DNA of 64,000 bases from Pseudomonas sp. NCCP-436 (GTDB lineage Bacteria; Pseudomonadota; Gammaproteobacteria; Pseudomonadales; Pseudomonadaceae): contig NZ_BPLZ01000002.1 of NCBI RefSeq assembly GCF_019656335.1, forward strand, positions 1-64,000, read 5' to 3'. The notes beneath the pieces are model-generated. The model ran no database searches, was not told the DNA's origin, and saw only the letters and a list, made by a program, of their open reading frames with translations. This document shows positions 1 to 64,000 of the stretch, piece after piece. Position numbers and translations under genes: made by a program. Position 1 is the first letter of the stretch. Every line of letters begins with the position of its first letter.

Positions 1-139
1 TTACCGAGCCATCGACCGGGCTGGTGTTGGTGAAGTACTGGCCGCTGAGCGGGGCGACGAACTCACCGCCGATGTAGTTGCCATAGCGCGGCTTGAGGGT
101 AACGAGGGAGCCTGGGGTACCCGGTTTGGCGTAAATCAT
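1..139 (-). CDS. Aldehyde dehydrogenase, N-terminal part only
   Basis: The gene runs off the left edge of the window, so only the first 46 residues are visible. They begin MIYAKPGTPGS and continue with YGNYIGGEFVAP and YFTNTSPVDGS, the usual opening of NAD-dependent aldehyde dehydrogenases of the ExaC/AldB type, which oxidise acetaldehyde and similar aldehydes. The start ATG is at 137-139 with GGAGAG a short distance upstream. A sigma-54-like promoter lies about 90 bases upstream, and an AraC regulator is transcribed divergently. The catalytic Cys and Glu are outside the window, so substrate class is an inference from the N-terminus. Confidence 0.8.
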   Translation of the reverse strand, partial: MIYAKPGTPGSLVTLKPRYGNYIGGEFVAPLSGQYFTNTSPVDGSV

Positions 140-588
140 GAGGTAACTCTCCGTAACGACGGTTGTTGTTTTTGTGTATGAGTCCGGCTAATCGAGTAGC
201 ACTCATGCTTATCTTGAGGTTTTTTCATGTTGCAAACTTGACGCCACGGGTGCTTGGCTGTCGCCTGCAGTCAAGTCCTTCGCCAAGATCACTGCTTGCT
301 CCCGGCGCCTGAGCAAACGCCCATTACGCAGCTCAAGCATGCACAGATGCTGTTTCGCTTGAGCATTAGCCCGTTGCGCGCAACACCCTGGCGCGTTGCT
401 GTTTCCTTCTGACCCATTACTGGGCATATCAGGCTTCGTCAGTGCACGGCATCAGGTTCTGCATGGAAGGCGCGTGGCGCGCCGGAGATTTTGGTACAGA
501 GCCTGGATTTGCTAAGGCAGAAGGGCTGGCTGGAGGCTGCTCGGTGTGTTTCTTGCTTGTTTTCTCGCACGTTAGCGGAGAGCGTGTG
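140..588. other. Intergenic region between divergent aldehyde dehydrogenase and araC-type genes
   Basis: These 449 bases contain no convincing gene. The open frames in it have no recognisable protein and no good start. The part next to the dehydrogenase is AT-richer and holds a sigma-54-like promoter on the minus strand. The part next to the regulator contains its leader, with GGAGAG just before the ATG at 589. Confidence 0.6.
231..246 (-). promoter_or_regulatory. Candidate sigma-54 (-24/-12) promoter for the aldehyde dehydrogenase gene
   Basis: Read on the minus strand the sequence is TGGCGTCAAGTTTGCA. The GG and GC pairs are ten bases apart, as in the RpoN consensus TGGCAC-N5-TTGC. The expected transcript start falls about 80 bases upstream of the dehydrogenase ATG. 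No enhancer-binding protein gene is visible nearby, so this remains a sequence match. Confidence 0.5.
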
Positions 589-1659
589 ATGAGTTTCTAT
601 AGTGCCCAGCCGGCAGGTCTATCGCCCATGTCAGGTGTCCAGAGCAATACAGGGGTGCTGGCAGCCGCTGCCAGCGGTCTGTGCGACTTCATCGGCAAGC
701 ATGGTGGCGACGCCGATCGTATTCTGGGTGTTTCCGGTATCGATCCGGAAGTTCTGGCGCATCCCACCCTGAGCTTGGCGCTGCCCAACTACTGTCGGGT
801 GCTGGAGGAGGCGGCGCGGCAATCCGGCTGTGATAATTTCGGACTTTATTACGGCCAGCAGTTCAAGCCACAAGCTCTTGGGCTGCTGGGTTATATAGGG
901 CTGTGCTCCTCAACCCTGGAGCAGGCTCTGATCAACTTTGCCCGTGCCTTCCCCTTGCATCAACGCAACAGCCTCATTCGTCTGGTCGACGAGGGCGAGT
1001 GCTACCGTTTCGATTACCAGGTGCGGCACGGCGCGATTCTCTGTCGCCGGCAGGATGCTGAACTGACCATGGGAATGGTCTACAACCTGGTGCGCCATGT
1101 GCTGGGCAGCCAGTGGGCTCCGCGTGCCGTGCATTTTGAGCATCCGCGTCCGGAACAGTGGCAGGATCACAGCAAGTTGTTCGGGGCTCCTGCGTATTTC
1201 GAGCAGCCTTTCAACTCTCTGGTGATTCCCAAGCGGGATCTGAACCGTGCCATGCCCGAGCATGATCCGGTGCTGCTGGTGGTGATGCAGGATTCACTGC
1301 GTCAGCTCAGTAGCCTCGGAGGGCTGAGCGAGCAGGATATCGTCAGTGAAACCCGTGCACAGATCCGCCAGCAACTGCACAGCGGTGAGCCGGTGCTGGA
1401 ACTGGTGGCCGAGCAGATGGGCATGACCAGTTGGTCCCTGCAGCGACGTCTGCGCGAGCAGGGTTTGAGCTTCTCGCAGGTAGTGGACAGACTGCGCTGC
1501 GAGCTGGCCACTTATTACCTGAGTCAGCAACAATTGCCGATCAGTGCGTTGGCGCCACTGCTTGGCTACTCCGAAAGCAGCGCATTTTCCCGGGCGTTTC
1601 GCCGCTGGTTCGGGGTCAGCCCACGGCAGTGGCGGCGCGAAAGCGAGAGCGCCGACTAG
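589..1659 (+). CDS. AraC-family transcriptional regulator with Arabinose_bd-type N-terminal domain
   Basis: A 356-residue one-component regulator. Residues about 30-215 resemble the ligand-sensing domain seen in OruR/ArgR-like AraC proteins of Pseudomonas. The C-terminus from about residue 255 is a double helix-turn-helix, with LVAEQMGMTSWSLQRRLRE as the first helix pair and ISALAPLLGYSESSAFSRAF as the second. The longest open frame starts at 442, but the extension is cysteine-rich and non-conserved. The ATG at 589 has GGAGAG about 8 bases upstream and gives the usual family length. It is divergent from the aldehyde dehydrogenase gene, which is its most likely target, although the effector is unknown. 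Confidence 0.88.
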   Translation: MSFYSAQPAGLSPMSGVQSNTGVLAAAASGLCDFIGKHGGDADRILGVSGIDPEVLAHPTLSLALPNYCRVLEEAARQSGCDNFGLYYGQQFKPQALGLLGYIGLCSSTLEQALINFARAFPLHQRNSLIRLVDEGECYRFDYQVRHGAILCRRQDAELTMGMVYNLVRHVLGSQWAPRAVHFEHPRPEQWQDHSKLFGAPAYFEQPFNSLVIPKRDLNRAMPEHDPVLLVVMQDSLRQLSSLGGLSEQDIVSETRAQIRQQLHSGEPVLELVAEQMGMTSWSLQRRLREQGLSFSQVVDRLRCELATYYLSQQQLPISALAPLLGYSESSAFSRAFRRWFGVSPRQWRRESESAD

Positions 1660-1713
1660 GCTCTGCAGGAAAAATGCCGGCGTTCGACGACTTTTCGAAG
1701 CGAACCTAAGGGA

Positions 1714-2034
1714 TCAGTAGGCGGCACGAATCGCCCGCAGATCGTAGCCGTGGATTATCTGACCGCGCATGTCGATCAACGGAACTCCGCCGTTTCCGCC
1801 GATCGCTTCGTACTGGGCACGACCGGCGCTGTCTTTCTCGATGTCCACCTCGCGATAGACGATACCGTCCTCGGCGAACAGTGCCCGGGTCTTGGCGCAG
1901 TAGCCACACCAGGAGGAGGCATAGAGCACGATCTCGTCGTTCTGACGGGGGCGGCGGACTCAGCCAGCGCTCGACCCGATCCCAGTTCTGGTACGCGCCA
2001 GAACGGTGAGCAGAAGCAGGATTCGCTTGGTCAT
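1714..2034 (-). pseudogene. Glutaredoxin-family protein, disrupted by two frameshifts
   Basis: The C-terminal part is a clear glutaredoxin-like thioredoxin fold with the redox motif SSWCGYCAKT followed by IVYREVDIEKD and GVPLIDMRGQIIHGYD. The start of the gene, MTKRILLLLTVLA from the ATG at 2032-2034, is in the same frame as the C-terminus. The middle segment GAYQNWDRVERWLSPPPPS is in another frame. Restoring a single product needs one indel near 2005 and a compensating one near 1948. As written, the first frame meets a stop. This is either recent gene decay or a pair of sequencing errors. The intact protein would be an exported or membrane-anchored glutaredoxin of about 105 residues. Confidence 0.7.
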
Positions 2035-2074
2035 CGTTCACATCCTTGTGTCGTACCGCGAGCCGTGGAGGGGA

Positions 2075-3082
2075 TCAGCTCTGGCGGCGTTTGAGCTGAT
2101 CCTTGAGCTGGGTCGGCAACTGACGAATGATCAGCATGTCACGGCTTTCGTCGTACTCAACCTTCGAGCCCAGCAGATGTGCCTCAAAGCTGATGGACAG
2201 CCCTTCGGCACGGCCGGTAAAGCGCTGGAACTGGCTCAGGGTGCGTTTGTCTGCCGGAAATTCCGGCGCCATGCCGTAGTCCTTGTTGCGGATGTGTTCA
2301 AAGAAGGCTCGTGGGCGTTCTTCGTCAATTAGCCCGGATAGCTCTTCAAGCGTGATCGGCTCGCCCAGCTTGGCCTGACTGGTCGCGTAGCCCACCAGTG
2401 TCTTGGTCTTCTCGCGGGCCTGCTCTTCGGGCAGATCCTCGCTTTCCACATAGTCACTGAAGGCCTTGAGCAGGGTGCGGGTTTCGCCGGGGCCATCGAC
2501 TCCTTCCTGGCAGCCGATAAAGTCGCGGAAGTAGTCCGACACCTTCTTGCCGTTTTTACCCTTGATAAAGGAAATGTACTGTTTGGACTGCCTGTTGTTC
2601 TGCCATTCGCTGATATTGATGCGCGCAGCCAGGTGCAACTGGCTCAGATCCAGATGCTTGGCCGGCGCTACATCCAGCGCATCGGTCACTGTCACACCTT
2701 CGCTGTGGTGCAGCAGGGCGATGGCCAGGTAGTCGGTCATGCCCTGCTGGTAATGGGCCAGCAATACGTGGCCACCCGTGGACAGGTTGGATTCTTCCAT
2801 CAGCTTTTGCAGGTGCTCGACGGCCTGGCGGCTGAAACTGGTGAAATCCTGTTCGCCGTCGAGATAAGTCTTCAGCCAGCCGCTGAAGGGATAGGCACCT
2901 GACTCCTCGTGGAACAGCCCCCAGGCCTTGCCCTGCTTGGCGTTATAGCTCTCGTTGAGATCGGCCAGCAGGTTCTCCATGGCCTGCGAAGGCGCCAGTT
3001 CGCTGTCGCGGGCATGCAGCACGGCGGGACTGCCGTCTGGCTTTTTGTCGATCAGATGGACGATGCAGTGGCGGATCGGCAT
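2075..3082 (-). CDS. ndpA: Nucleoid-associated protein NdpA/YejK
   Basis: A 335-residue protein with the NdpA/YejK family opening [20 protein letters not shown] and the family length. These proteins bind DNA and are found with the nucleoid in gamma-proteobacteria. The longer open frame adds ten residues, [10 protein letters not shown], that are not part of the family, so the internal ATG at 3082 was chosen. It is followed by the glutaredoxin remnant on the same strand with a 40-base gap. The identification rests on whole-length resemblance and is firm, while the precise role in chromosome organisation is less well known. Confidence 0.92.
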
Positions 3083-3194
3083 GGCGGGCTCGCTAGCAAA
3101 TGAAACCAGCACACAGTTTACCTGAAGCCGGGCGCTGCATTCGTGTGCAACTGCGGGTGAAAGGCTGGAGGTTGCCCTTCACCCGGTACGGCGC

Positions 3195-4529
3195 TTACGC
3201 CTGTTGGCCGCGCTGTTGCAGTGCCCGCAGTCGTTCGATCACATAGCGCAGGTGCATGTGCAGCTCGTACAACTCGTGGGTGTAGGACAGTGGCACTTCG
3301 ACTGTGGCCAGTTCATCCTCCAGCTGTTCCAGACGCTGGATCTCGCTGTCCAGCTCTGTGGGCAGGGAGCCGGCGTGGAGCTTGCGATCGACTTCGCGCA
3401 GGTACTTGTACCAGCGGTAGATGCGTGCGCGGATTCGCCACTGGTAGATCGGGCCGACAGCCTTGAACAGAGGGATCAGCACCACGATCAGCGGGATCAG
3501 CAGGATGATGTAGCGGTCAGCCAGCGAGGCAATGCGAAACGGTAGGTAACGTTGCAGGATCGGCAGTCCCTTGCTGTAGTAGTGATCGGCATCCGGATGC
3601 AGTTCGAAGGTGGGCGGCTCGGCACGGGGGTAGCTGCCTGCCGGGTCGAGCAGCGAGCCATTCTTCAACACCTCACGGCTGGCGGCGAGAAACAGTGGTA
3701 CCAGACCGGGGTTGAAGGCGTCGTTAACCACCAGGGTAGCTACCGGGGAGAGGGTGATGATGTCTCGATCAGGGACGTTGCTGGCCAGATCCAGCAGGCC
3801 TTCTTCTACCGTCACGCGGTTGAGGAAGGGCAGGCGAGCTTCATAAGCTGCCGCCCGGCGAAAGTGCGCCAGGGTGATTTGTGGATGGCTGGCCAGTTGT
3901 TGCACCTGGCTGTTTTCAGCCGGGCCGACAAAGAAGGCCGCATCCAGTTCTCCGGCCATCAGGGCGCGGGCTGCCTTGCCGCCACCGATACTCTGCCAGT
4001 TTTCCGGATAATGCTCGGGCAGGATGGCGTTGACGGCGAGCACGGCATCGCTGGCTGTGCGCGTACCGCTGCCGTCACCGCCTAGGCCCAGGCGCAGCGG
4101 CAGCAGATCGCTGAGGCGGTCGATCGTTACATCACGGCGATGGAACAGCCACAATGGCTCCTGATAGATGGCCCCGAGGCTTTCCAGACGCTGCCTGTCC
4201 TGCTCCGGCAGCTGTTCTTCCAGGCCGCTTTGCACCAGGGCAATTTCAACTTCCGGGCGCTCGGCCAGCAGGCGCTCAAGGTTGTCGCGTGAGCCGGAAG
4301 TGGGCACCAGATGCAGCTCGAAGCCTTCCTTGGCCAGTTCTTCTTTCAGGCGCTCGGCAAACTCCTGATAGGCCCCTCCCTGGCTACCTGTGGCCATGCT
4401 CGCGCTCATCGGCGGCGGCGGCGCGACGAACTGGAACAGGGCCCAGATCAGCCCGGCCACCACCGGGACTATCCAGAGGTTGGCCATGATCATGATTTTC
4501 AGGTCGTGGAGTACGCGGCGCATGGGCAT
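3195..4529 (-). CDS. TAXI-family TRAP transporter solute-binding protein, membrane-anchored
   Basis: A 444-residue protein. An N-terminal hydrophobic helix at about residues 13-35 is followed by a periplasmic TAXI-type binding domain, with MATGSQGGAYQEFAERL at its start and LRLGLGGDGSGTRTAS in the middle. Unlike ordinary secreted TAXI receptors it has a second transmembrane segment near residues 345-365 (YIILLIPLIVVLIPLF) and a charged, probably cytoplasmic, helical tail. No TRAP permease genes lie beside it. The anchored form may act as a sensor or scaffold rather than a free receptor, which is inference. The two possible ATGs are 6 bases apart. Confidence 0.85.
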   Translation of the reverse strand: MPMRRVLHDLKIMIMANLWIVPVVAGLIWALFQFVAPPPPMSASMATGSQGGAYQEFAERLKEELAKEGFELHLVPTSGSRDNLERLLAERPEVEIALVQSGLEEQLPEQDRQRLESLGAIYQEPLWLFHRRDVTIDRLSDLLPLRLGLGGDGSGTRTASDAVLAVNAILPEHYPENWQSIGGGKAARALMAGELDAAFFVGPAENSQVQQLASHPQITLAHFRRAAAYEARLPFLNRVTVEEGLLDLASNVPDRDIITLSPVATLVVNDAFNPGLVPLFLAASREVLKNGSLLDPAGSYPRAEPPTFELHPDADHYYSKGLPILQRYLPFRIASLADRYIILLIPLIVVLIPLFKAVGPIYQWRIRARIYRWYKYLREVDRKLHAGSLPTELDSEIQRLEQLEDELATVEVPLSYTHELYELHMHLRYVIERLRALQQRGQQA

Positions 4530-4660
4530 TCCTTGTCAGGGTGTGCCCCAAGGATAGCCAAGTGCTAAGCCTCAACAAACATCTCTGAGCACGCAATAAA
4601 TGTTCTGTAATGTCACAAATATGTCAAAATGAAGTTACTTTGATACTACTTGGAAATGTG

Positions 4661-5502
4661 ATGCGGTATTTCAGGGAGTTCAGTGGACGTTATCCATATC
4701 GGGTTCGTTTTTCCGATCTAACCATGCATTTGGCCGAAGGGATTTCGACTGATCTACTCGGGCAGGTGCATCAACTGATATGGACTCGCGAGCATGTTCA
4801 CCGCAAGAGCCGACTTTCCGGTGTTTTAGGGAGAGACGACCAGCGAGTGTTCGTTAAGACATCCAAGCTGGGTAGCCTGCTTCCCGTATACGGGTGACCC
4901 TTGGGCTGCCCCGGCGTCAGGGGATCTTCGATTGGGGGCTGGCGGAAGTCATCAATTCCATCGAGGCCTATCGGCGTGGGGTGCCTACGGCGCCGCTCAA
5001 GGGCTTTGGCTGTCGTCGCAGAGGCCGTGGCTTGGTCAGTGAGGTGTTCATCGTCAGTCAGTGGCTGGAAGGCCATGTGGACGGAGTGGAGTGGTTGCGT
5101 CAGCCCGGGGTTGATGTCGAGGAGTTTGTGCTAGGAGCGTTCGACCTTATTCGGGTGATGCATGAGAAAGAGGTTCATCATCTGGATCTGTGGGCGGCGA
5201 ACATCATGGTGGATCCGCATGGTGGCACCTACAGGGCGATAGACCTGGAGAACTGCTATCTCGGCAAGACGGACTTCCTGGCCGAGACATTGGGCTTTCA
5301 GTTTGGCTTCCTCTATTTTCGCGGACTGCATTCACTGCTGGACGAGGCGCATTATGACGCGCTGGTGGAACAGGCCCTGAGTGCTTATGCAGACATCGAC
5401 CGAAAGCGCTTTCAGGTGGTCTACCAGCCTTGCAAGCACCGACATGTCGGACGCAAGGAACGCGGTTGTATTCCTCAGTACGGCATACTGCCTAGCGATT
5501 GA
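4661..5502 (+). pseudogene. InaA/Kdo-kinase-like protein kinase-fold gene, split by frameshift
   Basis: Two overlapping frames encode the two halves of one kinase-fold protein of the lipopolysaccharide kinase/InaA type. The first, ending at a TGA at 4895-4897, carries the N-lobe strand QRVFVKTSKLGSL with the ATP-binding lysine. The second, open from a GTG at 4894, carries the catalytic loop HHLDLWAANIMVD and the metal-binding segment YRAIDLENC. Conserved-looking fragments occur in three frames around 4885-4912, so at least two indels are needed to rebuild one reading frame. GTGA overlap could instead allow coupled translation of two chains. The first 100 bases are AT-rich. The 3' end overlaps the convergent permease gene by 11 bases. 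Confidence 0.65.
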
Positions 5503-6763
5503 TTCCGGCTTGCCGGGTGGCCGAGCGAGCGTGGTGCAGCATGTCGAGGAGCGCCAGAGCGACCAGCAGACCGAGGCTGTAGAGAGCATCGCTGCCCAGT
5601 GTCAGCAGTACTGCCGCGCACAGGAATGTGGCAATGCCCGCCAGCAGGCGTCCGAGGCCGCGCAGCAATACCCAGCCCGCTGCCATGCTGAACAGGTAGA
5701 TGAGGATGAAGTTGCCGTTGGCGTAGCGGATCAGATCATCTACTGACAGCTCCAGAAGCAGGCTCAGTGTGGTGAAGAGTGCACAGCTGGCCACTACCAG
5801 CAGCAGGGCCCGGCCCGGAACCCCGTGCCGGTTGCGTACTGCCAGCGGGGCCGGCAGCCGCCCTTCATCGGCCAGGCTCCAGATCAGCCGGGCAAAACCC
5901 TGGATGTAGACGTTCATCGAGGCAAAGCAGGCCAGATAGCCGATCAGCGCCGCCAGAACCCGCGCCTTCTGGCCGAGCAAATGCTCGAACAGCAGGGGCA
6001 GGGCGGTGGTGTCGCGCTGCGCATCGCCATAGGTGGCGAAGCTCAAAATCGCCACCGAGCAGGCCCAGTACACCAGACCGGCCAGCAATACGCCGAGCAG
6101 CAGGGCCAGCGGGAAGTCGCGCTCGGGACGCCTGAACTCTTCGCCCAGATGGGTGAAGGCTTCAATGCCGACGAAGCACCAGAACATCACAGCAAGTGCC
6201 GTTGGCAACAGATGCCATTGGCCGTCCAGGCTCGGTAGCAGCGACTGATTCGGCTGCGGCAGGTCGCCCAGCCACCAGATCATTCCGACACTGGCGACGA
6301 TGGCCACGGCGATCAAACCCTGGATCAGCCCCGAGGCGCGCGGTGGACGCTGGCCAAGCAGGAGGATGGCTGCCAGAGTCAGCAACTGGATTGCCAGCAG
6401 GCCGGCCGTGTCCAGATCCAGCAGTGCCAGCCAGAAACCACTGGCGATGTGCAGGGCCGCAGGCAGTCCCACAGGCAAAACGGCGAGAAACAGCAGCGCA
6501 CTGATACGTTCCAGACGCAGGCCAAAGGCCTGACCGATCAGGTGCGGTGCGCCGCCGGCATGGGGAAAGCGCTTGCCCAGTTGAGCGAAGGTAAAGGCTA
6601 CCGGCAGTACCAGCGCGATCAGGATCAGCCAGGCCCACAGGGAGGCATCGCCTGCCACTGTGGCAGCCAGCGCCGGCACCACAAAGATGCCGGTGCCAAG
6701 CAGCGAAGTGCTGAGCAGGGCGACACCCTGCAGCAGGCCAAGTTCTTTGTTCAATCGACTCAT
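5492..6763 (-). CDS. yjeH: APC-family amino acid exporter, YjeH-like
   Basis: A 423-residue membrane protein with about twelve hydrophobic segments. The start, LGLLQGVALLSTSLLGTGIF, is the glycine-rich first helix typical of the APC superfamily and close to YjeH, the E. coli exporter of L-methionine and branched-chain amino acids. The helix containing FWCFVGIEAFTHLGEEFRRP is also characteristic. An Lrp/AsnC regulator is transcribed divergently, and a near-palindrome between them fits regulation of an amino acid exporter. Substrate is inferred from family and context. Confidence 0.85.
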   Translation of the reverse strand: MSRLNKELGLLQGVALLSTSLLGTGIFVVPALAATVAGDASLWAWLILIALVLPVAFTFAQLGKRFPHAGGAPHLIGQAFGLRLERISALLFLAVLPVGLPAALHIASGFWLALLDLDTAGLLAIQLLTLAAILLLGQRPPRASGLIQGLIAVAIVASVGMIWWLGDLPQPNQSLLPSLDGQWHLLPTALAVMFWCFVGIEAFTHLGEEFRRPERDFPLALLLGVLLAGLVYWACSVAILSFATYGDAQRDTTALPLLFEHLLGQKARVLAALIGYLACFASMNVYIQGFARLIWSLADEGRLPAPLAVRNRHGVPGRALLLVVASCALFTTLSLLLELSVDDLIRYANGNFILIYLFSMAAGWVLLRGLGRLLAGIATFLCAAVLLTLGSDALYSLGLLVALALLDMLHHARSATRQAGINR

Positions 6764-6831
6764 AAGGTATGCTCAGCGGGTTGCCGGTAGGCCATGATAA
6801 GAGGGCCGCCGTGAGCAAGCTGTCGGCGTTC

Positions 6832-6858
6832 GCCGGCACAATAACGGTTGTTGCCGGC
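6832..6858. promoter_or_regulatory. Near-palindromic operator candidate for the divergent Lrp-type regulator
   Basis: The two arms are GCCGGCACAA and TTGTTGCCGGC, which pair except for one extra base in the right arm, around a central TAACGG. The site lies in the 148-base gap between the exporter and the Lrp/AsnC gene, which is where such regulators usually bind. Binding is inferred only from position and symmetry. Confidence 0.4.
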
Positions 6859-6911
6859 AAACTGTCGAACCCGCCGGCAGGCTTTCACCAACCCGCTTTT
6901 CGAGATGCCCA

Positions 6912-7331
6912 GTGGATAAGTTCGATCATCAGATCCTCGCCCTGCTGCGTGCCGACGCACGCACGCCCGTCAGTCAGATTGCCCGCGCGGTCAACCTGTC
7001 CCGCTCGGCGGTCAGTGAGCGCATTCGCCAACTGGAGGAAAGCGGCATCATCCGCGGCTATCACGCCGAAGTGTGCTTGCCGGGTTCCGGCGAAGTGAAG
7101 GCCTTCTTCGAGCTGTTCTACCAGGGACGCCGTTGCGAGGACTATGTCGAGCGCATGCGCGCCATCCCCGAGGTACGTCGCTGCAGCGGCATCAGTGGTG
7201 AGACCGACATGCTGGTCTACATCGAAGCCGCAAGCATGGCGCGGCTCAGTGAAGTACGAGCGCAGATCGAAACCTTCCCGCATATGCAGCGGGTCAAGAC
7301 CCACATGGTCGTACAGGACTGGTCGCTATGA
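6912..7331 (+). CDS. Lrp/AsnC-family transcriptional regulator
   Basis: A 139-residue regulator with the family's N-terminal winged helix-turn-helix, residues 1-60 (FDHQILALLRADARTPVSQ and NLSRSAVSERIRQLEESGII), and the C-terminal RAM/ASNC ligand domain, which includes CSGISGETDMLVYIEA. The start is a GTG at 6912, since the ATG just upstream is out of frame. It is divergent from a YjeH-like amino acid exporter and its stop overlaps the start of sbcD as ATGA. An amino acid effector is likely from the family but is not shown by the sequence. Confidence 0.93.
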   Translation: MDKFDHQILALLRADARTPVSQIARAVNLSRSAVSERIRQLEESGIIRGYHAEVCLPGSGEVKAFFELFYQGRRCEDYVERMRAIPEVRRCSGISGETDMLVYIEAASMARLSEVRAQIETFPHMQRVKTHMVVQDWSL

Positions 7332-8551
7332 GCCTGCGTCTCCTGCATACATCCGACTGGCACTTGGGGCAGCACTTCATGGGCAAGACCCGCCAGGCCG
7401 AGCACCAAGCCTTCTGCGCCTGGTTGCTGGAACAGGTAAGGCAGCATGCGGTGGACGTGCTACTGATTGCCGGTGACCTGTTCGATACAGGCTCACCGCC
7501 CAGCTATGCGCGCGAGCAGTACTACCGGCTGGTGGTGCAGTTGCATGAGGCCGGTTGCAGCCTGGTGGTGCTGGGCGGCAACCACGACTCGCCGGCCATG
7601 CTTGGCGAAAGCCGCAGCCTGCTGGCGCAACTCGGTGCCCAGGTAGTACCGGGCGTCGCAAGGGAGCCGGACGACCAGGTACTGCTGCTCAACAACCGCG
7701 ATGGCCAACCAGGTGCAGTGCTCTGTGCCGTGCCCTTTATCCGCCCGCGTGATGTCCTGACCAGTCAGGCCGGACAAAGTGCGCAGGACAAGCAGCAAAA
7801 CCTGCAGCAGGCCATTGCCGGACATTACCGCGCGTTGTACGAGCGTGCTCTGGTCTACCGTACAGAACTGGGCCTGGAGCTGCCCATCATCGCCAGCGGA
7901 CACCTGACCACTGTTGGCGCCAGTGCCAGCGAATCGGTACGGGAAATCTATGTCGGCAGCCTTGAAGCCTTCCCCACCAATGCCTTCCCCCCTGCTGACT
8001 ACATCGCTCTCGGCCATATCCACCGTCCGCAGAAAGTGGCCGGGTTCGAGCACATCCGCTACAGCGGCTCGCCCATTGCCCTGTCTTTCGACGAGGCGCG
8101 TCAGCAGAAAGAAGTACTCCTGCTGCAGTTCGAGGCGGCCGCGCTACACACGGTTACCTCGCTGCCTGTGCCGGTATTCCAGCCATTGGCCAGCCTGCGC
8201 GGCTCGCTCAAGGAGCTGGCTGCGGGCATTGCCAAACTGGCCGCACAAGGCACGCCAGAACGGCCCGTATGGCTGGAGCTGCAGGTCAACAGCGACGACT
8301 ACCTGAGCGACTTGCAGGGACGCATCAACGCCCTGTGCGAGGGTTTGCCGGTAGAAGTACTGCGCATTCGCCGCGAGCGTGGCAGCAACGTTGCCAGCCT
8401 GACCGGCGAAGCCCGCGAGACTCTGGACGAGCTCGGTGTCGAAGACGTATTCAACCGGAGACTGCAGCAGGAAGCACTGGATGAAGAGGACATCCGGCGC
8501 TTGCAGCAGCTCTACCGGCAGGTGCTGGAGGAGCTGCCCGAGGGCCGCTGA
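7328..8551 (+). CDS. sbcD: Exonuclease subunit SbcD
   Basis: A 407-residue Mre11-type phosphoesterase. The metal-binding motifs are visible in order: HTSDWHLGQ at the N-terminus, IAGDLFDTG, LGGNHDSPAM, IASGHLTT and IALGHIHRPQ. With SbcC it forms the nuclease that opens DNA hairpins and processes ends during replication and repair. It overlaps the upstream Lrp gene by four bases. In most Pseudomonas chromosomes sbcC follows directly, but here an integron of almost 9 kb separates the two, so the subunits are no longer obviously co-transcribed. Confidence 0.97.
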   Translation: MSLRLLHTSDWHLGQHFMGKTRQAEHQAFCAWLLEQVRQHAVDVLLIAGDLFDTGSPPSYAREQYYRLVVQLHEAGCSLVVLGGNHDSPAMLGESRSLLAQLGAQVVPGVAREPDDQVLLLNNRDGQPGAVLCAVPFIRPRDVLTSQAGQSAQDKQQNLQQAIAGHYRALYERALVYRTELGLELPIIASGHLTTVGASASESVREIYVGSLEAFPTNAFPPADYIALGHIHRPQKVAGFEHIRYSGSPIALSFDEARQQKEVLLLQFEAAALHTVTSLPVPVFQPLASLRGSLKELAAGIAKLAAQGTPERPVWLELQVNSDDYLSDLQGRINALCEGLPVEVLRIRRERGSNVASLTGEARETLDELGVEDVFNRRLQQEALDEEDIRRLQQLYRQVLEELPEGR

Positions 8552-8569
8552 TCGGGCACCCTGATCAAT

Positions 8570-8590
8570 GCGTAACAAATCGCTCAGGCG
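8570..8590 (+). other. Possible attC half-site remnant between sbcD and intI
   Basis: The bases GCGTAACAAATCGCTCAGGC resemble the left half (R''-L'') of an attC. They share the 14-mer TAACAAATCGCTCA with the attC sites at 11068 and 15412. There is no matching right half before the end of intI at 8601. It may be the scar of an ancestral cassette site, or a chance match. Confidence 0.35.
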
Positions 8591-8600
8591 TCTGGTGCGC

Positions 8601-9563
8601 TCACCCCAGTGGACTGATCACCCCGGCAAACCCCTGGCCCAGCACGTGGGTATATATCTGCGTTGTGCGTATATCTGCGTGCCCTAGCAGCGTCTGCACT
8701 GTGCGAATGTCGCTCCCCCGACGCAGTAGCTCGGTGGCGAAACTGTGGCGAAAGGTATGGCAACTTGCTGGCTTGTGCAGATTGGATTGCCGGACGGCAT
8801 GTCTGACAGCTTTCTGAATGGCACTGACATGAAGGTGATGACGAACGATCTGCCCGTCCTCATCCGTGCAAAGCCCGGTCGACGGGAACAACCATTGCCA
8901 CTCGAATGAACATCCGGCCTTGGGGTATTTGCGACGTAACGCAAATGGCAGGCTGACGGGAGCGTGATAAAAGCTGTCCCGCTGCTTCCAGGCGCGAAAC
9001 ATACGCTCTCTGCGCTCCAGCAGCGGTGTGATCAAGGGCGCCGGCAGGAGTGTTGTTCGGTCCTTGGCGCCTTTGCCGTCGTGAATGGTGATGACCTGTT
9101 TATCGAAATCCATATCCTTGATACGCAAACGTGCAGCTTCCACCACTCGCAAGCCGGCGCCGTACATTAGCGAAGCCAGTAGTTGATGCGGTTGCCCAAG
9201 CCTGGCAATGAGTGCTGTGGCTTCCTCATGCGTAAGGACGCAGGGAATACGCGCCGAGCGTTTTGCGCGCACCACCTCACCCACTTGCCCGAGCGGTTGT
9301 TGCAAGACCTTGGCGTAAAGGAAAACCAGTGCATTGAGTGCCAGATTCTGAGTAGCGGCAGCCACCTGGCGCTCAACTGCCAGCCAGGTGAGAAAAGCGT
9401 TGACCTCGATAGCGCCAAGCTCCATTGGATGACGCAGTTGATGGAGGCGGATGAAATAGCGAATCCAGTACCAGTAGGATTTTTCTGTGCGGATACTGTA
9501 GTGATGCAACCGCATCACCGCCCTGAACTGCTCTTGCAGGCGAGGTTTGCTGGAGGTTTCCAT
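8601..9563 (-). CDS. intI: Integron integrase IntI
   Basis: A 320-residue tyrosine recombinase. The core-binding domain covers about residues 10-95. The catalytic residues are visible as the arginine in [16 protein letters not shown], the box [12 protein letters not shown], and [16 protein letters not shown] with the tyrosine nucleophile. The IntI-specific extra segment (patch III), around [17 protein letters not shown] and WQWLFPS, separates it from other tyrosine recombinases. It inserts and excises cassettes at attI and attC. The gene points away from the array, as in mobile and chromosomal integrons of Pseudomonas, and is intact. Its promoter carries a perfect LexA box. Confidence 0.97.
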
Positions 9564-9577
9564 GGCCGACTCCCTGG

Positions 9578-9593
9578 CTGTGTTTTTGTACAG
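9578..9593. promoter_or_regulatory. LexA (SOS) box in the intI promoter
   Basis: The sequence CTGTGTTTTTGTACAG has the CTG-N10-CAG form of the LexA operator. It lies 15 bases upstream of the intI start codon and just downstream of the -10 hexamer, where bound LexA would block transcription. SOS induction of integrases through such a site is established for class 1 and Vibrio integrons. Confidence 0.85.
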
Positions 9594-9594
9594 T

Positions 9595-9624
9595 AGTAAT
9601 GGTAGAGCAAAAAGAGGAAGTCAA
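9595..9624 (-). promoter_or_regulatory. Candidate intI promoter
   Basis: On the minus strand a -35 hexamer TTGACT (9619-9624) is followed after 18 bases by ATTACT (9595-9600) as -10. The LexA box begins two bases further downstream. The match is reasonable but has not been tested against alternatives. Confidence 0.5.
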
Positions 9625-9711
9625 GCGAATACGTCCAGACACCAGGAGCTGGCTGGTAATTTCATGATTTGAAAAGAGTTTTTCTAGAGCTGCGATGACG
9701 ATGATGCGGAG

Positions 9712-9769
9712 TTAGATGGAAGGCTCTACTATCGGATTAGTACCGCCTTCCATCTAATCACTGTTAGCC
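9712..9769 (+). other. attI recombination region with a perfect 13-base inverted repeat
   Basis: The crossover point for the first cassette is G/TTAGCC at 9763, preceded by CATCTAATCACT, which resembles the simple L/R structure of attI sites. Just upstream, TTAGATGGAAGGC (9712-9724) and GCCTTCCATCTAA (9745-9757) are exact inverted repeats around a 20-base spacer. The left arm begins with GTTAGAT at 9711, itself a GTTRRRY motif. Which part the integrase actually recognises is not shown by the sequence. Confidence 0.6.
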
Positions 9770-9789
9770 ATACGGAAACTCAGTGTGAA

Positions 9790-10242
9790 ATGAAAAGAAA
9801 TAATCAATCCACCTGCTTCGTTGTAAGTCTGCTATTTCTTAGCGTGGCAATGGTTTTTTGGTCTGACCTGTATCTTTTTGCTAAAACAGTTCGACTACCA
9901 GAATGGGCGGAGTCATTGCCAAGTCCCATAAATGCACCTAAATATATTGCATTCTTATGCCTGATTCCTGCGGTATTATTCGCAAATACATTCACTAATG
10001 CATTTGCGCAAATATCAAAGATAATTCTTATAGCCTCTATATTTCCGGTACTAATTTACATCTTCAAAACAAATAGTCAGGGTATTGAGCTAATCTACAA
10101 CGTGATATTCCAATACCTTTGGGTTATTGGCTGGAATTGTTTATTACCAGCACTTGTTCTGCTTGGGGTGCACACAATATGGCAGTTTTTAGCTATCAGG
10201 CTAACCCATCATTCAAGCGGGACGCCTAACGGCGCCCCTTAA
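9790..10242 (+). CDS. Cassette 1: small integral membrane protein of unknown function
   Basis: A 150-residue protein with four likely transmembrane segments (about residues 10-30, 45-68, 75-95 and 112-140). I do not recognise a family. The reading frame runs into the attC, so its last residues (LTHHSSGTPNGAP) are encoded by the recombination site and are probably not functional. It is the first cassette behind attI, beginning at 9763, and so the best placed for expression from any promoter in the integrase region. The ribosome-binding site is weak. Codon use is clearly more AT-rich than the surrounding chromosome, as expected for a cassette of foreign origin. Confidence 0.75.
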   Translation: MKRNNQSTCFVVSLLFLSVAMVFWSDLYLFAKTVRLPEWAESLPSPINAPKYIAFLCLIPAVLFANTFTNAFAQISKIILIASIFPVLIYIFKTNSQGIELIYNVIFQYLWVIGWNCLLPALVLLGVHTIWQFLAIRLTHHSSGTPNGAP

Positions 10243-10256
10243 TTCAAACGTTATAC
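10199..10256 (+). other. attC site of cassette 1 (58 bp)
   Basis: R'' is GGCTAAC at 10199-10205, the complement of the cassette start GTTAGCC. R' is GTTATAC at 10250-10256. The centre forms a short GC-rich palindrome, GGGACGCC and GGCGCCCC. It is the shortest site in the array. Confidence 0.9.
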
Positions 10257-10271
10257 GCCATAAGGAAATCT

Positions 10272-10709
10272 ATGCGTACACTCAACATTTCTTTAATTTC
10301 CGCCACTGGTGCATTTGCACTTTTACTTACGTCTATTGCCTATCCAACGTTGGGGGAGCGGCCACTTTCACACTGGGCCTTAAATGTTGGAGCATTTTCT
10401 AGCGCCGCACTTATATCTTTAGTTTACATTTTCACGTCGCTCATCCCGCCGCTAGATCATAAAAAATCACACTCAGTAGTTCTCACAACTTATTTCATTT
10501 GTTTAGTAATTGCGACTTTCACTGGCGCATTTTGGGGCGTTGTCGGCCATGTTATGGAAACAGAAAAAGTAGATTTTGAAACTGCGCTCTGGCATGCAGA
10601 AATTATGATTTACAGTGGCTACATACTGACGACAGCAATTTTAAGCAGTACCTTGCTATATCTAATTAAGCAACGCAGGAACTCAGTACAAGCAGCTGTA
10701 AACGTATAA
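10272..10709 (+). CDS. Cassette 2: four-helix membrane protein of unknown function
   Basis: A 145-residue protein with four hydrophobic segments, at about residues 5-25, 38-60, 70-95 and 110-132, and the charged stretch METEKVDFETALWHAE between the last two. No family is recognised. TAAGGAAA lies about 8 bases before the ATG, so translation should be efficient. The stop codon lies inside the R'' of the attC, as in several cassettes here. Cassette limits are 10250-10772. The AT-rich codon use sets it apart from chromosomal genes of the window. Confidence 0.78.
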   Translation: MRTLNISLISATGAFALLLTSIAYPTLGERPLSHWALNVGAFSSAALISLVYIFTSLIPPLDHKKSHSVVLTTYFICLVIATFTGAFWGVVGHVMETEKVDFETALWHAEIMIYSGYILTTAILSSTLLYLIKQRRNSVQAAVNV

Positions 10710-10779
10710 CAATAGGTTCAAATCGTTCGCTGCGCTCACTGGGACGGGCTAAAGCCCGCCCCTTAACCAAACGTTATGT
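10704..10779 (+). other. attC site of cassette 2 (76 bp)
   Basis: R'' GTATAAC at 10704-10710 complements the cassette start GTTATAC. R' is GTTATGT at 10773-10779. The internal part, with CGGGCTAAAGCCCG at its centre, is nearly the same as in the attC sites at 13358 and 14091, the 76-78 bp type characteristic of this array. Confidence 0.92.
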
Positions 10780-11148
10780 GAAAAGCAGTTCACCCTAGAA
10801 AACGATCAAGGATCAAGCGGAATGAAGTCAAGACTTAAACTAAAAGATGGCGAAGAGTTGAAACGTATTAGCTCCCGCACCAAGGGCTTTATGGAGGAAA
10901 CCGATATAATTGAATACCATATTGTGAATAGCGCCGGTGAGGTCGTCGGAACCGTCACGCATACAGACCATACAGCCGTTCGTGGTTTCAAAAGGACTCA
11001 GACCGTTGAACAAAAAGACTTGGCTGGTAACACAATTGTTTCAGATTCATGGTAGCGAAGCGGTAACACATAACAAATCGCTCAAGTAAGTTCCGGGCCT
11101 GTTGGCCCTCCACCGGACGCGGCTAAAGCCGCGCCGCTTAGCTCAGGC
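10773..11148 (+). repeat. Duplicated 376-bp cassette, copy A
   Basis: This complete cassette is identical by eye to 15117-15492 at a constant offset of 4344 bases, including its attC up to the crossover point. The two copies are direct repeats around cassettes 4 to 8. Confidence 0.93.
10822..11055 (+). CDS. Cassette 3: 77-residue hypothetical protein, first copy
   Basis: A small soluble protein starting MKSRLKLKDGEELKRIS, rich in charged residues and predicted to be mostly beta (IIEYHIVNSAGEVVGTVTH). I do not recognise a family. The whole cassette, 10773-11148, is repeated without any visible base change at 15117-15492, so the open frame is either selected or very recently copied. A weak purine-rich stretch precedes the ATG. 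The two copies flank cassettes 4 to 8, which include the CBASS, endonuclease and HEPN genes. Confidence 0.75.
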   Translation: MKSRLKLKDGEELKRISSRTKGFMEETDIIEYHIVNSAGEVVGTVTHTDHTAVRGFKRTQTVEQKDLAGNTIVSDSW

Positions 11149-11155
11149 GTTAGCG
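11068..11155 (+). other. attC site of cassette 3 (88 bp)
   Basis: R'' ACATAAC at 11068-11074 complements the cassette start GTTATGT. R' is GTTAGCG at 11149-11155. The internal stem includes GCGGCTAAAGCCGC. The same site, except for R', recurs at 15412. Confidence 0.92.
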
Positions 11156-11173
11156 CTTCGCAAAGGAGAGGTG

Positions 11174-12049
11174 ATGAGTCTAGAAGACAAGTTGACCGGT
11201 TGGACCGGTCCTTCGAGTGACACAGAGCAGGAAAAACAAGATCGGACAGAGCGAATGATTCGCGATGCTATTAGCTCACACATTCCTTTTAACAATTGCT
11301 CTCTAAAGATTTATGCGAAAGGTTCTTATGCAAACAACACCAATGTGCGCGCAGACAGCGACGTGGATATTGCAGTCGAGTGCACGGACGTCCTTTACTG
11401 GGAGGAGGAAGAGTCTGGGATTTACACCCCAGGAACACCATATGAAGGCATATGGACTCCTGCAAAACTTAGATCAGAACTCGTCGCTGCTTTGAAAGCA
11501 AAATTCCCAAATCAAGTCGACACCACAGGATCTACAGCCATTCAAGTAAACTCTAGCTCTTCACGCGTTGACGCTGATGTCGTTCCGTGTTTTAGCTACG
11601 AGTACCATACGAAATATGAAACGAGACAAGGAACAAAGATATTCAAGACTGACGGTGGCAGTATCGTCAACTACCCTGCTCAGCAATTGGAGAACGGAAT
11701 AGCTAAAAATAAGCGAACGGGCTACGCATTTAAAAAGGGGGTGCGTTTGTTAAAGCGCGTTGAGAACGCGATGGCTGAAGATGGAGTATTTAGGGAGTTG
11801 CCATCCTATTTTATGGAATGCCTAGCGTACAATTGTCCAGATTCAGTCTTTAGTCATTCAACCTGGACGGATTGTCTTCGCGGAATGCTTTTTCATATTT
11901 GGGATCAACTTCAAGGTGACGAACCGTCTTCTGGTCGGTGGGTTGAAGTAAATGGTTGTTATTACTTATTCCATCCAGGACAAAAATGGTCCCGTATGGA
12001 CGGGCGCGAGTTTGCCAAAGCGGCTTGGAATTACTTTGGATTCAAATAA
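11174..12049 (+). CDS. Cassette 4, gene 1: CD-NTase (cGAS/DncV-like nucleotidyltransferase) of a CBASS system
   Basis: A 291-residue nucleotidyltransferase of the SMODS/CD-NTase type. The motif GSYANNTNVRADSDVDIAVE (about residues 52-71) holds the glycine-serine and the two metal-binding aspartates, and SSSRVDADVVP supplies the third acidic residue. Such enzymes make a cyclic oligonucleotide signal when phage infection is sensed. The ATG at 11174 is preceded by AGGAGAG at a good distance, while the longer frame to 11102 would read through the previous attC. Its stop overlaps the next start as TAATG, so the two genes form a tight pair. The nucleotide product and the clade cannot be told from motifs alone. 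Confidence 0.85.
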   Translation: MSLEDKLTGWTGPSSDTEQEKQDRTERMIRDAISSHIPFNNCSLKIYAKGSYANNTNVRADSDVDIAVECTDVLYWEEEESGIYTPGTPYEGIWTPAKLRSELVAALKAKFPNQVDTTGSTAIQVNSSSSRVDADVVPCFSYEYHTKYETRQGTKIFKTDGGSIVNYPAQQLENGIAKNKRTGYAFKKGVRLLKRVENAMAEDGVFRELPSYFMECLAYNCPDSVFSHSTWTDCLRGMLFHIWDQLQGDEPSSGRWVEVNGCYYLFHPGQKWSRMDGREFAKAAWNYFGFK

Positions 12050-12711
12050 TGCGCAATGTAACACTAAAAAGTTCGCTGTATTTGCTGGTGGGAATCTCGG
12101 CAGTCGCTTGGTTTTCGCTCGCCTACTTTGGCGGGCTCGATCTGTCAAAGCTAAAAGACTTTTTTGGGCTTGTTCCAAAAGTGGTGAGCATTGATCTTTT
12201 AGTCATCGCTGTCTTCGTTAAATGGGGCTGGAAACTAAAAATATTCAGAGGGTGGCTTGTTCCATTTCCAAATTTGAACGGAAGTTGGGTGGGATTTATC
12301 TATTCAGATTGGAAAAATCCAGCGACGGGCGAAAAGCCACCTCCAATACCAGTTATGCTGACCGTGAACCAGTCCTTCTTCCACATTAGTTGCATGATGC
12401 GTACAAGTGAAATGGAAAGTTCTTCGTATTCTGAGGGCTTTCTTATAGATCCCGATCGGCAGATAAAAAACGTAGCATATTCCTATACTAGTAAGCCTAG
12501 ATTGAGTTTGAGCGAAAGAAGTATCCCCCATGATGGAACAGCAGTGTTTCAGATCATTGAGAAGCCAAAACAAAAATTGGTGGGTCGGTATTGGACAGAA
12601 AGATTAACAAAAGGGGAGATGGTGCTTGAGTATCACTCAAAAGACCTGTTAGAGGAACTTCCAGAAGATTTGGGCGAGCACCCCGTAACAGAGAATGAAA
12701 ATAGGCGCTAA
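12049..12711 (+). CDS. cap15: Cassette 4, gene 2: Cap15-like membrane beta-barrel CBASS effector
   Basis: A 220-residue protein with two transmembrane helices near the N-terminus (about residues 7-29 and 43-62) followed by a soluble, beta-strand-rich domain opening FPNLNGSWVGFIYSDW. This order of parts matches Cap15, a CBASS effector whose beta-barrel binds the cyclic nucleotide and whose helices assemble in the inner membrane to disrupt it and abort infection. The preceding gene is a CD-NTase and overlaps it by one base, which supports the call strongly. The stop codon is inside R'' of the attC. No accessory Cap2/Cap3 or HORMA/TRIP13 genes follow, so the system is the minimal two-gene type. 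Confidence 0.8.
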   Translation: MRNVTLKSSLYLLVGISAVAWFSLAYFGGLDLSKLKDFFGLVPKVVSIDLLVIAVFVKWGWKLKIFRGWLVPFPNLNGSWVGFIYSDWKNPATGEKPPPIPVMLTVNQSFFHISCMMRTSEMESSSYSEGFLIDPDRQIKNVAYSYTSKPRLSLSERSIPHDGTAVFQIIEKPKQKLVGRYWTERLTKGEMVLEYHSKDLLEELPEDLGEHPVTENENRR

Positions 12712-12777
12712 CAAGGCGCTGCACTGGACGGCAATTCCGCTACGCTCCATTGCCGCCAGTGAGCTTGGTCGTTAGAC
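12706..12777 (+). other. attC site of cassette 4 (72 bp)
   Basis: R'' CGCTAAC at 12706-12712 complements the cassette start GTTAGCG. R' is GTTAGAC at 12771-12777. Inner arms ACTGGACGGCAAT and ATTGCCGCCAGT can pair. This makes the whole CD-NTase/Cap15 pair a single 1622-bp cassette. Confidence 0.9.
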
Positions 12778-12801
12778 CCAGCAGAAATATTGAGGTGTCG
12801 C

Positions 12802-13344
12802 ATGTTATTAAATGGTGGCCCTATAAATTCAGCTCCACTGAACGGTGCCCCCGTGCTGGCCCGGTTCGACTTACAATCGAAGCAAGGTAAAAAATCAATA
12901 ATACAGGTCGCCTCCCTAGCTGACCGCGCGCTAATAGAGCGACTACACAAATACCCAAACGATCTTCGAGTAATTGATCGCCGCCTATTTGAAGAAATAG
13001 TTGCAGAAATATTTCTCGGATTTGGTTACCAAGTTGAGCTGACACAAAGAACACGCGACGGCGGAAAAGACATAATCGCTGTAAAAGAAACTGAAATAAA
13101 TCTGCGCTTTCTTATTGAGTGCAAGCGTCCAGACCCAGGAAACGCCATTGGAGTTTCCGCTGTAAGAGAGTTGTACGGTGTAAAAGTCGATGACGGAGCT
13201 ACCAAGGCTATTCTTGCTACCACAACTCACCTTTCTCAAGACGCGAAAATGTTCATAGAAAAGCATCGTTGGGAGCTGGAAGGCAAAGAGTACGACGGCA
13301 TCCTAGAGTGGATCTCAAATTATATAAAACAACCAAGCCATTGA
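12802..13344 (+). CDS. Cassette 5: Mrr-type restriction endonuclease-like protein
   Basis: A 180-residue protein whose C-terminal two-thirds is a PD-(D/E)xK nuclease of the Mrr_cat type. FEEIVAEIFLGFGYQVELT is the leading helix-strand. RDGGKDIIAV gives the catalytic aspartate and FLIECKRPD the E-x-K pair. The segment KAILATTTHLSQDAKMF is the usual Mrr finishing strand and helix. Mrr-like proteins cut modified or foreign DNA. No methylase or helicase partner is present. The ATG at 12802 was preferred to a TTG twelve bases upstream because GAGGTG precedes it. It directly follows the CBASS cassette, which suggests a defence role. Confidence 0.82.
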   Translation: MLLNGGPINSAPLNGAPVLARFDLQSKQGKKSIIQVASLADRALIERLHKYPNDLRVIDRRLFEEIVAEIFLGFGYQVELTQRTRDGGKDIIAVKETEINLRFLIECKRPDPGNAIGVSAVRELYGVKVDDGATKAILATTTHLSQDAKMFIEKHRWELEGKEYDGILEWISNYIKQPSH

Positions 13345-13357
13345 CCTTCTCGGCTTG

Positions 13358-13433
13358 GTCTAACAAGTGGTTCAAACCGTTCGCTTCGCTCACTGGGACG
13401 GGCTGAAGCCCGCCCCTTAACCAAACGTTGGGC
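13358..13433 (+). other. attC site of cassette 5 (76 bp)
   Basis: R'' GTCTAAC at 13358-13364 complements the cassette start GTTAGAC. R' is GTTGGGC at 13427-13433. The centre CGGGCTGAAGCCCG and flanks are nearly the same as in the sites at 10704 and 14091. Confidence 0.92.
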
Positions 13434-13439
13434 ATATAA

Positions 13440-14087
13440 ATGGCTTTCACTCCGATCCAAGCCTCAAAGGCATGCATTCGTCGAAGTCGACGACTACTTG
13501 ATCTAGCTAATGCAAACTTGCCAGACAATAAAATTAAAAATGACCTCCGGCGATCGGCTCTTGTAATGGCCGTGACTGGCATAGATTCCTATATGCACTG
13601 GCTTGTATATCAAAGGCTTTCGGATGTAAGAAAACAAGGCGACCTGCCGAAGTCACTGGCGAAAATCGACCTCCCATTTTCAGAGCTTGCGTCACTGGCC
13701 GACGCTACGATTGCAGGCCGAAAAAAGAACCGCACAATACGCCCATGGGTTCAAGTAAAAAATGCAATGCAGCGACGCCTACTCAAAGAAACATTTCAAT
13801 CGTATGAGCAAGTAGGGAATGCACTGTCACTAGCAGGCATAGATAAAGGATGGTCCCGAACCGCTGAAAAGCTTGGAATAAAATCCGAAGAAATAAAAAC
13901 AAAATTAAACCATCTGGTACATCGCAGAAATCAAGTTGTCCATGAGGGAGATATAATGCGCGCCTCCCGCCCACAAAAGCTTAAGTACAACGAAATAGCA
14001 CACGATGACGTAGTGGCTGACGTAAATTGGATCGAAACCCTGATGGCAGCCATAGAGCAAGTCGTTCAGGAGGAAGCTCCCAAGTGA
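13440..14087 (+). CDS. Cassette 6: HEPN-domain protein, probable ribonuclease toxin or defence protein
   Basis: A 215-residue, largely helical protein. Near the C-terminus the sequence HLVHRRNQVVHEGD carries the R-x4-H motif (RNQVVH) of catalytic HEPN domains, and the first half (ALVMAVTGIDSYMHWLVYQRL) resembles the leading helices of the RiboL-PSP-HEPN group. HEPN proteins of this type cleave RNA and occur in toxin-antitoxin, abortive infection and other defence systems. No antitoxin gene is found in the cassette. The ATG is only 13 bases from the cassette start and no Shine-Dalgarno sequence is evident, so translation may depend on the upstream message. Family is likely; activity is inference. 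Confidence 0.72.
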   Translation: MAFTPIQASKACIRRSRRLLDLANANLPDNKIKNDLRRSALVMAVTGIDSYMHWLVYQRLSDVRKQGDLPKSLAKIDLPFSELASLADATIAGRKKNRTIRPWVQVKNAMQRRLLKETFQSYEQVGNALSLAGIDKGWSRTAEKLGIKSEEIKTKLNHLVHRRNQVVHEGDIMRASRPQKLKYNEIAHDDVVADVNWIETLMAAIEQVVQEEAPK

Positions 14088-14090
14088 TAC

Positions 14091-14168
14091 GCCCAACAAA
14101 CGGTTCAAGGCAGTTCGCTTCGCTCACTTGGGACCGGCTAAAGCCGGCCCCTTAACCAAACGTTATAC
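14091..14168 (+). other. attC site of cassette 6 (78 bp)
   Basis: R'' GCCCAAC at 14091-14097 complements the cassette start GTTGGGC. R' is GTTATAC at 14162-14168. The centre CCGGCTAAAGCCGG differs by a compensated base pair from the sites at 10704 and 13358. Confidence 0.92.
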
Positions 14169-14190
14169 ATATGGAGAGTGAGATAGCACA

Positions 14191-14475
14191 ATGTCAATTT
14201 ATCTAACAGCTGTGTCTATTGTGCTCGGCTTTCTTTCGGCAGGAGCGTGGCTTCGGGCAAGCGTTGTGAAAGTAAGTCGCGAAAAGGAAGTCGAGTGGCG
14301 TAAGGCCAAAGCGAGGAAGCTGGGCTTAGAACCTAATCTGGCTGGTGTGTCTCTCGATGGATGGGATATGTCCGGAACGTTTCGAGCGCAATCAAGGTGG
14401 AATTCGGCCGGCGCTGTCTTAGCCGCAACTTCAATCTCCTGCCAAGCGATTTCGCAGCTGCTGCACAATGTATAA
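14191..14475 (+). CDS. Cassette 7: small single-pass membrane protein of unknown function
   Basis: A 94-residue protein. Residues 4-25 form one clear transmembrane helix (LTAVSIVLGFLSAGAWLRASV), followed by a basic cytoplasmic-looking stretch (KVSREKEVEWRKAKARK) and a segment with weak hydrophobic character. The form resembles the short membrane proteins often found in cassettes, but I recognise no family. GGAGAGTGAG precedes the ATG. The stop lies within R'' of the attC, so the last residues come from the site. Cassette limits are 14162-14534. Confidence 0.7.
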   Translation: MSIYLTAVSIVLGFLSAGAWLRASVVKVSREKEVEWRKAKARKLGLEPNLAGVSLDGWDMSGTFRAQSRWNSAGAVLAATSISCQAISQLLHNV

Positions 14476-14541
14476 CAAGCGCAAGCAGCGGAACAACTTG
14501 CCGCTGGCGCTACAAGTTGTCCGCTGTTGCGGACGTTATAC
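14470..14541 (+). other. attC site of cassette 7 (72 bp)
   Basis: R'' GTATAAC at 14470-14476 complements the cassette start GTTATAC. R' is GTTATAC at 14535-14541. The arms GCAGCGGAACAACTTG and CAAGTTGTCCGCTG pair well, giving a sequence family unlike the other sites here. Confidence 0.9.
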
Positions 14542-14559
14542 CGAGGAAGGAACAGCGCG

Positions 14560-15045
14560 GTGAGAACGATACTTCTTGGAAATGCCGGTGCTGGTAAAAG
14601 CACTCTCTCAAAGAGATTAATTGCCAAACAGCCAGCCGCTCGCCTTTCTCTTGATGAAGTGGCATTTCACAATGGGGCGCAGCGGCGCCCGATCCAAGAT
14701 AGCATCGCGGATGTAAGACTTTTTATTGCCCATAATGAGAGCTGGATAATTGAAGGCTGTTACGCAGACATCATCGAGCCGATTATGTGCGAGTGTGACG
14801 AACTCATTTTTCTGAACCCCGGAGTTGAGATTTGTATCGCTCATTGTCGCGCGCGCCCCTGGGAGCCAGAGAAATTCAGCTCGAAAGAAGAGCAGGATGA
14901 AAACTTGGAAAATCTAATCGAATGGGTAGCTGCCTACGACACCCGTTCAGACGAATACGGTCTCCGTCGCCATCGGGCGCTTTACGAGGCGTTCAAGGGG
15001 AAAAAGTGTGAGCTCAATCATCCGAGTGAGTATGAATCGGTATAA
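14560..15045 (+). CDS. Cassette 8: P-loop kinase-like protein
   Basis: A 161-residue protein with the Walker A motif LLGNAGAGKSTL at residues 5-16 and the overall pattern of adenylate/shikimate kinase-like P-loop proteins (LSLDEVAFHNG follows as the base-binding segment, and WIIEGCYADI as the next strand and loop). It is similar in plan to proteins annotated as AAA ATPase or DNA topology modulation protein FlaR. The substrate is unknown. The start is a GTG at 14560 with GAGGAAGG about 10 bases upstream. The upstream ATG in frame lies in the previous attC and was rejected. The stop is next to R'' of its own attC. Confidence 0.75.
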   Translation: MRTILLGNAGAGKSTLSKRLIAKQPAARLSLDEVAFHNGAQRRPIQDSIADVRLFIAHNESWIIEGCYADIIEPIMCECDELIFLNPGVEICIAHCRARPWEPEKFSSKEEQDENLENLIEWVAAYDTRSDEYGLRRHRALYEAFKGKKCELNHPSEYESV

Positions 15046-15123
15046 CCATCGCAGGCACGGCGACGTCTTTTCCATGGCGGCTTCGCCCCCATTCCAAAGC
15101 CGCGCATGCTGCGGGCGTTATGT
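15040..15123 (+). other. attC site of cassette 8 (84 bp)
   Basis: R'' GTATAAC at 15040-15046 complements the cassette start GTTATAC. R' is GTTATGT at 15117-15123. Its inner sequence is unrelated to the other sites, so the cassette probably came from another pool. Confidence 0.88.
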
Positions 15124-15492
15124 GAAAAGCAGTTCACCCTAGAAAACGATCAAGGATCAAGCGGAATGAAGTCAAGACTTAAACTAAAAGATGGCGAAGA
15201 GTTGAAACGTATTAGCTCCCGCACCAAGGGCTTTATGGAGGAAACCGATATAATTGAATACCATATTGTGAATAGCGCCGGTGAGGTCGTCGGAACCGTC
15301 ACGCATACAGACCATACAGCCGTTCGTGGTTTCAAAAGGACTCAGACCGTTGAACAAAAAGACTTGGCTGGTAACACAATTGTTTCAGATTCATGGTAGC
15401 GAAGCGGTAACACATAACAAATCGCTCAAGTAAGTTCCGGGCCTGTTGGCCCTCCACCGGACGCGGCTAAAGCCGCGCCGCTTAGCTCAGGC
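15117..15492 (+). repeat. Duplicated 376-bp cassette, copy B
   Basis: Identical by eye to 10773-11148. It is cassette 9 of the array. Recombination between the copies would remove or duplicate the 4344 bases that include cassettes 4 to 8. Confidence 0.93.
15166..15399 (+). CDS. Cassette 9: 77-residue hypothetical protein, second copy
   Basis: The product is identical to that at 10822, a small charged protein of no known family. The open frame can be extended upstream to 15106, but that part reads through the preceding attC, so the ATG at 15166 matches the first copy. The duplication of an entire cassette with no visible divergence points to a recent event: either re-insertion of an excised copy or unequal recombination. 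Confidence 0.75.
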   Translation: MKSRLKLKDGEELKRISSRTKGFMEETDIIEYHIVNSAGEVVGTVTHTDHTAVRGFKRTQTVEQKDLAGNTIVSDSW

Positions 15493-15499
15493 GTTATGT
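15412..15499 (+). other. attC site of cassette 9 (88 bp)
   Basis: Same as the site at 11068 except that R' is now GTTATGT at 15493-15499, set by the next cassette. R'' is ACATAAC at 15412-15418. Confidence 0.92.
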
Positions 15500-15547
15500 G
15501 TGAGCCTGGCGATGGCTCAGACAAGTAAATTAATATCAGGAGTTAAC

Positions 15548-15751
15548 ATGCCATATGTAAATATTCAAATAACTAAAGGCGCAACTAAGCAGCAAAAGGC
15601 TGCTCTCGTCAAAGATGTAACAGATTCTCTTGTTCGTGTTTTGGGAAAGAAGCCTGAGTATACTCATGTGGTAATACAGGAAATTGAGGAAGAGAATTGG
15701 GGATTCTCGGGGTTGCTAACTGATGAATGGAAAAAGCAGCAGACAGATTGA
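15548..15751 (+). CDS. Cassette 10: 4-oxalocrotonate tautomerase-like small protein
   Basis: A 67-residue protein starting MPYVNIQITKGATKQQKAAL. After removal of Met it would have the N-terminal proline that is the catalytic base of the tautomerase superfamily, and its beta-alpha-beta length fits the 4-OT group (usually about 62-70 residues, acting as oligomers). VIQEIEEENWGFSGLL near the end is also typical. The substrate is unknown, since many such proteins act on unsaturated acids or have no known role. AGGAG lies 8 bases before the ATG. The longer frame from 15446 crosses an attC and was rejected. Confidence 0.85.
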   Translation: MPYVNIQITKGATKQQKAALVKDVTDSLVRVLGKKPEYTHVVIQEIEEENWGFSGLLTDEWKKQQTD

Positions 15752-15752
15752 C

Positions 15753-15843
15753 ACATAACAAACAAATTTTATCGCCAGCAAAAAGCGCTGGCTGCGACGT
15801 CAACCCGCTGCGCGGCTTTCCGCGCTAAATTTGGGCGTTAGGC
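15753..15843 (+). other. attC site of cassette 10 (91 bp)
   Basis: R'' ACATAAC at 15753-15759 complements the cassette start GTTATGT. R' is GTTAGGC at 15837-15843. It is the longest site in the array, with a GC-rich centre and an AT-rich left arm. Confidence 0.88.
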
Positions 15844-15860
15844 ATTACGGAGAGATTTTC

Positions 15861-16250
15861 ATGATCTGGACTATTTACGCTGCTCTACTTAGCTTGTTCT
15901 TCGCATTTCTCACTTTCCGCACCATTCGCCTTAGGCAGCGCTACCGCGTTTCGCTCGGTCACGGAAAGAATCTTCTCCTAATGCGGGCCATCCGCGTCCA
16001 CGGTAACTTCGCCGAGTACGTGCCGCTCGGACTGCTCCTTATGGCAGCGTCTGAGCAACTGGGTGCGCCGAGTCTGCTGGTTCATTCCCTTGGCAGCCTG
16101 TTGGCGCTCGGTCGGCTCGTCCATGCCTACGGAGTGTCGCAGGAGAACGAAGTCTTGCGATTTCGGGTCACTGGCATGGCGCTTACGTGCATCTGTTACG
16201 TCCTCGCCGCCGGGTATATCCTGCTTTCAGCGTTTTCTGGTAATGCCTAA
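15861..16250 (+). CDS. Cassette 11: MAPEG-family membrane protein
   Basis: A 129-residue protein with four transmembrane segments. MRAIRVHGNFAEYVPLGLLLMA is the conserved MAPEG segment (R-x2-NxxEY-type), followed by GSLLALGRLVHAYGV. MAPEG proteins include glutathione transferases and related bacterial inner-membrane proteins of uncertain role (YecN-like). GGAGAG precedes the ATG at 15861. The stop codon overlaps R'' of the attC, which is cut short by the IS1111-type remnant. MAPEG genes are common in environmental cassette collections. Confidence 0.85.
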   Translation: MIWTIYAALLSLFFAFLTFRTIRLRQRYRVSLGHGKNLLLMRAIRVHGNFAEYVPLGLLLMAASEQLGAPSLLVHSLGSLLALGRLVHAYGVSQENEVLRFRVTGMALTCICYVLAAGYILLSAFSGNA

Positions 16251-16256
16251 CAATTC
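16245..16256 (+). other. Truncated attC of cassette 11, interrupted by an IS
   Basis: GCCTAAC at 16245-16251 complements the cassette start GTTAGGC and is followed by AATTC. Instead of the expected L''/L' arms the sequence changes to TATATGGACTCTCCCC, typical of an IS1111-type end. The right half with R' is absent. Confidence 0.75.
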
Positions 16257-16518
16257 TATATGGACTCTCCCCACAAGTAGTGAGTAAAGCTTTGCTTTTG
16301 CACCTATCGTCAGCGCGGTTGCATTCGTATATCCGGCCTGTTCCGGGCTCTTGCGCCCTGGCCATTCTGTAGTTCGCGCAGCGGGGGCCAAGCGTTCAAT
16401 CGATCACGACGATCATCATTGTTATCGGCCTTGTTCCGCTGCAGGACTCGCCTGTTCCGACAGTGCTGCTCACCACAACCACCAGAAAACCATCACACCT
16501 TCCTGATTACCCTCGCCG
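16257..16518 (-). ncRNA. Candidate bridge RNA/seekRNA region of the IS1111-type element
   Basis: In IS1111-group elements the guide RNA that selects target and donor sites is encoded in the non-coding end downstream of the transposase gene. These 262 bases are in that position and hold no open frame. No RNA structure was computed, so the exact limits and the guide loops are not defined. With a broken transposase the RNA would have no partner from this copy. Confidence 0.4.
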
Positions 16519-17320
16519 TCAGGCGGGCTTTACACTCTGCCAATTGCCATTGAAACGCCGCTCGTGACACCACACCGCCCAGCAGATCCGCACCAGTTTG
16601 TTGGCCAGGGCCACAGCCGCTTTGTTGTGGCCGATCCGCGCCGCCGTTTCCACCGCCCAGCGCTGCAATTGCGTCAGCTTCTCTGGTGTACGGGCGTGGC
16701 AACGTTGTGCCGCCAGCAAGGCTGCACGTGAGCCATGGATCAGTAACGTACGCACATAGATATTGCCCTGTCGGCTGATATGCCCGAGCTTGCGGCTATT
16801 GCCGCTGCTGAACTCGCGCGGCGTCATACCCAGCCAGGCGCTCAGGTGCCTGCCGCTGCCAAAGCGCTCGGGCTTGCCAACAGCGGTCGTCAGGGCACTG
16901 GCTGTTAGCAGCCCGATGCCGCTGACTTCATCCAGTTTGCGCACGATGTCGTCATCGGCATGCCAGCGCTTGAGCTGTTGTTCGCACTCGGCCATGCACT
17001 GTTCGTAGAGGTTGATCTCGGCCAGGACGATATGCAGCAGGCGGCTCAAAGGTGCGACTTCAGGTTGCTCAACCAACTCACTGGCCGCCCGGATGAAAGC
17101 GACGGTTGAGGTCGGGGCTTCGATCCACGCTTCACACAGCTTACCGCGCAGCAGGTTGATGCGCTGGGTGCAACTCTTCTTCCTGGTTTCCCGCAGCCCG
17201 TGCAGTTGCTGGAGCTGTTGCTGATCACGGCTCTTCACCGACACTGGATGAATGTCGGTACTCCGCTTCCAGCATGGCATTGCAATCATGGCGATCGGCT
17301 GTGTTGCAACGGCGATAGGG
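16519..17320 (-). pseudogene. IS1111-type transposase, N-terminus lost and frameshifted
   Basis: The open part encodes 256 residues covering the C-terminal two-thirds of an IS110-family transposase. VSVKSRDQQQLQQLHGLRE marks the start of the conserved region, LDEVSGIGLLTASALTTAVG the helix-hairpin-helix, and LSAWLGMTPREFSSGNSRK and YVRTLLIHGSRAAL the serine-containing C-terminal domain. The frame just upstream (about 17262-17320) still encodes PYRRCNTADRHDCNAMLEA in a different register, which matches the NKTDRxDA region of the family. So there is at least one frameshift near 17260, and the DEDD catalytic N-terminus is gone. The element cannot move by itself. Confidence 0.8.
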
Positions 17321-17404
17321 GCTATTCACTGCTCCAGACAAAGGGCCTGCAAGTGACCATCGTCAATGCCAGAATGGCCACTTTCAACGATTAGCCTTCC
17401 GTGC

Positions 17405-20400
17405 ATGAAAATCCTCACGCTGCGTTTGAAGAACCTCAACTCGCTCAAGGGCGAATGGAAGATCGATTTCACTGCCGAGCCCTTTGCCGGTAGTGGTTTG
17501 TTCGCCATTACCGGGCCAACCGGTGCGGGCAAGACGACATTGCTCGATGCCATCTGTCTGGCGCTGTATCACCGCACGCCGCGTATGAGCAGCTTGTCGG
17601 TTAACGGCAACGAGCTGATGACGCGGCATACCGCCGATTGTCTGGCCGAGGTGGAGTTCGAGGTGAAGGGGCAGGGCTACCGGGCCTTCTGGAGCCAGCG
17701 TCGAGCGCGGGACAAAGTGGACGGTGCCTTGCAGGCGCCAAAGGTCGAGCTGGCGCGACTGGCCGATGGCGCAATCCTTACTGACAAGATCCGCGAGAAG
17801 GAAAGCCTCACTGCCGAGCTGACCGGTCTGGACTTTGAACGCTTTACCAAGTCAATGCTGCTGGCTCAGGGGGGCTTCGCGGCCTTTCTTGAGGCCAGCG
17901 CCAACCAGCGTGCGGAATTGTTGGAGGAACTCACGGGCACCGAGATCTATGGACAGATTTCCCGGCAGGTCTATGAACGCACCAAGTCCGCCGAGCAGGC
18001 CCTGAACCTGCTGAAAAGCCGCGCTCAGGGCATGGAGTTGCTGGACCAGGCGCAGCGCGCCGAATTGCAGGCCGAGTTTGAGCGTCTGAGCCGGGAGGAG
18101 ACGTCGCTATTGCAGCGGCAGCAGGCGTTGCTATTGCAGCGGCGCTGGCGTGAAGCGCTGCAACAGGCCGAGCAGCAACGCGAGCAGGCCCGCCAGGCAC
18201 TGGAGCAGGCGCAGCAGGCACGCAACGAGGCGTCCACTGATCTGCGGCGTCTGGCTGCCAGTGAGCCGGCTGTGCGGCTACAACCGCTGTATCAGAGCTG
18301 GCAGCAGGTGCTGACTGACCGCAGGCAGGCGCAGCAGGTGCTGGCCGATTTGCAGGCGCAACAACGCCAGTGCAGCGCACGTGAGCGTCAGCAACTCTGG
18401 TTGGCCAGTTGCTATGCCTGGCAGAGCTTGAGACAGCGTCAGTGCGAGCAAAAACGGCTGGCCGAGCAGCGTGAAGCCGTGCAGGCGCGCCTGAGTGCAG
18501 CTCCGCAACAGGCACGGCTGGGCGAGTTGCTGGTTGGCTGGCGTGCGCAGTTCGATCAGCGCGGTCAGCAGCTCAGGGACCGGCAGGCACTGCAGTCCCG
18601 TATCGCCCAGGCGCATGAGCAGCTTGCAGGTGTGCAACGGCAACGTGCTCAGTCCGACGCGGAACAGGCGCAGGCAACGGAGCGTCTGGAGCAGGCGCGA
18701 AGTCTCGAAGCCAGGCTGCACAGTGAGCTGCAGGTGCTACTCGGCGAGTACGACGAGGCCGGACTGCGTCAGCGCTGGCAACAATTGCAGGTGCAGGGAA
18801 GAGCGCTGGATCGTCTGGAGCAATTGGCGCAAAGCCGTGAGAAAGCAGCGGAGCAGCTCGCCGAGCTAGCATCGCGCCTGGCGCAGTTGCAAGCACGGCA
18901 CACAGCCAGGAACGATGAAATCGCCGCCCTGCGTGAACGCTACAGGGGACTCAGGCTGCAGGTTGCCGACAAGGAAAGGCTGCTGGAGCAGGAGCAGCGC
19001 ATTCAGGCTCTGGAAACCCATCGTGCCCGTTTGCAGCCGGGGGAGGCCTGCCCATTATGCGGCTCGCACGAGCATCCGGCGGTTCGTCAGTATCAGGCAC
19101 TCGATGTCTCTGCCACCCGTCAGGCTCTGGAACAGCTTCGCCGTGAGCTGGAGCTGTTGGAGAGCCAGGGGGGCACCCAGCGTGACGAACTGACTCGTCT
19201 GGCTACGCAGATCGAGCAGCTCCAGCAGCAGTTGGCGCAGGTGCGGCAGCAGGAGGCTGAGCAGGAAGCGAGTTGGCAGCAGCAACTAGCCGAGCTGGCT
19301 TCGCAGGTTGCCGATGGCGCCGCTCTGCGGCAGATGCTGCGCGATCATGAGCAGAGCCTGATGCAGTTGCAGGAGCAAATCGCTGCCGTCGAGAGCAAGC
19401 AGGAGCAATTGGTGCAGGCTCGCAGGGCGCGTGAACAGGCCGAACGGGCCTTGGCCGATACGCAGCAGCGTCAGGCTTTGCTTGAGCGCGATGACGAAAA
19501 CCTGCAGGCCCGTTTGCGCGAACAGGACGAGCAGCTGCAGTTACTGGAGCAGGAGTTGCTGCGTCATGAACAGGCATTGCTGGCCAGCCTCGACGGCTTT
19601 GCCACGGCGTTGCCGCCGGATGTCGACAGTTGGCTGGACGAGCAGGCAAGCGCCTGGCGCGACTGGCAGCAGGCCCAGTTGCAGGATCAGCAATTGCAGG
19701 ATCTGCAGCGCGAGATACAGCGGCTGCTTGCCGAGGCCCAGACCCAGGCAGAGTACTGGCAGCAGCGCTGGCAGAACGATGACGCTCAGGAGCTGGCAGA
19801 GCCAGAACTGGCGGAGCAACCTGTGCAGGCCCTGCAGGAGACCATTGAAAGTCTGGCCAGTGCACAGCGCGATGGTGATGCTCTGCGAGGTCGTCTGCTG
19901 AGTCAGCAGAGTCTGCTGCAACAGCTTGAGCAGCGCCTGAGGGAAACCGAACTGCGTTGGCAAGAGGCGCTGGCTGCCAGCCCGTTCAGCGATCTGCCGG
20001 CATTTCTTGCCGCACTGCTCGACGAGAGCGAGCGGGCGCGCCTGATGGATCTGCAGACACGCCTGCAGCAGGCTCTCACCGAGGCGACAACATTGCTGAC
20101 CGCTGCCGAAGCGCAATTGCACGATCTCAAGGCCGCGCCGCAGACCGAACTGACGCTGGCACAGCTGGACGAGCAGTTGCAGGCGCTACAGCTGACACTG
20201 CGCGAGCTGAGCCAGCGTCAGGGCGAACTGCGCGCACAGCTGCAGGCCGATGATGCGCGGCGCAGCAGCCAGCAGGCGCTGTTTGCCGAGATTGAAACCC
20301 AGCAGAGCGAGTGTGCGCTCTGGCAGCAGCTCAACGGTCTGGTCGGTTCGGCCGATGGCGCCAAGTTCCGCAAGTTCGCCCAGGGGCTGACCCTCGACCA

Positions 20401-20839
20401 CCTGATCCATTTGGCCAACCGCCAGTTGGCGCGGTTGCACGGGCGCTACCAATTGGCACGCAAAGGCAGCGGCGAGCTGGAGCTGGAGGTACGGGATACC
20501 TGGCAGGCGGACGTGGCTCGCGATTGCCGCACGCTGTCCGGTGGTGAAAGTTTCCTGGTCAGTCTGGCCCTGGCCCTGGCATTGTCTGATCTGGTCAGCC
20601 ACAAGACCAGCATCGACTCGCTGTTCCTTGACGAGGGTTTCGGTACGCTGGATGGCGAGACGCTGGAGATAGCACTGGATGCGCTGGATAACCTCAATGC
20701 CAGCGGCAAGACCATCGGCGTGATCAGCCATGTCGAGGCAATGAAAGAGCGGATTCCCGTGCAGTTGCGGGTTCACAAGGGCGTTGGCCTTGGTTACAGC
20801 CGGCTTGACGCACGTTTTGCAGTGAAGGAAGGAGCGTAG
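17405..20839 (+). CDS. sbcC: Exonuclease subunit SbcC
   Basis: A 1144-residue Rad50-like SMC ATPase. Walker A is ITGPTGAGKTTLLDA near residue 37. Long glutamine-rich coiled coils flank the zinc hook CPLCG at about residue 549. The signature LSGGESFLVSLALALALS and Walker B SLFLDEGFGTLD are near the C-terminus. It is the partner of SbcD in hairpin and end processing. The ATG at 17405 gives the family start MKILTLRLKNLNSLKGEW, while thirteen upstream in-frame residues are not conserved. Normally it follows sbcD directly. Here the nearest upstream sequence is an IS remnant, so its expression must come from a promoter in that remnant or from read-through of the array. Confidence 0.96.
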   Translation: MKILTLRLKNLNSLKGEWKIDFTAEPFAGSGLFAITGPTGAGKTTLLDAICLALYHRTPRMSSLSVNGNELMTRHTADCLAEVEFEVKGQGYRAFWSQRRARDKVDGALQAPKVELARLADGAILTDKIREKESLTAELTGLDFERFTKSMLLAQGGFAAFLEASANQRAELLEELTGTEIYGQISRQVYERTKSAEQALNLLKSRAQGMELLDQAQRAELQAEFERLSREETSLLQRQQALLLQRRWREALQQAEQQREQARQALEQAQQARNEASTDLRRLAASEPAVRLQPLYQSWQQVLTDRRQAQQVLADLQAQQRQCSARERQQLWLASCYAWQSLRQRQCEQKRLAEQREAVQARLSAAPQQARLGELLVGWRAQFDQRGQQLRDRQALQSRIAQAHEQLAGVQRQRAQSDAEQAQATERLEQARSLEARLHSELQVLLGEYDEAGLRQRWQQLQVQGRALDRLEQLAQSREKAAEQLAELASRLAQLQARHTARNDEIAALRERYRGLRLQVADKERLLEQEQRIQALETHRARLQPGEACPLCGSHEHPAVRQYQALDVSATRQALEQLRRELELLESQGGTQRDELTRLATQIEQLQQQLAQVRQQEAEQEASWQQQLAELASQVADGAALRQMLRDHEQSLMQLQEQIAAVESKQEQLVQARRAREQAERALADTQQRQALLERDDENLQARLREQDEQLQLLEQELLRHEQALLASLDGFATALPPDVDSWLDEQASAWRDWQQAQLQDQQLQDLQREIQRLLAEAQTQAEYWQQRWQNDDAQELAEPELAEQPVQALQETIESLASAQRDGDALRGRLLSQQSLLQQLEQRLRETELRWQEALAASPFSDLPAFLAALLDESERARLMDLQTRLQQALTEATTLLTAAEAQLHDLKAAPQTELTLAQLDEQLQALQLTLRELSQRQGELRAQLQADDARRSSQQALFAEIETQQSECALWQQLNGLVGSADGAKFRKFAQGLTLDHLIHLANRQLARLHGRYQLARKGSGELELEVRDTWQADVARDCRTLSGGESFLVSLALALALSDLVSHKTSIDSLFLDEGFGTLDGETLEIALDALDNLNASGKTIGVISHVEAMKERIPVQLRVHKGVGLGYSRLDARFAVKEGA

Positions 20840-20841
20840 TG

Positions 20842-21384
20842 ATGCTGATGCAAGCGAAGGATTCCACCCTGCTGGTGATTGATCTGCAGGAGCGTCTGCT
20901 GCCGGCTATCGACGGCGGTTCGGCAGTGCTGGAGCAGGCAACCTGGCTGGTGCGGGTAGCGCAGCAGTTGCAGGTTCCGATCATCGCCACCGAGCAATAT
21001 CCCAAAGGGCTCGGCACTACTGCTGCAGGGCTGCGTGAGCTGCTGCCGGACGAAGGTTTGCGCGAGAAGATCCATTTCTCGGCTGCTGCTGGTGCCGGGC
21101 TGTTCGACCTGCCGGGCGGCGAGCGTCGGCAGTTCATTGTCTGTGGCGCGGAAACTCATGTCTGCGTGCTGCAGACGGTACTCGAGCTGCTGGCAGTCGG
21201 CCGCGAGGTGTTCGTGGTTGATGAGGCTGTCGGTTCCCGGCGGCCACGTGACAAGGCTTTGGGGGTGGCGCGGATGGAGCGGGCCGGAGCGGTAATCGTG
21301 TCGCGGGAGATGGTGGCCTTCGAGTGGCTGGAGCAGGCCGGCACCGACCGTTTCCGCGCCATCAGCCGCGAATTTATCCGTTAA
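20842..21384 (+). CDS. Isochorismatase-family hydrolase
   Basis: A 180-residue cysteine hydrolase-fold protein. The catalytic aspartate is in LLVIDLQERLLPAI, the lysine in REKIHFSAA, and the cysteine in CGAETHVCVLQT, with the cis-peptide just before it. The family includes isochorismatases, nicotinamidases and many hydrolases of unknown substrate. The ATG at 20842 has AAGGAAGGAG at a good distance. A GTG one codon earlier overlaps the sbcC stop, so co-transcription with sbcC is likely. A specific substrate cannot be assigned. Confidence 0.9.
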   Translation: MLMQAKDSTLLVIDLQERLLPAIDGGSAVLEQATWLVRVAQQLQVPIIATEQYPKGLGTTAAGLRELLPDEGLREKIHFSAAAGAGLFDLPGGERRQFIVCGAETHVCVLQTVLELLAVGREVFVVDEAVGSRRPRDKALGVARMERAGAVIVSREMVAFEWLEQAGTDRFRAISREFIR

Positions 21385-21393
21385 TGGGTTTGC

Positions 21394-22176
21394 TTAGGGG
21401 GTGAGTGGAAGCGGGCTGTAGTAACCGGCCTGCAGGTCGTCGAAGTACTGCTGGTAACGTCCGCTTTGGCGGAACTGCTGCAGGCGGGCATCGAAACGCT
21501 GACGCAGTGCGTTGCTTTGCTCCAGACGCCGGGGCAGCAGCAGGTAGCTGAGGTTGACCAGCAGCGGACGCGGATGATGGGTGATGCGTTCGGCTTCCTC
21601 GGCGGAGAACTCGTTGCGCAGAGCGGCATAGCCGACATTGAGTTCCTGCGGGTAGAGCACCACACGCTCCTTGAGCAGCTTCTCGAAGTTTTGCCGGTCG
21701 CTGGAAACGCGCTCCATGCGTACCCGGCCGCTTTCGAGGTAGACGTCAAAGTCGGTGCCATAGCTGTATTCCAGCCCGCCGCCCAGAAGCATGCCGTCCA
21801 GATCTTCGAAGCGCTGCCAGTCGAACGGCTGGCTTTTGAGGTGAAAGAACACGAACTGCTCATTCAGCAGCGGTTTGCTGAAGAGAAAGTCCTGTTCGCG
21901 ATCCTGCTTGTGCATCCAGACTGCCGTGGCGTCGTATTTTCCGGCGGCCGCTTCGGCATAGGCACGTGGCCAGGGCAGAAAACTGAACTCTACCCGGTAG
22001 CCCTCCTCGGCCAGAAGGTCGCTGATCAGATGCGCGACCGGCCCTTGGTGAATGAGCCGGGCCGACAGATAGGGCGGCCATTCGCCCGCGCTGATGCGTA
22101 TCAGCGGTTGCTCTGCCGCGTGAGGCGCGCCACTGCATAGCAATACCGTCAATAGTAACAACAGGCGCTGGAACAT
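21394..22176 (-). CDS. Periplasmic substrate-binding protein (SBP_bac_3 type)
   Basis: A 260-residue protein with a clean signal peptide, MFQRLLLLLTVLLCSGAPHAAE, and a type II periplasmic binding fold. IRISAGEWPPYLSARLI is the family's ligand-pocket opening, and YDATAVWMHKQDREQDFLFS the second lobe. Pseudomonas has many such stand-alone proteins beside no ABC permease, and their ligands are mostly unknown. The longer open frame starts at 22287 but its added residues do not look like a signal sequence. The gene is convergent with the hydrolase gene, with only nine bases between stops. Confidence 0.88.
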   Translation of the reverse strand: MFQRLLLLLTVLLCSGAPHAAEQPLIRISAGEWPPYLSARLIHQGPVAHLISDLLAEEGYRVEFSFLPWPRAYAEAAAGKYDATAVWMHKQDREQDFLFSKPLLNEQFVFFHLKSQPFDWQRFEDLDGMLLGGGLEYSYGTDFDVYLESGRVRMERVSSDRQNFEKLLKERVVLYPQELNVGYAALRNEFSAEEAERITHHPRPLLVNLSYLLLPRRLEQSNALRQRFDARLQQFRQSGRYQQYFDDLQAGYYSPLPLTP

Positions 22177-22404
22177 CCGATAACCCCAGGAGATGTAATG
22201 CCAAACAAGTGGAACTCTAGCTTTTCTTGCAGCCCATTCCCAGCCAATGAGTGAGTGCCGGGCTGAAGTCTGTCCAGCCGCTGGCAATCAGCTTATGCTG
22301 CGCAACCGGCATGTCGTCGGCTCCGGTCGTAGTCGTCAGCTTTCCCGACGCCCTGGCTGGGGCGATGCTGCCTTCCTGTCTGTGTCCGTTCGGATGAATC
22401 GTGC

Positions 22405-23649
22405 ATGACCTTTGCTGCCTGGCTGACCCTCGGCCTGTTTATTTTCACCTACCTGGGCATGGCGGCCGGTGGTATACGCGGTCTGCGCGTCGATCGTAGC
22501 TGGATAGCCTGCTGTGCCGCTGTGCTGTTGCTGGTCAGCGGTGCGTTGAGCATGCAGGAGGCCGCCCGTCACCTGGATGCCGGTGCGCTGTTGCTGCTGC
22601 TGGCGCTAATGCTGATTTCGGCGCAGTTCGATTTTTCCGGAGTCTATGCCTGGCTCAACCGCTGCCTGAATCATCAGGCCGGGCAGCCAGCCATGCTGCT
22701 GTTTGGTGTGGTGCTGCTGGGTGGCTTTCTGTCGGCGATTCTGGTCAACGATATCGTCGCCTTCGCTCTGACCCCGCTGTTGTGCCGCAGCCTGCTGCTG
22801 CGCGGGCTGGATCCGCGGCCGTTTCTCATTGCTCTGGCGCTGGCCTGCAACGCCGGCTCCAGTGCCAGCCTGATCGGCAATCCGCAAAATATCCTGATTG
22901 GCCAAGCCGGAGGGTTGGATTTCTGGGGTTATGTCGCGGTGGCTGGGCCGCCGGCGCTGGCCGCCATGGCGATCGTCTATGCGGTGGTCTGGCTGCAGTG
23001 GCGCAATCGCTGGGGCATACCACAACCGGCAGTGGAACAGGAGGCCGAGGTGGAGCGTATCTACGGGCCGCGCAGCTACCTCAAGCCGCTGCTGGCCAGC
23101 CTCGCGCTGCTTGGGTTGTTTGCCACGGCGCTGCCGCGCGAGCTGTCGGCGCTGCTGGTGGCAGTACTGGTGATGGTGTCGCGACGTGTCGACAGCCGCG
23201 ATTATGTCTACAAGGTGGACTGGAACCTGTTGTTGTTGTTCACCGGCCTGTTCCTTGTCAGTGGTGCCGCACTGCAGTTGCCGGAGATGGCTCGTGGTGC
23301 GGCCTGGCTGGCTGAACACGGGCTGCTGCCGGAAGGCGTCTGGTCGCTGGCTGGGCTGTCCTTGCTGGCCGGCAACCTGATTGGCAACGTGCCTTTCGTG
23401 GTGCTGTTGCTGGGGCTGCTGCCAGAGCTGTCGCACGAGCTGCTGATCGGCCTGGCGGTGATGTCCACCCTGGCCGGCAACCTACTGCTGATCGGCAGTG
23501 TGGTCAACCTGATCGTCGCCGAGGGAGCAAAGCGTCAGGGCGTGCACCTGGGCTTTGTCGACTACGCACGCAGTGGTGTGCCGGTGACATTGCTGAGCAT
23601 GGCGTTGGCCGGACTTTGGCTGGTTGCTGGCGGCTGGCTGCTCTGGTAG
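22405..23649 (+). CDS. SLC13/ArsB-NhaD-superfamily ion transporter
   Basis: A 414-residue membrane protein with about eleven hydrophobic segments and no visible soluble domain. ALACNAGSSASLIGNPQNILIG is the conserved motif of the ion transporter superfamily, with the NP(Q)N type found in NhaD/ArsB and SLC13 proteins, and the second repeat ends with NLIGNVPFVVLLLGLLP. It may carry anions such as arsenite or dicarboxylates, or sodium. The motif does not decide between them, and no arsenic resistance genes lie nearby. The ATG at 22405 begins directly with the first helix. Confidence 0.85.
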   Translation: MTFAAWLTLGLFIFTYLGMAAGGIRGLRVDRSWIACCAAVLLLVSGALSMQEAARHLDAGALLLLLALMLISAQFDFSGVYAWLNRCLNHQAGQPAMLLFGVVLLGGFLSAILVNDIVAFALTPLLCRSLLLRGLDPRPFLIALALACNAGSSASLIGNPQNILIGQAGGLDFWGYVAVAGPPALAAMAIVYAVVWLQWRNRWGIPQPAVEQEAEVERIYGPRSYLKPLLASLALLGLFATALPRELSALLVAVLVMVSRRVDSRDYVYKVDWNLLLLFTGLFLVSGAALQLPEMARGAAWLAEHGLLPEGVWSLAGLSLLAGNLIGNVPFVVLLLGLLPELSHELLIGLAVMSTLAGNLLLIGSVVNLIVAEGAKRQGVHLGFVDYARSGVPVTLLSMALAGLWLVAGGWLLW

Positions 23650-23650
23650 T

Positions 23651-24655
23651 TCAGCGTTCGACCAGCCAGGTTCGGCGTTGCTCGCTGTTCTGGAACGTCC
23701 AAGCCACCAGGCGGCTGCGTTTCTGTCCCTGGGACATGCCCAGTACCCGTACCTCGCAGGCTTTGGCCTGCTCCAGCCAGCGCTGCAGCAACTCCACATT
23801 GCCACCCTTGGATACCAGGCTGGTGAACCACAGCACCTGTCCGGCGACCGCCACGCTCTCGCTGGCCATGCGTTTGAGGAAGGCAGCCTCGCCACCCGGG
23901 CACCACAACTCGGCTGCCTGGCCGCCAAAGTTCAGTTGCGGCAGTTTGCGCCTGGGGTCGAGCTTGCCGAGGTTGCGCCACTTGCGCGTGCTGCCGCTGG
24001 TTGCTTCGGCAGCAGAGGTGTGGAAGGGCGGATTGCACAAAGTCAGGTCGAAGCGTTCGTCGGGTTGCAGCAGGCCAAGCAATATATGCGCGGCATCTTC
24101 CTGTCGGCGCAGTTCGATGGCCCCGTGCAGTTGCGTGTTTCCCTGAACAATGGCGCGTGCCGAGGTCAGGGCTGCCTCGGCGATGTCTGCACCGACGAAG
24201 TGCCAGCCATATTCGCAGTGACCAATCAGCGGGTAGATGCAGTTGGCACCGACGCCGATATCCAGGGCGCGAAACGAACCTCCACGGGGAATGCTTCCAT
24301 CCAGGTCGCTGGCCAGCAGATCGGCCAGATTGTGCAGGTAATCGGCCCGACCGGGAATCGGCGGGCACAGGTAGCCTTCGGGAATGTCCCAGTATTCGAT
24401 GCCGTAGTACTGGCGCAGCAGGGCGCGGTTAAACACCCGGACGGCGGCCGGATCCGCGAAATCGATGCTCGGCTTGCCGTAGGGATTGGTGATGACGAAG
24501 CGGCCCAGCTCCGGGCTGAGGCGGATCAGCGCGGGGAAATCATAGAGCCCCTGATGGCGGTTGCGCGGATGCAGCTGCCCTTTGGCCGGCGCGGTCTTGA
24601 TGGCAGGTGGTGCGGGTTTGCGTGGGCGTTTTGGTGGTTTCTGCATGGCGGGCAT
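23651..24655 (-). CDS. rlmF: 23S rRNA (adenine(1618)-N(6))-methyltransferase RlmF
   Basis: A 334-residue methyltransferase. A basic, proline- and lysine-rich N-terminus leads into [17 protein letters not shown], the typical RlmF opening. The SAM-binding loop is [16 protein letters not shown], and the N6-adenine catalytic motif is LCNPPFH at about residue 200. The enzyme methylates A1618 of 23S rRNA in E. coli. Of several possible starts, the ATG at 24655 was chosen over a TTG twelve bases further upstream; an ATG nine bases downstream is also possible. It is convergent with the transporter gene, one base apart. Confidence 0.93.
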
Positions 24656-24746
24656 CCGGTGGCTCAAGGGCGGAATTTTCCCATGCTTTGCGGTGCTTTG
24701 CAGGGGCTTGTGCCGCGCCCCGGCCAGCGGGGCGGGCGCAGCTGGC

Positions 24747-26576
24747 TTAGAGCGGATAGAGCAGGGGCACCAGTAGCACGGTGATGAGCATCACAAGCAG
24801 GGTGAAGGGCACGCCGACCCGCACAAAGTCGCCAAAGCGATACTGGCCCGGCCCGAGCACCAGGGTGTTTACCGGCGAGGAGATCGGTGTCATGAAGGCG
24901 GCTGAGGCCGCCAGCGCCACGGTCATGGCAAAGGGGTAGGGCGAGACGCCAAGGGTCTGTGCCGTGGCAATGGCTACCGGGCCCATGAGTACTGCAGTGG
25001 CGGTGTTGGAGATAAACAGCCCGATCAGCGCGGTGGCGGCGAACAGGCTGGCAAGCAGGGCGTAGGGGCCGGCGTCGCCTAACAGGGCGACCAGCCCGTG
25101 TACTGCCAGGTCGATGCCGCCGGTCTGTTGCAGCGCCTGGGCGAAGGGCAGCATGCCGACAATCAGGATCAGCGTCGGCCAGTGTATCGAGCGATAGGCG
25201 CTGTCCAGGTCGATGCAGCGGAAAGCCCCCATCAACAGGCAGGTGATCAGCGCGGCAAGCACGTTGGAAACCACGCCGCTGACCATCAGCACGATCATCA
25301 GCAGCAGGCTGAGCAGGGCATAGGGAGCCTTGCGCGCTGCCGGTGCCACTTCGTCTACTTCGGCCGGCAGGCTCAGTACCAGAAAGTCGCGGCTTAAGCC
25401 TTGCAGATGATGGATCGCTTTCCAGTCCCCTGCTACCAGCAGGGTGTCGGAGGACTTCAGCCGTTCATCCACCAACACGCCCTCAAGAGCCACGCCCTGT
25501 CGGCGCAGGCCTACCACGTTGAGTTTGTGCCGGGTGCGGAAGCCGACTTCCTGGATGGTCTTGCCCAGCAGCTTCGATTCCGGTGGCAGCGCCACTTCCG
25601 CCAGGCCCAGCTGGTGGGCGTGTACGCTGTAGTAGGAACTCGGCAGCGGCATCGGCTCCAGTCCCAGGTTCTGGTAAATGCCAAGCAGGGCGATGGATGG
25701 GCTGATCAGGTCGATCAGCAGCACGTCGCCCGGCTGCAGCTGGGTGTTGCCAGTGGCCATCAGCAACAGGTTGCGAAACTTGCCCTGGCGCTCCACGGCG
25801 ATCACGTTGATGCCGTATTGGCGGCGTAGCTCCAGCTCGTTGAGAGGTTGTCCGGCCAACGGCGAGTGGGGCATTACCCGCAGGCGACGTTCGCGCTCTT
25901 CCAGCCGGTAGTCGCGCGCCAGATCAGCCAGGGTCAGGCGCGCCGTGGCGGCTTCGCCGGTAGTGTCCGGGCGCTGCAGCCAGTGACGGGTCAGCAGCAT
26001 GTAGACCACGCCCAGGGTGAGGATGGCCAGCCCTATGGGGGTCATGCTGAAGAAGCCGAAACCATCGAGGCCGGCACGGCGTAGCTCGGCATGTACCACC
26101 AGGTTGGGGGCAGTGGCGACCAGAGTCAGCATGCCGCTGATCAATCCGGCGAAGGCCAGCGGCATCATCAGGCGTGCTGGCGAGATGTTCAGCCGCGCAG
26201 CCACACCCAGCGCCACCGGGATAAAGATGGCCACCACTCCGGTGGAACTCATAACCGAACCGAGACCGGCTGCCGCCAGCATCAGCAGGATCAGCAGGCG
26301 GGTCTCGCTGTTGCCGGCGGTTTTCACCAGCCAGTCGCCAAGGCGGTAGGCGATGCCGGTACGTACCAGTCCGGCGCCGATGACAAATAGCGCGGCAATC
26401 AGGATCACGTTGGGATCGCTGAAGCCGGCCAGTGTCTGCTGCACGCTGAGTACGCCGGTCAATGGCAGAGCGACCAGCACCAGCAGCGCCACCACATCCA
26501 TGCGTGGTCGGCCGATGATGAAAAGAGCAACGGCTCCGACGAGCAGGGCCAGGGTGCAGAGCAGATCGGGAGACAT
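24747..26576 (-). CDS. SLC13-family permease with two RCK-C (TrkA_C) domains
   Basis: A 609-residue transporter of the YfbS type. Two membrane halves (about residues 1-200 and 395-609) surround a cytoplasmic part with two TrkA_C/RCK_C domains, one with [19 protein letters not shown] and the other with [19 protein letters not shown]. The motif [19 protein letters not shown] and [16 protein letters not shown] in the second half are typical of the divalent anion:sodium symporters. The RCK domains suggest gating by a nucleotide or ion. Substrates may be sulfate, tungstate or dicarboxylates, and are not defined here. Confidence 0.9.
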
Positions 26577-26607
26577 GGAATTTCCTCGGGAGTGCGCCCG
26601 TATGGTT

Positions 26608-26904
26608 TCAGGGGTAACCCAGAGTGGCCTTGATCTGCTGCAGTTGTCCGCTGATCCACTGCGGATTGATCGGCCCCCAGTCGTGGATGCGGTAGTGGCC
26701 GGAGTTGTTGCGTTCTCCGCCTGCCTGCTCGAAGCGGCAGTCTATATCCAGCTCGGCCAGGGCGGCGAGCGTGTCCTGTGCGGTGCGCCGGGGCATGCCG
26801 GTCGCGGCCATCAACGCCGGTACGCTGGTGGCACTACCGCTGTCGATCAGCCAGGCCACGTACAGGCGGCGATAGAAGCTGGTTCGGGTCTTGCTGACTT
26901 CCAT
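26608..26904 (-). CDS. Small winged-helix protein
   Basis: A 98-residue protein, MEVSKTRTSFYRRLYVAW onward, with a helix-turn-helix-like segment ATSVPALMAATGMPRRTAQDTLAALAEL in the middle. It ends with a short tail containing WGPINPQWISGQLQQI. Proteins of this kind are conserved in Pseudomonas as helix-turn-helix domain-containing proteins of unknown target. The ATG at 26904 was chosen because the upstream frame is proline- and histidine-rich shadow sequence. It lies 31 bases upstream of the SLC13 permease gene and 17 bases downstream of the SRPBCC gene, so the three may form one transcript. Confidence 0.78.
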   Translation of the reverse strand: MEVSKTRTSFYRRLYVAWLIDSGSATSVPALMAATGMPRRTAQDTLAALAELDIDCRFEQAGGERNNSGHYRIHDWGPINPQWISGQLQQIKATLGYP

Positions 26905-26921
26905 ATCGGTGTCCTTGCGGC

Positions 26922-27383
26922 TTAAAGGCTCAGGCGGGCGGCGCGGCGGCGCAGGGTGCGGTGACGGCTGTTGAAGAAGAATTGCAGCAGTGGGCGTACG
27001 AGCATCGTAGGCAACAGAGGATCTATGGTCAGCTCGTCGGTCAGGCGGGTGCCGTCCGCGAGCACCTCGATACGTCGCGCATGGCGCCAGCGGCGCATAA
27101 AGGTGGTGGGTGACTGCTCTACCAGACTGACGCCCGGATTGAGCGATTGCAGGGTTAGCTGGCAGGTGCCAATGGGGATGATCCCGAACAGCCACAGCCA
27201 GCTGGTAAACAGCGGCTGACCCGGTTCGAACGGCAGATCCTCAAGATTGCACAGGCCCTTGGGCAGGCTCATCCACAGCCAGGGGTGCATCTCGGCGCGC
27301 AGACTGCGAACATCGGTGATCCAGCGCCAGACGCATTGCGGGTCGGCGGGCAGGGTGGAGGTAAAGCTCAGTTTCAGGGTCAT
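26922..27383 (-). CDS. SRPBCC-family protein
   Basis: A 153-residue protein resembling START/Bet v1-like polyketide cyclase folds: the first strand (LKLSFTSTLPADPQCVWRWI) and helix are typical, and the alternating strands end in a long C-terminal helix rich in arginine (HRTLRRRAARL). Such domains bind hydrophobic ligands. No catalytic motif is seen. The ATG at 27383 gives the usual family start, and the longer frame is alanine- and glycine-rich shadow. It precedes the winged-helix gene on the same strand. Confidence 0.75.
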   Translation of the reverse strand: MTLKLSFTSTLPADPQCVWRWITDVRSLRAEMHPWLWMSLPKGLCNLEDLPFEPGQPLFTSWLWLFGIIPIGTCQLTLQSLNPGVSLVEQSPTTFMRRWRHARRIEVLADGTRLTDELTIDPLLPTMLVRPLLQFFFNSRHRTLRRRAARLSL

Positions 27384-27503
27384 GGCGCAATGAGCGCGAT
27401 AGGCTCCAGTTACACCGCCGGCGGCGGCTGACAAGGGGTCATCCTGCCAGTCTCTGCCGCCGAGGTGAAGGGGGTGAGGGGCTTTAGCAGGCCGCCGGGC
27501 GTT

Positions 27504-28298
27504 TCAGCTCAGCAGCAGAGCGTCGTCAGCCAGTTTTTCGCCTCGCACCTTCTCGAACATCTGCAGCAGATCCGGTACATCCAGGCCCTTGCGCTGCTCG
27601 CCGGAAACGTCCAGCACCACCTGGCCCTGGTGCAGCATCACCGTGCGGTCACCGACATCCAGCGCCTGGCGCATGCTATGGGTCACCATCATGGTGGTGA
27701 GCTTTTTCTCGGCCACGATGCGTGCAGTCAGTTGCAGGACGAAGTCCGCGGTGCGCGGGTCGAGCGCTGCGGTGTGCTCGTCGAGCAGCAGGATGCGCGA
27801 GGGTTGCAGCGCTGCCATCAGCAGGCTTACGGCCTGGCGCTGACCGCCTGAGAGAAGGCCGATGCGGTCGGAAAGGCGATTTTCAAGGCCCAGACCAAGG
27901 GTCGCCAGGCTTTCACGAAAGCCCTCGCGCATCGAGGCGCGCACGGCTCGGGACAGCCCTCGGCGCTGGCCGCGCAACTGAGCAAGAGCCATGTTTTCCT
28001 CGATGGTCAGGTCTTCGCAGGTACCGGCCATGGGATCCTGGAATACCCGGGCCACGCGCTGTGCACGACTCCACACCGGTAGCCGGGTGACGTCCACGTC
28101 GTCGATCAGGATGCGCCCGCTGTCTACTGCCAGGTTGCCGGAGACGGCGTTGAGGAAGGTGGACTTGCCGGCGCCGTTGGTACCGATCACGGTGACGAAC
28201 TGTCCGCTCGGAATATCCAGTGACAGGCCCTGAAGGGCGCGGGTCTCGATCGGGGTGCCGGCGTTGAAGGTGATTCTGAGGTTCTGGGCACTGAGCAT
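27504..28298 (-). CDS. ABC transporter ATP-binding protein, TrpXYZ type
   Basis: A 264-residue ATPase with Walker A VIGTNGAGKSTFLN near residue 37, signature LSGGQRQAVSLLMA near 149, and Walker B ILLLDEHTAALDP. The glutamate-histidine after the Walker B aspartate, DEH, is found in this subfamily. It is the last gene of a set on the minus strand: binding protein, permease, ATPase. The permease and ATPase overlap by one base. By comparison with the TrpX family (PF04392) the complex takes up an aromatic amino acid or related compound, but the substrate is not shown here. Confidence 0.9.
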   Translation of the reverse strand: MLSAQNLRITFNAGTPIETRALQGLSLDIPSGQFVTVIGTNGAGKSTFLNAVSGNLAVDSGRILIDDVDVTRLPVWSRAQRVARVFQDPMAGTCEDLTIEENMALAQLRGQRRGLSRAVRASMREGFRESLATLGLGLENRLSDRIGLLSGGQRQAVSLLMAALQPSRILLLDEHTAALDPRTADFVLQLTARIVAEKKLTTMMVTHSMRQALDVGDRTVMLHQGQVVLDVSGEQRKGLDVPDLLQMFEKVRGEKLADDALLLS

Positions 28299-29188
28299 CA
28301 GACATTCCTCCTGCGGGCCAGGCGTTTTTTCAGCAGCGGGATGACCAGCGCCACTACCACCAGCACAGCGGTAATCAGGTTCAGATCCTGAGCCTGCAGG
28401 CCAATAAAGTCGCTATTGAGCGCCAGGGCGATAAAGAAGCGGTAGACGATGGCGCCGATGATGACAGCCAGCGTCAGGTAGAAGAGCCGACGGGCCGGCA
28501 GGATGCTTTCGCCGACGATCACAGCGGCCAGGCCAATGACGATGGTGCCGATGCCCATGGAAATATCGGCACCACCCTGGGTCTGGGCGAACAGCGAGCC
28601 GGCCAGAGCCACCAGACCGTTGGAAATGGCCATGCCGAGGATGACCATGGCGCCGGTATTGACGCCCTGGGCGCGGGCCATGCGCGGGTTGGAGCCGGTA
28701 GCGCGGATGGCCAGTCCTTGCTGGGTGGAGAAGTAGGCGTCCAGTGCCAGCTTGGCGCCGATCACGACCACCAAGAGGATCAATGGGCGCAGTACGTAAT
28801 CGCTCAGCCACTCTGGCTGCAGCACGCTGAATATGGTGGGTTCCATAATCAGTGGGATATTCGGCCGGCCCATGATGCGCAGGTTGATCGAATACAGGGC
28901 GATCATCATCAGGATGCTGGCCAGCAGATCCATGATCTTCAGGTGAACGTTGAGTACAGCGGTGAGCACGCCAGCCATTGCACCGGCGGCCGTGGCAATC
29001 AGCGTGGCGAGAAAGGGATCGGTGCCGTTGGCAATGAGTACGGCGCATACCGCGCCGCCGAGAGGGAAGCTGCCGTCGACGGTAAGATCAGGAAAGCGCA
29101 GCAGGCGGAAGGAAATGAACACGCCGAGCGCCACCAGGCTGAAGATCAGGCCAATCTCGAAGGCACCGAACAGGGAGAAAAGGGACAT
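28298..29188 (-). CDS. ABC transporter permease, TrpXYZ type
   Basis: A 296-residue membrane protein with eight or nine hydrophobic segments. The start LFSLFGAFEIGLIFSLVALG and the stretch FRLLRFPDLTVDGSFPLGGA are characteristic of the branched-chain-type permeases of the TrpX-linked transporters. It forms the channel with the ATPase that follows and receives ligand from the binding protein upstream. The gap to the binding protein gene contains a strong hairpin. Confidence 0.9.
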   Translation of the reverse strand: MSLFSLFGAFEIGLIFSLVALGVFISFRLLRFPDLTVDGSFPLGGAVCAVLIANGTDPFLATLIATAAGAMAGVLTAVLNVHLKIMDLLASILMMIALYSINLRIMGRPNIPLIMEPTIFSVLQPEWLSDYVLRPLILLVVVIGAKLALDAYFSTQQGLAIRATGSNPRMARAQGVNTGAMVILGMAISNGLVALAGSLFAQTQGGADISMGIGTIVIGLAAVIVGESILPARRLFYLTLAVIIGAIVYRFFIALALNSDFIGLQAQDLNLITAVLVVVALVIPLLKKRLARRRNV

Positions 29189-29218
29189 AGGAGTGACCTA
29201 ACGGGTGAATGAAACAAC

Positions 29219-29252
29219 GCGTCGTGCCGTCGCTAGTGCCCCGGCACGACGC
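29219..29252 (-). other. Strong hairpin between the binding protein and permease genes
   Basis: GCGTCGTGCCG (29219-29229) and CGGCACGACGC (29242-29252) are exact inverted repeats with a 12-base loop. There is no T run after it, so it is more likely an RNA stabiliser or attenuator that favours expression of the binding protein than a full terminator. Confidence 0.55.
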
Positions 29253-29264
29253 ATCGCCGATCCG

Positions 29265-30236
29265 TCATTCGATGACTTCGGCAGCCGAGTCCAGAAGTTC
29301 CTGACTCAGGGTGACACCTTGACGCTTGGCAGCGCTGAGGTTGAGGTACAGGCTGAGATTTTCGCTGGCTTCCGGCTTGATGTCGCCGGGCTTTTCACCA
29401 GCCAGCACGCGCAGGGCCATGCGCCCGGCTTGCTTGCCATGCTCGTAATAGTCCAGGCCGAGAGCCGCGATGGCACCGCGCTTGACGCTGTCGGTGTCGG
29501 AGGCAATCAGCGGGGTGCGGGTGTCATTGCCGACCTTGACCAGAGACTCATATGCCGACACCACATTGTTGTCGGTGCTGGTATAGATCACGTCCACCTT
29601 GCCTACCAGGCTGCGTGCTGCACTGCCCACGTCAACCGAGCGCGGTGCGGCTGCTTCGATCAGGCTCATGCCCATGCCCGGCAGCATTTCCTTGAGCTGG
29701 CGAACCACCACTGCCGAGTTGGCTTCGCCCGGGTTGTAGACCATGCCGACGCGGGTGGCATTGGGCAGCACACGCTTGATCAGCGCCATCTGCTGTTCCA
29801 GTTCCAGGCGATCGGACACGCCACTGACGTTGGTGCCGGACGCTTCCCAGCTGCTGACCAGTTGAGCTTCGATCGGATCGGTGACGGCACTGAACAGTAC
29901 CGGAGTGGTGCGGGTAGCGGCCACCAGCGCCTGGGAGGACGGCGTGGCAATGCCAATGATCACGTCCGGGCGGTCGCCGACGAACTTGCGGGCGATCTGC
30001 GCAGCTGTGCCGGTGTTGCCTTGAGCACTCTGGTACTGCCATTTGAGGTTTTCACCTTCACGGTAGCCGCCTTCTTCCAGAGCGGCCTTGATACCGTCGC
30101 GCACCGAGTCCAGGGCCGGATGCTCGACAATGGCGGTAACCGCCACGGACTTCTGTTCGGCCGAGAACGTGGTGTTGGGCAGACCCAGGGCTAAGGTAAT
30201 GGCGGCCAGGGGTAGCAGTTTGTGCAGTTGCAGCAT
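29265..30236 (-). CDS. ABC transporter substrate-binding protein, TrpX/PF04392 type
   Basis: A 323-residue secreted protein. The signal peptide is about residues 1-26 (LLPLAAITLALGLPNTTFSAEQ). The mature part begins VAVTAIVEHPALDSVRDGIK, the usual start of the ABC_sub_bind family, and has FSAVTDPIEAQLVSS and TDNNVVSAYESLV at the hinge and pocket. Family members bind tryptophan or tyrosine in Gram-positive bacteria, while in Pseudomonas the ligand is less certain. It is the first gene of a three-gene operon. Confidence 0.9.
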   Translation of the reverse strand: MLQLHKLLPLAAITLALGLPNTTFSAEQKSVAVTAIVEHPALDSVRDGIKAALEEGGYREGENLKWQYQSAQGNTGTAAQIARKFVGDRPDVIIGIATPSSQALVAATRTTPVLFSAVTDPIEAQLVSSWEASGTNVSGVSDRLELEQQMALIKRVLPNATRVGMVYNPGEANSAVVVRQLKEMLPGMGMSLIEAAAPRSVDVGSAARSLVGKVDVIYTSTDNNVVSAYESLVKVGNDTRTPLIASDTDSVKRGAIAALGLDYYEHGKQAGRMALRVLAGEKPGDIKPEASENLSLYLNLSAAKRQGVTLSQELLDSAAEVIE

Positions 30237-30364
30237 TGAGCGTCTCCTTCGGGCTGGTAGGCCTGATCCTCTGCTCGGCCCGGGGGATGACAGAGCCGTG
30301 CGTCGCTTGCTTTGCTCCCGGCCGTTTGCGACCGGGAACCTGATTTACCGTTACAAAGTGGCTG

Positions 30365-33196
30365 TCAGAGGCTGGCGATCTTCTCGCGTTGCCCGGTCAG
30401 CTTGGCCAGTGCCTGTTCGGCCTCGGCCAGCTTGGTACGCTCCTTTTCCAGTACCTCGGCCGGGGCCTTGGCGACGAAGCCTTCGTTGGCCAGCTTGCCG
30501 CCGACCCGCTTGACCTCGCCCTCCAGGCGAGCGATTTCCTTGTCCAGACGAGCCAGCTCGGCATCCTTGTCGATCAGCCCGGCCATCGGTACCAGTACCT
30601 GCATTTCGCCGACCAGCGCAGTGGCGGACAGCGGCGCTTCTTCGCCTGCGGCCAACACGCGCACCGACTCGAACTTGGCCAGCTTGTTCAGCAACGGCTC
30701 GAAGTCTGCCAGACGACGCAGATCATCGTCATTGGCGTTGGCGACAACGATGTCGATGCGCTTGGCCAGGGAAATCTTCATTTCGCCACGGATCTGACGC
30801 ACGCCGAGCATCAACTGCTTGACCCACTCGATGTCGTCTTCGGCGGCCGGATCAATGCGGCTTTCATTGGCCACCGGCCAGGGTTGCAACATGATGGTGT
30901 CGCCACTGACGCCGGCCTGCCCCTTGATGCGTTGCCAGATTTCCTCGGTGATGAAGGGCATGAACGGGTGCGCCAGGCGCAGTATCACCTCGAGTACGCG
31001 TACCAGGGTACGGCGGGTGCCGCGCTGGCGCTCGATGGGGGCGTTCTCGTCCCACAGTACCGGCTTGACCAGCTCCAGGTACCAGGCGCAGTACTCATCC
31101 CAGATGAATTCGTAGAGGGCCTGGGCCGCCATGTCGAAGCGGAAACCGTCGAGATGACGAGTTACGTCCTGCTCGCAGCGCTGCAGGGCGGAGATGATCC
31201 AGCGGTCGACCGGCGACAGTTCCACCGGCTCGCCATTGATGCCGGTGTCCTTGCCGTCAGTGTTCTCGGTGACGAAGTTGGCGGCGTTCCACAGCTTGTT
31301 GCAGAAGTTGCGGTAGCCTTCGACACGGCCCATGTCGAACTTGATATCACGACCGGTGGAGGCCAGTGCCAGGTTGGTGAAGCGCAGGGCGTCGGTGCCG
31401 TAGGCGGCAATGCCATCCGGGAATTCGGCGCGGGTCTGCTTGGCGATCTTCTCTGCCAGCTTCGGCTGCATCATGCCGGTGGTGCGCTTGGCCACCAGGG
31501 TTTCCAGGTCGATACCGTCGACGATATCCAGCGGGTCGAGGACGTTGCCCTTGGACTTGGACATCTTCTGGCCCTGGGCATCGCGCACCAGACCGTGGAC
31601 GTAGACGGTCTTGAACGGGATCTCGCCCATCAGGTGGGTCGACAGCATGATCATCCGGGCAACCCAGAAGAAGATGATGTCGAAGCCGGTAACCAGCACG
31701 TCGGTGGGGTGGAAGGTCTTGAGGAACTCTGTCTGCTGCGGCCAGCCGAGGGTGGAGAAGGTCCACAGCCCGGAGCTGAACCAGGTGTCGAGCACGTCCT
31801 CGTCCTGACGTAGCGGAGTGTCACCCAGGTTGTGCTTGGCGCGCACCTCGGCCTCGTCGCGGCCGACGTATACGTTGCCGGCTTCGTCGTACCAGGCCGG
31901 GATGCGGTGGCCCCACCACAGCTGACGGCTGATGCACCAGTCCTGGATGTCGCGCATCCAGCTGAAGTACATGTTCTCGTACTGCTTGGGTACGAACTGG
32001 ATCTCGCCGCTTTCGACCACGGCGATGGCTTTTTCCGCCAGCGGCTTGGTGGAAACGTACCACTGGTCGGTCAGCCAGGGTTCGATCACTGTGCCGGAAC
32101 GGTCGCCCTTCGGCACTTTCAGGGCGTGCTCCTCGATTTTTTCCAGCAGGCCGGCAGCCTCGAAGTCGGCGACGATCTGCTTGCGCGCTTCGAAGCGATC
32201 AAGGCCGGCGTACTTGGACGGCAGGCCGCCATCGATGTCCGGATTGACGCTGCCGTCGAGGTTGAACACCTGGGCTGTAGCCAGTACGGCAGCGTTTTTG
32301 TCGAAGATGTTGATCAGCGGCAAGTTGTGGCGCTTGCCGACTTCATAGTCGTTGAAGTCGTGCGCAGGGGTGATTTTCACGCAGCCGGTGCCGAATTCCG
32401 GATCGCAATAATCGTCGCCGATGATCGGGATGCGCCGGCCCACCAGCGGCAGGTCGATATAGCTGCCAATCAGGGCCTTGTAACGTTCATCCTCCGGGTG
32501 CACGGCCACGGCGGCATCGCCGAGCATGGTTTCCGGACGGGTGGTGGCGACAATCAGGTAGTCCTTGCCGTCGGCAGTCTTCTTGCCGTCAGCCAGCGGG
32601 TAGCGCAGGTTCCAGAGGCTGCCTTTCTCGTCGTGGTTTTCTACTTCCAGATCCGAGATGGCAGTGTGGAACTTGGTGTCCCAGTTGACCAGACGCTTGC
32701 CGCGATAGATCAGACCATTCTCGTGCAGGCGCACGAAGGCTTCCTTGACCGCCTCGGAAAGACCTTCGTCCATGGTGAAGCGCTCGCGCGACCAGTCCAC
32801 TGAGCTGCCCAGGCGGCGGATTTGCCGGGTGATGGTGCCGCCGGACTGCTCCTTCCATTCCCAGACCTTTTCCAGGAACTTTTCGCGGCCAAGGTCATGG
32901 CGACCGATGCCTTCGGCAGCCAGTTGACGCTCCACCACCATCTGGGTGGCGATGCCGGCATGGTCGGTGCCCGGCTGCCACAGAGTCTTGCGGCCCTGCA
33001 TGCGACGGAAACGGATCAGGCAGTCCATGATCGAGTTGTTAAAACCATGGCCCATGTGCAGGGTGCCGGTGACATTCGGCGGCGGGATCATGATGGTGTA
33101 GGGCTCGCCCGAGCCCTGCGGGGCGAAGTAGCCCTTCTCCTCCCAGTTCTTGTACAGGGCGGTTTCAATGGCGTGCGGCTGGTAGGTCTTGTCCAT
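30365..33196 (-). CDS. valS: Valyl-tRNA synthetase
   Basis: A 943-residue class I synthetase. The HIGH-type motif is in [16 protein letters not shown] near residue 43, and [12 protein letters not shown] carries KMSKS. The large editing domain between them contains [10 protein letters not shown]. The anticodon-binding domain follows, and the last 70 residues form the usual valyl coiled-coil arm. The ATG at 33196 begins [18 protein letters not shown], the expected start, although the frame is open for 77 more codons upstream. It charges tRNA-Val and removes mischarged threonine. Confidence 0.98.
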
Positions 33197-33341
33197 GCGC
33201 GGCGGGACCCTTATGGCGGCTAATCGGAAAAGCCGGCAAGTATAACGGGGTTCAAGGGCATGGCGTAAGGGCAGTGCGCCGGTGTCGGAGCAATGGCTGC
33301 AGGCGTGGACAAGATGTGTGCGTTCGGCTCGGAGGCTTTCT

Positions 33342-33770
33342 TTAGCCTTTGCGCGGTGGCTGTAGGCGCTGCAGCCGGGCCTCAAGGCGGCGCTTGAGTT
33401 CGGCCTCGATCTGCGGCACGAAGTCATCGATCACGTCCTGCAGGATTAGCTGGGCAGCCGAACGCAGCTCGCTGTCGAGCTGTTGCAGTGCCGGCCTCTC
33501 GACGAGACGTGCGTTCAGACCGGCTGCCAGAGGTGGGGAGTATGGCGTGGCAGCAGAAACCGGCGTCGGGGCCGGTTGCGCCGGTGGTACGGGCTTCGCC
33601 TCAAGCTCGGGGGGCAGGCTGACGATATCCGACAGCACCGGAATGCTGTCCGGATCCAGTGAGTCGATCAGCAGTGGCGGTTGCTGGTTGTCCTGATCCA
33701 GCAGTTCGCGAATCGATTCAAGATCGTTCAGCAGTTGGGTCGGTTTATGCGGCGGCTTGGGGATGTCCAT
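33342..33770 (-). CDS. Hypothetical protein located between holC and valS
   Basis: A 142-residue protein with a proline-rich, acidic centre ([15 protein letters not shown]) and a helical C-terminal part ([24 protein letters not shown]), beginning [20 protein letters not shown]. Proteins like it are encoded at this place in many Pseudomonas genomes. I recognise no domain. Position next to the gene for the chi subunit of DNA polymerase III suggests, but does not show, a link to replication. Confidence 0.8.
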
Positions 33771-33829
33771 GGCAGTCGGCAGTGCAGGGGTGGGGCGGGG
33801 CTGGCCAGTATTCTGAACGGCGCCCGGTG

Positions 33830-34249
33830 CTAAAGTTCGACTCGCTTGGGATCATACCCGCGCTGACGGTAGCTGAGGAAATTCTCGCGGCAGGCCTGCA
33901 ACAGCTCGGGCTCCTGGTTGACGATTTCGATGATCCGGGCGAAGCGCTCGACATGTGGCGACAGATTGCTGGCCAGGTTGATCAGTACGCCCTGTGGCTG
34001 CGCTGGTGGCTCGTCGGTGCCAATCACCACCGGCGACAGGGGCGTTTCGCGGTGCAGGTCATGAGGGACGAAGCGTTCGGCACGGAACTGCCAGAGCAAT
34101 TCGTTCAGCTCCTCGCAATGTGCCTCGTCGCAGCCGCGCAGGAATACCGGCAGGCCGGCAATCCAGGCCTTCAGCGCCAGGGCGGCAGCGGCACGCTGGC
34201 GGCTGGCCTGGTCACTGCTGGAGAGCACATAGAACTCGATTCTGGGCAT
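33830..34249 (-). CDS. holC: DNA polymerase III subunit chi
   Basis: A 139-residue protein, MPRIEFYVLSSSDQASRQRA onward, with the length and sequence of HolC. Features include the segment LWQFRAERFVPHDLH and VLINLASNLSPHVERFARIIEIV. Chi joins the clamp loader to SSB during replication. The gene sits in the conserved order pepA-holC-hypothetical-valS on the minus strand, with a 62-base gap to pepA. Confidence 0.95.
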   Translation of the reverse strand: MPRIEFYVLSSSDQASRQRAAAALALKAWIAGLPVFLRGCDEAHCEELNELLWQFRAERFVPHDLHRETPLSPVVIGTDEPPAQPQGVLINLASNLSPHVERFARIIEIVNQEPELLQACRENFLSYRQRGYDPKRVEL

Positions 34250-34311
34250 GGTGGTTCCGGGGCGGAAGATGAAAACCGGCGGCTGCCTGTGGCGCGCCGC
34301 CGGTAGTCAGG

Positions 34312-35892
<1,581 letters not shown>

Positions 35893-35940
35893 CTAGTTTG
35901 AGCGCTCGCGCCTGAGCCTGACAACCCTGGAGCCTCCGGT

Positions 35941-37059
35941 TTGATTGTCTTTCGCTACCTTTCCCGCGAAGTGCTGGTGACCCTGAGTGCGGTAAGTGCC
36001 GTACTGCTGGTAATCATCATGAGTGGTCGTTTCATCAAATACCTGGCTCAGGCGGCACAGGGAGTTCTTGATCCGGGAGTGCTGTTCCTGATCATGGGTT
36101 ACCGGATTCCCGGTTTTCTACAACTGATTCTGCCGCTGGGACTGTTCCTCGGCATCTTGCTGGCCTACGGGCGCATGTATCTGGACAGTGAGATGACGGT
36201 GCTCTCGGCCACGGGGGTAAGCCAGCAGCGCCTGACCCTCTACAGTATGGCGCCGGCGCTGCTGGTGGCGGTGCTGGTGGCCTGGCTCAGCCTGGGCCTG
36301 GCGCCGCAGGGAGTGGCCAGTGTGACCCGCATCCTCAATGAGCAGGATGCGTTGACCGAGCTCGATACCCTGGTGCCTGGGCGTTTCCAGTCGATGAAGG
36401 ACGGCTCGCGGGTGACCTATTCGCAAGACCTGTCGGCGGATCGCAGCGAGTTGCGCGGCGTGTTCATGTCGGAAAAACGCATGAGTGCCAACAAGCGTGA
36501 CGCCCGTGGCATTACGGTGCTGGTGGCCGAAAGTGGCCGTCAGGAAATCCAGGCGGATGGCAGCAGATATCTGATTCTGGAAAATGGCTATCGTTACGAC
36601 GGTGAACCGGGCGAAGCCGACTACCGCATCATTCGCTACGATACCTACGGCGTGCTGTTGCCCAAGCCGGAAGTGGCGCTGGAGGCCAACGAGCGCGAAG
36701 CCATGCCGACGCGTGACCTGATTGGCAGCAATGACCGGCGCATGCAGGCTGAGTTGCAATGGCGTCTGTCGATTCCCCTGCTGGTTTTCGTGGTGACGCT
36801 GTTGGCCGTACCGCTGTCGCGGGTCAATCCGCGGCAGGGGCGCTTCCTCAAGCTGTTGCCGGCCATTTTCCTTTATATGGCCTACCTTGGCCTGCTGATC
36901 GCGGCGCGCGGTGCCATCGACAAGGGCCAACTGTCGCCGGTACTGGGTATGTGGTGGGTGCACGGCATCTTCCTGGCAATTGGCCTGTTACTGCTGTACT
37001 GGGAGCGCCTGAGTCTCTGGCGAGCCAGCCGTCGCGCACTGGAGGTGGCTCATGGCTAA
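35941..37059 (+). CDS. lptF: LPS export ABC transporter permease LptF
   Basis: A 372-residue inner-membrane protein with three N-terminal and three C-terminal transmembrane helices around a periplasmic beta-jellyroll domain. The start VFRYLSREVLVTLSAVSAVL and the stretch LGLFLGILLAYGRMYLDSEM are characteristic. With LptG and LptB it extracts LPS from the inner membrane. Translation begins at a TTG at 35941. The gene overlaps lptG by eight bases, so the two are translated together. It is divergent from pepA as in other Pseudomonas. Confidence 0.96.
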   Translation: MIVFRYLSREVLVTLSAVSAVLLVIIMSGRFIKYLAQAAQGVLDPGVLFLIMGYRIPGFLQLILPLGLFLGILLAYGRMYLDSEMTVLSATGVSQQRLTLYSMAPALLVAVLVAWLSLGLAPQGVASVTRILNEQDALTELDTLVPGRFQSMKDGSRVTYSQDLSADRSELRGVFMSEKRMSANKRDARGITVLVAESGRQEIQADGSRYLILENGYRYDGEPGEADYRIIRYDTYGVLLPKPEVALEANEREAMPTRDLIGSNDRRMQAELQWRLSIPLLVFVVTLLAVPLSRVNPRQGRFLKLLPAIFLYMAYLGLLIAARGAIDKGQLSPVLGMWWVHGIFLAIGLLLLYWERLSLWRASRRALEVAHG

Positions 37060-38116
37060 GCTCGACCGCTATATCGCCACTCAGGTATTCCTGGCCATCC
37101 TGGCGGTGCTGGGGATCATCCTGAGCCTGTCACTGCTGTTCGCCTTCATTGATGAGTTGGGCGACCTGAACAAGGGTGATTACGGCCTCGGACAGGTGTT
37201 CTGGTACATCCTGCTCACCGCCCCTAGGCGCGCCTATGAGATGTTGCCGATGGCGGCGCTGATCGGCTGTCTGATCGGCCTGGGTTCTCTGGCCAGCAGC
37301 AGTGAGCTGACCATCATGCGCGCGGCCGGTGTTTCCACCGGGCGCATCGTCTGGGCGGTAATGAAGCCGATGCTGGTAGTGATGCTGGCGGGCATTCTGA
37401 TCGGCGAATATGTTGCTCCTCTAACCGAGCGGCAGGCTCAGGCGGACCGAGCCCTGGCACAGGGCGGTGGCAAGGCGCAGACCGCCAAGCGCGGGCTCTG
37501 GCATCGACAAGGGCAGGAGTATGTGCATATCAACGCCGTGCAGCCCAACGGCGTGCTGCTGGGGGTGACGCGCTACCGCTTCGACGACGAGCGTCGTCTG
37601 GAGCTGGCCAGCTTTGCCCGCCGCGCGGAATTTGCAGGTGACCACTGGGTGCTTTACAGGGTGGAGAACACCTACCTGCATGAAGATCGTAGCGAAGTGG
37701 TCAAGCGTACCAAGGAGCGTTGGGACATCGAGCTCAATCCGGATCTGCTTGGTACCGTGGTGATGGAACCAGAGTCGCTTTCGGTGACTGGTCTGTGGCA
37801 GTACATCCACTATCTGGCCGAGCAGGGCCTGAACAACGCCCGCTACTGGCTGGCCTTCTGGACCAAGGTGCTGCAGCCACTGGTCACTGCGGCACTGGTA
37901 CTGATGGCGATTTCCTTCATCTTCGGCCCGTTACGTTCGGTGACCCTCGGTCAGCGTGTGTTTACCGGCGTACTGGTGGGTTTTGTGTTCCGCATCGCCC
38001 AGGATCTGCTTGGTCCTTCGAGCCTGGTATTCGGCTTTTCGCCGTTGCTGGCGGTGCTGGTGCCGGCCGGAACTTGTGCCCTGGCCGGGGCCTGGTTGCT
38101 ACGCCGCGCCGGCTGA
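37052..38116 (+). CDS. lptG: LPS export ABC transporter permease LptG
   Basis: A 354-residue partner of LptF with the same plan of six helices and a periplasmic domain. It begins MAKLDRYIATQVFLAILAVLG, and AALIGCLIGLGSLASSSELTIMRAAG is the conserved coupling-helix region (given here in part: SSELTIMRAAG). LptF and LptG open laterally to admit LPS and hand it to LptC. Its ATG overlaps the end of lptF, and a terminator follows it. Confidence 0.96.
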   Translation: MAKLDRYIATQVFLAILAVLGIILSLSLLFAFIDELGDLNKGDYGLGQVFWYILLTAPRRAYEMLPMAALIGCLIGLGSLASSSELTIMRAAGVSTGRIVWAVMKPMLVVMLAGILIGEYVAPLTERQAQADRALAQGGGKAQTAKRGLWHRQGQEYVHINAVQPNGVLLGVTRYRFDDERRLELASFARRAEFAGDHWVLYRVENTYLHEDRSEVVKRTKERWDIELNPDLLGTVVMEPESLSVTGLWQYIHYLAEQGLNNARYWLAFWTKVLQPLVTAALVLMAISFIFGPLRSVTLGQRVFTGVLVGFVFRIAQDLLGPSSLVFGFSPLLAVLVPAGTCALAGAWLLRRAG

Positions 38117-38169
38117 TGCCGGCCCGGTTGCTGGGCAAGCAGCCAAGACACGACCACGAGAGGCCAGAG

Positions 38170-38201
38170 AAATCCGATGCCGTTTGGTGTCGGATTTTTT
38201 T
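38170..38201 (+). terminator. Rho-independent terminator after lptG
   Basis: AAATCCGA (38170-38177) pairs with TCGGATTT (38190-38197) and is followed directly by a run of T. Confidence 0.85.
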
Positions 38202-38294
38202 GCGCCCAGGTGGGCGGAGATGGTGAGGAATGCGTGCTGGCGCTTGTGGCGCAGAGAGAAGCCGCCCGGATGTTGAGTCCGGGCGGCGAGGGAG

Positions 38295-39818
38295 TTACTT
38301 CACTTCTACGGCCAGACTTTCGGCGATCTTCTTGCTCCAGATCGCAGGGCCTGTGGTGTGTACCGATTCGCCCTGAGTGTCGACCGCTACGGTCACCGGC
38401 ATGTCCTTGACCTCGAACTCGTAGATTGCCTCCATGCCCAGCTCGGGGAAGGCGATGGTCTTCGAAGCCTTGATCGCCTGGGCCACCAGATAGGCGGCGC
38501 CACCAACGGCCATCAGATACACCGCCTTGTTGTCCTTGATTGCCTCGATGGCGATCGGGCCGCGCTCGGATTTGCCGATCATGCCCAGCAAACCAGTGCT
38601 CTCGAGGATCTGGCGGGTGAACTTGTCCATGCGGGTGGCGGTGGTCGGACCTGCCGGGCCAACCACTTCGTCGCCTACCGGATCAACCGGGCCGACGTAG
38701 TAGATGAAGCGGCCTTTCAGATCCACCGGCAGTTGCTCGCCCTTGTTCAGCATGTCAACCATGCGCTTGTGCGCAGCGTCGCGGCCGGTGAGCATCTTGC
38801 CGTTGAGCAGCAGGGTTTCGCCCGGTTTCCAGCTCTGTACTTCTTCCGGGGTGACGGTGTCGAGGTTGACGCGGCGAGCACTTGGGCCGGCTTCCCAGAC
38901 GATTTCCGGGTAGGCGTCCAGAGACGGTGCCTGCAGGGCGGCCGGGCCGGAGCCGTCCAGCACGAAGTGGGCATGACGGGTGGCAGCGCAGTTGGGGATC
39001 ATGCACACCGGCAACGAGGCGGCGTGGGTCGGGTAATCCTTGATCTTGACGTCGAGCACGGTGGTCAGGCCGCCCAGGCCCTGGGCGCCGATACCCAGCT
39101 GGTTGACCTTGTCGAACAGCTCCAGGCGCAGCTCTTCGATGCGGTTCTGCGGGCCGCGGGCTTTCAGCTCATGGATGTCGATGTGCTCCATCAGCACTTC
39201 CTTGGCCATCACCGCGGCCTTCTCGGCGGTACCACCGATGCCGATGCCGAGCATGCCCGGCGGGCACCAGCCAGCGCCCATGGTCGGTACGGTCTTCAGC
39301 ACCCAGTCGACGATGGAGTCGGACGGGTTGAGCATGGCCATCTTCGACTTGTTCTCGGAGCCGCCGCCCTTGGCCGCGACGTCCACTTCCACCTTGTCAC
39401 CGGGGACGATGGAGTAGTGGATCACAGCCGGAGTGTTGTCCTTAGTGTTCTTGCGAGCACCGGCCGGGTCGGCCAGGATCGAGGCGCGCAGGACGTTTTC
39501 CGGCAGGTTGTAGGCGCGACGCACGCCCTCGTTGATCATGTCGTCGAGGCTCATGGTGGCGCCGTCCCAGCGTACATCCATACCGACCTTGACGAACACT
39601 GTGACAATGCCGGTGTCCTGGCAGATCGGGCGGTGGCCGGTGGCACACATGCGCGAGTTGATCAGGATCTGCGCCATGGCGTCCCTGGCGGCAGGCGACT
39701 CCTCGCGCAGATAGGCCTCGTGCATGGCCTGGATGAAGTCGACGGGGTGGTAATAGGAGATGAACTGCAGCGCGTCGGCGACGCTCTGGATCAGATCGTC
39801 CTGCTTGATCACGGTCAT
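38295..39818 (-). CDS. Class I (iron-sulfur) fumarate hydratase
   Basis: A 507-residue enzyme of the FumA/FumB type with both halves fused: the alpha part (RPICQDTGIVTVFVKVG, MGAGWCPPGMLGIG) with the three cysteines expected to bind the 4Fe-4S cluster, and the beta part (GKMLTGRDAAHKRM, FIYYVGPVDPVGDEVVGPAG). It interconverts fumarate and malate in the TCA cycle. The gene is divergent from the SadC-like cyclase, the arrangement seen at PA4333-PA4332 in P. aeruginosa. Confidence 0.95.
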   Translation of the reverse strand: MTVIKQDDLIQSVADALQFISYYHPVDFIQAMHEAYLREESPAARDAMAQILINSRMCATGHRPICQDTGIVTVFVKVGMDVRWDGATMSLDDMINEGVRRAYNLPENVLRASILADPAGARKNTKDNTPAVIHYSIVPGDKVEVDVAAKGGGSENKSKMAMLNPSDSIVDWVLKTVPTMGAGWCPPGMLGIGIGGTAEKAAVMAKEVLMEHIDIHELKARGPQNRIEELRLELFDKVNQLGIGAQGLGGLTTVLDVKIKDYPTHAASLPVCMIPNCAATRHAHFVLDGSGPAALQAPSLDAYPEIVWEAGPSARRVNLDTVTPEEVQSWKPGETLLLNGKMLTGRDAAHKRMVDMLNKGEQLPVDLKGRFIYYVGPVDPVGDEVVGPAGPTTATRMDKFTRQILESTGLLGMIGKSERGPIAIEAIKDNKAVYLMAVGGAAYLVAQAIKASKTIAFPELGMEAIYEFEVKDMPVTVAVDTQGESVHTTGPAIWSKKIAESLAVEVK

Positions 39819-40152
39819 TGGGGCGCTCCTCTATCAGGGAACATCTACAAGGAAGCGCCGAATCATCGCCCGGCGCAACGGCAAACCAGGGGGGAAGGTG
39901 CGTCTTCCGGCTGCAGCGGGCAGCAGCGCGATTTTGGCTGTTGCCGGTTGGCGCGGGGCGTGCTGGAGGCCCGAGCGTCTGTGCCGTATATCCCGTCAGG
40001 TGCGCTACCCCCCCCTGAAGGCGCGGCAGTATACCGCGCCGGCCTCGATGGGCACAGCCGGCTAAGGTCGCGAGGTGTAGCGATGAAGTGGTTATTGCAA
40101 CCTAGGCATTTCTCTGATCGGCGAGTAGAGTACGGCGAGGTGCCACTATGGG
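39819..40152. other. Divergent intergenic region between fumarase and the diguanylate cyclase
   Basis: These 334 bases hold no supported gene. The part near fumarase has its leader with AGGAGCGCC before the start. A run of seven C lies at about 40010. The stretch nearest the cyclase (40080-40140) is AT-richer and probably carries its promoter, but I could not fix the hexamers. Confidence 0.5.
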
Positions 40153-41292
40153 ATGGAGCCCATGAGCATGATCATCACCCCGCGGAGAACGCAGCGCAGC
40201 CTACGACGTCTTCTGCTCAAACGCTTTGCAATGGCACTCGCGACTTACGTGATGATGGCGCTCGTCTGCTGGTTTGCGGTGTTCAGCGGGCTTTACCAGG
40301 GCGCCCGGGTTACGGTGGTCTGGCTCACTGTGGGGGTGTTCGCCAGTCAACTGGTGTTTCTCTGGCTGTTTCTCTCAGGACGCAACCTGCTCTTTCGCGA
40401 CCCCAGCATGACCGAAGGACAGTTACTGGTGGCCCTGACCTGGCTCGCGCTGGTGCTGGCGCTGTTCGACAGCGTGCGCGGCAGCATCCTGGCATTCTAC
40501 GTGCCGATACTGCTGTTCGGCGTGTTGAAGCTGACGCCGCGGGCTTTCGTGCGCTGCTGCGTGTTTGCCTTCTTCGGTTTTGCCGCGATGATGCTGATCG
40601 AGGTTTACCGTCAGCAACTGGTCAGCCTGGGCATGGCCTGGCTGCAGGTTTGGGTGCTGCTTGTACTGCTGGTATGGTTGAGTCTGTTTTCTTGCTACGT
40701 GCAGAGTATGCGTCAGCGTATGCGCCAGCGTCGCTTCGCTCTGCAGGCGAACCAGAATACTCTGCGTGGCATGATGCGTCAGTTGGAGGATCTGGCTGCG
40801 ACTGACGAACTGACCGGACTCTACAACCGTAGACATTTCCTGCGTCTTGCCAGCCGGGAGGTGCAACGCATGCAGCCGGGGCTGCACCATGGTCTGGCGC
40901 TGATAGATCTGGATCATTTCAAACGGATCAATGACGCCCACGGGCATGCCGCCGGAGACCGCGTGCTGCAGACTTTCGCGGCCATTGTCCGGGCTTGCCT
41001 GCGAGACGGTGATATAGTGGCTCGCTATGGCGGTGAGGAATTCGTCCTGCTGCTGCCCAATACCGATACCGATCAATTCCTCGCTTGCTGCGAGCGCTTG
41101 CGTGAGGCCTTCGCCCGGGCCGAGCCGGTGGGTATAGAAGTGGGGCCACTGAGCCTCTCCATCGGCATGACCCTGTTGTCTGCCGATGACGATCTCGACG
41201 AGGCTCTGCAGCGTGCCGATCAGGCCCTGTACAAGGCCAAACGCAGTGGCCGCAACCGCTGCGACGCCAGTTGGAAATACGCCGATGCCTGA
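40153..41292 (+). CDS. sadC: Membrane diguanylate cyclase, SadC-like
   Basis: A 379-residue protein. Six hydrophobic segments fill the first 185 residues, followed by a short coiled stretch and a GGDEF domain with DELTGLYNRRHFL, LIDLDHFKRINDAHGH and the active-site loop RYGGEEFVLLLP (GGEEF). It should make cyclic di-GMP at the membrane. Its place beside fumarase, ferredoxin reductase and enoyl-CoA hydratase is that of SadC (PA4332), which controls the swimming-to-biofilm switch, although it is shorter than the P. aeruginosa protein. The start may be the ATG at 40153 or 40162. The end overlaps the reductase gene. Confidence 0.85.
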   Translation: MEPMSMIITPRRTQRSLRRLLLKRFAMALATYVMMALVCWFAVFSGLYQGARVTVVWLTVGVFASQLVFLWLFLSGRNLLFRDPSMTEGQLLVALTWLALVLALFDSVRGSILAFYVPILLFGVLKLTPRAFVRCCVFAFFGFAAMMLIEVYRQQLVSLGMAWLQVWVLLVLLVWLSLFSCYVQSMRQRMRQRRFALQANQNTLRGMMRQLEDLAATDELTGLYNRRHFLRLASREVQRMQPGLHHGLALIDLDHFKRINDAHGHAAGDRVLQTFAAIVRACLRDGDIVARYGGEEFVLLLPNTDTDQFLACCERLREAFARAEPVGIEVGPLSLSIGMTLLSADDDLDEALQRADQALYKAKRSGRNRCDASWKYADA

Positions 41293-42223
41293 ATTGCGGT
41301 TTCGCCAGCGCAGCGTCGAGGTGGCGAGCCAGAGCAATCTGCTTGATGCCTTGCTGGCGGCTGATGTGGCCGTACCCTATAGCTGCCGTGCTGGTAGCTG
41401 CCATGCCTGTCTGGTGCGCTGTGTCGCCGGGGAGCCGCAGGATGACCGCCCCGAGGCGCTGGATGCGCAATTGCGTGCAGAGGGCTGGCGTCTGGCCTGC
41501 CAGTGCCGGGTGATTGACGACCTGCAGGTCGAGCCCTTTGATCCGCAGCATGATGCCGTCGGCGCCCGTGTCGTAGGGGTGGACTGGCCGGCACCGCAGG
41601 TGCTGCGCCTGCGTCTGGAGCCGGATCGGCCGTTGCGCTACCGTGCCGGTCAGCATCTACTGCTGTGGCATGGCGCGACCTTGGCACGACCATACTCGCT
41701 GGCCAGTCTGCCGGATGCAGAACCCTGGCTGGAGTTTCATATCGACTGTCGCGGAACCGGAGCCTTCCGTAATGCGGCGCGCCAGCTGCAGGTAGGAGAC
41801 AGTCTGCGCCTGGGTGAGCTGCGCGGCGGTGCACTGCACTACGACCCGGACTGGCAGGTGCGGCCGCTCTGGCTGTTGGCCTGCGGCACCGGCCTGGCAC
41901 CGCTGTATGGGGTGCTACGTGAGGCCTTGCGCCAGGATCACCGTGGGCCAATACGGCTCATTCATCAGGCTCATGATGTGACTGAGCATTATCTGCGTGA
42001 GCCTCTGCAGGCGCTGGCATCGGTTTATCCGAACCTGCAACTTGAGTGGCTGACGACGTCCGAGCAGGCGGCGTTTTTGGCGGATCTGCGGCTTGTTTCG
42101 CGACAGACCCTCGTCTTAGCCTGCGGTTCAGCTTCCAGCGTGGAAGCCTTTGCCCGTCGCCTGTTTTTGATCGGCGTACCGCGTAGTCAGGTGCTGGCCG
42201 ACATCTTTTTATCTCGCGCATAG
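41285..42223 (+). CDS. 2Fe-2S ferredoxin-type oxidoreductase (ferredoxin reductase)
   Basis: A 312-residue two-domain protein. Residues 1-90 form a plant-type ferredoxin with CRAGSCHACLVRC and a later LACQC supplying four cysteines. The rest is an FNR-type module, with RPYSLASLPDAE for FAD and LLACGTGLAPLYGVLREA for NAD(P)H. This arrangement is found in phenol hydroxylase reductase-like proteins. The start ATG at 41285 overlaps the end of the cyclase gene by eight bases. The matching gene in P. aeruginosa is PA4331. The redox partner is unknown. Confidence 0.9.
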   Translation: MPELRFRQRSVEVASQSNLLDALLAADVAVPYSCRAGSCHACLVRCVAGEPQDDRPEALDAQLRAEGWRLACQCRVIDDLQVEPFDPQHDAVGARVVGVDWPAPQVLRLRLEPDRPLRYRAGQHLLLWHGATLARPYSLASLPDAEPWLEFHIDCRGTGAFRNAARQLQVGDSLRLGELRGGALHYDPDWQVRPLWLLACGTGLAPLYGVLREALRQDHRGPIRLIHQAHDVTEHYLREPLQALASVYPNLQLEWLTTSEQAAFLADLRLVSRQTLVLACGSASSVEAFARRLFLIGVPRSQVLADIFLSRA

Positions 42224-42247
42224 GCCGGTTGCAGTGTCGGCCCCGGC

Positions 42248-42391
42248 ATGACCGCTGCATTCTTGCTCGGCAGCGCGATAAGCGAGGCGGCTGCCCGTGG
42301 CTTTGCCGAGTCTCCCGAGTACCAGGCGATTTCGCTGGATCGCAAGGCCGGTGCCAATACCCTATCCCTGCTGATGCAGGGGCTCGGTTGA
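42248..42391 (+). pseudogene. Short ORF resembling the tail of a DUF1330-type protein
   Basis: A 47-codon frame ends with ESPEYQAISLDRKAGANTLS and LLMQGLG, which resembles the C-terminal SPEYQAI segment of DUF1330 proteins. Those are usually about twice as long. The frame is closed just upstream by the stop of the reductase gene, and the first 18 residues do not match. It is probably a remnant, or a very short gene with no known role. Confidence 0.3.
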
Positions 42392-42415
42392 CCCTGTAAC
42401 GAGAATGGAGAGCGC

Positions 42416-43189
42416 ATGAGCGAACACCTGTGTATCGAGCGTGACGGCGGTCTGCTGACCCTGCGCATGCACCGCCCGGACAAGAAGAATGCGCTCACCC
42501 GCGCCATGTATGCCGGTATGGCGGCCGCGCTGGAAGAAGCCGCTGCCGACCGTTCGATACGTGTGGTTCTGCTGACCGGTGGCCAGAGCTGCTTCACCAG
42601 CGGCAATGATGTTGCCGATTTCCTCCAGGCGCCGCCAGCCGGAGCGGACAGCGAGGTGTTTCGCTTTATGCGCGCGCTGTTCGATTTCGCCAAGCCGGTT
42701 GTGGCTGCAGTAGCAGGCCCGGCTGTGGGCATCGGTACCACATTGTTGTTGCATTGCGATCTGGTTTACATCAGCCGTGATGCACAGTTGAGAATGCCTT
42801 TCGTCAATCTCGGATTGTGTCCGGAGTACGGTTCCAGTCTGATCCTGCCGCAGTTGGTCGGGCATGCGCGGGCGGCCGAGCTGCTGCTGCTCGGCGAGAC
42901 ATTCAGCGGTGCCCAGGCCGCGCAGTGGGGCATCGCCAACGAGGCACTGGAGGACGGCGCGGCGACCCTGGCGAAGGCGCGACAGATGGCGCAGCGTTTC
43001 CTGACGCTGGCGCCTTCGGCGGTGCTGGACAGCAAGCGCCTGATGCGGGCGCCGGGGCGCGAGGAACTGCGCCGGGTGATCGAGGAGGAGGGCGCCCTGT
43101 TCGGCCAGCGCTTGCGCTCGCCGGAGGCCATCGAGGCGCTATCGGCTTTTATGCAGCGGCGCACGCCCGACTTCTCGAAGTTCGGCTGA
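42416..43189 (+). CDS. Enoyl-CoA hydratase/isomerase-family protein
   Basis: A 257-residue crotonase-fold protein. CFTSGNDVADFLQ is the first oxyanion-hole region and AVAGPAVGIGTTLLLHCDLVY the second, with MPFVNLGLCPEYGSSLILPQ following. The family usually has catalytic Glu residues in this last part, and one Glu is seen in CPEYGSS, as in delta3,delta2-enoyl-CoA isomerases. It is the last gene of a set with the cyclase and the reductase, matching PA4330, and a terminator follows it. The substrate is not known. Confidence 0.9.
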   Translation: MSEHLCIERDGGLLTLRMHRPDKKNALTRAMYAGMAAALEEAAADRSIRVVLLTGGQSCFTSGNDVADFLQAPPAGADSEVFRFMRALFDFAKPVVAAVAGPAVGIGTTLLLHCDLVYISRDAQLRMPFVNLGLCPEYGSSLILPQLVGHARAAELLLLGETFSGAQAAQWGIANEALEDGAATLAKARQMAQRFLTLAPSAVLDSKRLMRAPGREELRRVIEEEGALFGQRLRSPEAIEALSAFMQRRTPDFSKFG

Positions 43190-43219
43190 GGCATTAAGCC
43201 CGGTCAATGCCTCATGAAA

Positions 43220-43241
43220 AAACCCGCAGATTCGCGGGTTT
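43220..43241. terminator. Terminator between the hydratase gene and the PA3496-like gene
   Basis: AAACCCGC and GCGGGTTT form an eight-base stem with a six-base loop. A-rich sequence precedes it and T-rich sequence follows it, so it can serve both convergent genes. Confidence 0.8.
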
Positions 43242-43247
43242 CTTCAT

Positions 43248-43427
43248 TTAGATGTCGAAGTCGTATTCAGCCAGTTGCTTGTGCAGGCGGCGCTCTTCGA
43301 GGAAATTGTCGATGATGCGGCGCTTGGTCAGATTGGTCTTGGCGACTTCAACTACAGGCTCGACATCGTCTGCATCGTCTGCGACAAAGTCTTCGTCCAG
43401 TTCGAGGTCATCTTTGTCTGTGCTCAT
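43248..43427 (-). CDS. Small acidic PA3496-family protein
   Basis: A 59-residue protein, too short to be found easily. It reads MSTDKDDLELDEDFVADDAD, then VEPVVEVAKTNLTKRRI, and ends LHKQLAEYDFDI. It resembles the PA3496 family, annotated as putative envelope integrity proteins in Pseudomonas, and lies next to nth as PA3496 does. An acidic N-terminal half and a basic helix make up the whole. Function is not established by the sequence. Confidence 0.8.
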   Translation of the reverse strand: MSTDKDDLELDEDFVADDADDVEPVVEVAKTNLTKRRIIDNFLEERRLHKQLAEYDFDI

Positions 43428-43538
43428 CTACTTCACTCCAGGCCGGGTACCAGGGCCGTTTGCGCACCTTATAGCGGCAAAAATAGGGCGGGTAAAAAAG
43501 ATTTTTTCAATCAGATGATTGATAGGATCTAGATCGCG

Positions 43539-44177
43539 TCAATCATCCGAAGTCTTGGCCTTGTACTCGCACAGATCCTCGATGCGACAGGCTCCGCAGC
43601 GCGGTTTACGGGCCGTGCAGACATAGCGGCCATGCAGGATCAGCCAGTGATGGGCGTCGAGCAGATAATCCTTGGGGACGAACCTGAGCAACTTCTTCTC
43701 CACCTCCAGCACATTCTTGCCAGGGGCGATGCCGGTGCGGTTACTGACCCGGAAGATGTGTGTGTCAACTGCCATGGTTGGCTGACGGAAGGCGGTATTC
43801 AGCACTACGTTGGCGGTCTTGCGGCCGACCCCGGGCAGAGCCTCAAGGTCTTCGCGGTTGTCCGGCACCTGGCCGCCGTGCTTTTCGACGAGGATGCGAC
43901 AGGTCTCGATGACGTTCTTCGCCTTGCTGTTGTACAGCCCGATGGTCTTGATGTATTCGCTCAGCCCTTCGATCCCCAGGGCATGGATGGCTTCGGGAGT
44001 GTTGGCCACCGGAAACAGCCGGGCGGTAGCCTTGTTGACTCCGACGTCGGTGGCCTGGGCGGAGAGGATGACCGCGATCAGCAGCTCAAATGGGGTGCTG
44101 TAGGCCAGTTCAGTCCTGGGGTTGGGATTGTCTTCGTGCAGGCGGCGAAAGATTTCGAGTCGTTTGGCGGCGTTCAT
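43539..44177 (-). CDS. nth: Endonuclease III
   Basis: A 212-residue base-excision repair glycosylase/AP lyase. The helix-hairpin-helix LEALPGVGRKTANVVLNTAF contains the catalytic lysine, the aspartate is in MAVDTHIFRVSNRTG, and four cysteines near the end (CTARKPRCGACRIEDLC) hold the 4Fe-4S cluster. It removes oxidised pyrimidines. It overlaps the last rnf gene by one base on the minus strand, the arrangement seen in other Pseudomonas. Confidence 0.97.
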   Translation of the reverse strand: MNAAKRLEIFRRLHEDNPNPRTELAYSTPFELLIAVILSAQATDVGVNKATARLFPVANTPEAIHALGIEGLSEYIKTIGLYNSKAKNVIETCRILVEKHGGQVPDNREDLEALPGVGRKTANVVLNTAFRQPTMAVDTHIFRVSNRTGIAPGKNVLEVEKKLLRFVPKDYLLDAHHWLILHGRYVCTARKPRCGACRIEDLCEYKAKTSDD

Positions 44178-44722
44178 CAGACGTTTTCCGGTTTACGGTA
44201 ACGCTGCAGGGCAAGCAGCAGGCCAGCGAGGATAAAGGCACCGGCCGCATGCGTCAGCAGGGGCAGGCCGTGCAGGAACTGCCAGCCGTTCAGGGCCAGG
44301 CCCGGCAGCCAGTCAGCATGAGTCAACAGGCTGCCATGGCCGAACAGTTCACGCAGGCTGCCGAACAGCAGAGCCAGAGCGGCCAGGCGCAGGCCGGCGC
44401 CGAGTCCGGCAAGGAGCGTGCTAGTCCGGGGCAGTGCCAGAGCCGGCAGTAGCAGAAGCGCGAGCGCCGGTTCCAGAGTGGCGGCCAGATCGTGACTGAG
44501 TATCTGCAACAGTAGTTGCGCGCTGCCGAGGCACAGGCAGGCAAGCATTAGTGCCGCCAGTGTCATTTGCGGGGCGTCGAGCCTGTGGCGCAGAGGCGCC
44601 AGCAATAAGCCGCAGAGAGTCAATGTGAGCAGGCCGGCAAGGCCTAGTGCGACGGCGTTGATCAGCAGATCGCCGGCCCAGAACAGGGATGGCAGGGCCA
44701 GTAGCAGCGGCAGGTGCTTCAT
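44177..44722 (-). CDS. rnfE: Divergent RnfE-like membrane subunit
   Basis: A 181-residue protein with six hydrophobic segments. The most conserved part is GLRLAALALLFGSLRELFGHGSLL, close to the usual RnfE GALRELLGQGTLF. The standard LGLCP and TNC motifs, whose cysteines carry the cluster shared with RnfA, are not seen. In place of the first there is GDLLINAVALGLAG. It lies between rnfG and nth and overlaps both. Assigned by position and by partial similarity. Confidence 0.7.
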   Translation of the reverse strand: MKHLPLLLALPSLFWAGDLLINAVALGLAGLLTLTLCGLLLAPLRHRLDAPQMTLAALMLACLCLGSAQLLLQILSHDLAATLEPALALLLLPALALPRTSTLLAGLGAGLRLAALALLFGSLRELFGHGSLLTHADWLPGLALNGWQFLHGLPLLTHAAGAFILAGLLLALQRYRKPENV

Positions 44723-45297
44723 GGCTGTTCTTCCGTCAGGTGTTCAGCATAGTGAAACTTCACCGCACTCTGCAGGGCATCGCGTACCGCGCGGGATGTG
44801 ATGGTGGCGCCGGCCATCTGGTCGAGGTTGCCGCCTTCGGCGCGCAGGCGCCAGTCGTCATTGTCGCGAAGGCCGTTGAAGTGCTGCAGCCAACTACGCC
44901 GGGCTGGCGCGTCAAGGTCGGCCAGTCCAGGGGTTTCGCGCTGCTCAAGTACCTTGCTGGCGATTAGTCTGCCGTCGGCGTCCACGGCAACCAGCAGGCG
45001 GATCGGCCCTTCGTAGCCGGCTGCACCGACTGGTAGCAGCAGTGCGCTTGGGTGCCCCTGCAGGCGTGCCTGGTAGCCGGTCTCTGCCGCGGGGTTGCCC
45101 AGCACGCCGGCTGGCAGCTCGACCGGCTCATGCAGCGGGCGATTGTCGTAGTGTTGAACCGGTAGCAGATCAAGCAGGCGCCGTTCGCTGGCTGCCTGGC
45201 GCTGCTGGTCGATGGCAGGGGCGGCCAGCCATTGCAGCACAGCAAGCAGCCCAGTGACCGCCATGGCCAGCAGCGTCAGCAGCAGGCTGGGTTTCAT
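44719..45297 (-). CDS. rnfG: RnfG-like flavoprotein subunit
   Basis: A 192-residue protein with one N-terminal transmembrane helix (LLLTLLAMAVTGLLAVLQWL) and a periplasmic FMN-binding domain. GATITSRAV near the C-terminus contains the threonine to which FMN is linked in Rnf and Nqr subunits. The ATG at 45297 overlaps the stop of rnfD. It receives or passes electrons within the membrane complex. The FMN motif is intact, so the subunit is likely functional. Confidence 0.85.
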   Translation of the reverse strand: MKPSLLLTLLAMAVTGLLAVLQWLAAPAIDQQRQAASERRLLDLLPVQHYDNRPLHEPVELPAGVLGNPAAETGYQARLQGHPSALLLPVGAAGYEGPIRLLVAVDADGRLIASKVLEQRETPGLADLDAPARRSWLQHFNGLRDNDDWRLRAEGGNLDQMAGATITSRAVRDALQSAVKFHYAEHLTEEQP

Positions 45298-46292
45298 CGG
45301 CGGCCTCCGACACGGTCGAGGCGATGCGCGCACAGGTTCATCAGCAGCACGGCGAAAGACACACCGTCCGGGTAGCCGCCCCAGGTGCGGATTGCATAGG
45401 TGAGCAGACCGACGCCGATGCCGAAGTACAGTTGACCGCGCGGAGTCGCTGCACCACTGACTGGTTCGCTGGCGATAAAGAAGGCGCAGAGCATGCTGGC
45501 ACCGCTGAACAAGTGCAGTAGCGGCGAACCGTTGGAGTCCGAGCCGGAGCCATTCCAGCACAGCAGACTGGCGGCAAGCAGGGCGCCGAGCATACCTGCC
45601 GGTATCTGCCAGCGGATCACTCTTTGCTGCAGCAGGAACAGGCCGCCAGCCAGAAAGGCCAGGTTGACCCATTCCGCGCCGTATCCGCCGAGCGTGCCGA
45701 AGGCAGGGTGGCCGGCGAAAAGTTCGTCCTGGGTCAGACGGTCGTTATGTCGCAGGGTTTCGAGCGCGGTGGCCTGGCTCCAGCCGTCGGTCAAGCCGGA
45801 GCCGATGCCGAATATCTGTCCCAGCGCCGTCGTCAGATCATGACCGACTGTGGGGCCCGGCCATTGATTCAACTGAGCCGGGAAGGCGCATAGGACAAAG
45901 GCGTAACCCAGCATGGCCGGATTGAACGGGTTGCGGCCGAAGCCACCGAACAGGGCCTTGCCGAACAGGCTGGCGAAAGCGCTGGCGGTCACGGTCACCC
46001 ACCAGGGCAGGTAGCCGGGCAGCGCCAGGGCCAGCAGTACGGCGCTGACCAGGCCGCTGCCTTCGGCCAGCCAGGGGCGGTTCCATAGTGCCAGTGGGCT
46101 GGCCGGCTGCCGCCGTAGGCGGGTGACCAGTGCATCGCAGAACAGGCTGGTGGCAACTGCCAGCAGCAGCTGGATCAGTACGCCCCAACCGTTGAAGCAG
46201 AACAGCGTCAATACACCAGGCAGGCAGGCAAGCAGGACGCGTTGCAGTTGCGGGCGAGGGTCGAAGCCCGGCTCAGTCGGGGGTGTAATCAT
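45294..46292 (-). CDS. rnfD: RnfD-like membrane subunit
   Basis: A 332-residue protein with about nine hydrophobic segments. [20 protein letters not shown] and [21 protein letters not shown] are typical of RnfD. The FMN-linking threonine is probably that in [10 protein letters not shown] (SGAT in most family members). The ATG at 46292 was chosen since the upstream extension lies inside rnfB. It overlaps rnfB by twenty bases. In a complete Rnf cluster rnfC would lie between them, but here it is absent. Confidence 0.88.
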
Positions 46293-47412
46293 GCAGACGC
46301 TGCTCGGCAGCCTGAAGCCGCTCGCGTGCCGCCTCCAGTTCGGCGGCAGGGGCGCTGGCCGGGTTGGCCGCCTGACGCCGCTCCAGACGCTGCAGGTCGG
46401 CACGGGCAAAGGCTAGGGCAGTCTTCAATTCGCGCAGTTGCAGATCCACCGGTTGCTTGTAGCTGCGTACCAGCTCCGGGACCGGTTTGCCGCTGTTGTC
46501 CTCGGCTGCATGCAGGGCCTGCTCGGCCACGACCAGTTTTGCGCGCAGGCCCTGCAGGCTGGCCTCGTCCGCGCCTTCGCGTTTGGACTTGGCCAGAGCT
46601 GCGCGGCTCATGGCCAGCTGGATCTTGGCCTGCTTCAGTGCGGCAATCCCGGGTGCCTGTTCGGCAGGTGCTGGTGCGGGCAGGGCATCGAGAGCGCTCT
46701 GGGCCTTGTCGGCAGCGGCGCGCAGTTCCTCGACCTGACGCTGCAGCTCGGCACCACCGTGTTGGGCAAGCTGCTTTTCGGCCTTGGCCAGCACCACGCG
46801 GGCCATGGCCGCCTCCATCTTCAGACGCTTGTAGGTGTCGTCGCCGGAGGCGGCAGGGCGGGCCAGCGTCGTCACTGTGGCTGGCGCCTGGGCGGCGCGC
46901 TCGACCTGACGACGCTGCTCGCGTTGCAGGCGCAGTTGACGGGCATCGTGGCGCTGACGGAACTGGTTGGCACGTTCGCGTTGCAGGCGTGCTTCGCTCG
47001 GCTCCAGCGGCAGGATATCGATGCAGTCCACCGGGCAGGGCGCCACGCACAGTTCGCAGCCGGTGCATTCGTCGCGGATCACGGTGTGCATCAGCTTCGC
47101 CGCGCCGACGATGGCATCAACCGGACAGGCCTGGATGCACTTGGTGCAGCCGATGCACTCCGTCTCGCGGATGAAGGCGATCTGCGGCGGCACCTCGGGC
47201 AGTTCCAGCGGTTGGAAAGGACGCTGCAGCAGCTCGGCCAGCGCCTGAATGGTGGTACTGCCACCGGGCGGACATTTGTTGATTGCCTCGCCGGCGGCGA
47301 TGCCCTGAGCGTAGGGCAAGCAGCCGGGATGACCGCACTTGCCGCACTGGGTCTGTGGCAGCAGAGCGTCGATGGCGCGAATGTGCGGATCGTTGCGCAG
47401 TTCCAGGTTCAT
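46273..47412 (-). CDS. rnfB: RnfB-like iron-sulfur subunit with long coiled-coil tail
   Basis: A 379-residue protein. Residues about 15-60 hold the Fe-S motif CGKCGHPGC, and two 4Fe-4S ferredoxin motifs follow, [13 protein letters not shown] and [13 protein letters not shown]. From residue 150 the protein is an alanine- and glutamine-rich helical tail with two related segments, [20 protein letters not shown] and [20 protein letters not shown]. Standard RnfB has an N-terminal membrane helix and ends soon after the ferredoxins; this one lacks the helix and is twice as long. Tails of this kind are more typical of RnfC. The ATG at 47412 overlaps the rnfA stop. Confidence 0.85.
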
Positions 47413-47954
47413 CGTGCCCCCAGGCTGTTGAGACCGAGCAGGGCCAGGCCGGTCAGACCACCGCTGATCAGCATCAGTGGCGCGCCGCGAAAGGCAGTGG
47501 GTACGGCAGACATGTCGATGCGTGTGCGCAAGTCTTCGAGTAGCTGCATCAGCAGCCAGAAACCCGCGCCCCCGGCCAGCCCCAACAGCAGTATCTGGGG
47601 CATGGGCTGGGTACGGGCCAGGAGCAGCGCTGCCAGCCCATTGGCAAACAGGATCAGCCACAGGCCCGGCTGCTTCAGTTTGGCGTGTCGGCTTGCCAGC
47701 CATGCAGGCAGCAGTTGTGTCAGTGCTGTCAGTAGCAGACTGCCGAGCAGGAGGAAAAGAATCGGAAAACCCAGCATCTGCAGCAGCTGTTCGAGCAGCC
47801 AGCCGAGCACGGCAGCCAGCGGGATCAGCAGTGCTGCGCAGGGACCAAGAGCCTGTAGCCGGGCTGGACGGTCGGCCGCGCTGGCAGGCGGCAGATCGAG
47901 CAGCAGATGGCTGATCAGGGCGGCGCCGAGCAGGACGAAGAGCAGATCGGTCAT
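47409..47954 (-). CDS. rnfA: Divergent RnfA-like membrane subunit
   Basis: A 181-residue protein with six hydrophobic segments and the C-terminal pattern [20 protein letters not shown], which matches the end of RnfA (VPAPFRGASIAMI-type). The N-terminal LGLCPFMG and central TNCAV motifs of normal RnfA are missing; the only cysteine is in ALGPCAALL. It is the first gene of the operon, 95 bases downstream of metG on the minus strand. The call depends largely on position and the C-terminus. Confidence 0.7.
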
Positions 47955-48010
47955 CGGATCACGGACAGCGGGCAGGAGATGGCCGGGTATTATCCGGGGC
48001 GTGAAGCGCC

Positions 48011-48033
48011 GCGACAACCATGCTGGTTGTCGC
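48011..48033. other. Hairpin between metG and the rnf operon
   Basis: GCGACAACCA and TGGTTGTCGC form a ten-base stem with a three-base loop. There is no T run on either side, so it may be an atypical terminator for metG or an mRNA processing element. Confidence 0.45.
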
Positions 48034-48049
48034 AACTACAGCCTGTGCC

Positions 48050-50086
48050 TTAGCGGACGCGCTGACCCGGCTTGGCGCCGCTGTCCGGGCTGAGCAGGTA
48101 GATTTCCTCGCCGCCGGGGCCGGCGGCCAGGACCATGCCTTCGGACACGCCGAACTTCATCTTGCGCGGGGCCAGGTTGGCCACGTACAGGGTCAGGCGG
48201 CCTTCCAGCTTGCTCGGGTCCGGGTAGGCGGACTTGATGCCGGAGAACACGTTGCGCTTCTCGTCGCCGATATCCAGCGACAGGCGCAGCAGCTTGTCGG
48301 CGCCCTCGACGAACTCGCACTTCTCGATCAGGGCGATACGCAGGTCCACGGCAGCGAAGGCGTCGAAGTTGATCTCGGGGGCCAGCGGGTCTTTCACCAG
48401 TTCGCCGTTGCCGGTGGGCTTGGTGGCCTCGGCGGCCAGGTCTTCCTTGGAGGCCTCGATCATGGCGTCGATCTTCGCCGGCTCGATACGGGTCAGCAGC
48501 GGGCTGAAGGGGTTGAGCTGGTGGTTGGCCAACGGGGTGCTGAGGTCATTCCAGGTCAGCGCCGGGACGTTGAGGAAGGCCTCGGCATCGGCGGCCAGCT
48601 TCGGCAGAACCGGCTTGAGCAGAATCACCAGTTGACGGAACAGGTTGATGCCCAGGGCGCAGATTTCCTGTACTTCGGCCTGCTTGCCCTCGACCTTGTT
48701 CAACGCCCAGGGCGCCTTGTCGGCGATCCAGGCATTGGCGCGATCGGCCAGGGCCATGATCTCGCGCATGGCGCGAGAGAAGTCTCGCGCCTCGTAGGCC
48801 TCTGCGATGCTCGGTGCAGCGGCCTGGAAGGCATCCCACAGGGCCGGTTCCGGATTGGCGGTTACCAGTACGCCGCCGTTGCCCTTATGAATGAAGCCGG
48901 CACAGCGACTGGCGATGTTGACTACCTTGCCGACCAGATCCGAGTTGACCTTCTGTACGAAGTCCTCAAGGTTCAGGTCAAGGTCATCGACGCCGCGGCC
49001 GAGCTTAGAGGCGTAGTAGTAACGCAGATATTCTGGGTTGAGGTGATCCAGATAGGTGCGCGCCTTGATAAAGGTGCCGCGCGACTTGGACATCTTCTGG
49101 CCGTTGACGGTCAGGTAGCCATGCACGTTGAGCGCGGTCGGCTTGCGGAAGCCTGCCCCTTCGAGCATGGCCGGCCAGAACAGTGCATGGAAATTGATGA
49201 TGTCCTTGCCGATGAAGTGGTACAGCTCGGCTGTGGAGTCCTTGCCCCAGAACGCATCGAAGTCCAGATCCGGACGGCTGCTGCAGAGGTTCTTGAAGCT
49301 GGCCATATAGCCGATCGGCGCATCGAGCCAGACGTAGAAGTATTTGCCTGGCTCGTCCGGAATTTCAAAGCCGAAGTAGGGGGCATCGCGGGAGATGTCC
49401 CATTCCTGCAGGCCGGCGTCGAGCCACTCGGCGATCTTGTTGGCTACCGCCTCCTGCAGGGCGCCACTGCGCGTCCACTGCTTGAGCATGGCCTCGAAGT
49501 CCGGCAGCCTGAAGAAGAAATGCTTGGATTCGCGCAGCTCCGGTACGGCGCCGGAAATCGCCGAGCGCGGGTTTTTCAACTCAGTGGGCTCATAGGTGGC
49601 GCCGCATTTCTCGCAATTGTCGCCGTACTGATCCTCTGCTGCGCACTTCGGGCAGGTGCCCTTGATGAAGCGGTCGGCAAGGAACATGCCCTTTTCCGGG
49701 TCGAAGTACTGGGTCACTGCGCGGGTGGCAATATGGCCACGCTCGCGCAGGGCCAGATAGATAGACTCGGACAGCTCGCGGTTTTCCGGCGAGTGGGTCG
49801 AGTAGTAATTGTCGAAGTCCACGCCGAAGTCGGCGAAGTCGGCCATGTGCTCGGCACGTACGGCCTCGATCAACTGTTCGGCGCTGATGCCTTCCTTTTC
49901 GGCGCGCAGCATGATGGCCGAGCCGTGAGCGTCGTCGGCGCAAACGTAGACGGCCTGATTGCCGCGCAGCTTCTGGTAGCGCACCCACATGTCGGTCTGG
50001 ATGTACTCGAGCATGTGGCCGAGGTGGATCGAACCGTTGGCATAGGGAAGGGCGCTGGTAACGAGAATCTTGCGGGCTTCGGTCAT
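48050..50086 (-). CDS. metG: Methionyl-tRNA synthetase
   Basis: A 678-residue class I synthetase. The HIGH-type motif is [17 protein letters not shown] at residues 12-28, the zinc knuckle has CPKC and CEKC, and KMSKSRG follows at about residue 335. The last 110 residues are a tRNA-binding domain ([20 protein letters not shown]). The ATG at 50086 was preferred to one thirteen codons upstream, since family members begin [18 protein letters not shown]. It is divergent from apbC, as in other Pseudomonas. Confidence 0.98.
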
Positions 50087-50224
50087 GGTGATCGGCTGCA
50101 CTGGTATTACGAGGGAAGTCGGCAACTATAAAGCAGCGGGCGGCCGCAGGCCACCGGCAGCATGCGCGGGGCTCAAGCTGGGGTATGATGCCCGCCTGTT
50201 TCGCTCAACCTTTCGGAGCCATGC

Positions 50225-51313
50225 ATGAGTGCCGTAACCCGAGAAACCGTGGAAGCCTGCCTGCGCCAGCTTGTCGATCCCCATCTTGAACAGGATCCGG
50301 TCAGCGCCGGTTGTCTGCGCGAGGTCGATATCCGTGGTGGTCAGGTCGCCGTACGCCTGGAACTGGGCTACGCCGCCGGGCTGTTCAAGGGGGGCTGGGC
50401 GCAGATGCTGCAGATGGCGCTGGAGAACCTCGAGGGGATCGAGTCGGCGCAGGTGCGCATCGATTGCGTGATTGAACCGCATCAGGGCCAGGTACAGGTG
50501 CCGGCGCTGGCCGGGGTGAAGAACGTCATCGCCGTGGCCTCCGGCAAGGGCGGGGTGGGCAAGTCCACCACTGCTGCCAACCTGGCGCTGGCACTGGCCC
50601 GTGAGGGTGCACGGGTGGGTATCCTCGATGCCGACATCTATGGGCCCAGTCAGGGCATCATGTTCGGCATCGCTCCGGGTAGCAGGCCACAGGTTCGTGA
50701 ACAGAAGTGGTTCGTGCCGATCGAGGCTCATGGTGTACAGGTGATGTCCATGGCCTTCCTGGCCGATGACAACACACCGATGGTCTGGCGCGGGCCGATG
50801 GTCTCCGGTGCCCTGCTGCAATTGATTACCCAGACTGCCTGGGACAATCTCGACTACCTGGTGGTGGACATGCCGCCGGGGACTGGCGACATTCAGCTGA
50901 CCCTGGCTCAGAAGGTGCCGGTGGCCGGTAGCGTCATCGTCACGACCCCACAGGATCTGGCATTGCTGGACGCCCGCAAGGGCGTGGAGATGTTCCGCAA
51001 GGTACACATCCCGGTGCTGGGGGTGGTGGAGAACATGGCTGTGCACATCTGCTCGAACTGTGGTCATGCCGAGCATCTGTTTGGCGAGGGCGGTGGCGAG
51101 AAGCTCGCCGCGCAATACGGTGTGGAGCTGCTGGCCTCACTGCCGCTGTCGATGGCGATCCGTATGCAGGCCGATGATGGCCGGCCGACCGCTGTGGCGG
51201 ATCCGGAAAGCCAGATCGCCATGATCTACCAGCAGATGGCACGCAAGGTGGGCGCGCGTATCGCCATGTCTGCTCATGCTGCGATGCCGAGTATCGAGAT
51301 CAGCGACGACTGA
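50225..51313 (+). CDS. apbC: Iron-sulfur cluster carrier protein ApbC (Mrp)
   Basis: A 362-residue P-loop ATPase. A short MIP18-type N-terminal domain (residues 1-95) precedes the Walker A motif VASGKGGVGKSTTAANLA at about 102-119. The Fe-S-binding CSNCGH lies near residue 277. ApbC receives and passes 4Fe-4S clusters to target enzymes. It is divergent from metG, and a terminator follows it. Confidence 0.96.
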   Translation: MSAVTRETVEACLRQLVDPHLEQDPVSAGCLREVDIRGGQVAVRLELGYAAGLFKGGWAQMLQMALENLEGIESAQVRIDCVIEPHQGQVQVPALAGVKNVIAVASGKGGVGKSTTAANLALALAREGARVGILDADIYGPSQGIMFGIAPGSRPQVREQKWFVPIEAHGVQVMSMAFLADDNTPMVWRGPMVSGALLQLITQTAWDNLDYLVVDMPPGTGDIQLTLAQKVPVAGSVIVTTPQDLALLDARKGVEMFRKVHIPVLGVVENMAVHICSNCGHAEHLFGEGGGEKLAAQYGVELLASLPLSMAIRMQADDGRPTAVADPESQIAMIYQQMARKVGARIAMSAHAAMPSIEISDD

Positions 51314-51381
51314 CGGAGCAAGCGGCGAGTCTTTGCCCTTGCAGGGCGGCTCGCCTGCGCTATTTATACCGGCCAAGAAAA

Positions 51382-51403
51382 AGCCCCGCGCTTTGGCGGG
51401 GCT
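51382..51403. terminator. Terminator between apbC and the cold-shock gene
   Basis: AGCCCCGC and GCGGGGCT form the stem, with A-rich sequence on the left and CTTTTC on the right, so it can end transcription of both convergent genes. Confidence 0.85.
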
Positions 51404-51426
51404 CTTTTCAGGCGGTGTAGCGCAGG

Positions 51427-51636
51427 TTAGATAACCTGAACTTCCTCAGCCTGCATGCCTTTCTGGCCACGGGTGGCCACGAAGGAAACCTGCTGGCCTT
51501 CCTTCAGAGTTTTGAAACCATCGCTCTGGATGGCTTTGAAGTGTACGAACAGGTCGTCGCCGGATTGCGGGGTGATGAAGCCGTAGCCTTTCTCATCGTT
51601 GAACCACTTGACGGTGCCAGTCTGACGATTGGACAT
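51427..51636 (-). CDS. Cold-shock domain protein
   Basis: A 69-residue CspA-type protein: [15 protein letters not shown] contains RNP1 and DLFVHF contains RNP2, within a single five-stranded barrel. Such proteins bind single-stranded RNA and DNA and often help translation at low temperature or in stationary phase. The start has AGGAGACATC just upstream. The long non-coding leader region to the right fits the long 5' leaders of this family. Confidence 0.97.
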
Positions 51637-51951
51637 GTGATGTCTCCTAACAAAAGTAATAACAGCCCTGGAAAAGCCCAGGCCGGGACTGAGTGCAACG
51701 AGTACTAGGAGTCGGACGACGATGTTTGGATCGAAATCTGGGCATCAAGTAGCGATTCACGGTGACACATGCAGCACAGTGGGGACACCATACGTGTTTT
51801 TTTTGCAGAGTGCGAACACTGTGTGCGTCTTTCCTGCAAATAATTGCTGTTGTGTTCCGATCCTCGGATGTCGGGGTCTTTGAAGCACGGCCCCGGCGCC
51901 GGTAAGATGCGCTTTCTTTGTTACATCGCTCATATTTCAGGATAAGCCGGC
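51637..51951. other. Long divergent leader region between the cold-shock gene and dcd
   Basis: No gene is seen in these 315 bases. On the minus strand it probably holds the promoter and long structured leader of the cold-shock message. On the plus strand it holds the dcd promoter, with AT-rich TTCTTTGTTACATCGC near 51915 and CAGGATAAG before the ATG. A short run of eight T occurs near 51797. Exact start sites are not resolved. Confidence 0.5.
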
Positions 51952-52518
51952 ATGACCATCAAATCGGACAAGTGGATTCGCCGCATGGCGCAGGAACACG
52001 GGATGATCGAGCCGTTCGTCGAGCGCCAGGTGCGTGGCGCCGACGCCAACCGGGTGATTTCCTACGGCGTTTCCAGCTACGGCTACGATGTCCGCTGCGC
52101 CGACGAATTCAAGGTGTTTACCAATATCCACTCGGCGGTGGTCGATCCGAAGAACTTCGATGAAAGAAGCTTCGTCGATATCAAGAGCGACGTCTGCATC
52201 ATTCCGCCGAACTCCTTCGCTCTGGCGCGTACTGTCGAGTACTTCCGCATACCGCGTGACGTGCTGACCATCTGCTTGGGCAAGAGCACTTACGCACGCT
52301 GCGGCATCATCGTCAATGTCACTCCACTGGAACCGGAGTGGGAAGGGCACGTGACACTGGAGTTTTCCAACACCACCAACCTGCCAGCGAAAATCTACGC
52401 CAACGAAGGTGTGGCGCAGATGCTGTTCCTGCAGTCGGACGAGGCTTGCGAGGTGTCCTACAAAGACCGCGGCGGCAAGTACCAGGGCCAGACCGGCGTT
52501 ACTCTGCCCAAGGCCTGA
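51952..52518 (+). CDS. dcd: dCTP deaminase
   Basis: A 188-residue enzyme, [20 protein letters not shown] onward, of the expected length. [20 protein letters not shown] and the region with [18 protein letters not shown] (quoted in part) belong to the Dcd active site, where a glutamate and a serine-arginine pair act. It converts dCTP to dUTP on the way to dTMP. It lies near apbC, as in P. aeruginosa (PA3480-PA3481). Confidence 0.97.
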
Positions 52519-52572
52519 TTGCCCGCCGTAAAAGATCCGCTGCCGCTTTGCCGTCAGCGGATTGCCGCCTGA

Positions 52573-53487
52573 TCAGGCCTGATCCCAGGGAGCCTTGGCC
52601 AGGTGCTGGTGGAGGTAGTCGCACAGCGCCAGTACCTTGCGCGAGGCGCGACGCGAGCGCGGGTACAGTGCGTAGATGCTGTAGGGTCTGGGACGCGCCT
52701 CGGGCAGTATCTCGCGCAGAGCGCCGCTGACGAGATCCTGGTGGATGAGAAAGCTTGGTAGCAGCGCCAGCCCCTGTCCGGCCAGCACCAGTTCACGCAT
52801 TACCTCGCCGTTGTTGCTGGTGAAGCGGCTGCGGGGCGCGATGCGACTCAGCAGCTCTTCGCCGTTGCTGTCCCCGAATGACCAGAACTGCCGCCAGGTG
52901 ACGTTACTGTAGCCGATGCAATGGTGCTGCTGCAGGGCCTCAAGCGACTGCGGTGCGCCATGGCGTTGCAGGTAATCGGGGCTGGCGCAGAGAATTCGCG
53001 CGCAGCCGGCCAGTTTGCGTGCGATCAGGGCGCTGTCGCCAATATGCGAGATGCGGAGGCAGAGGTCATAGCCCTCGCGCTCGAAGTCGTTGAGGCGATC
53101 CTCCAGATGCAGGCCGATTTCCAGCCCCGGATAGCGCTCCATGAACCCGCCCATCAGCGGGGCCAGCCATTGGGTGCCGAAGCTCATCGGGGCCAGTATC
53201 TGCAACCGGCCGCAGATACCCTCTTCGTGAGCGCTTGCCGTAGCGGCGGCGTCCTCCAGTTCCTGCAGTGACTGTTTGGCGCTCTGGTAGAACAACTGGC
53301 CGTTGTCGGTAGGGGCTACCTTGCGCGTGGAGCGATACAGCAGTTGTGCGCCCAGGCGCCGCTCAAGGTCGCTAAGACGCTTGCTCACCACCGATTTCGA
53401 CAGGCCCAGATCCTCTGCCGCGCGGCTGACACCACCAAGCTCCACTACCCGCAGAAAGGTTTCTATTTCCGCTAGATCCAGATTCAT
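52573..53487 (-). CDS. LysR-family transcriptional regulator
   Basis: A 304-residue regulator with the N-terminal winged helix (IETFLRVVELGGVSRAAEDLGLSKSVVSKRL, quoted in parts: VVELGGVSRAAEDLGLS) and a LysR-substrate domain from about residue 90. It is transcribed divergently from a YcaC-type hydrolase gene 176 bases away and probably controls it. It has no recognised effector. Confidence 0.93.
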   Translation of the reverse strand: MNLDLAEIETFLRVVELGGVSRAAEDLGLSKSVVSKRLSDLERRLGAQLLYRSTRKVAPTDNGQLFYQSAKQSLQELEDAAATASAHEEGICGRLQILAPMSFGTQWLAPLMGGFMERYPGLEIGLHLEDRLNDFEREGYDLCLRISHIGDSALIARKLAGCARILCASPDYLQRHGAPQSLEALQQHHCIGYSNVTWRQFWSFGDSNGEELLSRIAPRSRFTSNNGEVMRELVLAGQGLALLPSFLIHQDLVSGALREILPEARPRPYSIYALYPRSRRASRKVLALCDYLHQHLAKAPWDQA

Positions 53488-53663
53488 GTACGGCTCCTTG
53501 CTTGGCTGCCATGAGGGTAACGCAGTCGCTGCTCCTTGGTTGTTCGTCTCCAGCGAAAAACTATTTTCCCGCCTGAGGGTCGATTGCCGGTGAGTGTCTC
53601 AATAAGCTGAAACTACATCGCCACCCGGCGACGTGAGCCCCCTCTCAGGATAGGAGTTTACCC

Positions 53664-54278
53664 ATGGCCCATACCTACAAGCGTCTGGACAAGGATGATG
53701 CAGTCGTGTTGCTGGTCGATCACCAGTCCGGCCTGCTTTCGTTGGTGCGCGACTACAGCCCGGACGAGTTCAAGAACAACGTGCTGGCACTGGCCGACAT
53801 CGCCCGCTTCTTCAAGCTGCCGACCATTCTCACCACCAGTTTTGAAACCGGGCCGAATGGGCCGCTGGTGCCCGAGCTCAAGGCCATGTTTCCGGATGCT
53901 CCCTATATTGCCCGTCCGGGGCAGATCAATGCCTGGGACAACGAAGACTTCGTCAACGCGATCAAGGCGACCGGTCGTCGGCAACTGATCATCGCTGGTG
54001 TCGTGACCGATGTCTGTGTGACCTTTCCGACCCTTTCGGCCCTGGAGGCTGGTTATGAGGTGTTTGTGGTGACCGATGCTTCGGGCACTTTCAATACCTC
54101 GGTGCGTGATGCTGCGCTTAACCGCATGTCGCAGGCAGGCGCCCAGTTGATGAACTGGTTCAGTGTTGGCTGTGAACTGCATCGCGACTGGCGTAACGAC
54201 ATCGAGGGCTTCGGCGGAATTCTTGGCAGTCACCTGCCGGCTTACGCCAATCTGATCCAGAGCTACAACCAGAAATAG
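53664..54278 (+). CDS. ycaC: YcaC-type isochorismatase-family hydrolase
   Basis: A 204-residue cysteine-hydrolase-fold protein of the YcaC type. The catalytic aspartate is in VVLLVDHQSGLLSLV, the lysine region is KATGRRQLIIAGV, and the cysteine is in VVTDVCVTFPTLSA. YcaC proteins form large rings and their true substrate is unknown. AGGATAGGAG lies just before the ATG. A LysR regulator is divergent, and a strong terminator follows. Confidence 0.93.
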   Translation: MAHTYKRLDKDDAVVLLVDHQSGLLSLVRDYSPDEFKNNVLALADIARFFKLPTILTTSFETGPNGPLVPELKAMFPDAPYIARPGQINAWDNEDFVNAIKATGRRQLIIAGVVTDVCVTFPTLSALEAGYEVFVVTDASGTFNTSVRDAALNRMSQAGAQLMNWFSVGCELHRDWRNDIEGFGGILGSHLPAYANLIQSYNQK

Positions 54279-54288
54279 TCATCCTGAA

Positions 54289-54325
54289 AACGCAAGAGGC
54301 CGCTCAATGAGCGGCCTCTTGCGTT
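54289..54325. terminator. Strong bidirectional terminator between ycaC and pyk
   Basis: AACGCAAGAGGCCGCT (54289-54304) and AGCGGCCTCTTGCGTT (54310-54325) are exact inverted repeats around CAATG. The two genes converge on it. T runs are weak, but the stem is very strong. Confidence 0.8.
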
Positions 54326-54334
54326 GGTGCCGTA

Positions 54335-55786
54335 TCAGACCAGTGGATCGCCGACGTGCAGGATTTTCATGGTGTTGGTGCCGCCGGTGCCGTGGTAGCT
54401 GTCGCCCTTGGTCAGGATCACCCAGTCGCCCGGCTTGACCACGCCGCGCTTGAGCAACTCGTCCACCGCTGCCTGGCTGACCTTGTTGGCCGGTAGTGCG
54501 GCAGGGTCGAAAGGCACGGTATAGACGCCGCGGAACAGGGCCACCCGGGCCTGAGCCTCGCGGTGCGGTGTGAAGGCGAAGATCGGGATAGCCGAGCGGA
54601 TGCGCGACATGATCAGCGGGCTGTAGCCGCTTTCGGTAAGGCTGATGATGGCCTTGACGCCCGGGAAGTGGTTGGCGGTGTACATGGTCGCCAGTGCTAC
54701 GCTCTCGTCACAGCGCTCGAAGGTACGGCCGATGCGGTGGCTGGACTTCTGGCTGGTCGGATGCTTCTCGGCACCCAGGCAGACGCGGGCCATGGCCTGT
54801 ATCGCCTCGACCGGGTATTCGCCGGCGGCGCTCTCGGCCGAAAGCATTACCGCGTCGGTGTAGTCCAGTGCAGCGTTGGCTACGTCGGAGACTTCGGCGC
54901 GGGTCGGCATCGGGCTATGGATCATCGACTCCATCATCTGGGTGGCGGTGATCACCGCTTTGTTCAGGCGACGGGCGTGGGCGATGATTTTCTTCTGGAT
55001 GCCAACCAGTTCGGCGTCACCGATTTCCACTGCAAGGTCGCCACGTGCCACCATCACTGCGTCGCTGGCGCGGATCAGGCCGTCGAGGGTTTCGTCATTG
55101 GCCACCGCCTCGGCCCGCTCGATTTTGGCCACCAGCCAGGCACTGCCGCCAGCCTCGGTAAGCAGACGGCGGGCGTATTCCATGTCGGCGGCATCGCGGG
55201 GAAAGGATACCGCGACGTAATCCAGCTCCATTTCTGCAGCGAGCTTGATATCGGCCTTGTCCTTGTCGGTCAGTGCTGGTGCGGTGAGCCCGCCGCCGCG
55301 ACGGTTGATGCCCTTGTTGTCGGACAGCGGGCCGCCGATCAGTACACGGCAGTGCAGCTCATCAGCGCCCTTGAGTTCGACTCGCATGACCACGCGGCCG
55401 TCGTCCAGCAGCAACTCGTCGCCGACGTCGCAATCCTGAATCAGCGCCGGGTAGTCGATGCCCACCACTTCCTGGGTGCCGGCAGTGCGCGAATGACTGG
55501 AGGACAGACGGAAGAGATCGCCTTCCTTGAGTTCGATGCGCTTGTTCTCGAACTTGGCGATGCGAATCTTCGGTCCCTGCAGGTCGCCAAGCAGGGCCAC
55601 GTGGCGACCATGCTTGGCAGCCAGCTCGCGAACCAGCGCTGCACGTGCCTTATGGTCATCCGGCGTGCCGTGGGAAAAGTTCAGACGGGCCACGTCCAGG
55701 CCAGCGAGGATCAGTTGCTCCAGCACCTCCGGCGAGTTGCTTGCCGGGCCCAGGGTGGCGACGATTTTGGTGCGACGAAAGGTCAT
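54335..55786 (-). CDS. pykA: Pyruvate kinase
   Basis: A 483-residue enzyme. RTKIVATLGPASNSPEVLEQ begins the barrel, the active-site lysine is in LVAKIERAEAVAN, and MVARGDLAVEIG and ATQMMESMIHSPMPTRAE are metal and substrate regions. It makes pyruvate and ATP from phosphoenolpyruvate. The neighbour is a universal stress protein gene on the same strand, the order found at PA4329-PA4328. Confidence 0.97.
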   Translation of the reverse strand: MTFRRTKIVATLGPASNSPEVLEQLILAGLDVARLNFSHGTPDDHKARAALVRELAAKHGRHVALLGDLQGPKIRIAKFENKRIELKEGDLFRLSSSHSRTAGTQEVVGIDYPALIQDCDVGDELLLDDGRVVMRVELKGADELHCRVLIGGPLSDNKGINRRGGGLTAPALTDKDKADIKLAAEMELDYVAVSFPRDAADMEYARRLLTEAGGSAWLVAKIERAEAVANDETLDGLIRASDAVMVARGDLAVEIGDAELVGIQKKIIAHARRLNKAVITATQMMESMIHSPMPTRAEVSDVANAALDYTDAVMLSAESAAGEYPVEAIQAMARVCLGAEKHPTSQKSSHRIGRTFERCDESVALATMYTANHFPGVKAIISLTESGYSPLIMSRIRSAIPIFAFTPHREAQARVALFRGVYTVPFDPAALPANKVSQAAVDELLKRGVVKPGDWVILTKGDSYHGTGGTNTMKILHVGDPLV

Positions 55787-55857
55787 GCGCGAACTCCCTA
55801 CTGAACAATGTCGCGCAGGCTACTACGGCCTTTTGCTGTAGTCATTTTTACTGGCCA

Positions 55858-56766
55858 CTACTCTTTGTCGTCCGGTTTGATCACCAGCAAATCGCACTCG
55901 ACCCGCTCCAGTACCCGTTCGGCGGTATGGCCAAGCAGCAGGCTCTCGAGATGTCCGCGGGCGATGGCGCCCATCACCAGTAGATCCACATCCTGTTCAC
56001 GGACGAAGTGGGGAATGACCTCCTCGGCGAAGCCCTCCAGCAGGTGGGTTCGGTTGACGTCGATACTGTGTTCAGCGAGCAGGCACTCGAAGGCCTGGCG
56101 GTGCTGTTGGCTGGAACTGAGCTGGTAGTCCTCGTATTCCCGGGCCATCTCCGCGTCGAACATCAGCGAGCGCGGGAGCGGTGCGTGGGCATGCAGGTAG
56201 TCGGCCTGCAGACCGAGCAGGGCCTGCAGGCCCTGGCTGGTGCGAATCAGTTGATGATCCAGCGCGGCCGGTTTGTCTGCACTGTGCAGAGGATCCAGTG
56301 CGGCGCACAGACGGCGGCCATTCCAGTTACGGTCGTTGGCCAGCCACAGCGGAACGGGACTGCGCCGGATCAGTTGCCAACTGGTGTCGCTAAGCAGCAG
56401 GCGGCGTAGAGCGCCTGCCGGATGAAAGGTCTTGAACAGTACATCCGGCTGAAGCACGGCGACTCGGTCCAGGATTTCCTGGTGGGCGCGTTTGGCCCAG
56501 CGTACTTCCAGCGAGATCGCCAGGCCCTCTTCGCGCAGAGGGTCGACACTGGCCGAAAGCGCTTCGTGGCTTTGCAACAGCATCGCCTCGCGGGCCTGGC
56601 TGAGCAGGCGGTGATCAAGCAGGCCGGCTTCCAGACCGGGATGGTAGTCCACCTGCAGCAAGTGCAGTACGGCGCCAGTTTTACGCGCCACCTCGGCGGC
56701 ACGCTGAAGGGCAAGTTGTTGTTCATGCTCAGGGTCGATGACGACCAGTAGGGTGCAGAGTTTCAT
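55858..56766 (-). CDS. Tandem universal stress protein (UspE-like)
   Basis: A 302-residue protein with two Usp domains. The first begins LCTLLVVIDPEHEQQLALQRA. The second ends with DLLVMGAIARGHLESLLLGHTAERVLERVECDLL (in part: GAIARGHLESLLLGHTAERV), which has the G-x2-G-x9-G(S/T) type ATP-binding signature. Such proteins are induced by stress or anaerobic growth. The first domain lacks this signature. It lies upstream of pyruvate kinase on the same strand. Confidence 0.92.
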   Translation of the reverse strand: MKLCTLLVVIDPEHEQQLALQRAAEVARKTGAVLHLLQVDYHPGLEAGLLDHRLLSQAREAMLLQSHEALSASVDPLREEGLAISLEVRWAKRAHQEILDRVAVLQPDVLFKTFHPAGALRRLLLSDTSWQLIRRSPVPLWLANDRNWNGRRLCAALDPLHSADKPAALDHQLIRTSQGLQALLGLQADYLHAHAPLPRSLMFDAEMAREYEDYQLSSSQQHRQAFECLLAEHSIDVNRTHLLEGFAEEVIPHFVREQDVDLLVMGAIARGHLESLLLGHTAERVLERVECDLLVIKPDDKE

Positions 56767-56904
56767 GCCAATGCCTTCGTCCGGGAGTCGGTTGTTGCAT
56801 TACAGACCATAATCGCTGCCGAAGCCTTGATATGCGTCAGCCCGCAGCGGGTCTTTCAGTTTTCCGGCCTTTGGTCGATACATTGCGCAACGGAGGAACT
56901 ATCC

Positions 56905-57276
56905 ATGCGAATGCTGATTGCCCTGACCGTGGCTCTTGTCGCTACGGGCTGTACCCGTTGGTCGCTCGACCATCATCTGAACAATGCGTACCGGGCCTAT
57001 CACGAGGGGGACTGTGCGCGGGTTGCGTTGGAATTGTCACAGGCCGAGCGCAAGAGTCGCTCGCGCAGCTACCTGCAGCCGGAGATCTCGCTGCTGCGCG
57101 GCCAGTGCCTGGAGCGCGAGAGTTTGTTCGTCGACGCAGCGCAGACTTACCAGTACATCGTTGCTCACTATCCGACCAGCGAGTACGCCTATCGCGCCCG
57201 GGCGCGTCTGCAGACCCTGGAGCTGCTGGGGCACTACCGGCCGGTGCCGGCCAAGGCCGAGCCTGCCGCATTGTGA
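56905..57276 (+). CDS. TPR-like lipoprotein
   Basis: A 123-residue protein with a lipoprotein signal, MRMLIALTVALVATGCTRWS, in which the lipobox cysteine is residue 16. The mature part is helical and TPR/Sel1-like, with DAAQTYQYIVAHYPTSEYAYRAR as the clearest repeat. The frame is open from 56827, but only the ATG at 56905 gives a proper signal. AACGGAGGAAC lies in front of it. Function is unknown; it is followed by a DUF4124 gene. Confidence 0.82.
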   Translation: MRMLIALTVALVATGCTRWSLDHHLNNAYRAYHEGDCARVALELSQAERKSRSRSYLQPEISLLRGQCLERESLFVDAAQTYQYIVAHYPTSEYAYRARARLQTLELLGHYRPVPAKAEPAAL

Positions 57277-57326
57277 GCTGACACCATGAGAGATAAGCTG
57301 GTGCCCGCCTATCAGGGAGGAAGGAC

Positions 57327-57749
57327 ATGCGTGCGCTTTTCTTGCTTATCACTTTGCTGCCGGGGCTGGCAGTTGCCGAGATCTACCGCTGGACCGACGA
57401 GCAGGGCCGGGTGCACTTCGGTCAGCGGCCTGTGGCTGGTGCCGAACAGGTTCAGGTCAGACCGCAGGTAGTCGAACGCGACGAGCATACCCGTGAACGT
57501 GAGGCGCGCAGTCAGCGCCTGCACGAGGCGCGGCGTGAAGAGCAACTGCAGGCCGAGGCTGCAGCCGCCGAATTGCGCGGGGCGCGGGCACACGAGTGCG
57601 ATGAACTGCGCCGTCGCCTGGCGCGGATTGCAGAAGGCTACAGTTATTTCAGAATTGGTGCCGATGGCGAGCGGATTTACTACAGCGACGAGGAAACCGA
57701 CTCCGCCCGTCGCCAACTGCGCGAACGGATTGCCCGGCGCTGTTCCTGA
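57327..57749 (+). CDS. DUF4124-domain secreted protein
   Basis: A 140-residue protein with a signal peptide (MRALFLLITLLPGLAVA) and a DUF4124 domain, EIYRWTDEQGRVHFGQRPV. A long arginine- and glutamate-rich helix follows, and YSYFRIGADGERIYYSDEET is near the end. DUF4124 proteins are common in the periplasm of gamma-proteobacteria with no assigned role. AGGGAGGAAGGAC precedes the ATG. The lipoprotein gene is 50 bases upstream. Confidence 0.88.
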   Translation: MRALFLLITLLPGLAVAEIYRWTDEQGRVHFGQRPVAGAEQVQVRPQVVERDEHTREREARSQRLHEARREEQLQAEAAAAELRGARAHECDELRRRLARIAEGYSYFRIGADGERIYYSDEETDSARRQLRERIARRCS

Positions 57750-57797
57750 GCTGCGCTGGCAGAGATGGCGAGCGCATGCTATGCGCCCTGTGCATCT

Positions 57798-58601
57798 TTA
57801 ATGCAGCGAAGGAGTCTGCGGTAGGGCACGCAGGCGCTGGCTCAACTGCAGCCGCAGACTGTCCTGTTCACACAGTAGCAATGCGTGCTCCAGGTCGTAG
57901 CGTTCGCCCTGTGGACAGTCGAGCCGGCGGTAGATGTCTGCCCGGGCCAGGTGATCGTGCGGATTCGCCGGGCCGAGTTGCAACACCCGTTCGGCATCCT
58001 TGAGCGCAGCCAGCAGCGCGTCCTGCCTCAGATGCAGGGCCAGCAGGTTGCGTGACAGTTTCTGCAGGATATCCACTGCGCCGGCCGTTTTCAGGTGCTC
58101 GGCAGTAAGGGTGATGTCGCTCGTCTGCTGGCGTTGCAGCAGCGCCAGGCAATCGCGGGGGTAGAGCCGGCGCCCGCCACAGGGATCGAGCAGATGATCG
58201 GCGCCGGGCACGCGCAGCAGAAAGTAGCCGGGGAAGTTGACTCCTTGCAGGGGAATTTCCAGCATTCGTGCCAGCTCCATGGCGATCAGGGCTAGGCTCA
58301 ATGGTTGTCCGCAACGATGGCGCAGTACTTGGTGAAGCAGGGCATGGCGCGGGCGTGTCGGGCCTTCGCCGTCCTGGCGAAAGCCCAGCTCGCTCAAGCG
58401 GCGTAGCAGAGGTTGTGCCAGTTCACGGGCGGGAAGTGACGGGAGGCTGGCGGCAAGCTGCTGGCGCAGATCGTTCAGGCTGGCGATTGATTCGCCAGGC
58501 TGTAGCTGTTCGTCATGTTCGGCGGCTATCCACAGCGCGGCTTCGAACAGGGCTGGTGGATGGCGATAAAGGCACTGCAGGCAGGCTTGGCGTGGATTCA
58601 T
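57798..58601 (-). CDS. SirB1-family protein
   Basis: A 267-residue protein of the SirB1 type, with a transglutaminase-like core (VLRHRCGQPLSLALIAMELARML and GVNFPGYFLLRVPG, DPCGGRRLYPRDCL) and a TPR-like C-terminal part (LARADIYRRLDCPQGERYDLEHAL, in part). SirB1 proteins are widespread and of uncertain function. The ATG at 58601 was preferred to the start of the longer frame at 58745, which has no family match. Confidence 0.87.
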   Translation of the reverse strand: MNPRQACLQCLYRHPPALFEAALWIAAEHDEQLQPGESIASLNDLRQQLAASLPSLPARELAQPLLRRLSELGFRQDGEGPTRPRHALLHQVLRHRCGQPLSLALIAMELARMLEIPLQGVNFPGYFLLRVPGADHLLDPCGGRRLYPRDCLALLQRQQTSDITLTAEHLKTAGAVDILQKLSRNLLALHLRQDALLAALKDAERVLQLGPANPHDHLARADIYRRLDCPQGERYDLEHALLLCEQDSLRLQLSQRLRALPQTPSLH

Positions 58602-58979
58602 CGCGTTCTCCGGTGGCTGTTGATCTTGTAGTCTCTGGTTTGTCTGTCGTCCAGTGCAGTGCCTTTGTGCGAATACAACAGTCAACTCAGAGCAGCCATG
58701 TGTAGCCTGTTGGCCTCGTACCAGTTGGGCGTGCGGACAGGTCATGGGGAATACGAGGAAAGACGCTTGGGGAGGGGCGATGGAGTGCTGGTATGGCTGT
58801 CAGGGGGCTGAGTGTTGCCGAATCTTCCGCTGCAGCTAGTGGTGCAGGAAGCCATCATCGTGGCCTGTTTCAATATGCGCGTTCGCACTGGATCATGGCA
58901 GGCTCCCGCATTGTGCGACAACGTCGCACTTGGCGCCGATTGCGTCGTGGATTAGCGTGAGGCCTTCGGAGGGACAATC
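58602..58979. other. Intergenic region between sirB1 and a small gene
   Basis: These 378 bases hold no convincing gene. A frame at 58654-58839 encodes a cysteine- and tryptophan-rich peptide unlike any protein and was rejected. GGAGGG lies just before the TTG start at 58980. I see no strong promoter, RNA or repeat. Confidence 0.45.
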
Positions 58980-59216
58980 TTGGACTATTTCATCATCGTC
59001 GTTACCACGGCTGCCGGTCTGTACTTCCACTGGTGGCTGTTTCGGCGCATCCGCCAGTGGAGCGACCGTGACCTGGCGCTGTCGATGGCCGGTGCGGATG
59101 CCGGCAAGCGCAGCTTCATGCTGGAGCAACTGGCCCGGGCGCAGCAAGAAGGCGTCCGCCGGCGTGATCTGCCCGCCTGGCTGGAGCGGGTCGCTGCGCA
59201 ATACCAGGCTGACTGA
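58980..59216 (+). CDS. Small membrane-anchored hypothetical protein
   Basis: A 78-residue protein with one N-terminal transmembrane helix (DYFIIVVTTAAGLYFHWWLF) and a soluble, charged helical part ending RRDLPAWLERVAAQYQAD. The start is a TTG with GGAGGG 10 bases upstream. I recognise no family name, but the compact, regular form and codon use match a real chromosomal gene. Confidence 0.65.
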   Translation: MDYFIIVVTTAAGLYFHWWLFRRIRQWSDRDLALSMAGADAGKRSFMLEQLARAQQEGVRRRDLPAWLERVAAQYQAD

Positions 59217-59239
59217 ACGAACGCCGGTCACGCGGCGCT

Positions 59240-59500
59240 TCACTCGGTCGTTGCTATCTCCAACTCGCCCAGGGCGTCAGGCTGGCTCCTGAACGCCCTG
59301 GCGAACACCTCGCGATTCTTGGCCATGAAAATGCCCAATTCTTCGCCCTGCTCCTCGGACAAGGTAGGCACCGCCTTATGCAGAACTTCGCTGAGGCGCT
59401 CGGCTAGCTCAAGCATCTTGTCGTGACGGTCGGCTTCGGCCTTATCCATGAACAGTCGCTCCGGATCGCGACTGCTGCGGTACACCACTTCGACGGCCAT
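59240..59500 (-). CDS. yebG: YebG-family SOS-induced protein
   Basis: An 86-residue protein starting MAVEVVYRSSRDPERLFMDK, the usual YebG opening (VVYR-x-G/S-x-E-x-MTF type), followed by an acidic helical part. YebG is a damage-inducible protein of unknown activity in E. coli. A perfect CTG-N10-CAG LexA site lies 33 bases before the start, which supports the call. Confidence 0.85.
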   Translation of the reverse strand: MAVEVVYRSSRDPERLFMDKAEADRHDKMLELAERLSEVLHKAVPTLSEEQGEELGIFMAKNREVFARAFRSQPDALGELEIATTE

Positions 59501-59532
59501 TCATCACCTCGTATGCCTTCATGTTGATTGTG

Positions 59533-59548
59533 CTGGATATTTATACAG
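59533..59548. promoter_or_regulatory. LexA (SOS) box upstream of yebG
   Basis: The sequence CTGGATATTTATACAG has the LexA form CTG-N10-CAG with an AT-rich centre. It is 32 to 48 bases upstream of the yebG ATG. Confidence 0.85.
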
Positions 59549-59738
59549 TATTCGCGAGAATATAGAACTCTCCGGCATTTTGCCAGTGGCGCACTGGAAA
59601 ACATCGTCAAGACTTGGCTGCCTGTGGCCATTCGCCACAGTTGACGGTCGTTTTGCAACCCATTCTTTTCCTGCATGATCGGTGGCTTGCGCCGACGACT
59701 GCTGTCGGTCTGCCATCTCGTTCTAGGGGGAGAGCAAC

Positions 59739-60236
59739 GTGTTGAATAGGATCGAGCGCCTGCGGATTAACATGCATGGCCTGGCAGAGTCCCTGGGGAA
59801 TCTGCTGATGGAGGCCTTTCACTACCTGGCGCTGTTTGCCATTGGCGCGATTACGGCCTGGGCCGGGGTGGTGGCCTTCTGCGGCATGTTGGAGAAGGGC
59901 CACATTACGGTGGACGACGTGCTGCTGCTGTTCATCTACCTGGAGTTGGCAGCGATGGTGGGGATTTATTTCAAGACCAACCACATGCCGATCCGCTTCA
60001 TGATCTATGTGGCCATCACCGCCCTGACCCGTCTGCTGATCTCTGACATTTCCCACACTCACAAGCCTGGCTGGGGTGTGGTGATGGTCTCTGGGGCGAT
60101 TCTGCTGCTGGCGCTGGCGATTCTGGTCGTGCGTTATGCCTCGTCGCGCTTTCCGGCGGTAGCCGGACCGGATCCGCGCAGCCGGGCGCGTAACCGTGAA
60201 GAGGCAGAGTCCGAGCGCGACGACACCGTAGAGTGA
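59739..60236 (+). CDS. psiE: PsiE-family phosphate-starvation-inducible membrane protein
   Basis: A 165-residue protein with four transmembrane segments. The conserved part is FIYLELAAMVGIYFKTNHMPIRFMIYVAITALTR (in part: LELAAMVGIYF, NHMPIRFMIYVAITALTR), typical of PsiE. The C-terminal 30 residues are charged. The start is a GTG at 59739 with AGGGGGAGAG in front. PsiE is induced on phosphate starvation in E. coli; its function is unknown. Confidence 0.88.
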   Translation: MLNRIERLRINMHGLAESLGNLLMEAFHYLALFAIGAITAWAGVVAFCGMLEKGHITVDDVLLLFIYLELAAMVGIYFKTNHMPIRFMIYVAITALTRLLISDISHTHKPGWGVVMVSGAILLLALAILVVRYASSRFPAVAGPDPRSRARNREEAESERDDTVE

Positions 60237-60245
60237 CGGGCGCGC

Positions 60246-62876
60246 TCAGTCCAGTGGAGCGAACAGGGCGGCCAGATCGGATTCGTCCAGTTGCCATTGC
60301 ACCTGGCTGCCGCCTTCGAGTACGCCTTGGGCCAGGCCGGCCTTGGCTCGTTGCAGTTGCTGAATCTTCTCTTCGACGCTGCCTCGGGCGATGAGCCGAT
60401 AGACGAATACCGGTTTGTCCTGGCCGATACGGTAGGCGCGGTCGCTGGCCTGGGCCTCGGCGGCCGGGTTCCACCAGGGGTCGAAGTGGATCACGGTATC
60501 GGCGGCGGTGAGGTTCAGGCCGCTGCCGCCGGCCTTGAGACTGATCAGAAACACCGGAAATTCGCCGGCCTGAAAACGTTGCACTGGGGTGCGCCGATCA
60601 CGGGTGCTGCCGGTCAGCTTGGCGTAGCCGATACCTCTGACCTGCAGCTCTTGTTCGATCAGCTCCAGCATCGAGGTGAACTGCGAGAACAGCAGTACCC
60701 GCCGACCTTCTTCGAGCAGTTCTTCCAGCATGCCGAGCAGGGTGTTGAGCTTGCCCGAGTCGGTAGCCGTCAGGCGGGTGTCCTCTTCGTCAAGCAGGCG
60801 CAGGTCGCAGCAACTCTGGCGCAGCCTCAGCAGTGCTTCAAGGATGACGATATGACTGCGTGCCAGCCCCTGGCGGGCGATTTCCTCGCGCACCTTGCGA
60901 TCCATGGCCAGGCGCAGAGTCTCGTAGCGGTCGCGTTGTAGCTGGGTCAGGTCGACCCACTGAGTGATTTCGGTTTTCGGCGGCAGTTCGCTGGCGACCT
61001 GTTCCTTGCTGCGGCGCAGCAGGAAGGGACGAATGCGGCCGTTGAGGTGGGTCAGACGATGGGCATCGGAATGCTTCTCGATGGGGGTGCGGTAGTTGCG
61101 GGTGAAGCTCTTGGCGTCACCCAGCCAGCCGGGCATGAGGAAGTGGAACAGTGACCATAGCTCGCCCAGATGGTTTTCCAGCGGTGTGCCGGTCAGGCAT
61201 AGACGCAGATCCGCGTTGATCTGTGTGGCTGCGCTAGCGGCCTTGCTACGCGGATTCTTGATGTTCTGCGCCTCGTCGAGAATCAGCAGGCGGAACTGCT
61301 GCTGGCCAAGGGCCTTGAGGTCGCGTGGCAGTAGGGCGTAGGTGGTGAGAATCAGGTCGTGATCGCCAATTTCGGCAAACAGCGGTTTGCGCTTGTTGCC
61401 GTGCAGAGCCAGTACGCGCAACTGCGGAGTGAAGCGCGCGGCCTCGTCCTGCCAGTTGGGAATCAGGCTGGTAGGCATGACGATCAGTGCCGGTCTGTCC
61501 AGACGTCCTGCCTGTTTCTCGCATAGGATGTGCGCCAGGGTCTGCAGGGTCTTGCCCAGACCCATGTCATCGGCCAGTACACCACCGACACGCAACTCGG
61601 CCAGAGTCTGCATCCAGTTCAGCCCCTGTAGCTGATAAGGACGCAGCTCGGCCTGCAGGCCCTGAGGGGCTGCAGGCTGCCGGTTGGACAGTTGCTGCAG
61701 ACGTTCGGCAAGGCCGCGCAGGGTCTCACCTCCCTGCCAGCGCAGCAGTGTGTCGCCGGTCAGTCCGGTCAGGCGTGCCGCATCGGCACGGCCGAGGCGC
61801 AGAGGCAGGTGTTCCTCGCCGGGGTCACGAAAATACAGTTCACCAAGGGTGGCCAGTAATGGCTTGAGTCGGGCAAAGGGCAGCGCGAGGCGCTTGCCTC
61901 CCTGGGGCAGGCTGACCAGCAGGAAGTCCTCGTCTGGACGTTGGGCCAGCGCTTCAGGAGCCAGCAGCCAGGGCGTCCGGCGGATCGCCTGCAGCAGAAT
62001 CGGCAGCAGACTCAGGCGTTGGCCCTCGACTTCGATACCCAGTTCCAGGTCGAACCAGTTCTGTTGCGGATCCTCTTCGATCTGCGCGTACCAGTCGTCG
62101 ACTTCGGCCAGGTTGTAGTGGAAGTCCGGGTGGATGTGGATCTGCCAGCCCTCGGCGCGCAGGCGCGGAACCTGCTGCCTGACAAAGCTCAGCCAGTCCC
62201 GCTCGTGAGGCAGCTCAAAGGGCTCACCGGCCTCGGCTGGCAAGGCATCGCTCTGGCGTAGCGCAACCTGCAGACCCAGGCCTTCCAGACGCTTGCGCAG
62301 CTTGGATTCGGCGGCAGCATCGCGGATCAGGCGCAGGTTGGTGTGTTCGTCCAGGCGCTTGACCAGATCGCGGGCCGGCTTGCCGAAGACCCGGTGACCG
62401 GCATAGTCGAAGGCCAGTGCGGCGCGGTGCTGGGTTTGCTCCTGCATGCGCCCCCTGCGTGCATCGAACTGTACCCGAACCTGACTGCCGAGGCTGAGTA
62501 CGGCGGTAGGAGTAATACTCTCCAGGCGGGTTTCGGCCAGCGGCTGGCGCACTACGACGATTTCCGACAGGTCACTGCCGTCGCGTTGGCGTGCTTCCAG
62601 GGTGAGCAGTGCCGCCACCACATGCTTGCAGTTGAAGCCGACCGGGCAACTGCAATGACCGGTCACGCTCCACTTGCGTCCGTAGGGATGCAGGGTGATG
62701 CGCTGCTGGTAACTCACGTTGCCGGAGCCGCGACAGGTGGCCAGCAGACTGTTGTCGCGCAGTTTGAGCAGCTTGCTGCGCTGTTCCTCGGCATAGGCGA
62801 TGCCGCGGCGCAGGTCGCCGGCACCGAACTCGGAGCGCCAGTCATCTTGGCGAAGTTGGTGGATATCCAGGGCCAT
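60246..62876 (-). CDS. SNF2-family helicase with SWIM zinc finger
   Basis: An 876-residue protein. A SWIM zinc finger (CSCPVGFNCKHVVAALL) lies near residue 75. An uncharacterised N-terminal part continues to about 410. The SNF2 ATPase follows, with GVLADDMGLGKTLQTLAHIL as Walker A, LILDEAQNIKN as the DEAQ box, and QASDRAYRIGQDKPVFVYRL as motif VI. Proteins of this form move on double-stranded DNA; in bacteria their target is mostly unknown. The gene is convergent with psiE, nine bases apart. Confidence 0.93.
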   Translation of the reverse strand: MALDIHQLRQDDWRSEFGAGDLRRGIAYAEEQRSKLLKLRDNSLLATCRGSGNVSYQQRITLHPYGRKWSVTGHCSCPVGFNCKHVVAALLTLEARQRDGSDLSEIVVVRQPLAETRLESITPTAVLSLGSQVRVQFDARRGRMQEQTQHRAALAFDYAGHRVFGKPARDLVKRLDEHTNLRLIRDAAAESKLRKRLEGLGLQVALRQSDALPAEAGEPFELPHERDWLSFVRQQVPRLRAEGWQIHIHPDFHYNLAEVDDWYAQIEEDPQQNWFDLELGIEVEGQRLSLLPILLQAIRRTPWLLAPEALAQRPDEDFLLVSLPQGGKRLALPFARLKPLLATLGELYFRDPGEEHLPLRLGRADAARLTGLTGDTLLRWQGGETLRGLAERLQQLSNRQPAAPQGLQAELRPYQLQGLNWMQTLAELRVGGVLADDMGLGKTLQTLAHILCEKQAGRLDRPALIVMPTSLIPNWQDEAARFTPQLRVLALHGNKRKPLFAEIGDHDLILTTYALLPRDLKALGQQQFRLLILDEAQNIKNPRSKAASAATQINADLRLCLTGTPLENHLGELWSLFHFLMPGWLGDAKSFTRNYRTPIEKHSDAHRLTHLNGRIRPFLLRRSKEQVASELPPKTEITQWVDLTQLQRDRYETLRLAMDRKVREEIARQGLARSHIVILEALLRLRQSCCDLRLLDEEDTRLTATDSGKLNTLLGMLEELLEEGRRVLLFSQFTSMLELIEQELQVRGIGYAKLTGSTRDRRTPVQRFQAGEFPVFLISLKAGGSGLNLTAADTVIHFDPWWNPAAEAQASDRAYRIGQDKPVFVYRLIARGSVEEKIQQLQRAKAGLAQGVLEGGSQVQWQLDESDLAALFAPLD

Positions 62877-63075
62877 CAGTGAAGCCCCTGACGGAAATCT
62901 GATAGACGCATGACTGGGTCACGGCAATGCAAAACGGCGGATTTTCGCACAACTGCCTGGCAATTAGCAGGCTCGGGCAGACGCTTCGTATCGACAGCAG
63001 TTTGTGCGCAGGCAGAGGTGGCGGACTAGGTTCTGTATGAAGATTCGTTGAGCGCAGGCGCTTTTCGTACAGCGC

Positions 63076-63963
63076 CTAGCGAGTCGCCAGTGCCTGAAAT
63101 GCGGCGCGGTACTGGCCAGGCGTCGCGCTGAATGTCTGGCGGAAACGGTTGCTGAAGTGGCTGGCGCTGGCGAAACCGCAGGCCAGGGCAACCTCGCCAA
63201 GTGGCAATGGAGAGTGGCGCAGCAGTTGACAGGCCCGGGTCAGGCGTCGAGCCAACACGTAGCGATGGGGGGGTAGGCCGAAGCTGCTCTGGAACATGCG
63301 AGCGAAGTGGTATTCGGAGAGTGTGCAGAGCGCCGCCAGTTGACTCAGTGGCAGAGGGGTATCCAGATGTTGCTCGATAAACTCACATAGCCGTCGGCGC
63401 TGTTGTGGTGCCAGGCCGCCGCGCACGCGCAGTCCCTGGCGCTGCCCTGCCTGGGTCAGCAGGGCGTGGTTCAGCAGGTCGTGGGCCAGGCTGCTGGCCA
63501 GCAGACGCTCACCCGGCTCCTGCCAGTCGAGAGCGCAGAGCTGACGAAAGCGCGCAGCCTGAGCCGGATCCTCGAGAAAGGTTGCCTCGGCCAGTTGCAG
63601 GCTGCGTGGCTCCCGATCCAGCAGGGTTACGGTGGTCAGAGCGAACTGTTCTTCGTCCACGTAAAGGTGGGCCAGCTGAATGTCGCCGTTGATAACCCAG
63701 GCCGACTGATGTCCGGCAGGCAAGATGCATAGCCGATCCGGGGCGCCCTTGCGGCTCGGGTCGTCGCGGCGAAAGGTGCTGGTGCCGCCGCTAAGGTAGC
63801 AGGACAGTGTGTGGTGGTTGGGGGCCAGGTAGTCGCGTGCGTCATGGGTATTGCTCCAGCGCGCTACGTTCAGGCCGCTGCCCAGTTCGGCAAGGTTGTG
63901 CAGCCGCGCGTTGGCTGAGCGGCTCATGCTCTGAAATACCTGCAGATTCTCGAACGTCGCCAT
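63076..63963 (-). CDS. AraC-family transcriptional regulator
   Basis: A 295-residue protein with a cupin-like N-terminal sensor domain (residues about 25-150) and a C-terminal AraC double helix-turn-helix: LSQLAALCTLSEYHFARMF and LGEVALACGFASASHFSNRF, followed by GQYRAAF. No divergent target gene is visible, because the window ends 37 bases upstream of its start. The ATG at 63963 was chosen over a start seven codons further upstream. Confidence 0.92.
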   Translation of the reverse strand: MATFENLQVFQSMSRSANARLHNLAELGSGLNVARWSNTHDARDYLAPNHHTLSCYLSGGTSTFRRDDPSRKGAPDRLCILPAGHQSAWVINGDIQLAHLYVDEEQFALTTVTLLDREPRSLQLAEATFLEDPAQAARFRQLCALDWQEPGERLLASSLAHDLLNHALLTQAGQRQGLRVRGGLAPQQRRRLCEFIEQHLDTPLPLSQLAALCTLSEYHFARMFQSSFGLPPHRYVLARRLTRACQLLRHSPLPLGEVALACGFASASHFSNRFRQTFSATPGQYRAAFQALATR

Positions 63964-64000
63964 GGCGCCCTCCCGTAGATGCATGCTACTGCGGGTGAAG

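What the first reader, a model, noticed from the sequence alone, without database searches (positions are those of the whole stretch)
16245..17404. An IS1111-type remnant in the last attC, with a candidate guide RNA and a lost array end
The attC of cassette 11 stops after GCCTAACAATTC and changes to an IS1111-type end. The transposase lacks its catalytic N-terminus and is frameshifted, and no other IS end or attC half remains before sbcC. A deletion therefore probably removed part of the IS and any cassettes beyond it, so the array was once longer. The 262 non-coding bases may preserve a bridge RNA whose guide loops should match attC.
Basis: partly seen in the sequence, partly recalled or inferred. 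Interest (0 to 1): 0.55.

Follow-up and report, generated by a model that had tools for sequence, protein, structure and literature searches.

The report
Broken attC-targeting insertion sequence capping an integron
The end of this bacterium's gene-cassette array is closed by the broken remains of a known kind of RNA-guided jumping element that inserts into cassette junctions, and similar broken ends close cassette arrays in related species.

Summary
Window 16257-17320 is the right-end side (1072 of 1381 bp) of an IS1111-attC group element close to ISPa62 (88% identity), inserted in the attC of the last cassette of a chromosomal integron between sbcD and sbcC. The transposase keeps residues 80-348 with one frameshift. 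The left end, the attC right half and two neighbouring chromosomal genes (HD hydrolase, GGDEF protein) are missing; searches found neither gene elsewhere in the genome. The 262-base non-coding region is a conserved seekRNA/bridge-RNA region; its two 7-nt guides, TAACAAT and TTGAACG, stand in the published order, and the first matches the adjoining attC half exactly. No other PF02371 transposase was found in the genome, so the RNA looks orphaned. 'The array was once longer' is unproven: the deletion reached the chromosome, but lost cassettes are not required. Beyond the finding, right-end remnants recur at array/chromosome boundaries: a second integron in this genome has one, and in 99 genomes of the genus right-end-only remnants outnumber left-end-only ones 24 to 4 (five at contig ends dropped; not all independent). 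The element is of a known kind; only the capping pattern may be new.

The parts
7328..8551 (+). sbcD, proximal chromosomal flank of the integron
   Evidence: ORF; homologues beside intI in L038, L039, L048
8601..9563 (-). integron integrase intI
   Evidence: NCBIfam TIGR02249, E 1.3e-121; 98% (best segment) to P. mendocina FFL34 and 97% to P. alcaliphila
16245..16256 (+). left (5') half of the attC of the last cassette, cut by the IS
   Evidence: similar flanks in other copies
16257..16272 (-). IS right end: 3-bp extension TAT plus 13-bp subterminal inverted repeat
   Evidence: identical right end in the seven plasmid relatives; their left ends carry the repeat with at most one mismatch
16257..16518 (-). 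non-coding region carrying the seekRNA/bridge RNA, read on the minus strand
   Evidence: 49-copy alignment, 12-copy alignment and consensus fold
16386..16430 (-). target-binding hairpin; both guides lie in one internal loop of the consensus fold
   Evidence: in the lone fold of the window RNA four pairs form between the two guides
16418..16424 (-). guide 1 (RNA UAACAAU): same sequence as the attC flank, so pairs with its complementary strand
16393..16399 (-). guide 2 (RNA UUGAACG): matches the attC junction TTCG/TTCAA of relatives; its own target half is deleted here
16519..17320 (-). transposase pseudogene: residues 100-348 at 16519-17265, frameshift, residues 80-98 at 17264-17320
   Evidence: tblastn; PF02371 E 2e-20; NF033542
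17321..17404 (+). deletion junction and remaining chromosomal spacer upstream of sbcC
   Evidence: gapped local alignments to the sbcC upstream spacer of G008 (score 60), FFL34 (57) and G012 (47)
17405..20839 (+). sbcC, distal chromosomal flank
   Evidence: homologues

Best explanation
An IS1111-attC group element related to ISPa62 inserted, by its RNA guide, into the attC of the last cassette of a sedentary chromosomal integron and split that site (the split is shown; the guided act is inferred from published work on ISKpn4 and ISPst6). Later one deletion, or several, removed the element's left end, the first 79 codons of the transposase, the right half of the attC, and the HD hydrolase and GGDEF genes between the array and sbcC (their absence is shown; that it was one event is inferred). 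What is left is immobile: one end, a frameshifted transposase, and no other such transposase found in the genome. The guide region survives as a well-preserved relic. The attC can no longer pair its two halves, so the last cassette is probably frozen (inferred), and the remnant marks the array's end.
For: IS homology 86-88% over about 1070 bp. Six of seven opened plasmid copies sit at the same point in attC. Guides, their order and the consensus loop agree with the seekRNA paper. FFL34 and G390 show sbcD-array-HD-GGDEF-lipoprotein, with sbcC next in FFL34. No match in the own genome for HD (3 of 5 relatives rang strongly), for the first 59 GGDEF residues (3 of 3 relatives rang, one being the query's source) or for a second PF02371.
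Against: No relative with the pre-deletion junction was found, so breakpoints are not exact and the number of events is unknown. G012 has no HD match and G008 only a 23-residue one, so HD may have been lost earlier. The lone 125-nt RNA does not fold better than its shuffles (z 0.27). Guide matches of 7 nt arise in 59 and 144 of 1000 shuffles singly and in 10 of 1000 together. Few base pairs of the consensus fold co-vary (3 of 61).
Confidence: 0.82

Rival explanations
1. The array was once longer: the deletion removed further cassettes beyond the IS as well as its left end.
For: In P. mendocina FFL34 an intact IS lies two cassettes before the array end, and in G390 one cassette follows the left-end remnant.
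Against: FFL34 also has what looks like a 7-bp left-end scar (TACAGCA) in the terminal attC itself, so insertion in the terminal attC seems to occur; nothing seen in the window points to lost cassettes.
Confidence: 0.4
2. The truncation was made by the element's own RNA-guided recombination between its end and a chromosomal look-alike site.
For: IS110-type recombinases can rearrange DNA between programmed sites (passages read).
Against: Break points inside the element vary widely between copies (right-end pieces of 32 to 1072 bp), not at the core; this looks like ordinary illegitimate deletion.
Confidence: 0.05
3. The orphan guide RNA or right end is kept for a function of its own (for example, as a boundary or regulator).
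For: The region is nearly intact here, and right-end remnants outnumber left-end ones. At one locus shared by seven genomes, remnants of the same lineage are more alike than the adjoining gene in 5 of 5 distant pairs (93.6-94.7% against 87.6-90.2%).
Against: Remnants of the two lineages there are less alike than the gene in 10 of 10 pairs, and close pairs are about equal. Several remnants end before the guide hairpin. No sigma-70-like promoter was found in 16200-17500.
Confidence: 0.08

Closest known systems
ISPa62 and relatives, IS1111-attC group of the IS1111 (IS110) family
   Same: Same right end, non-coding region, transposase (92% identity over 249 residues) and insertion point in attC.
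   Different: Left end, residues 1-79 and one reading frame are lost; the base before the right end is C, where most copies have G.
seekRNA of ISKpn4/ISPst6 (PMC11187229; parts 1-3 of 9 and passages read)
   Same: Downstream non-coding region, two short guides for the two target strands, same order, attC target.
   Different: Here a relic without a transposase; expression untested.
Sedentary chromosomal integrons of Pseudomonas mendocina, oleovorans and alcaliphila
   Same: Integrase 96-98% identical and placed beside sbcD (L048, L039, L038).
   Different: This copy has lost the chromosomal genes between the array and sbcC, and the genome has a second integron. Two further close integrases (P. 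composti L040, Pseudomonas sp. P818 L041) had no sbcD match in the DNA fetched, so the place is not universal.

Membership tests
IS1111 family, attC-targeting group | Subterminal inverted repeats with 7-bp left and 3-bp right extensions | tested here: inconclusive
   Right repeat and TAT extension present at 16257-16272; the left end is deleted in this copy but present in relatives.
IS1111 family, attC-targeting group | Long non-coding region downstream of the transposase gene | tested here: met
   16257-16518, downstream of the stop.
IS1111 family, attC-targeting group | DEDD transposase with C-terminal PF02371 domain | tested here: met
   PF02371 E 2e-20, NF033542 179.8 bits against cut-off 140; residues 1-79 of the N-terminal domain are lost.
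IS1111 family, attC-targeting group | Insertion at one fixed point and orientation in attC | tested here: met
   attC left half TAACAATTC abuts the right end; similar flanks in most other copies, not all.
IS1111 family, attC-targeting group | Mobile, forms a circular intermediate | tested here: not met
   By sequence: one end only, frameshifted transposase, no other PF02371 match in the genome. It is the remnant of a member, not an active one.
seekRNA / bridge RNA | Two guides matching the two target strands, top-strand complement first | tested here: met
   UAACAAU then UUGAACG in the RNA sense; the second could be checked only against junctions of relatives.
seekRNA / bridge RNA | RNA made and bound by the transposase | not testable with these tools
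   Needs RNA sequencing and co-purification.

The most novel reading that the evidence does not exclude
RNA-guided insertion of IS1111-attC elements pins the distal ends of chromosomal cassette arrays. The insertion disables the terminal attC, and the side facing the chromosome then erodes, leaving right-end remnants as lasting caps. This would explain why right-end-only remnants far outnumber left-end-only ones and border GC-rich chromosome, and would make the element a regular agent of array ageing and of integrase-less arrays.
Probability: 0.35. Interest if true: 0.5.

Novelty: new member of a known kind. Interest (0 to 1): 0.33.

Why it matters
The element itself is ordinary. If the capping pattern is general, it would give a simple way to find fossil ends of integron arrays, to compare them across species, and to test whether an RNA-guided element shapes how sedentary integrons stop growing and break up. 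A well-preserved orphan guide relic is also a natural record of a past target.

Tried and rejected
Rfam: no family at gathering scores for the whole window, nor at E 0.1 for 16200-17500. The translation of 17320-17390 looked like an IS110-type motif; rejected, because part of it is sbcC upstream sequence shared by relatives. Recurrent right-end pieces of about 190-220 bp were first taken for a solo guide-RNA module; not upheld, because seven of them are one shared place at the end of a sensor-kinase-like gene (recognised by eye) and their lengths differ (188, 205, 217). I had first written that these diverge about as much as the neighbouring gene; one search is mixed (more alike within a lineage in 5 of 5 distant pairs, less alike between lineages in 10 of 10, about equal in 6 close pairs), so I raised the odds of the 'kept for a function' rival from 0.05 to 0.08. 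In the script I had entered 9 and 8 attC for the window and L180; one search lists 8 and 7; the tallies by locus do not change. Guide/flank co-variation is weak: guide 1 p 0.079, guide 2 p 0.028, uncorrected for relatedness; of the 59 copies, 14 were dropped (11 with no parsed guide, 3 without a TAA-type flank), one was kept for guide 2 only (L154) and one with a flank read by eye (L038, second copy). One search scored only 2 candidates per genome, so it was not used for the right/left count; two searches were (up to 7 scored per genome).

Full report
What is there. At window 16245-16256 the left half of an attC (GCCTAACAATTC) meets TAT-ATGGACTCTCCCC at 16257. In the plasmid collection, 52 records hold a match and 50 of them cover at least 80% of the query; the rows listed are annotated as ISPa62, ISPpu24, ISPa21 or unnamed IS110 elements. 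Seven were opened. In six the element splits an attC at the same point. The right repeat is the same, the left repeat has at most one mismatch, and outside them lie TAT on the right and TACAGCA on the left (TACAGCC in one). The seventh, ISPa21 in pS810a, sits in a non-attC site. Homology of the window copy ends at 17320. Against the 348-residue ISPa62 transposase it keeps residues 80-98 and 100-348 in two frames. PF02371 and the NCBI IS110 model both exceed their cut-offs.

Where it is. The integrase (TIGR02249) and the cassettes lie between sbcD and sbcC. Integrases 95-98% identical are found in P. mendocina FFL34, P. alcaliphila, P. oleovorans, P. composti and Pseudomonas sp. P818. In the first three they lie beside sbcD; in the last two no sbcD was matched in the DNA fetched. 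The FFL34 integrase is read in two pieces with a gap of about 140 bp. In FFL34 (L048) the order is sbcD, integrase, array with an intact IS, last attC, HD hydrolase, GGDEF protein, lipoprotein, sbcC. The last attC before HD in FFL34 carries TACAGCA, which looks like the scar of a left end. The names HD and GGDEF come from reading the sequences; no family search was run on them.

What was lost. Window 17321-17404 aligns, with gaps, to the spacer upstream of sbcC in relatives: best with G008 (score 60), where the GGDEF gene precedes it, then FFL34 (57) and G012 (47). The HD protein gave no match in the own genome, strong matches in G064, G198 and G390, none in G012 and a 23-residue match in G008. 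The first 59 residues of the GGDEF protein gave none in the own genome but matched G008 (the query's source), G012 and G390. The lipoprotein gave none; G012 and G390 have it by tblastn in my box, and G008 was not matched, so it may be a later gain. So the truncating deletion, or a set of them, reached the chromosome. Whether cassettes lay beyond the IS cannot be told.

The guide RNA. The region 16257-16518 aligns with 48 other copies. In the 12-copy consensus fold TAACAAT and TTGAACG (as DNA) lie on the two sides of one internal loop, closed by GGCC pairs and capped by a GATC hairpin. Few pairs co-vary (3 of 61). Folded alone, the 125-nt window RNA forms four pairs between the two guides and is no more stable than its shuffles (z 0.27), so the fold rests mainly on conservation. 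Guide 1 equals the adjoining attC flank over 7 nt; guide 2 matches the junction TTCG/TTCAA of class-1-type attC over 7 nt and the commoner CTGG/TTCAA over 6. The order is that reported for IS1111 seekRNAs (PMC11187229; parts 1-3 of 9 and passages read). PMC11208160 (passages only) also places IS1111 bridge RNAs in the right end. In 1000 dinucleotide shuffles a 7-nt match to guide 1's target arose 59 times, to guide 2's 144 times, both together 10 times. Across copies, 36 of 44 agree with their flank over the first 6 nt of guide 1 (16 of 44 over 7), and 20 of 25 over the 5 nt of guide 2 that face the left flank; the excess over permutation is small (p 0.079 and 0.028). Two copies with CTCAA instead of TTCAA at the left flank (L168, L170) have the matching change in guide 2, and one P. 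alcaliphila remnant has TCACAA in both guide 1 and flank. Against this, one guide is changed with an unchanged flank (L014), and four flanks are changed without the guide (L158, L005, L150, L016). PF02371 finds only this remnant in the genome, and no sigma-70-like promoter was found in 16200-17500, so the RNA is probably silent (inferred).

A second integron. Contig C14 of the own genome (L180) has an integrase 95% identical, 7 attC by the model, and at its distal end a 37-bp right-end remnant fused to an ECF sigma gene after about codon 109; at the other end lies a decayed sbcD 3' fragment. Four of four relatives fetched there (G012, G390, G008, G198) have the whole sigma gene. In G390 a DUF692-type operon (recalled name) and an AraC-type regulator follow without a low-GC stretch. 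In G198 attC-like repeats, and no integrase match, lie at that place. In G078 a short right-end remnant (84-110 bp) is followed by what I read by eye as the anti-sigma gene. One 588-bp stretch holding a cassette is 99.5% identical between the two integrons.

A wider pattern. Equal 250-bp queries from the two ends, in the same 99 genomes, gave 32 right ends and 13 left ends (counted by hand, the weakest ones near E 1e-4 included). Six elements have both. After dropping 2 right and 3 left ends at known contig edges, 24 right-only and 4 left-only remain (binomial p 0.0002). They are not independent: the right-only ones come from 10 genomes, and some are one inherited locus. For 26 right-end remnants in 25 fetched loci, GC of the neighbouring 1 kb was higher on the broken side in 26 of 26 (mean 0.61 against 0.47); the window has 0.61 against 0.50. 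With the attC model, 15 of 26 loci (the window and 25 fetched) had attC or attC halves on the right-end side and 1 of 26 (L201) on the broken side; 10 had none on either. Left out of these tallies: L183 and one of two remnants in L186, where an attC right half follows directly; L182, L206 and L209 (contig ends); L190, L199, L210, L212 and L214 (complete, gapped, rearranged or internally deleted copies). Not every remnant has an attC flank: L022 and one copy in L027 do not.

Reading. The best account is ordinary: RNA-guided insertion into the last attC, then decay. The asymmetry may mean that a dead terminal attC stays while the chromosome side erodes, or only that deletions toward the integrase remove the integron and are not seen. 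Earlier notice of the cap pattern was not found in the listings, but the two founding papers on this IS group are not held, so no claim of first report is made.

Noticed in passing
window 11165-12708: ORFs for an oligonucleotide cyclase and a Cap15-type 2TM effector, that is, a small CBASS-like anti-phage system inside the integron.
   Followed up: partly
window 12790-14087: The next two ORFs code for an Mrr-type restriction endonuclease domain and a HEPN RiboL-PSP protein, so this part of the array looks like a defence cluster.
   Followed up: partly
window 10822-11055 and 15166-15399: The same 77-residue ORF occurs at two places of the array.
   Followed up: no
L180 (G000:C14) 3758-12480: A second integron in the same genome, with a decayed sbcD 3' fragment at one end and a 37-bp IS right-end remnant at the other, replacing part of an ECF sigma gene and genes that follow it in relatives.
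   Followed up: partly
L193, L196, L184, L189, L197, L198, L200: Seven genomes share an array/chromosome boundary at the end of a sensor-kinase-like gene, each with a right-end remnant of 188-217 bp; two carry what looks like a different IS lineage, perhaps a repeated insertion. Within a lineage the remnant is more conserved than the gene beside it in distant pairs, unexplained.
   Followed up: partly
L008 1508: ISPa21 on plasmid pS810a sits in a non-attC site near dndB that resembles the target (CAATTCG).
   Followed up: no
L034 / L016 (genome G060): An internally deleted copy keeps both ends and the guide region, like a non-autonomous element.
   Followed up: no
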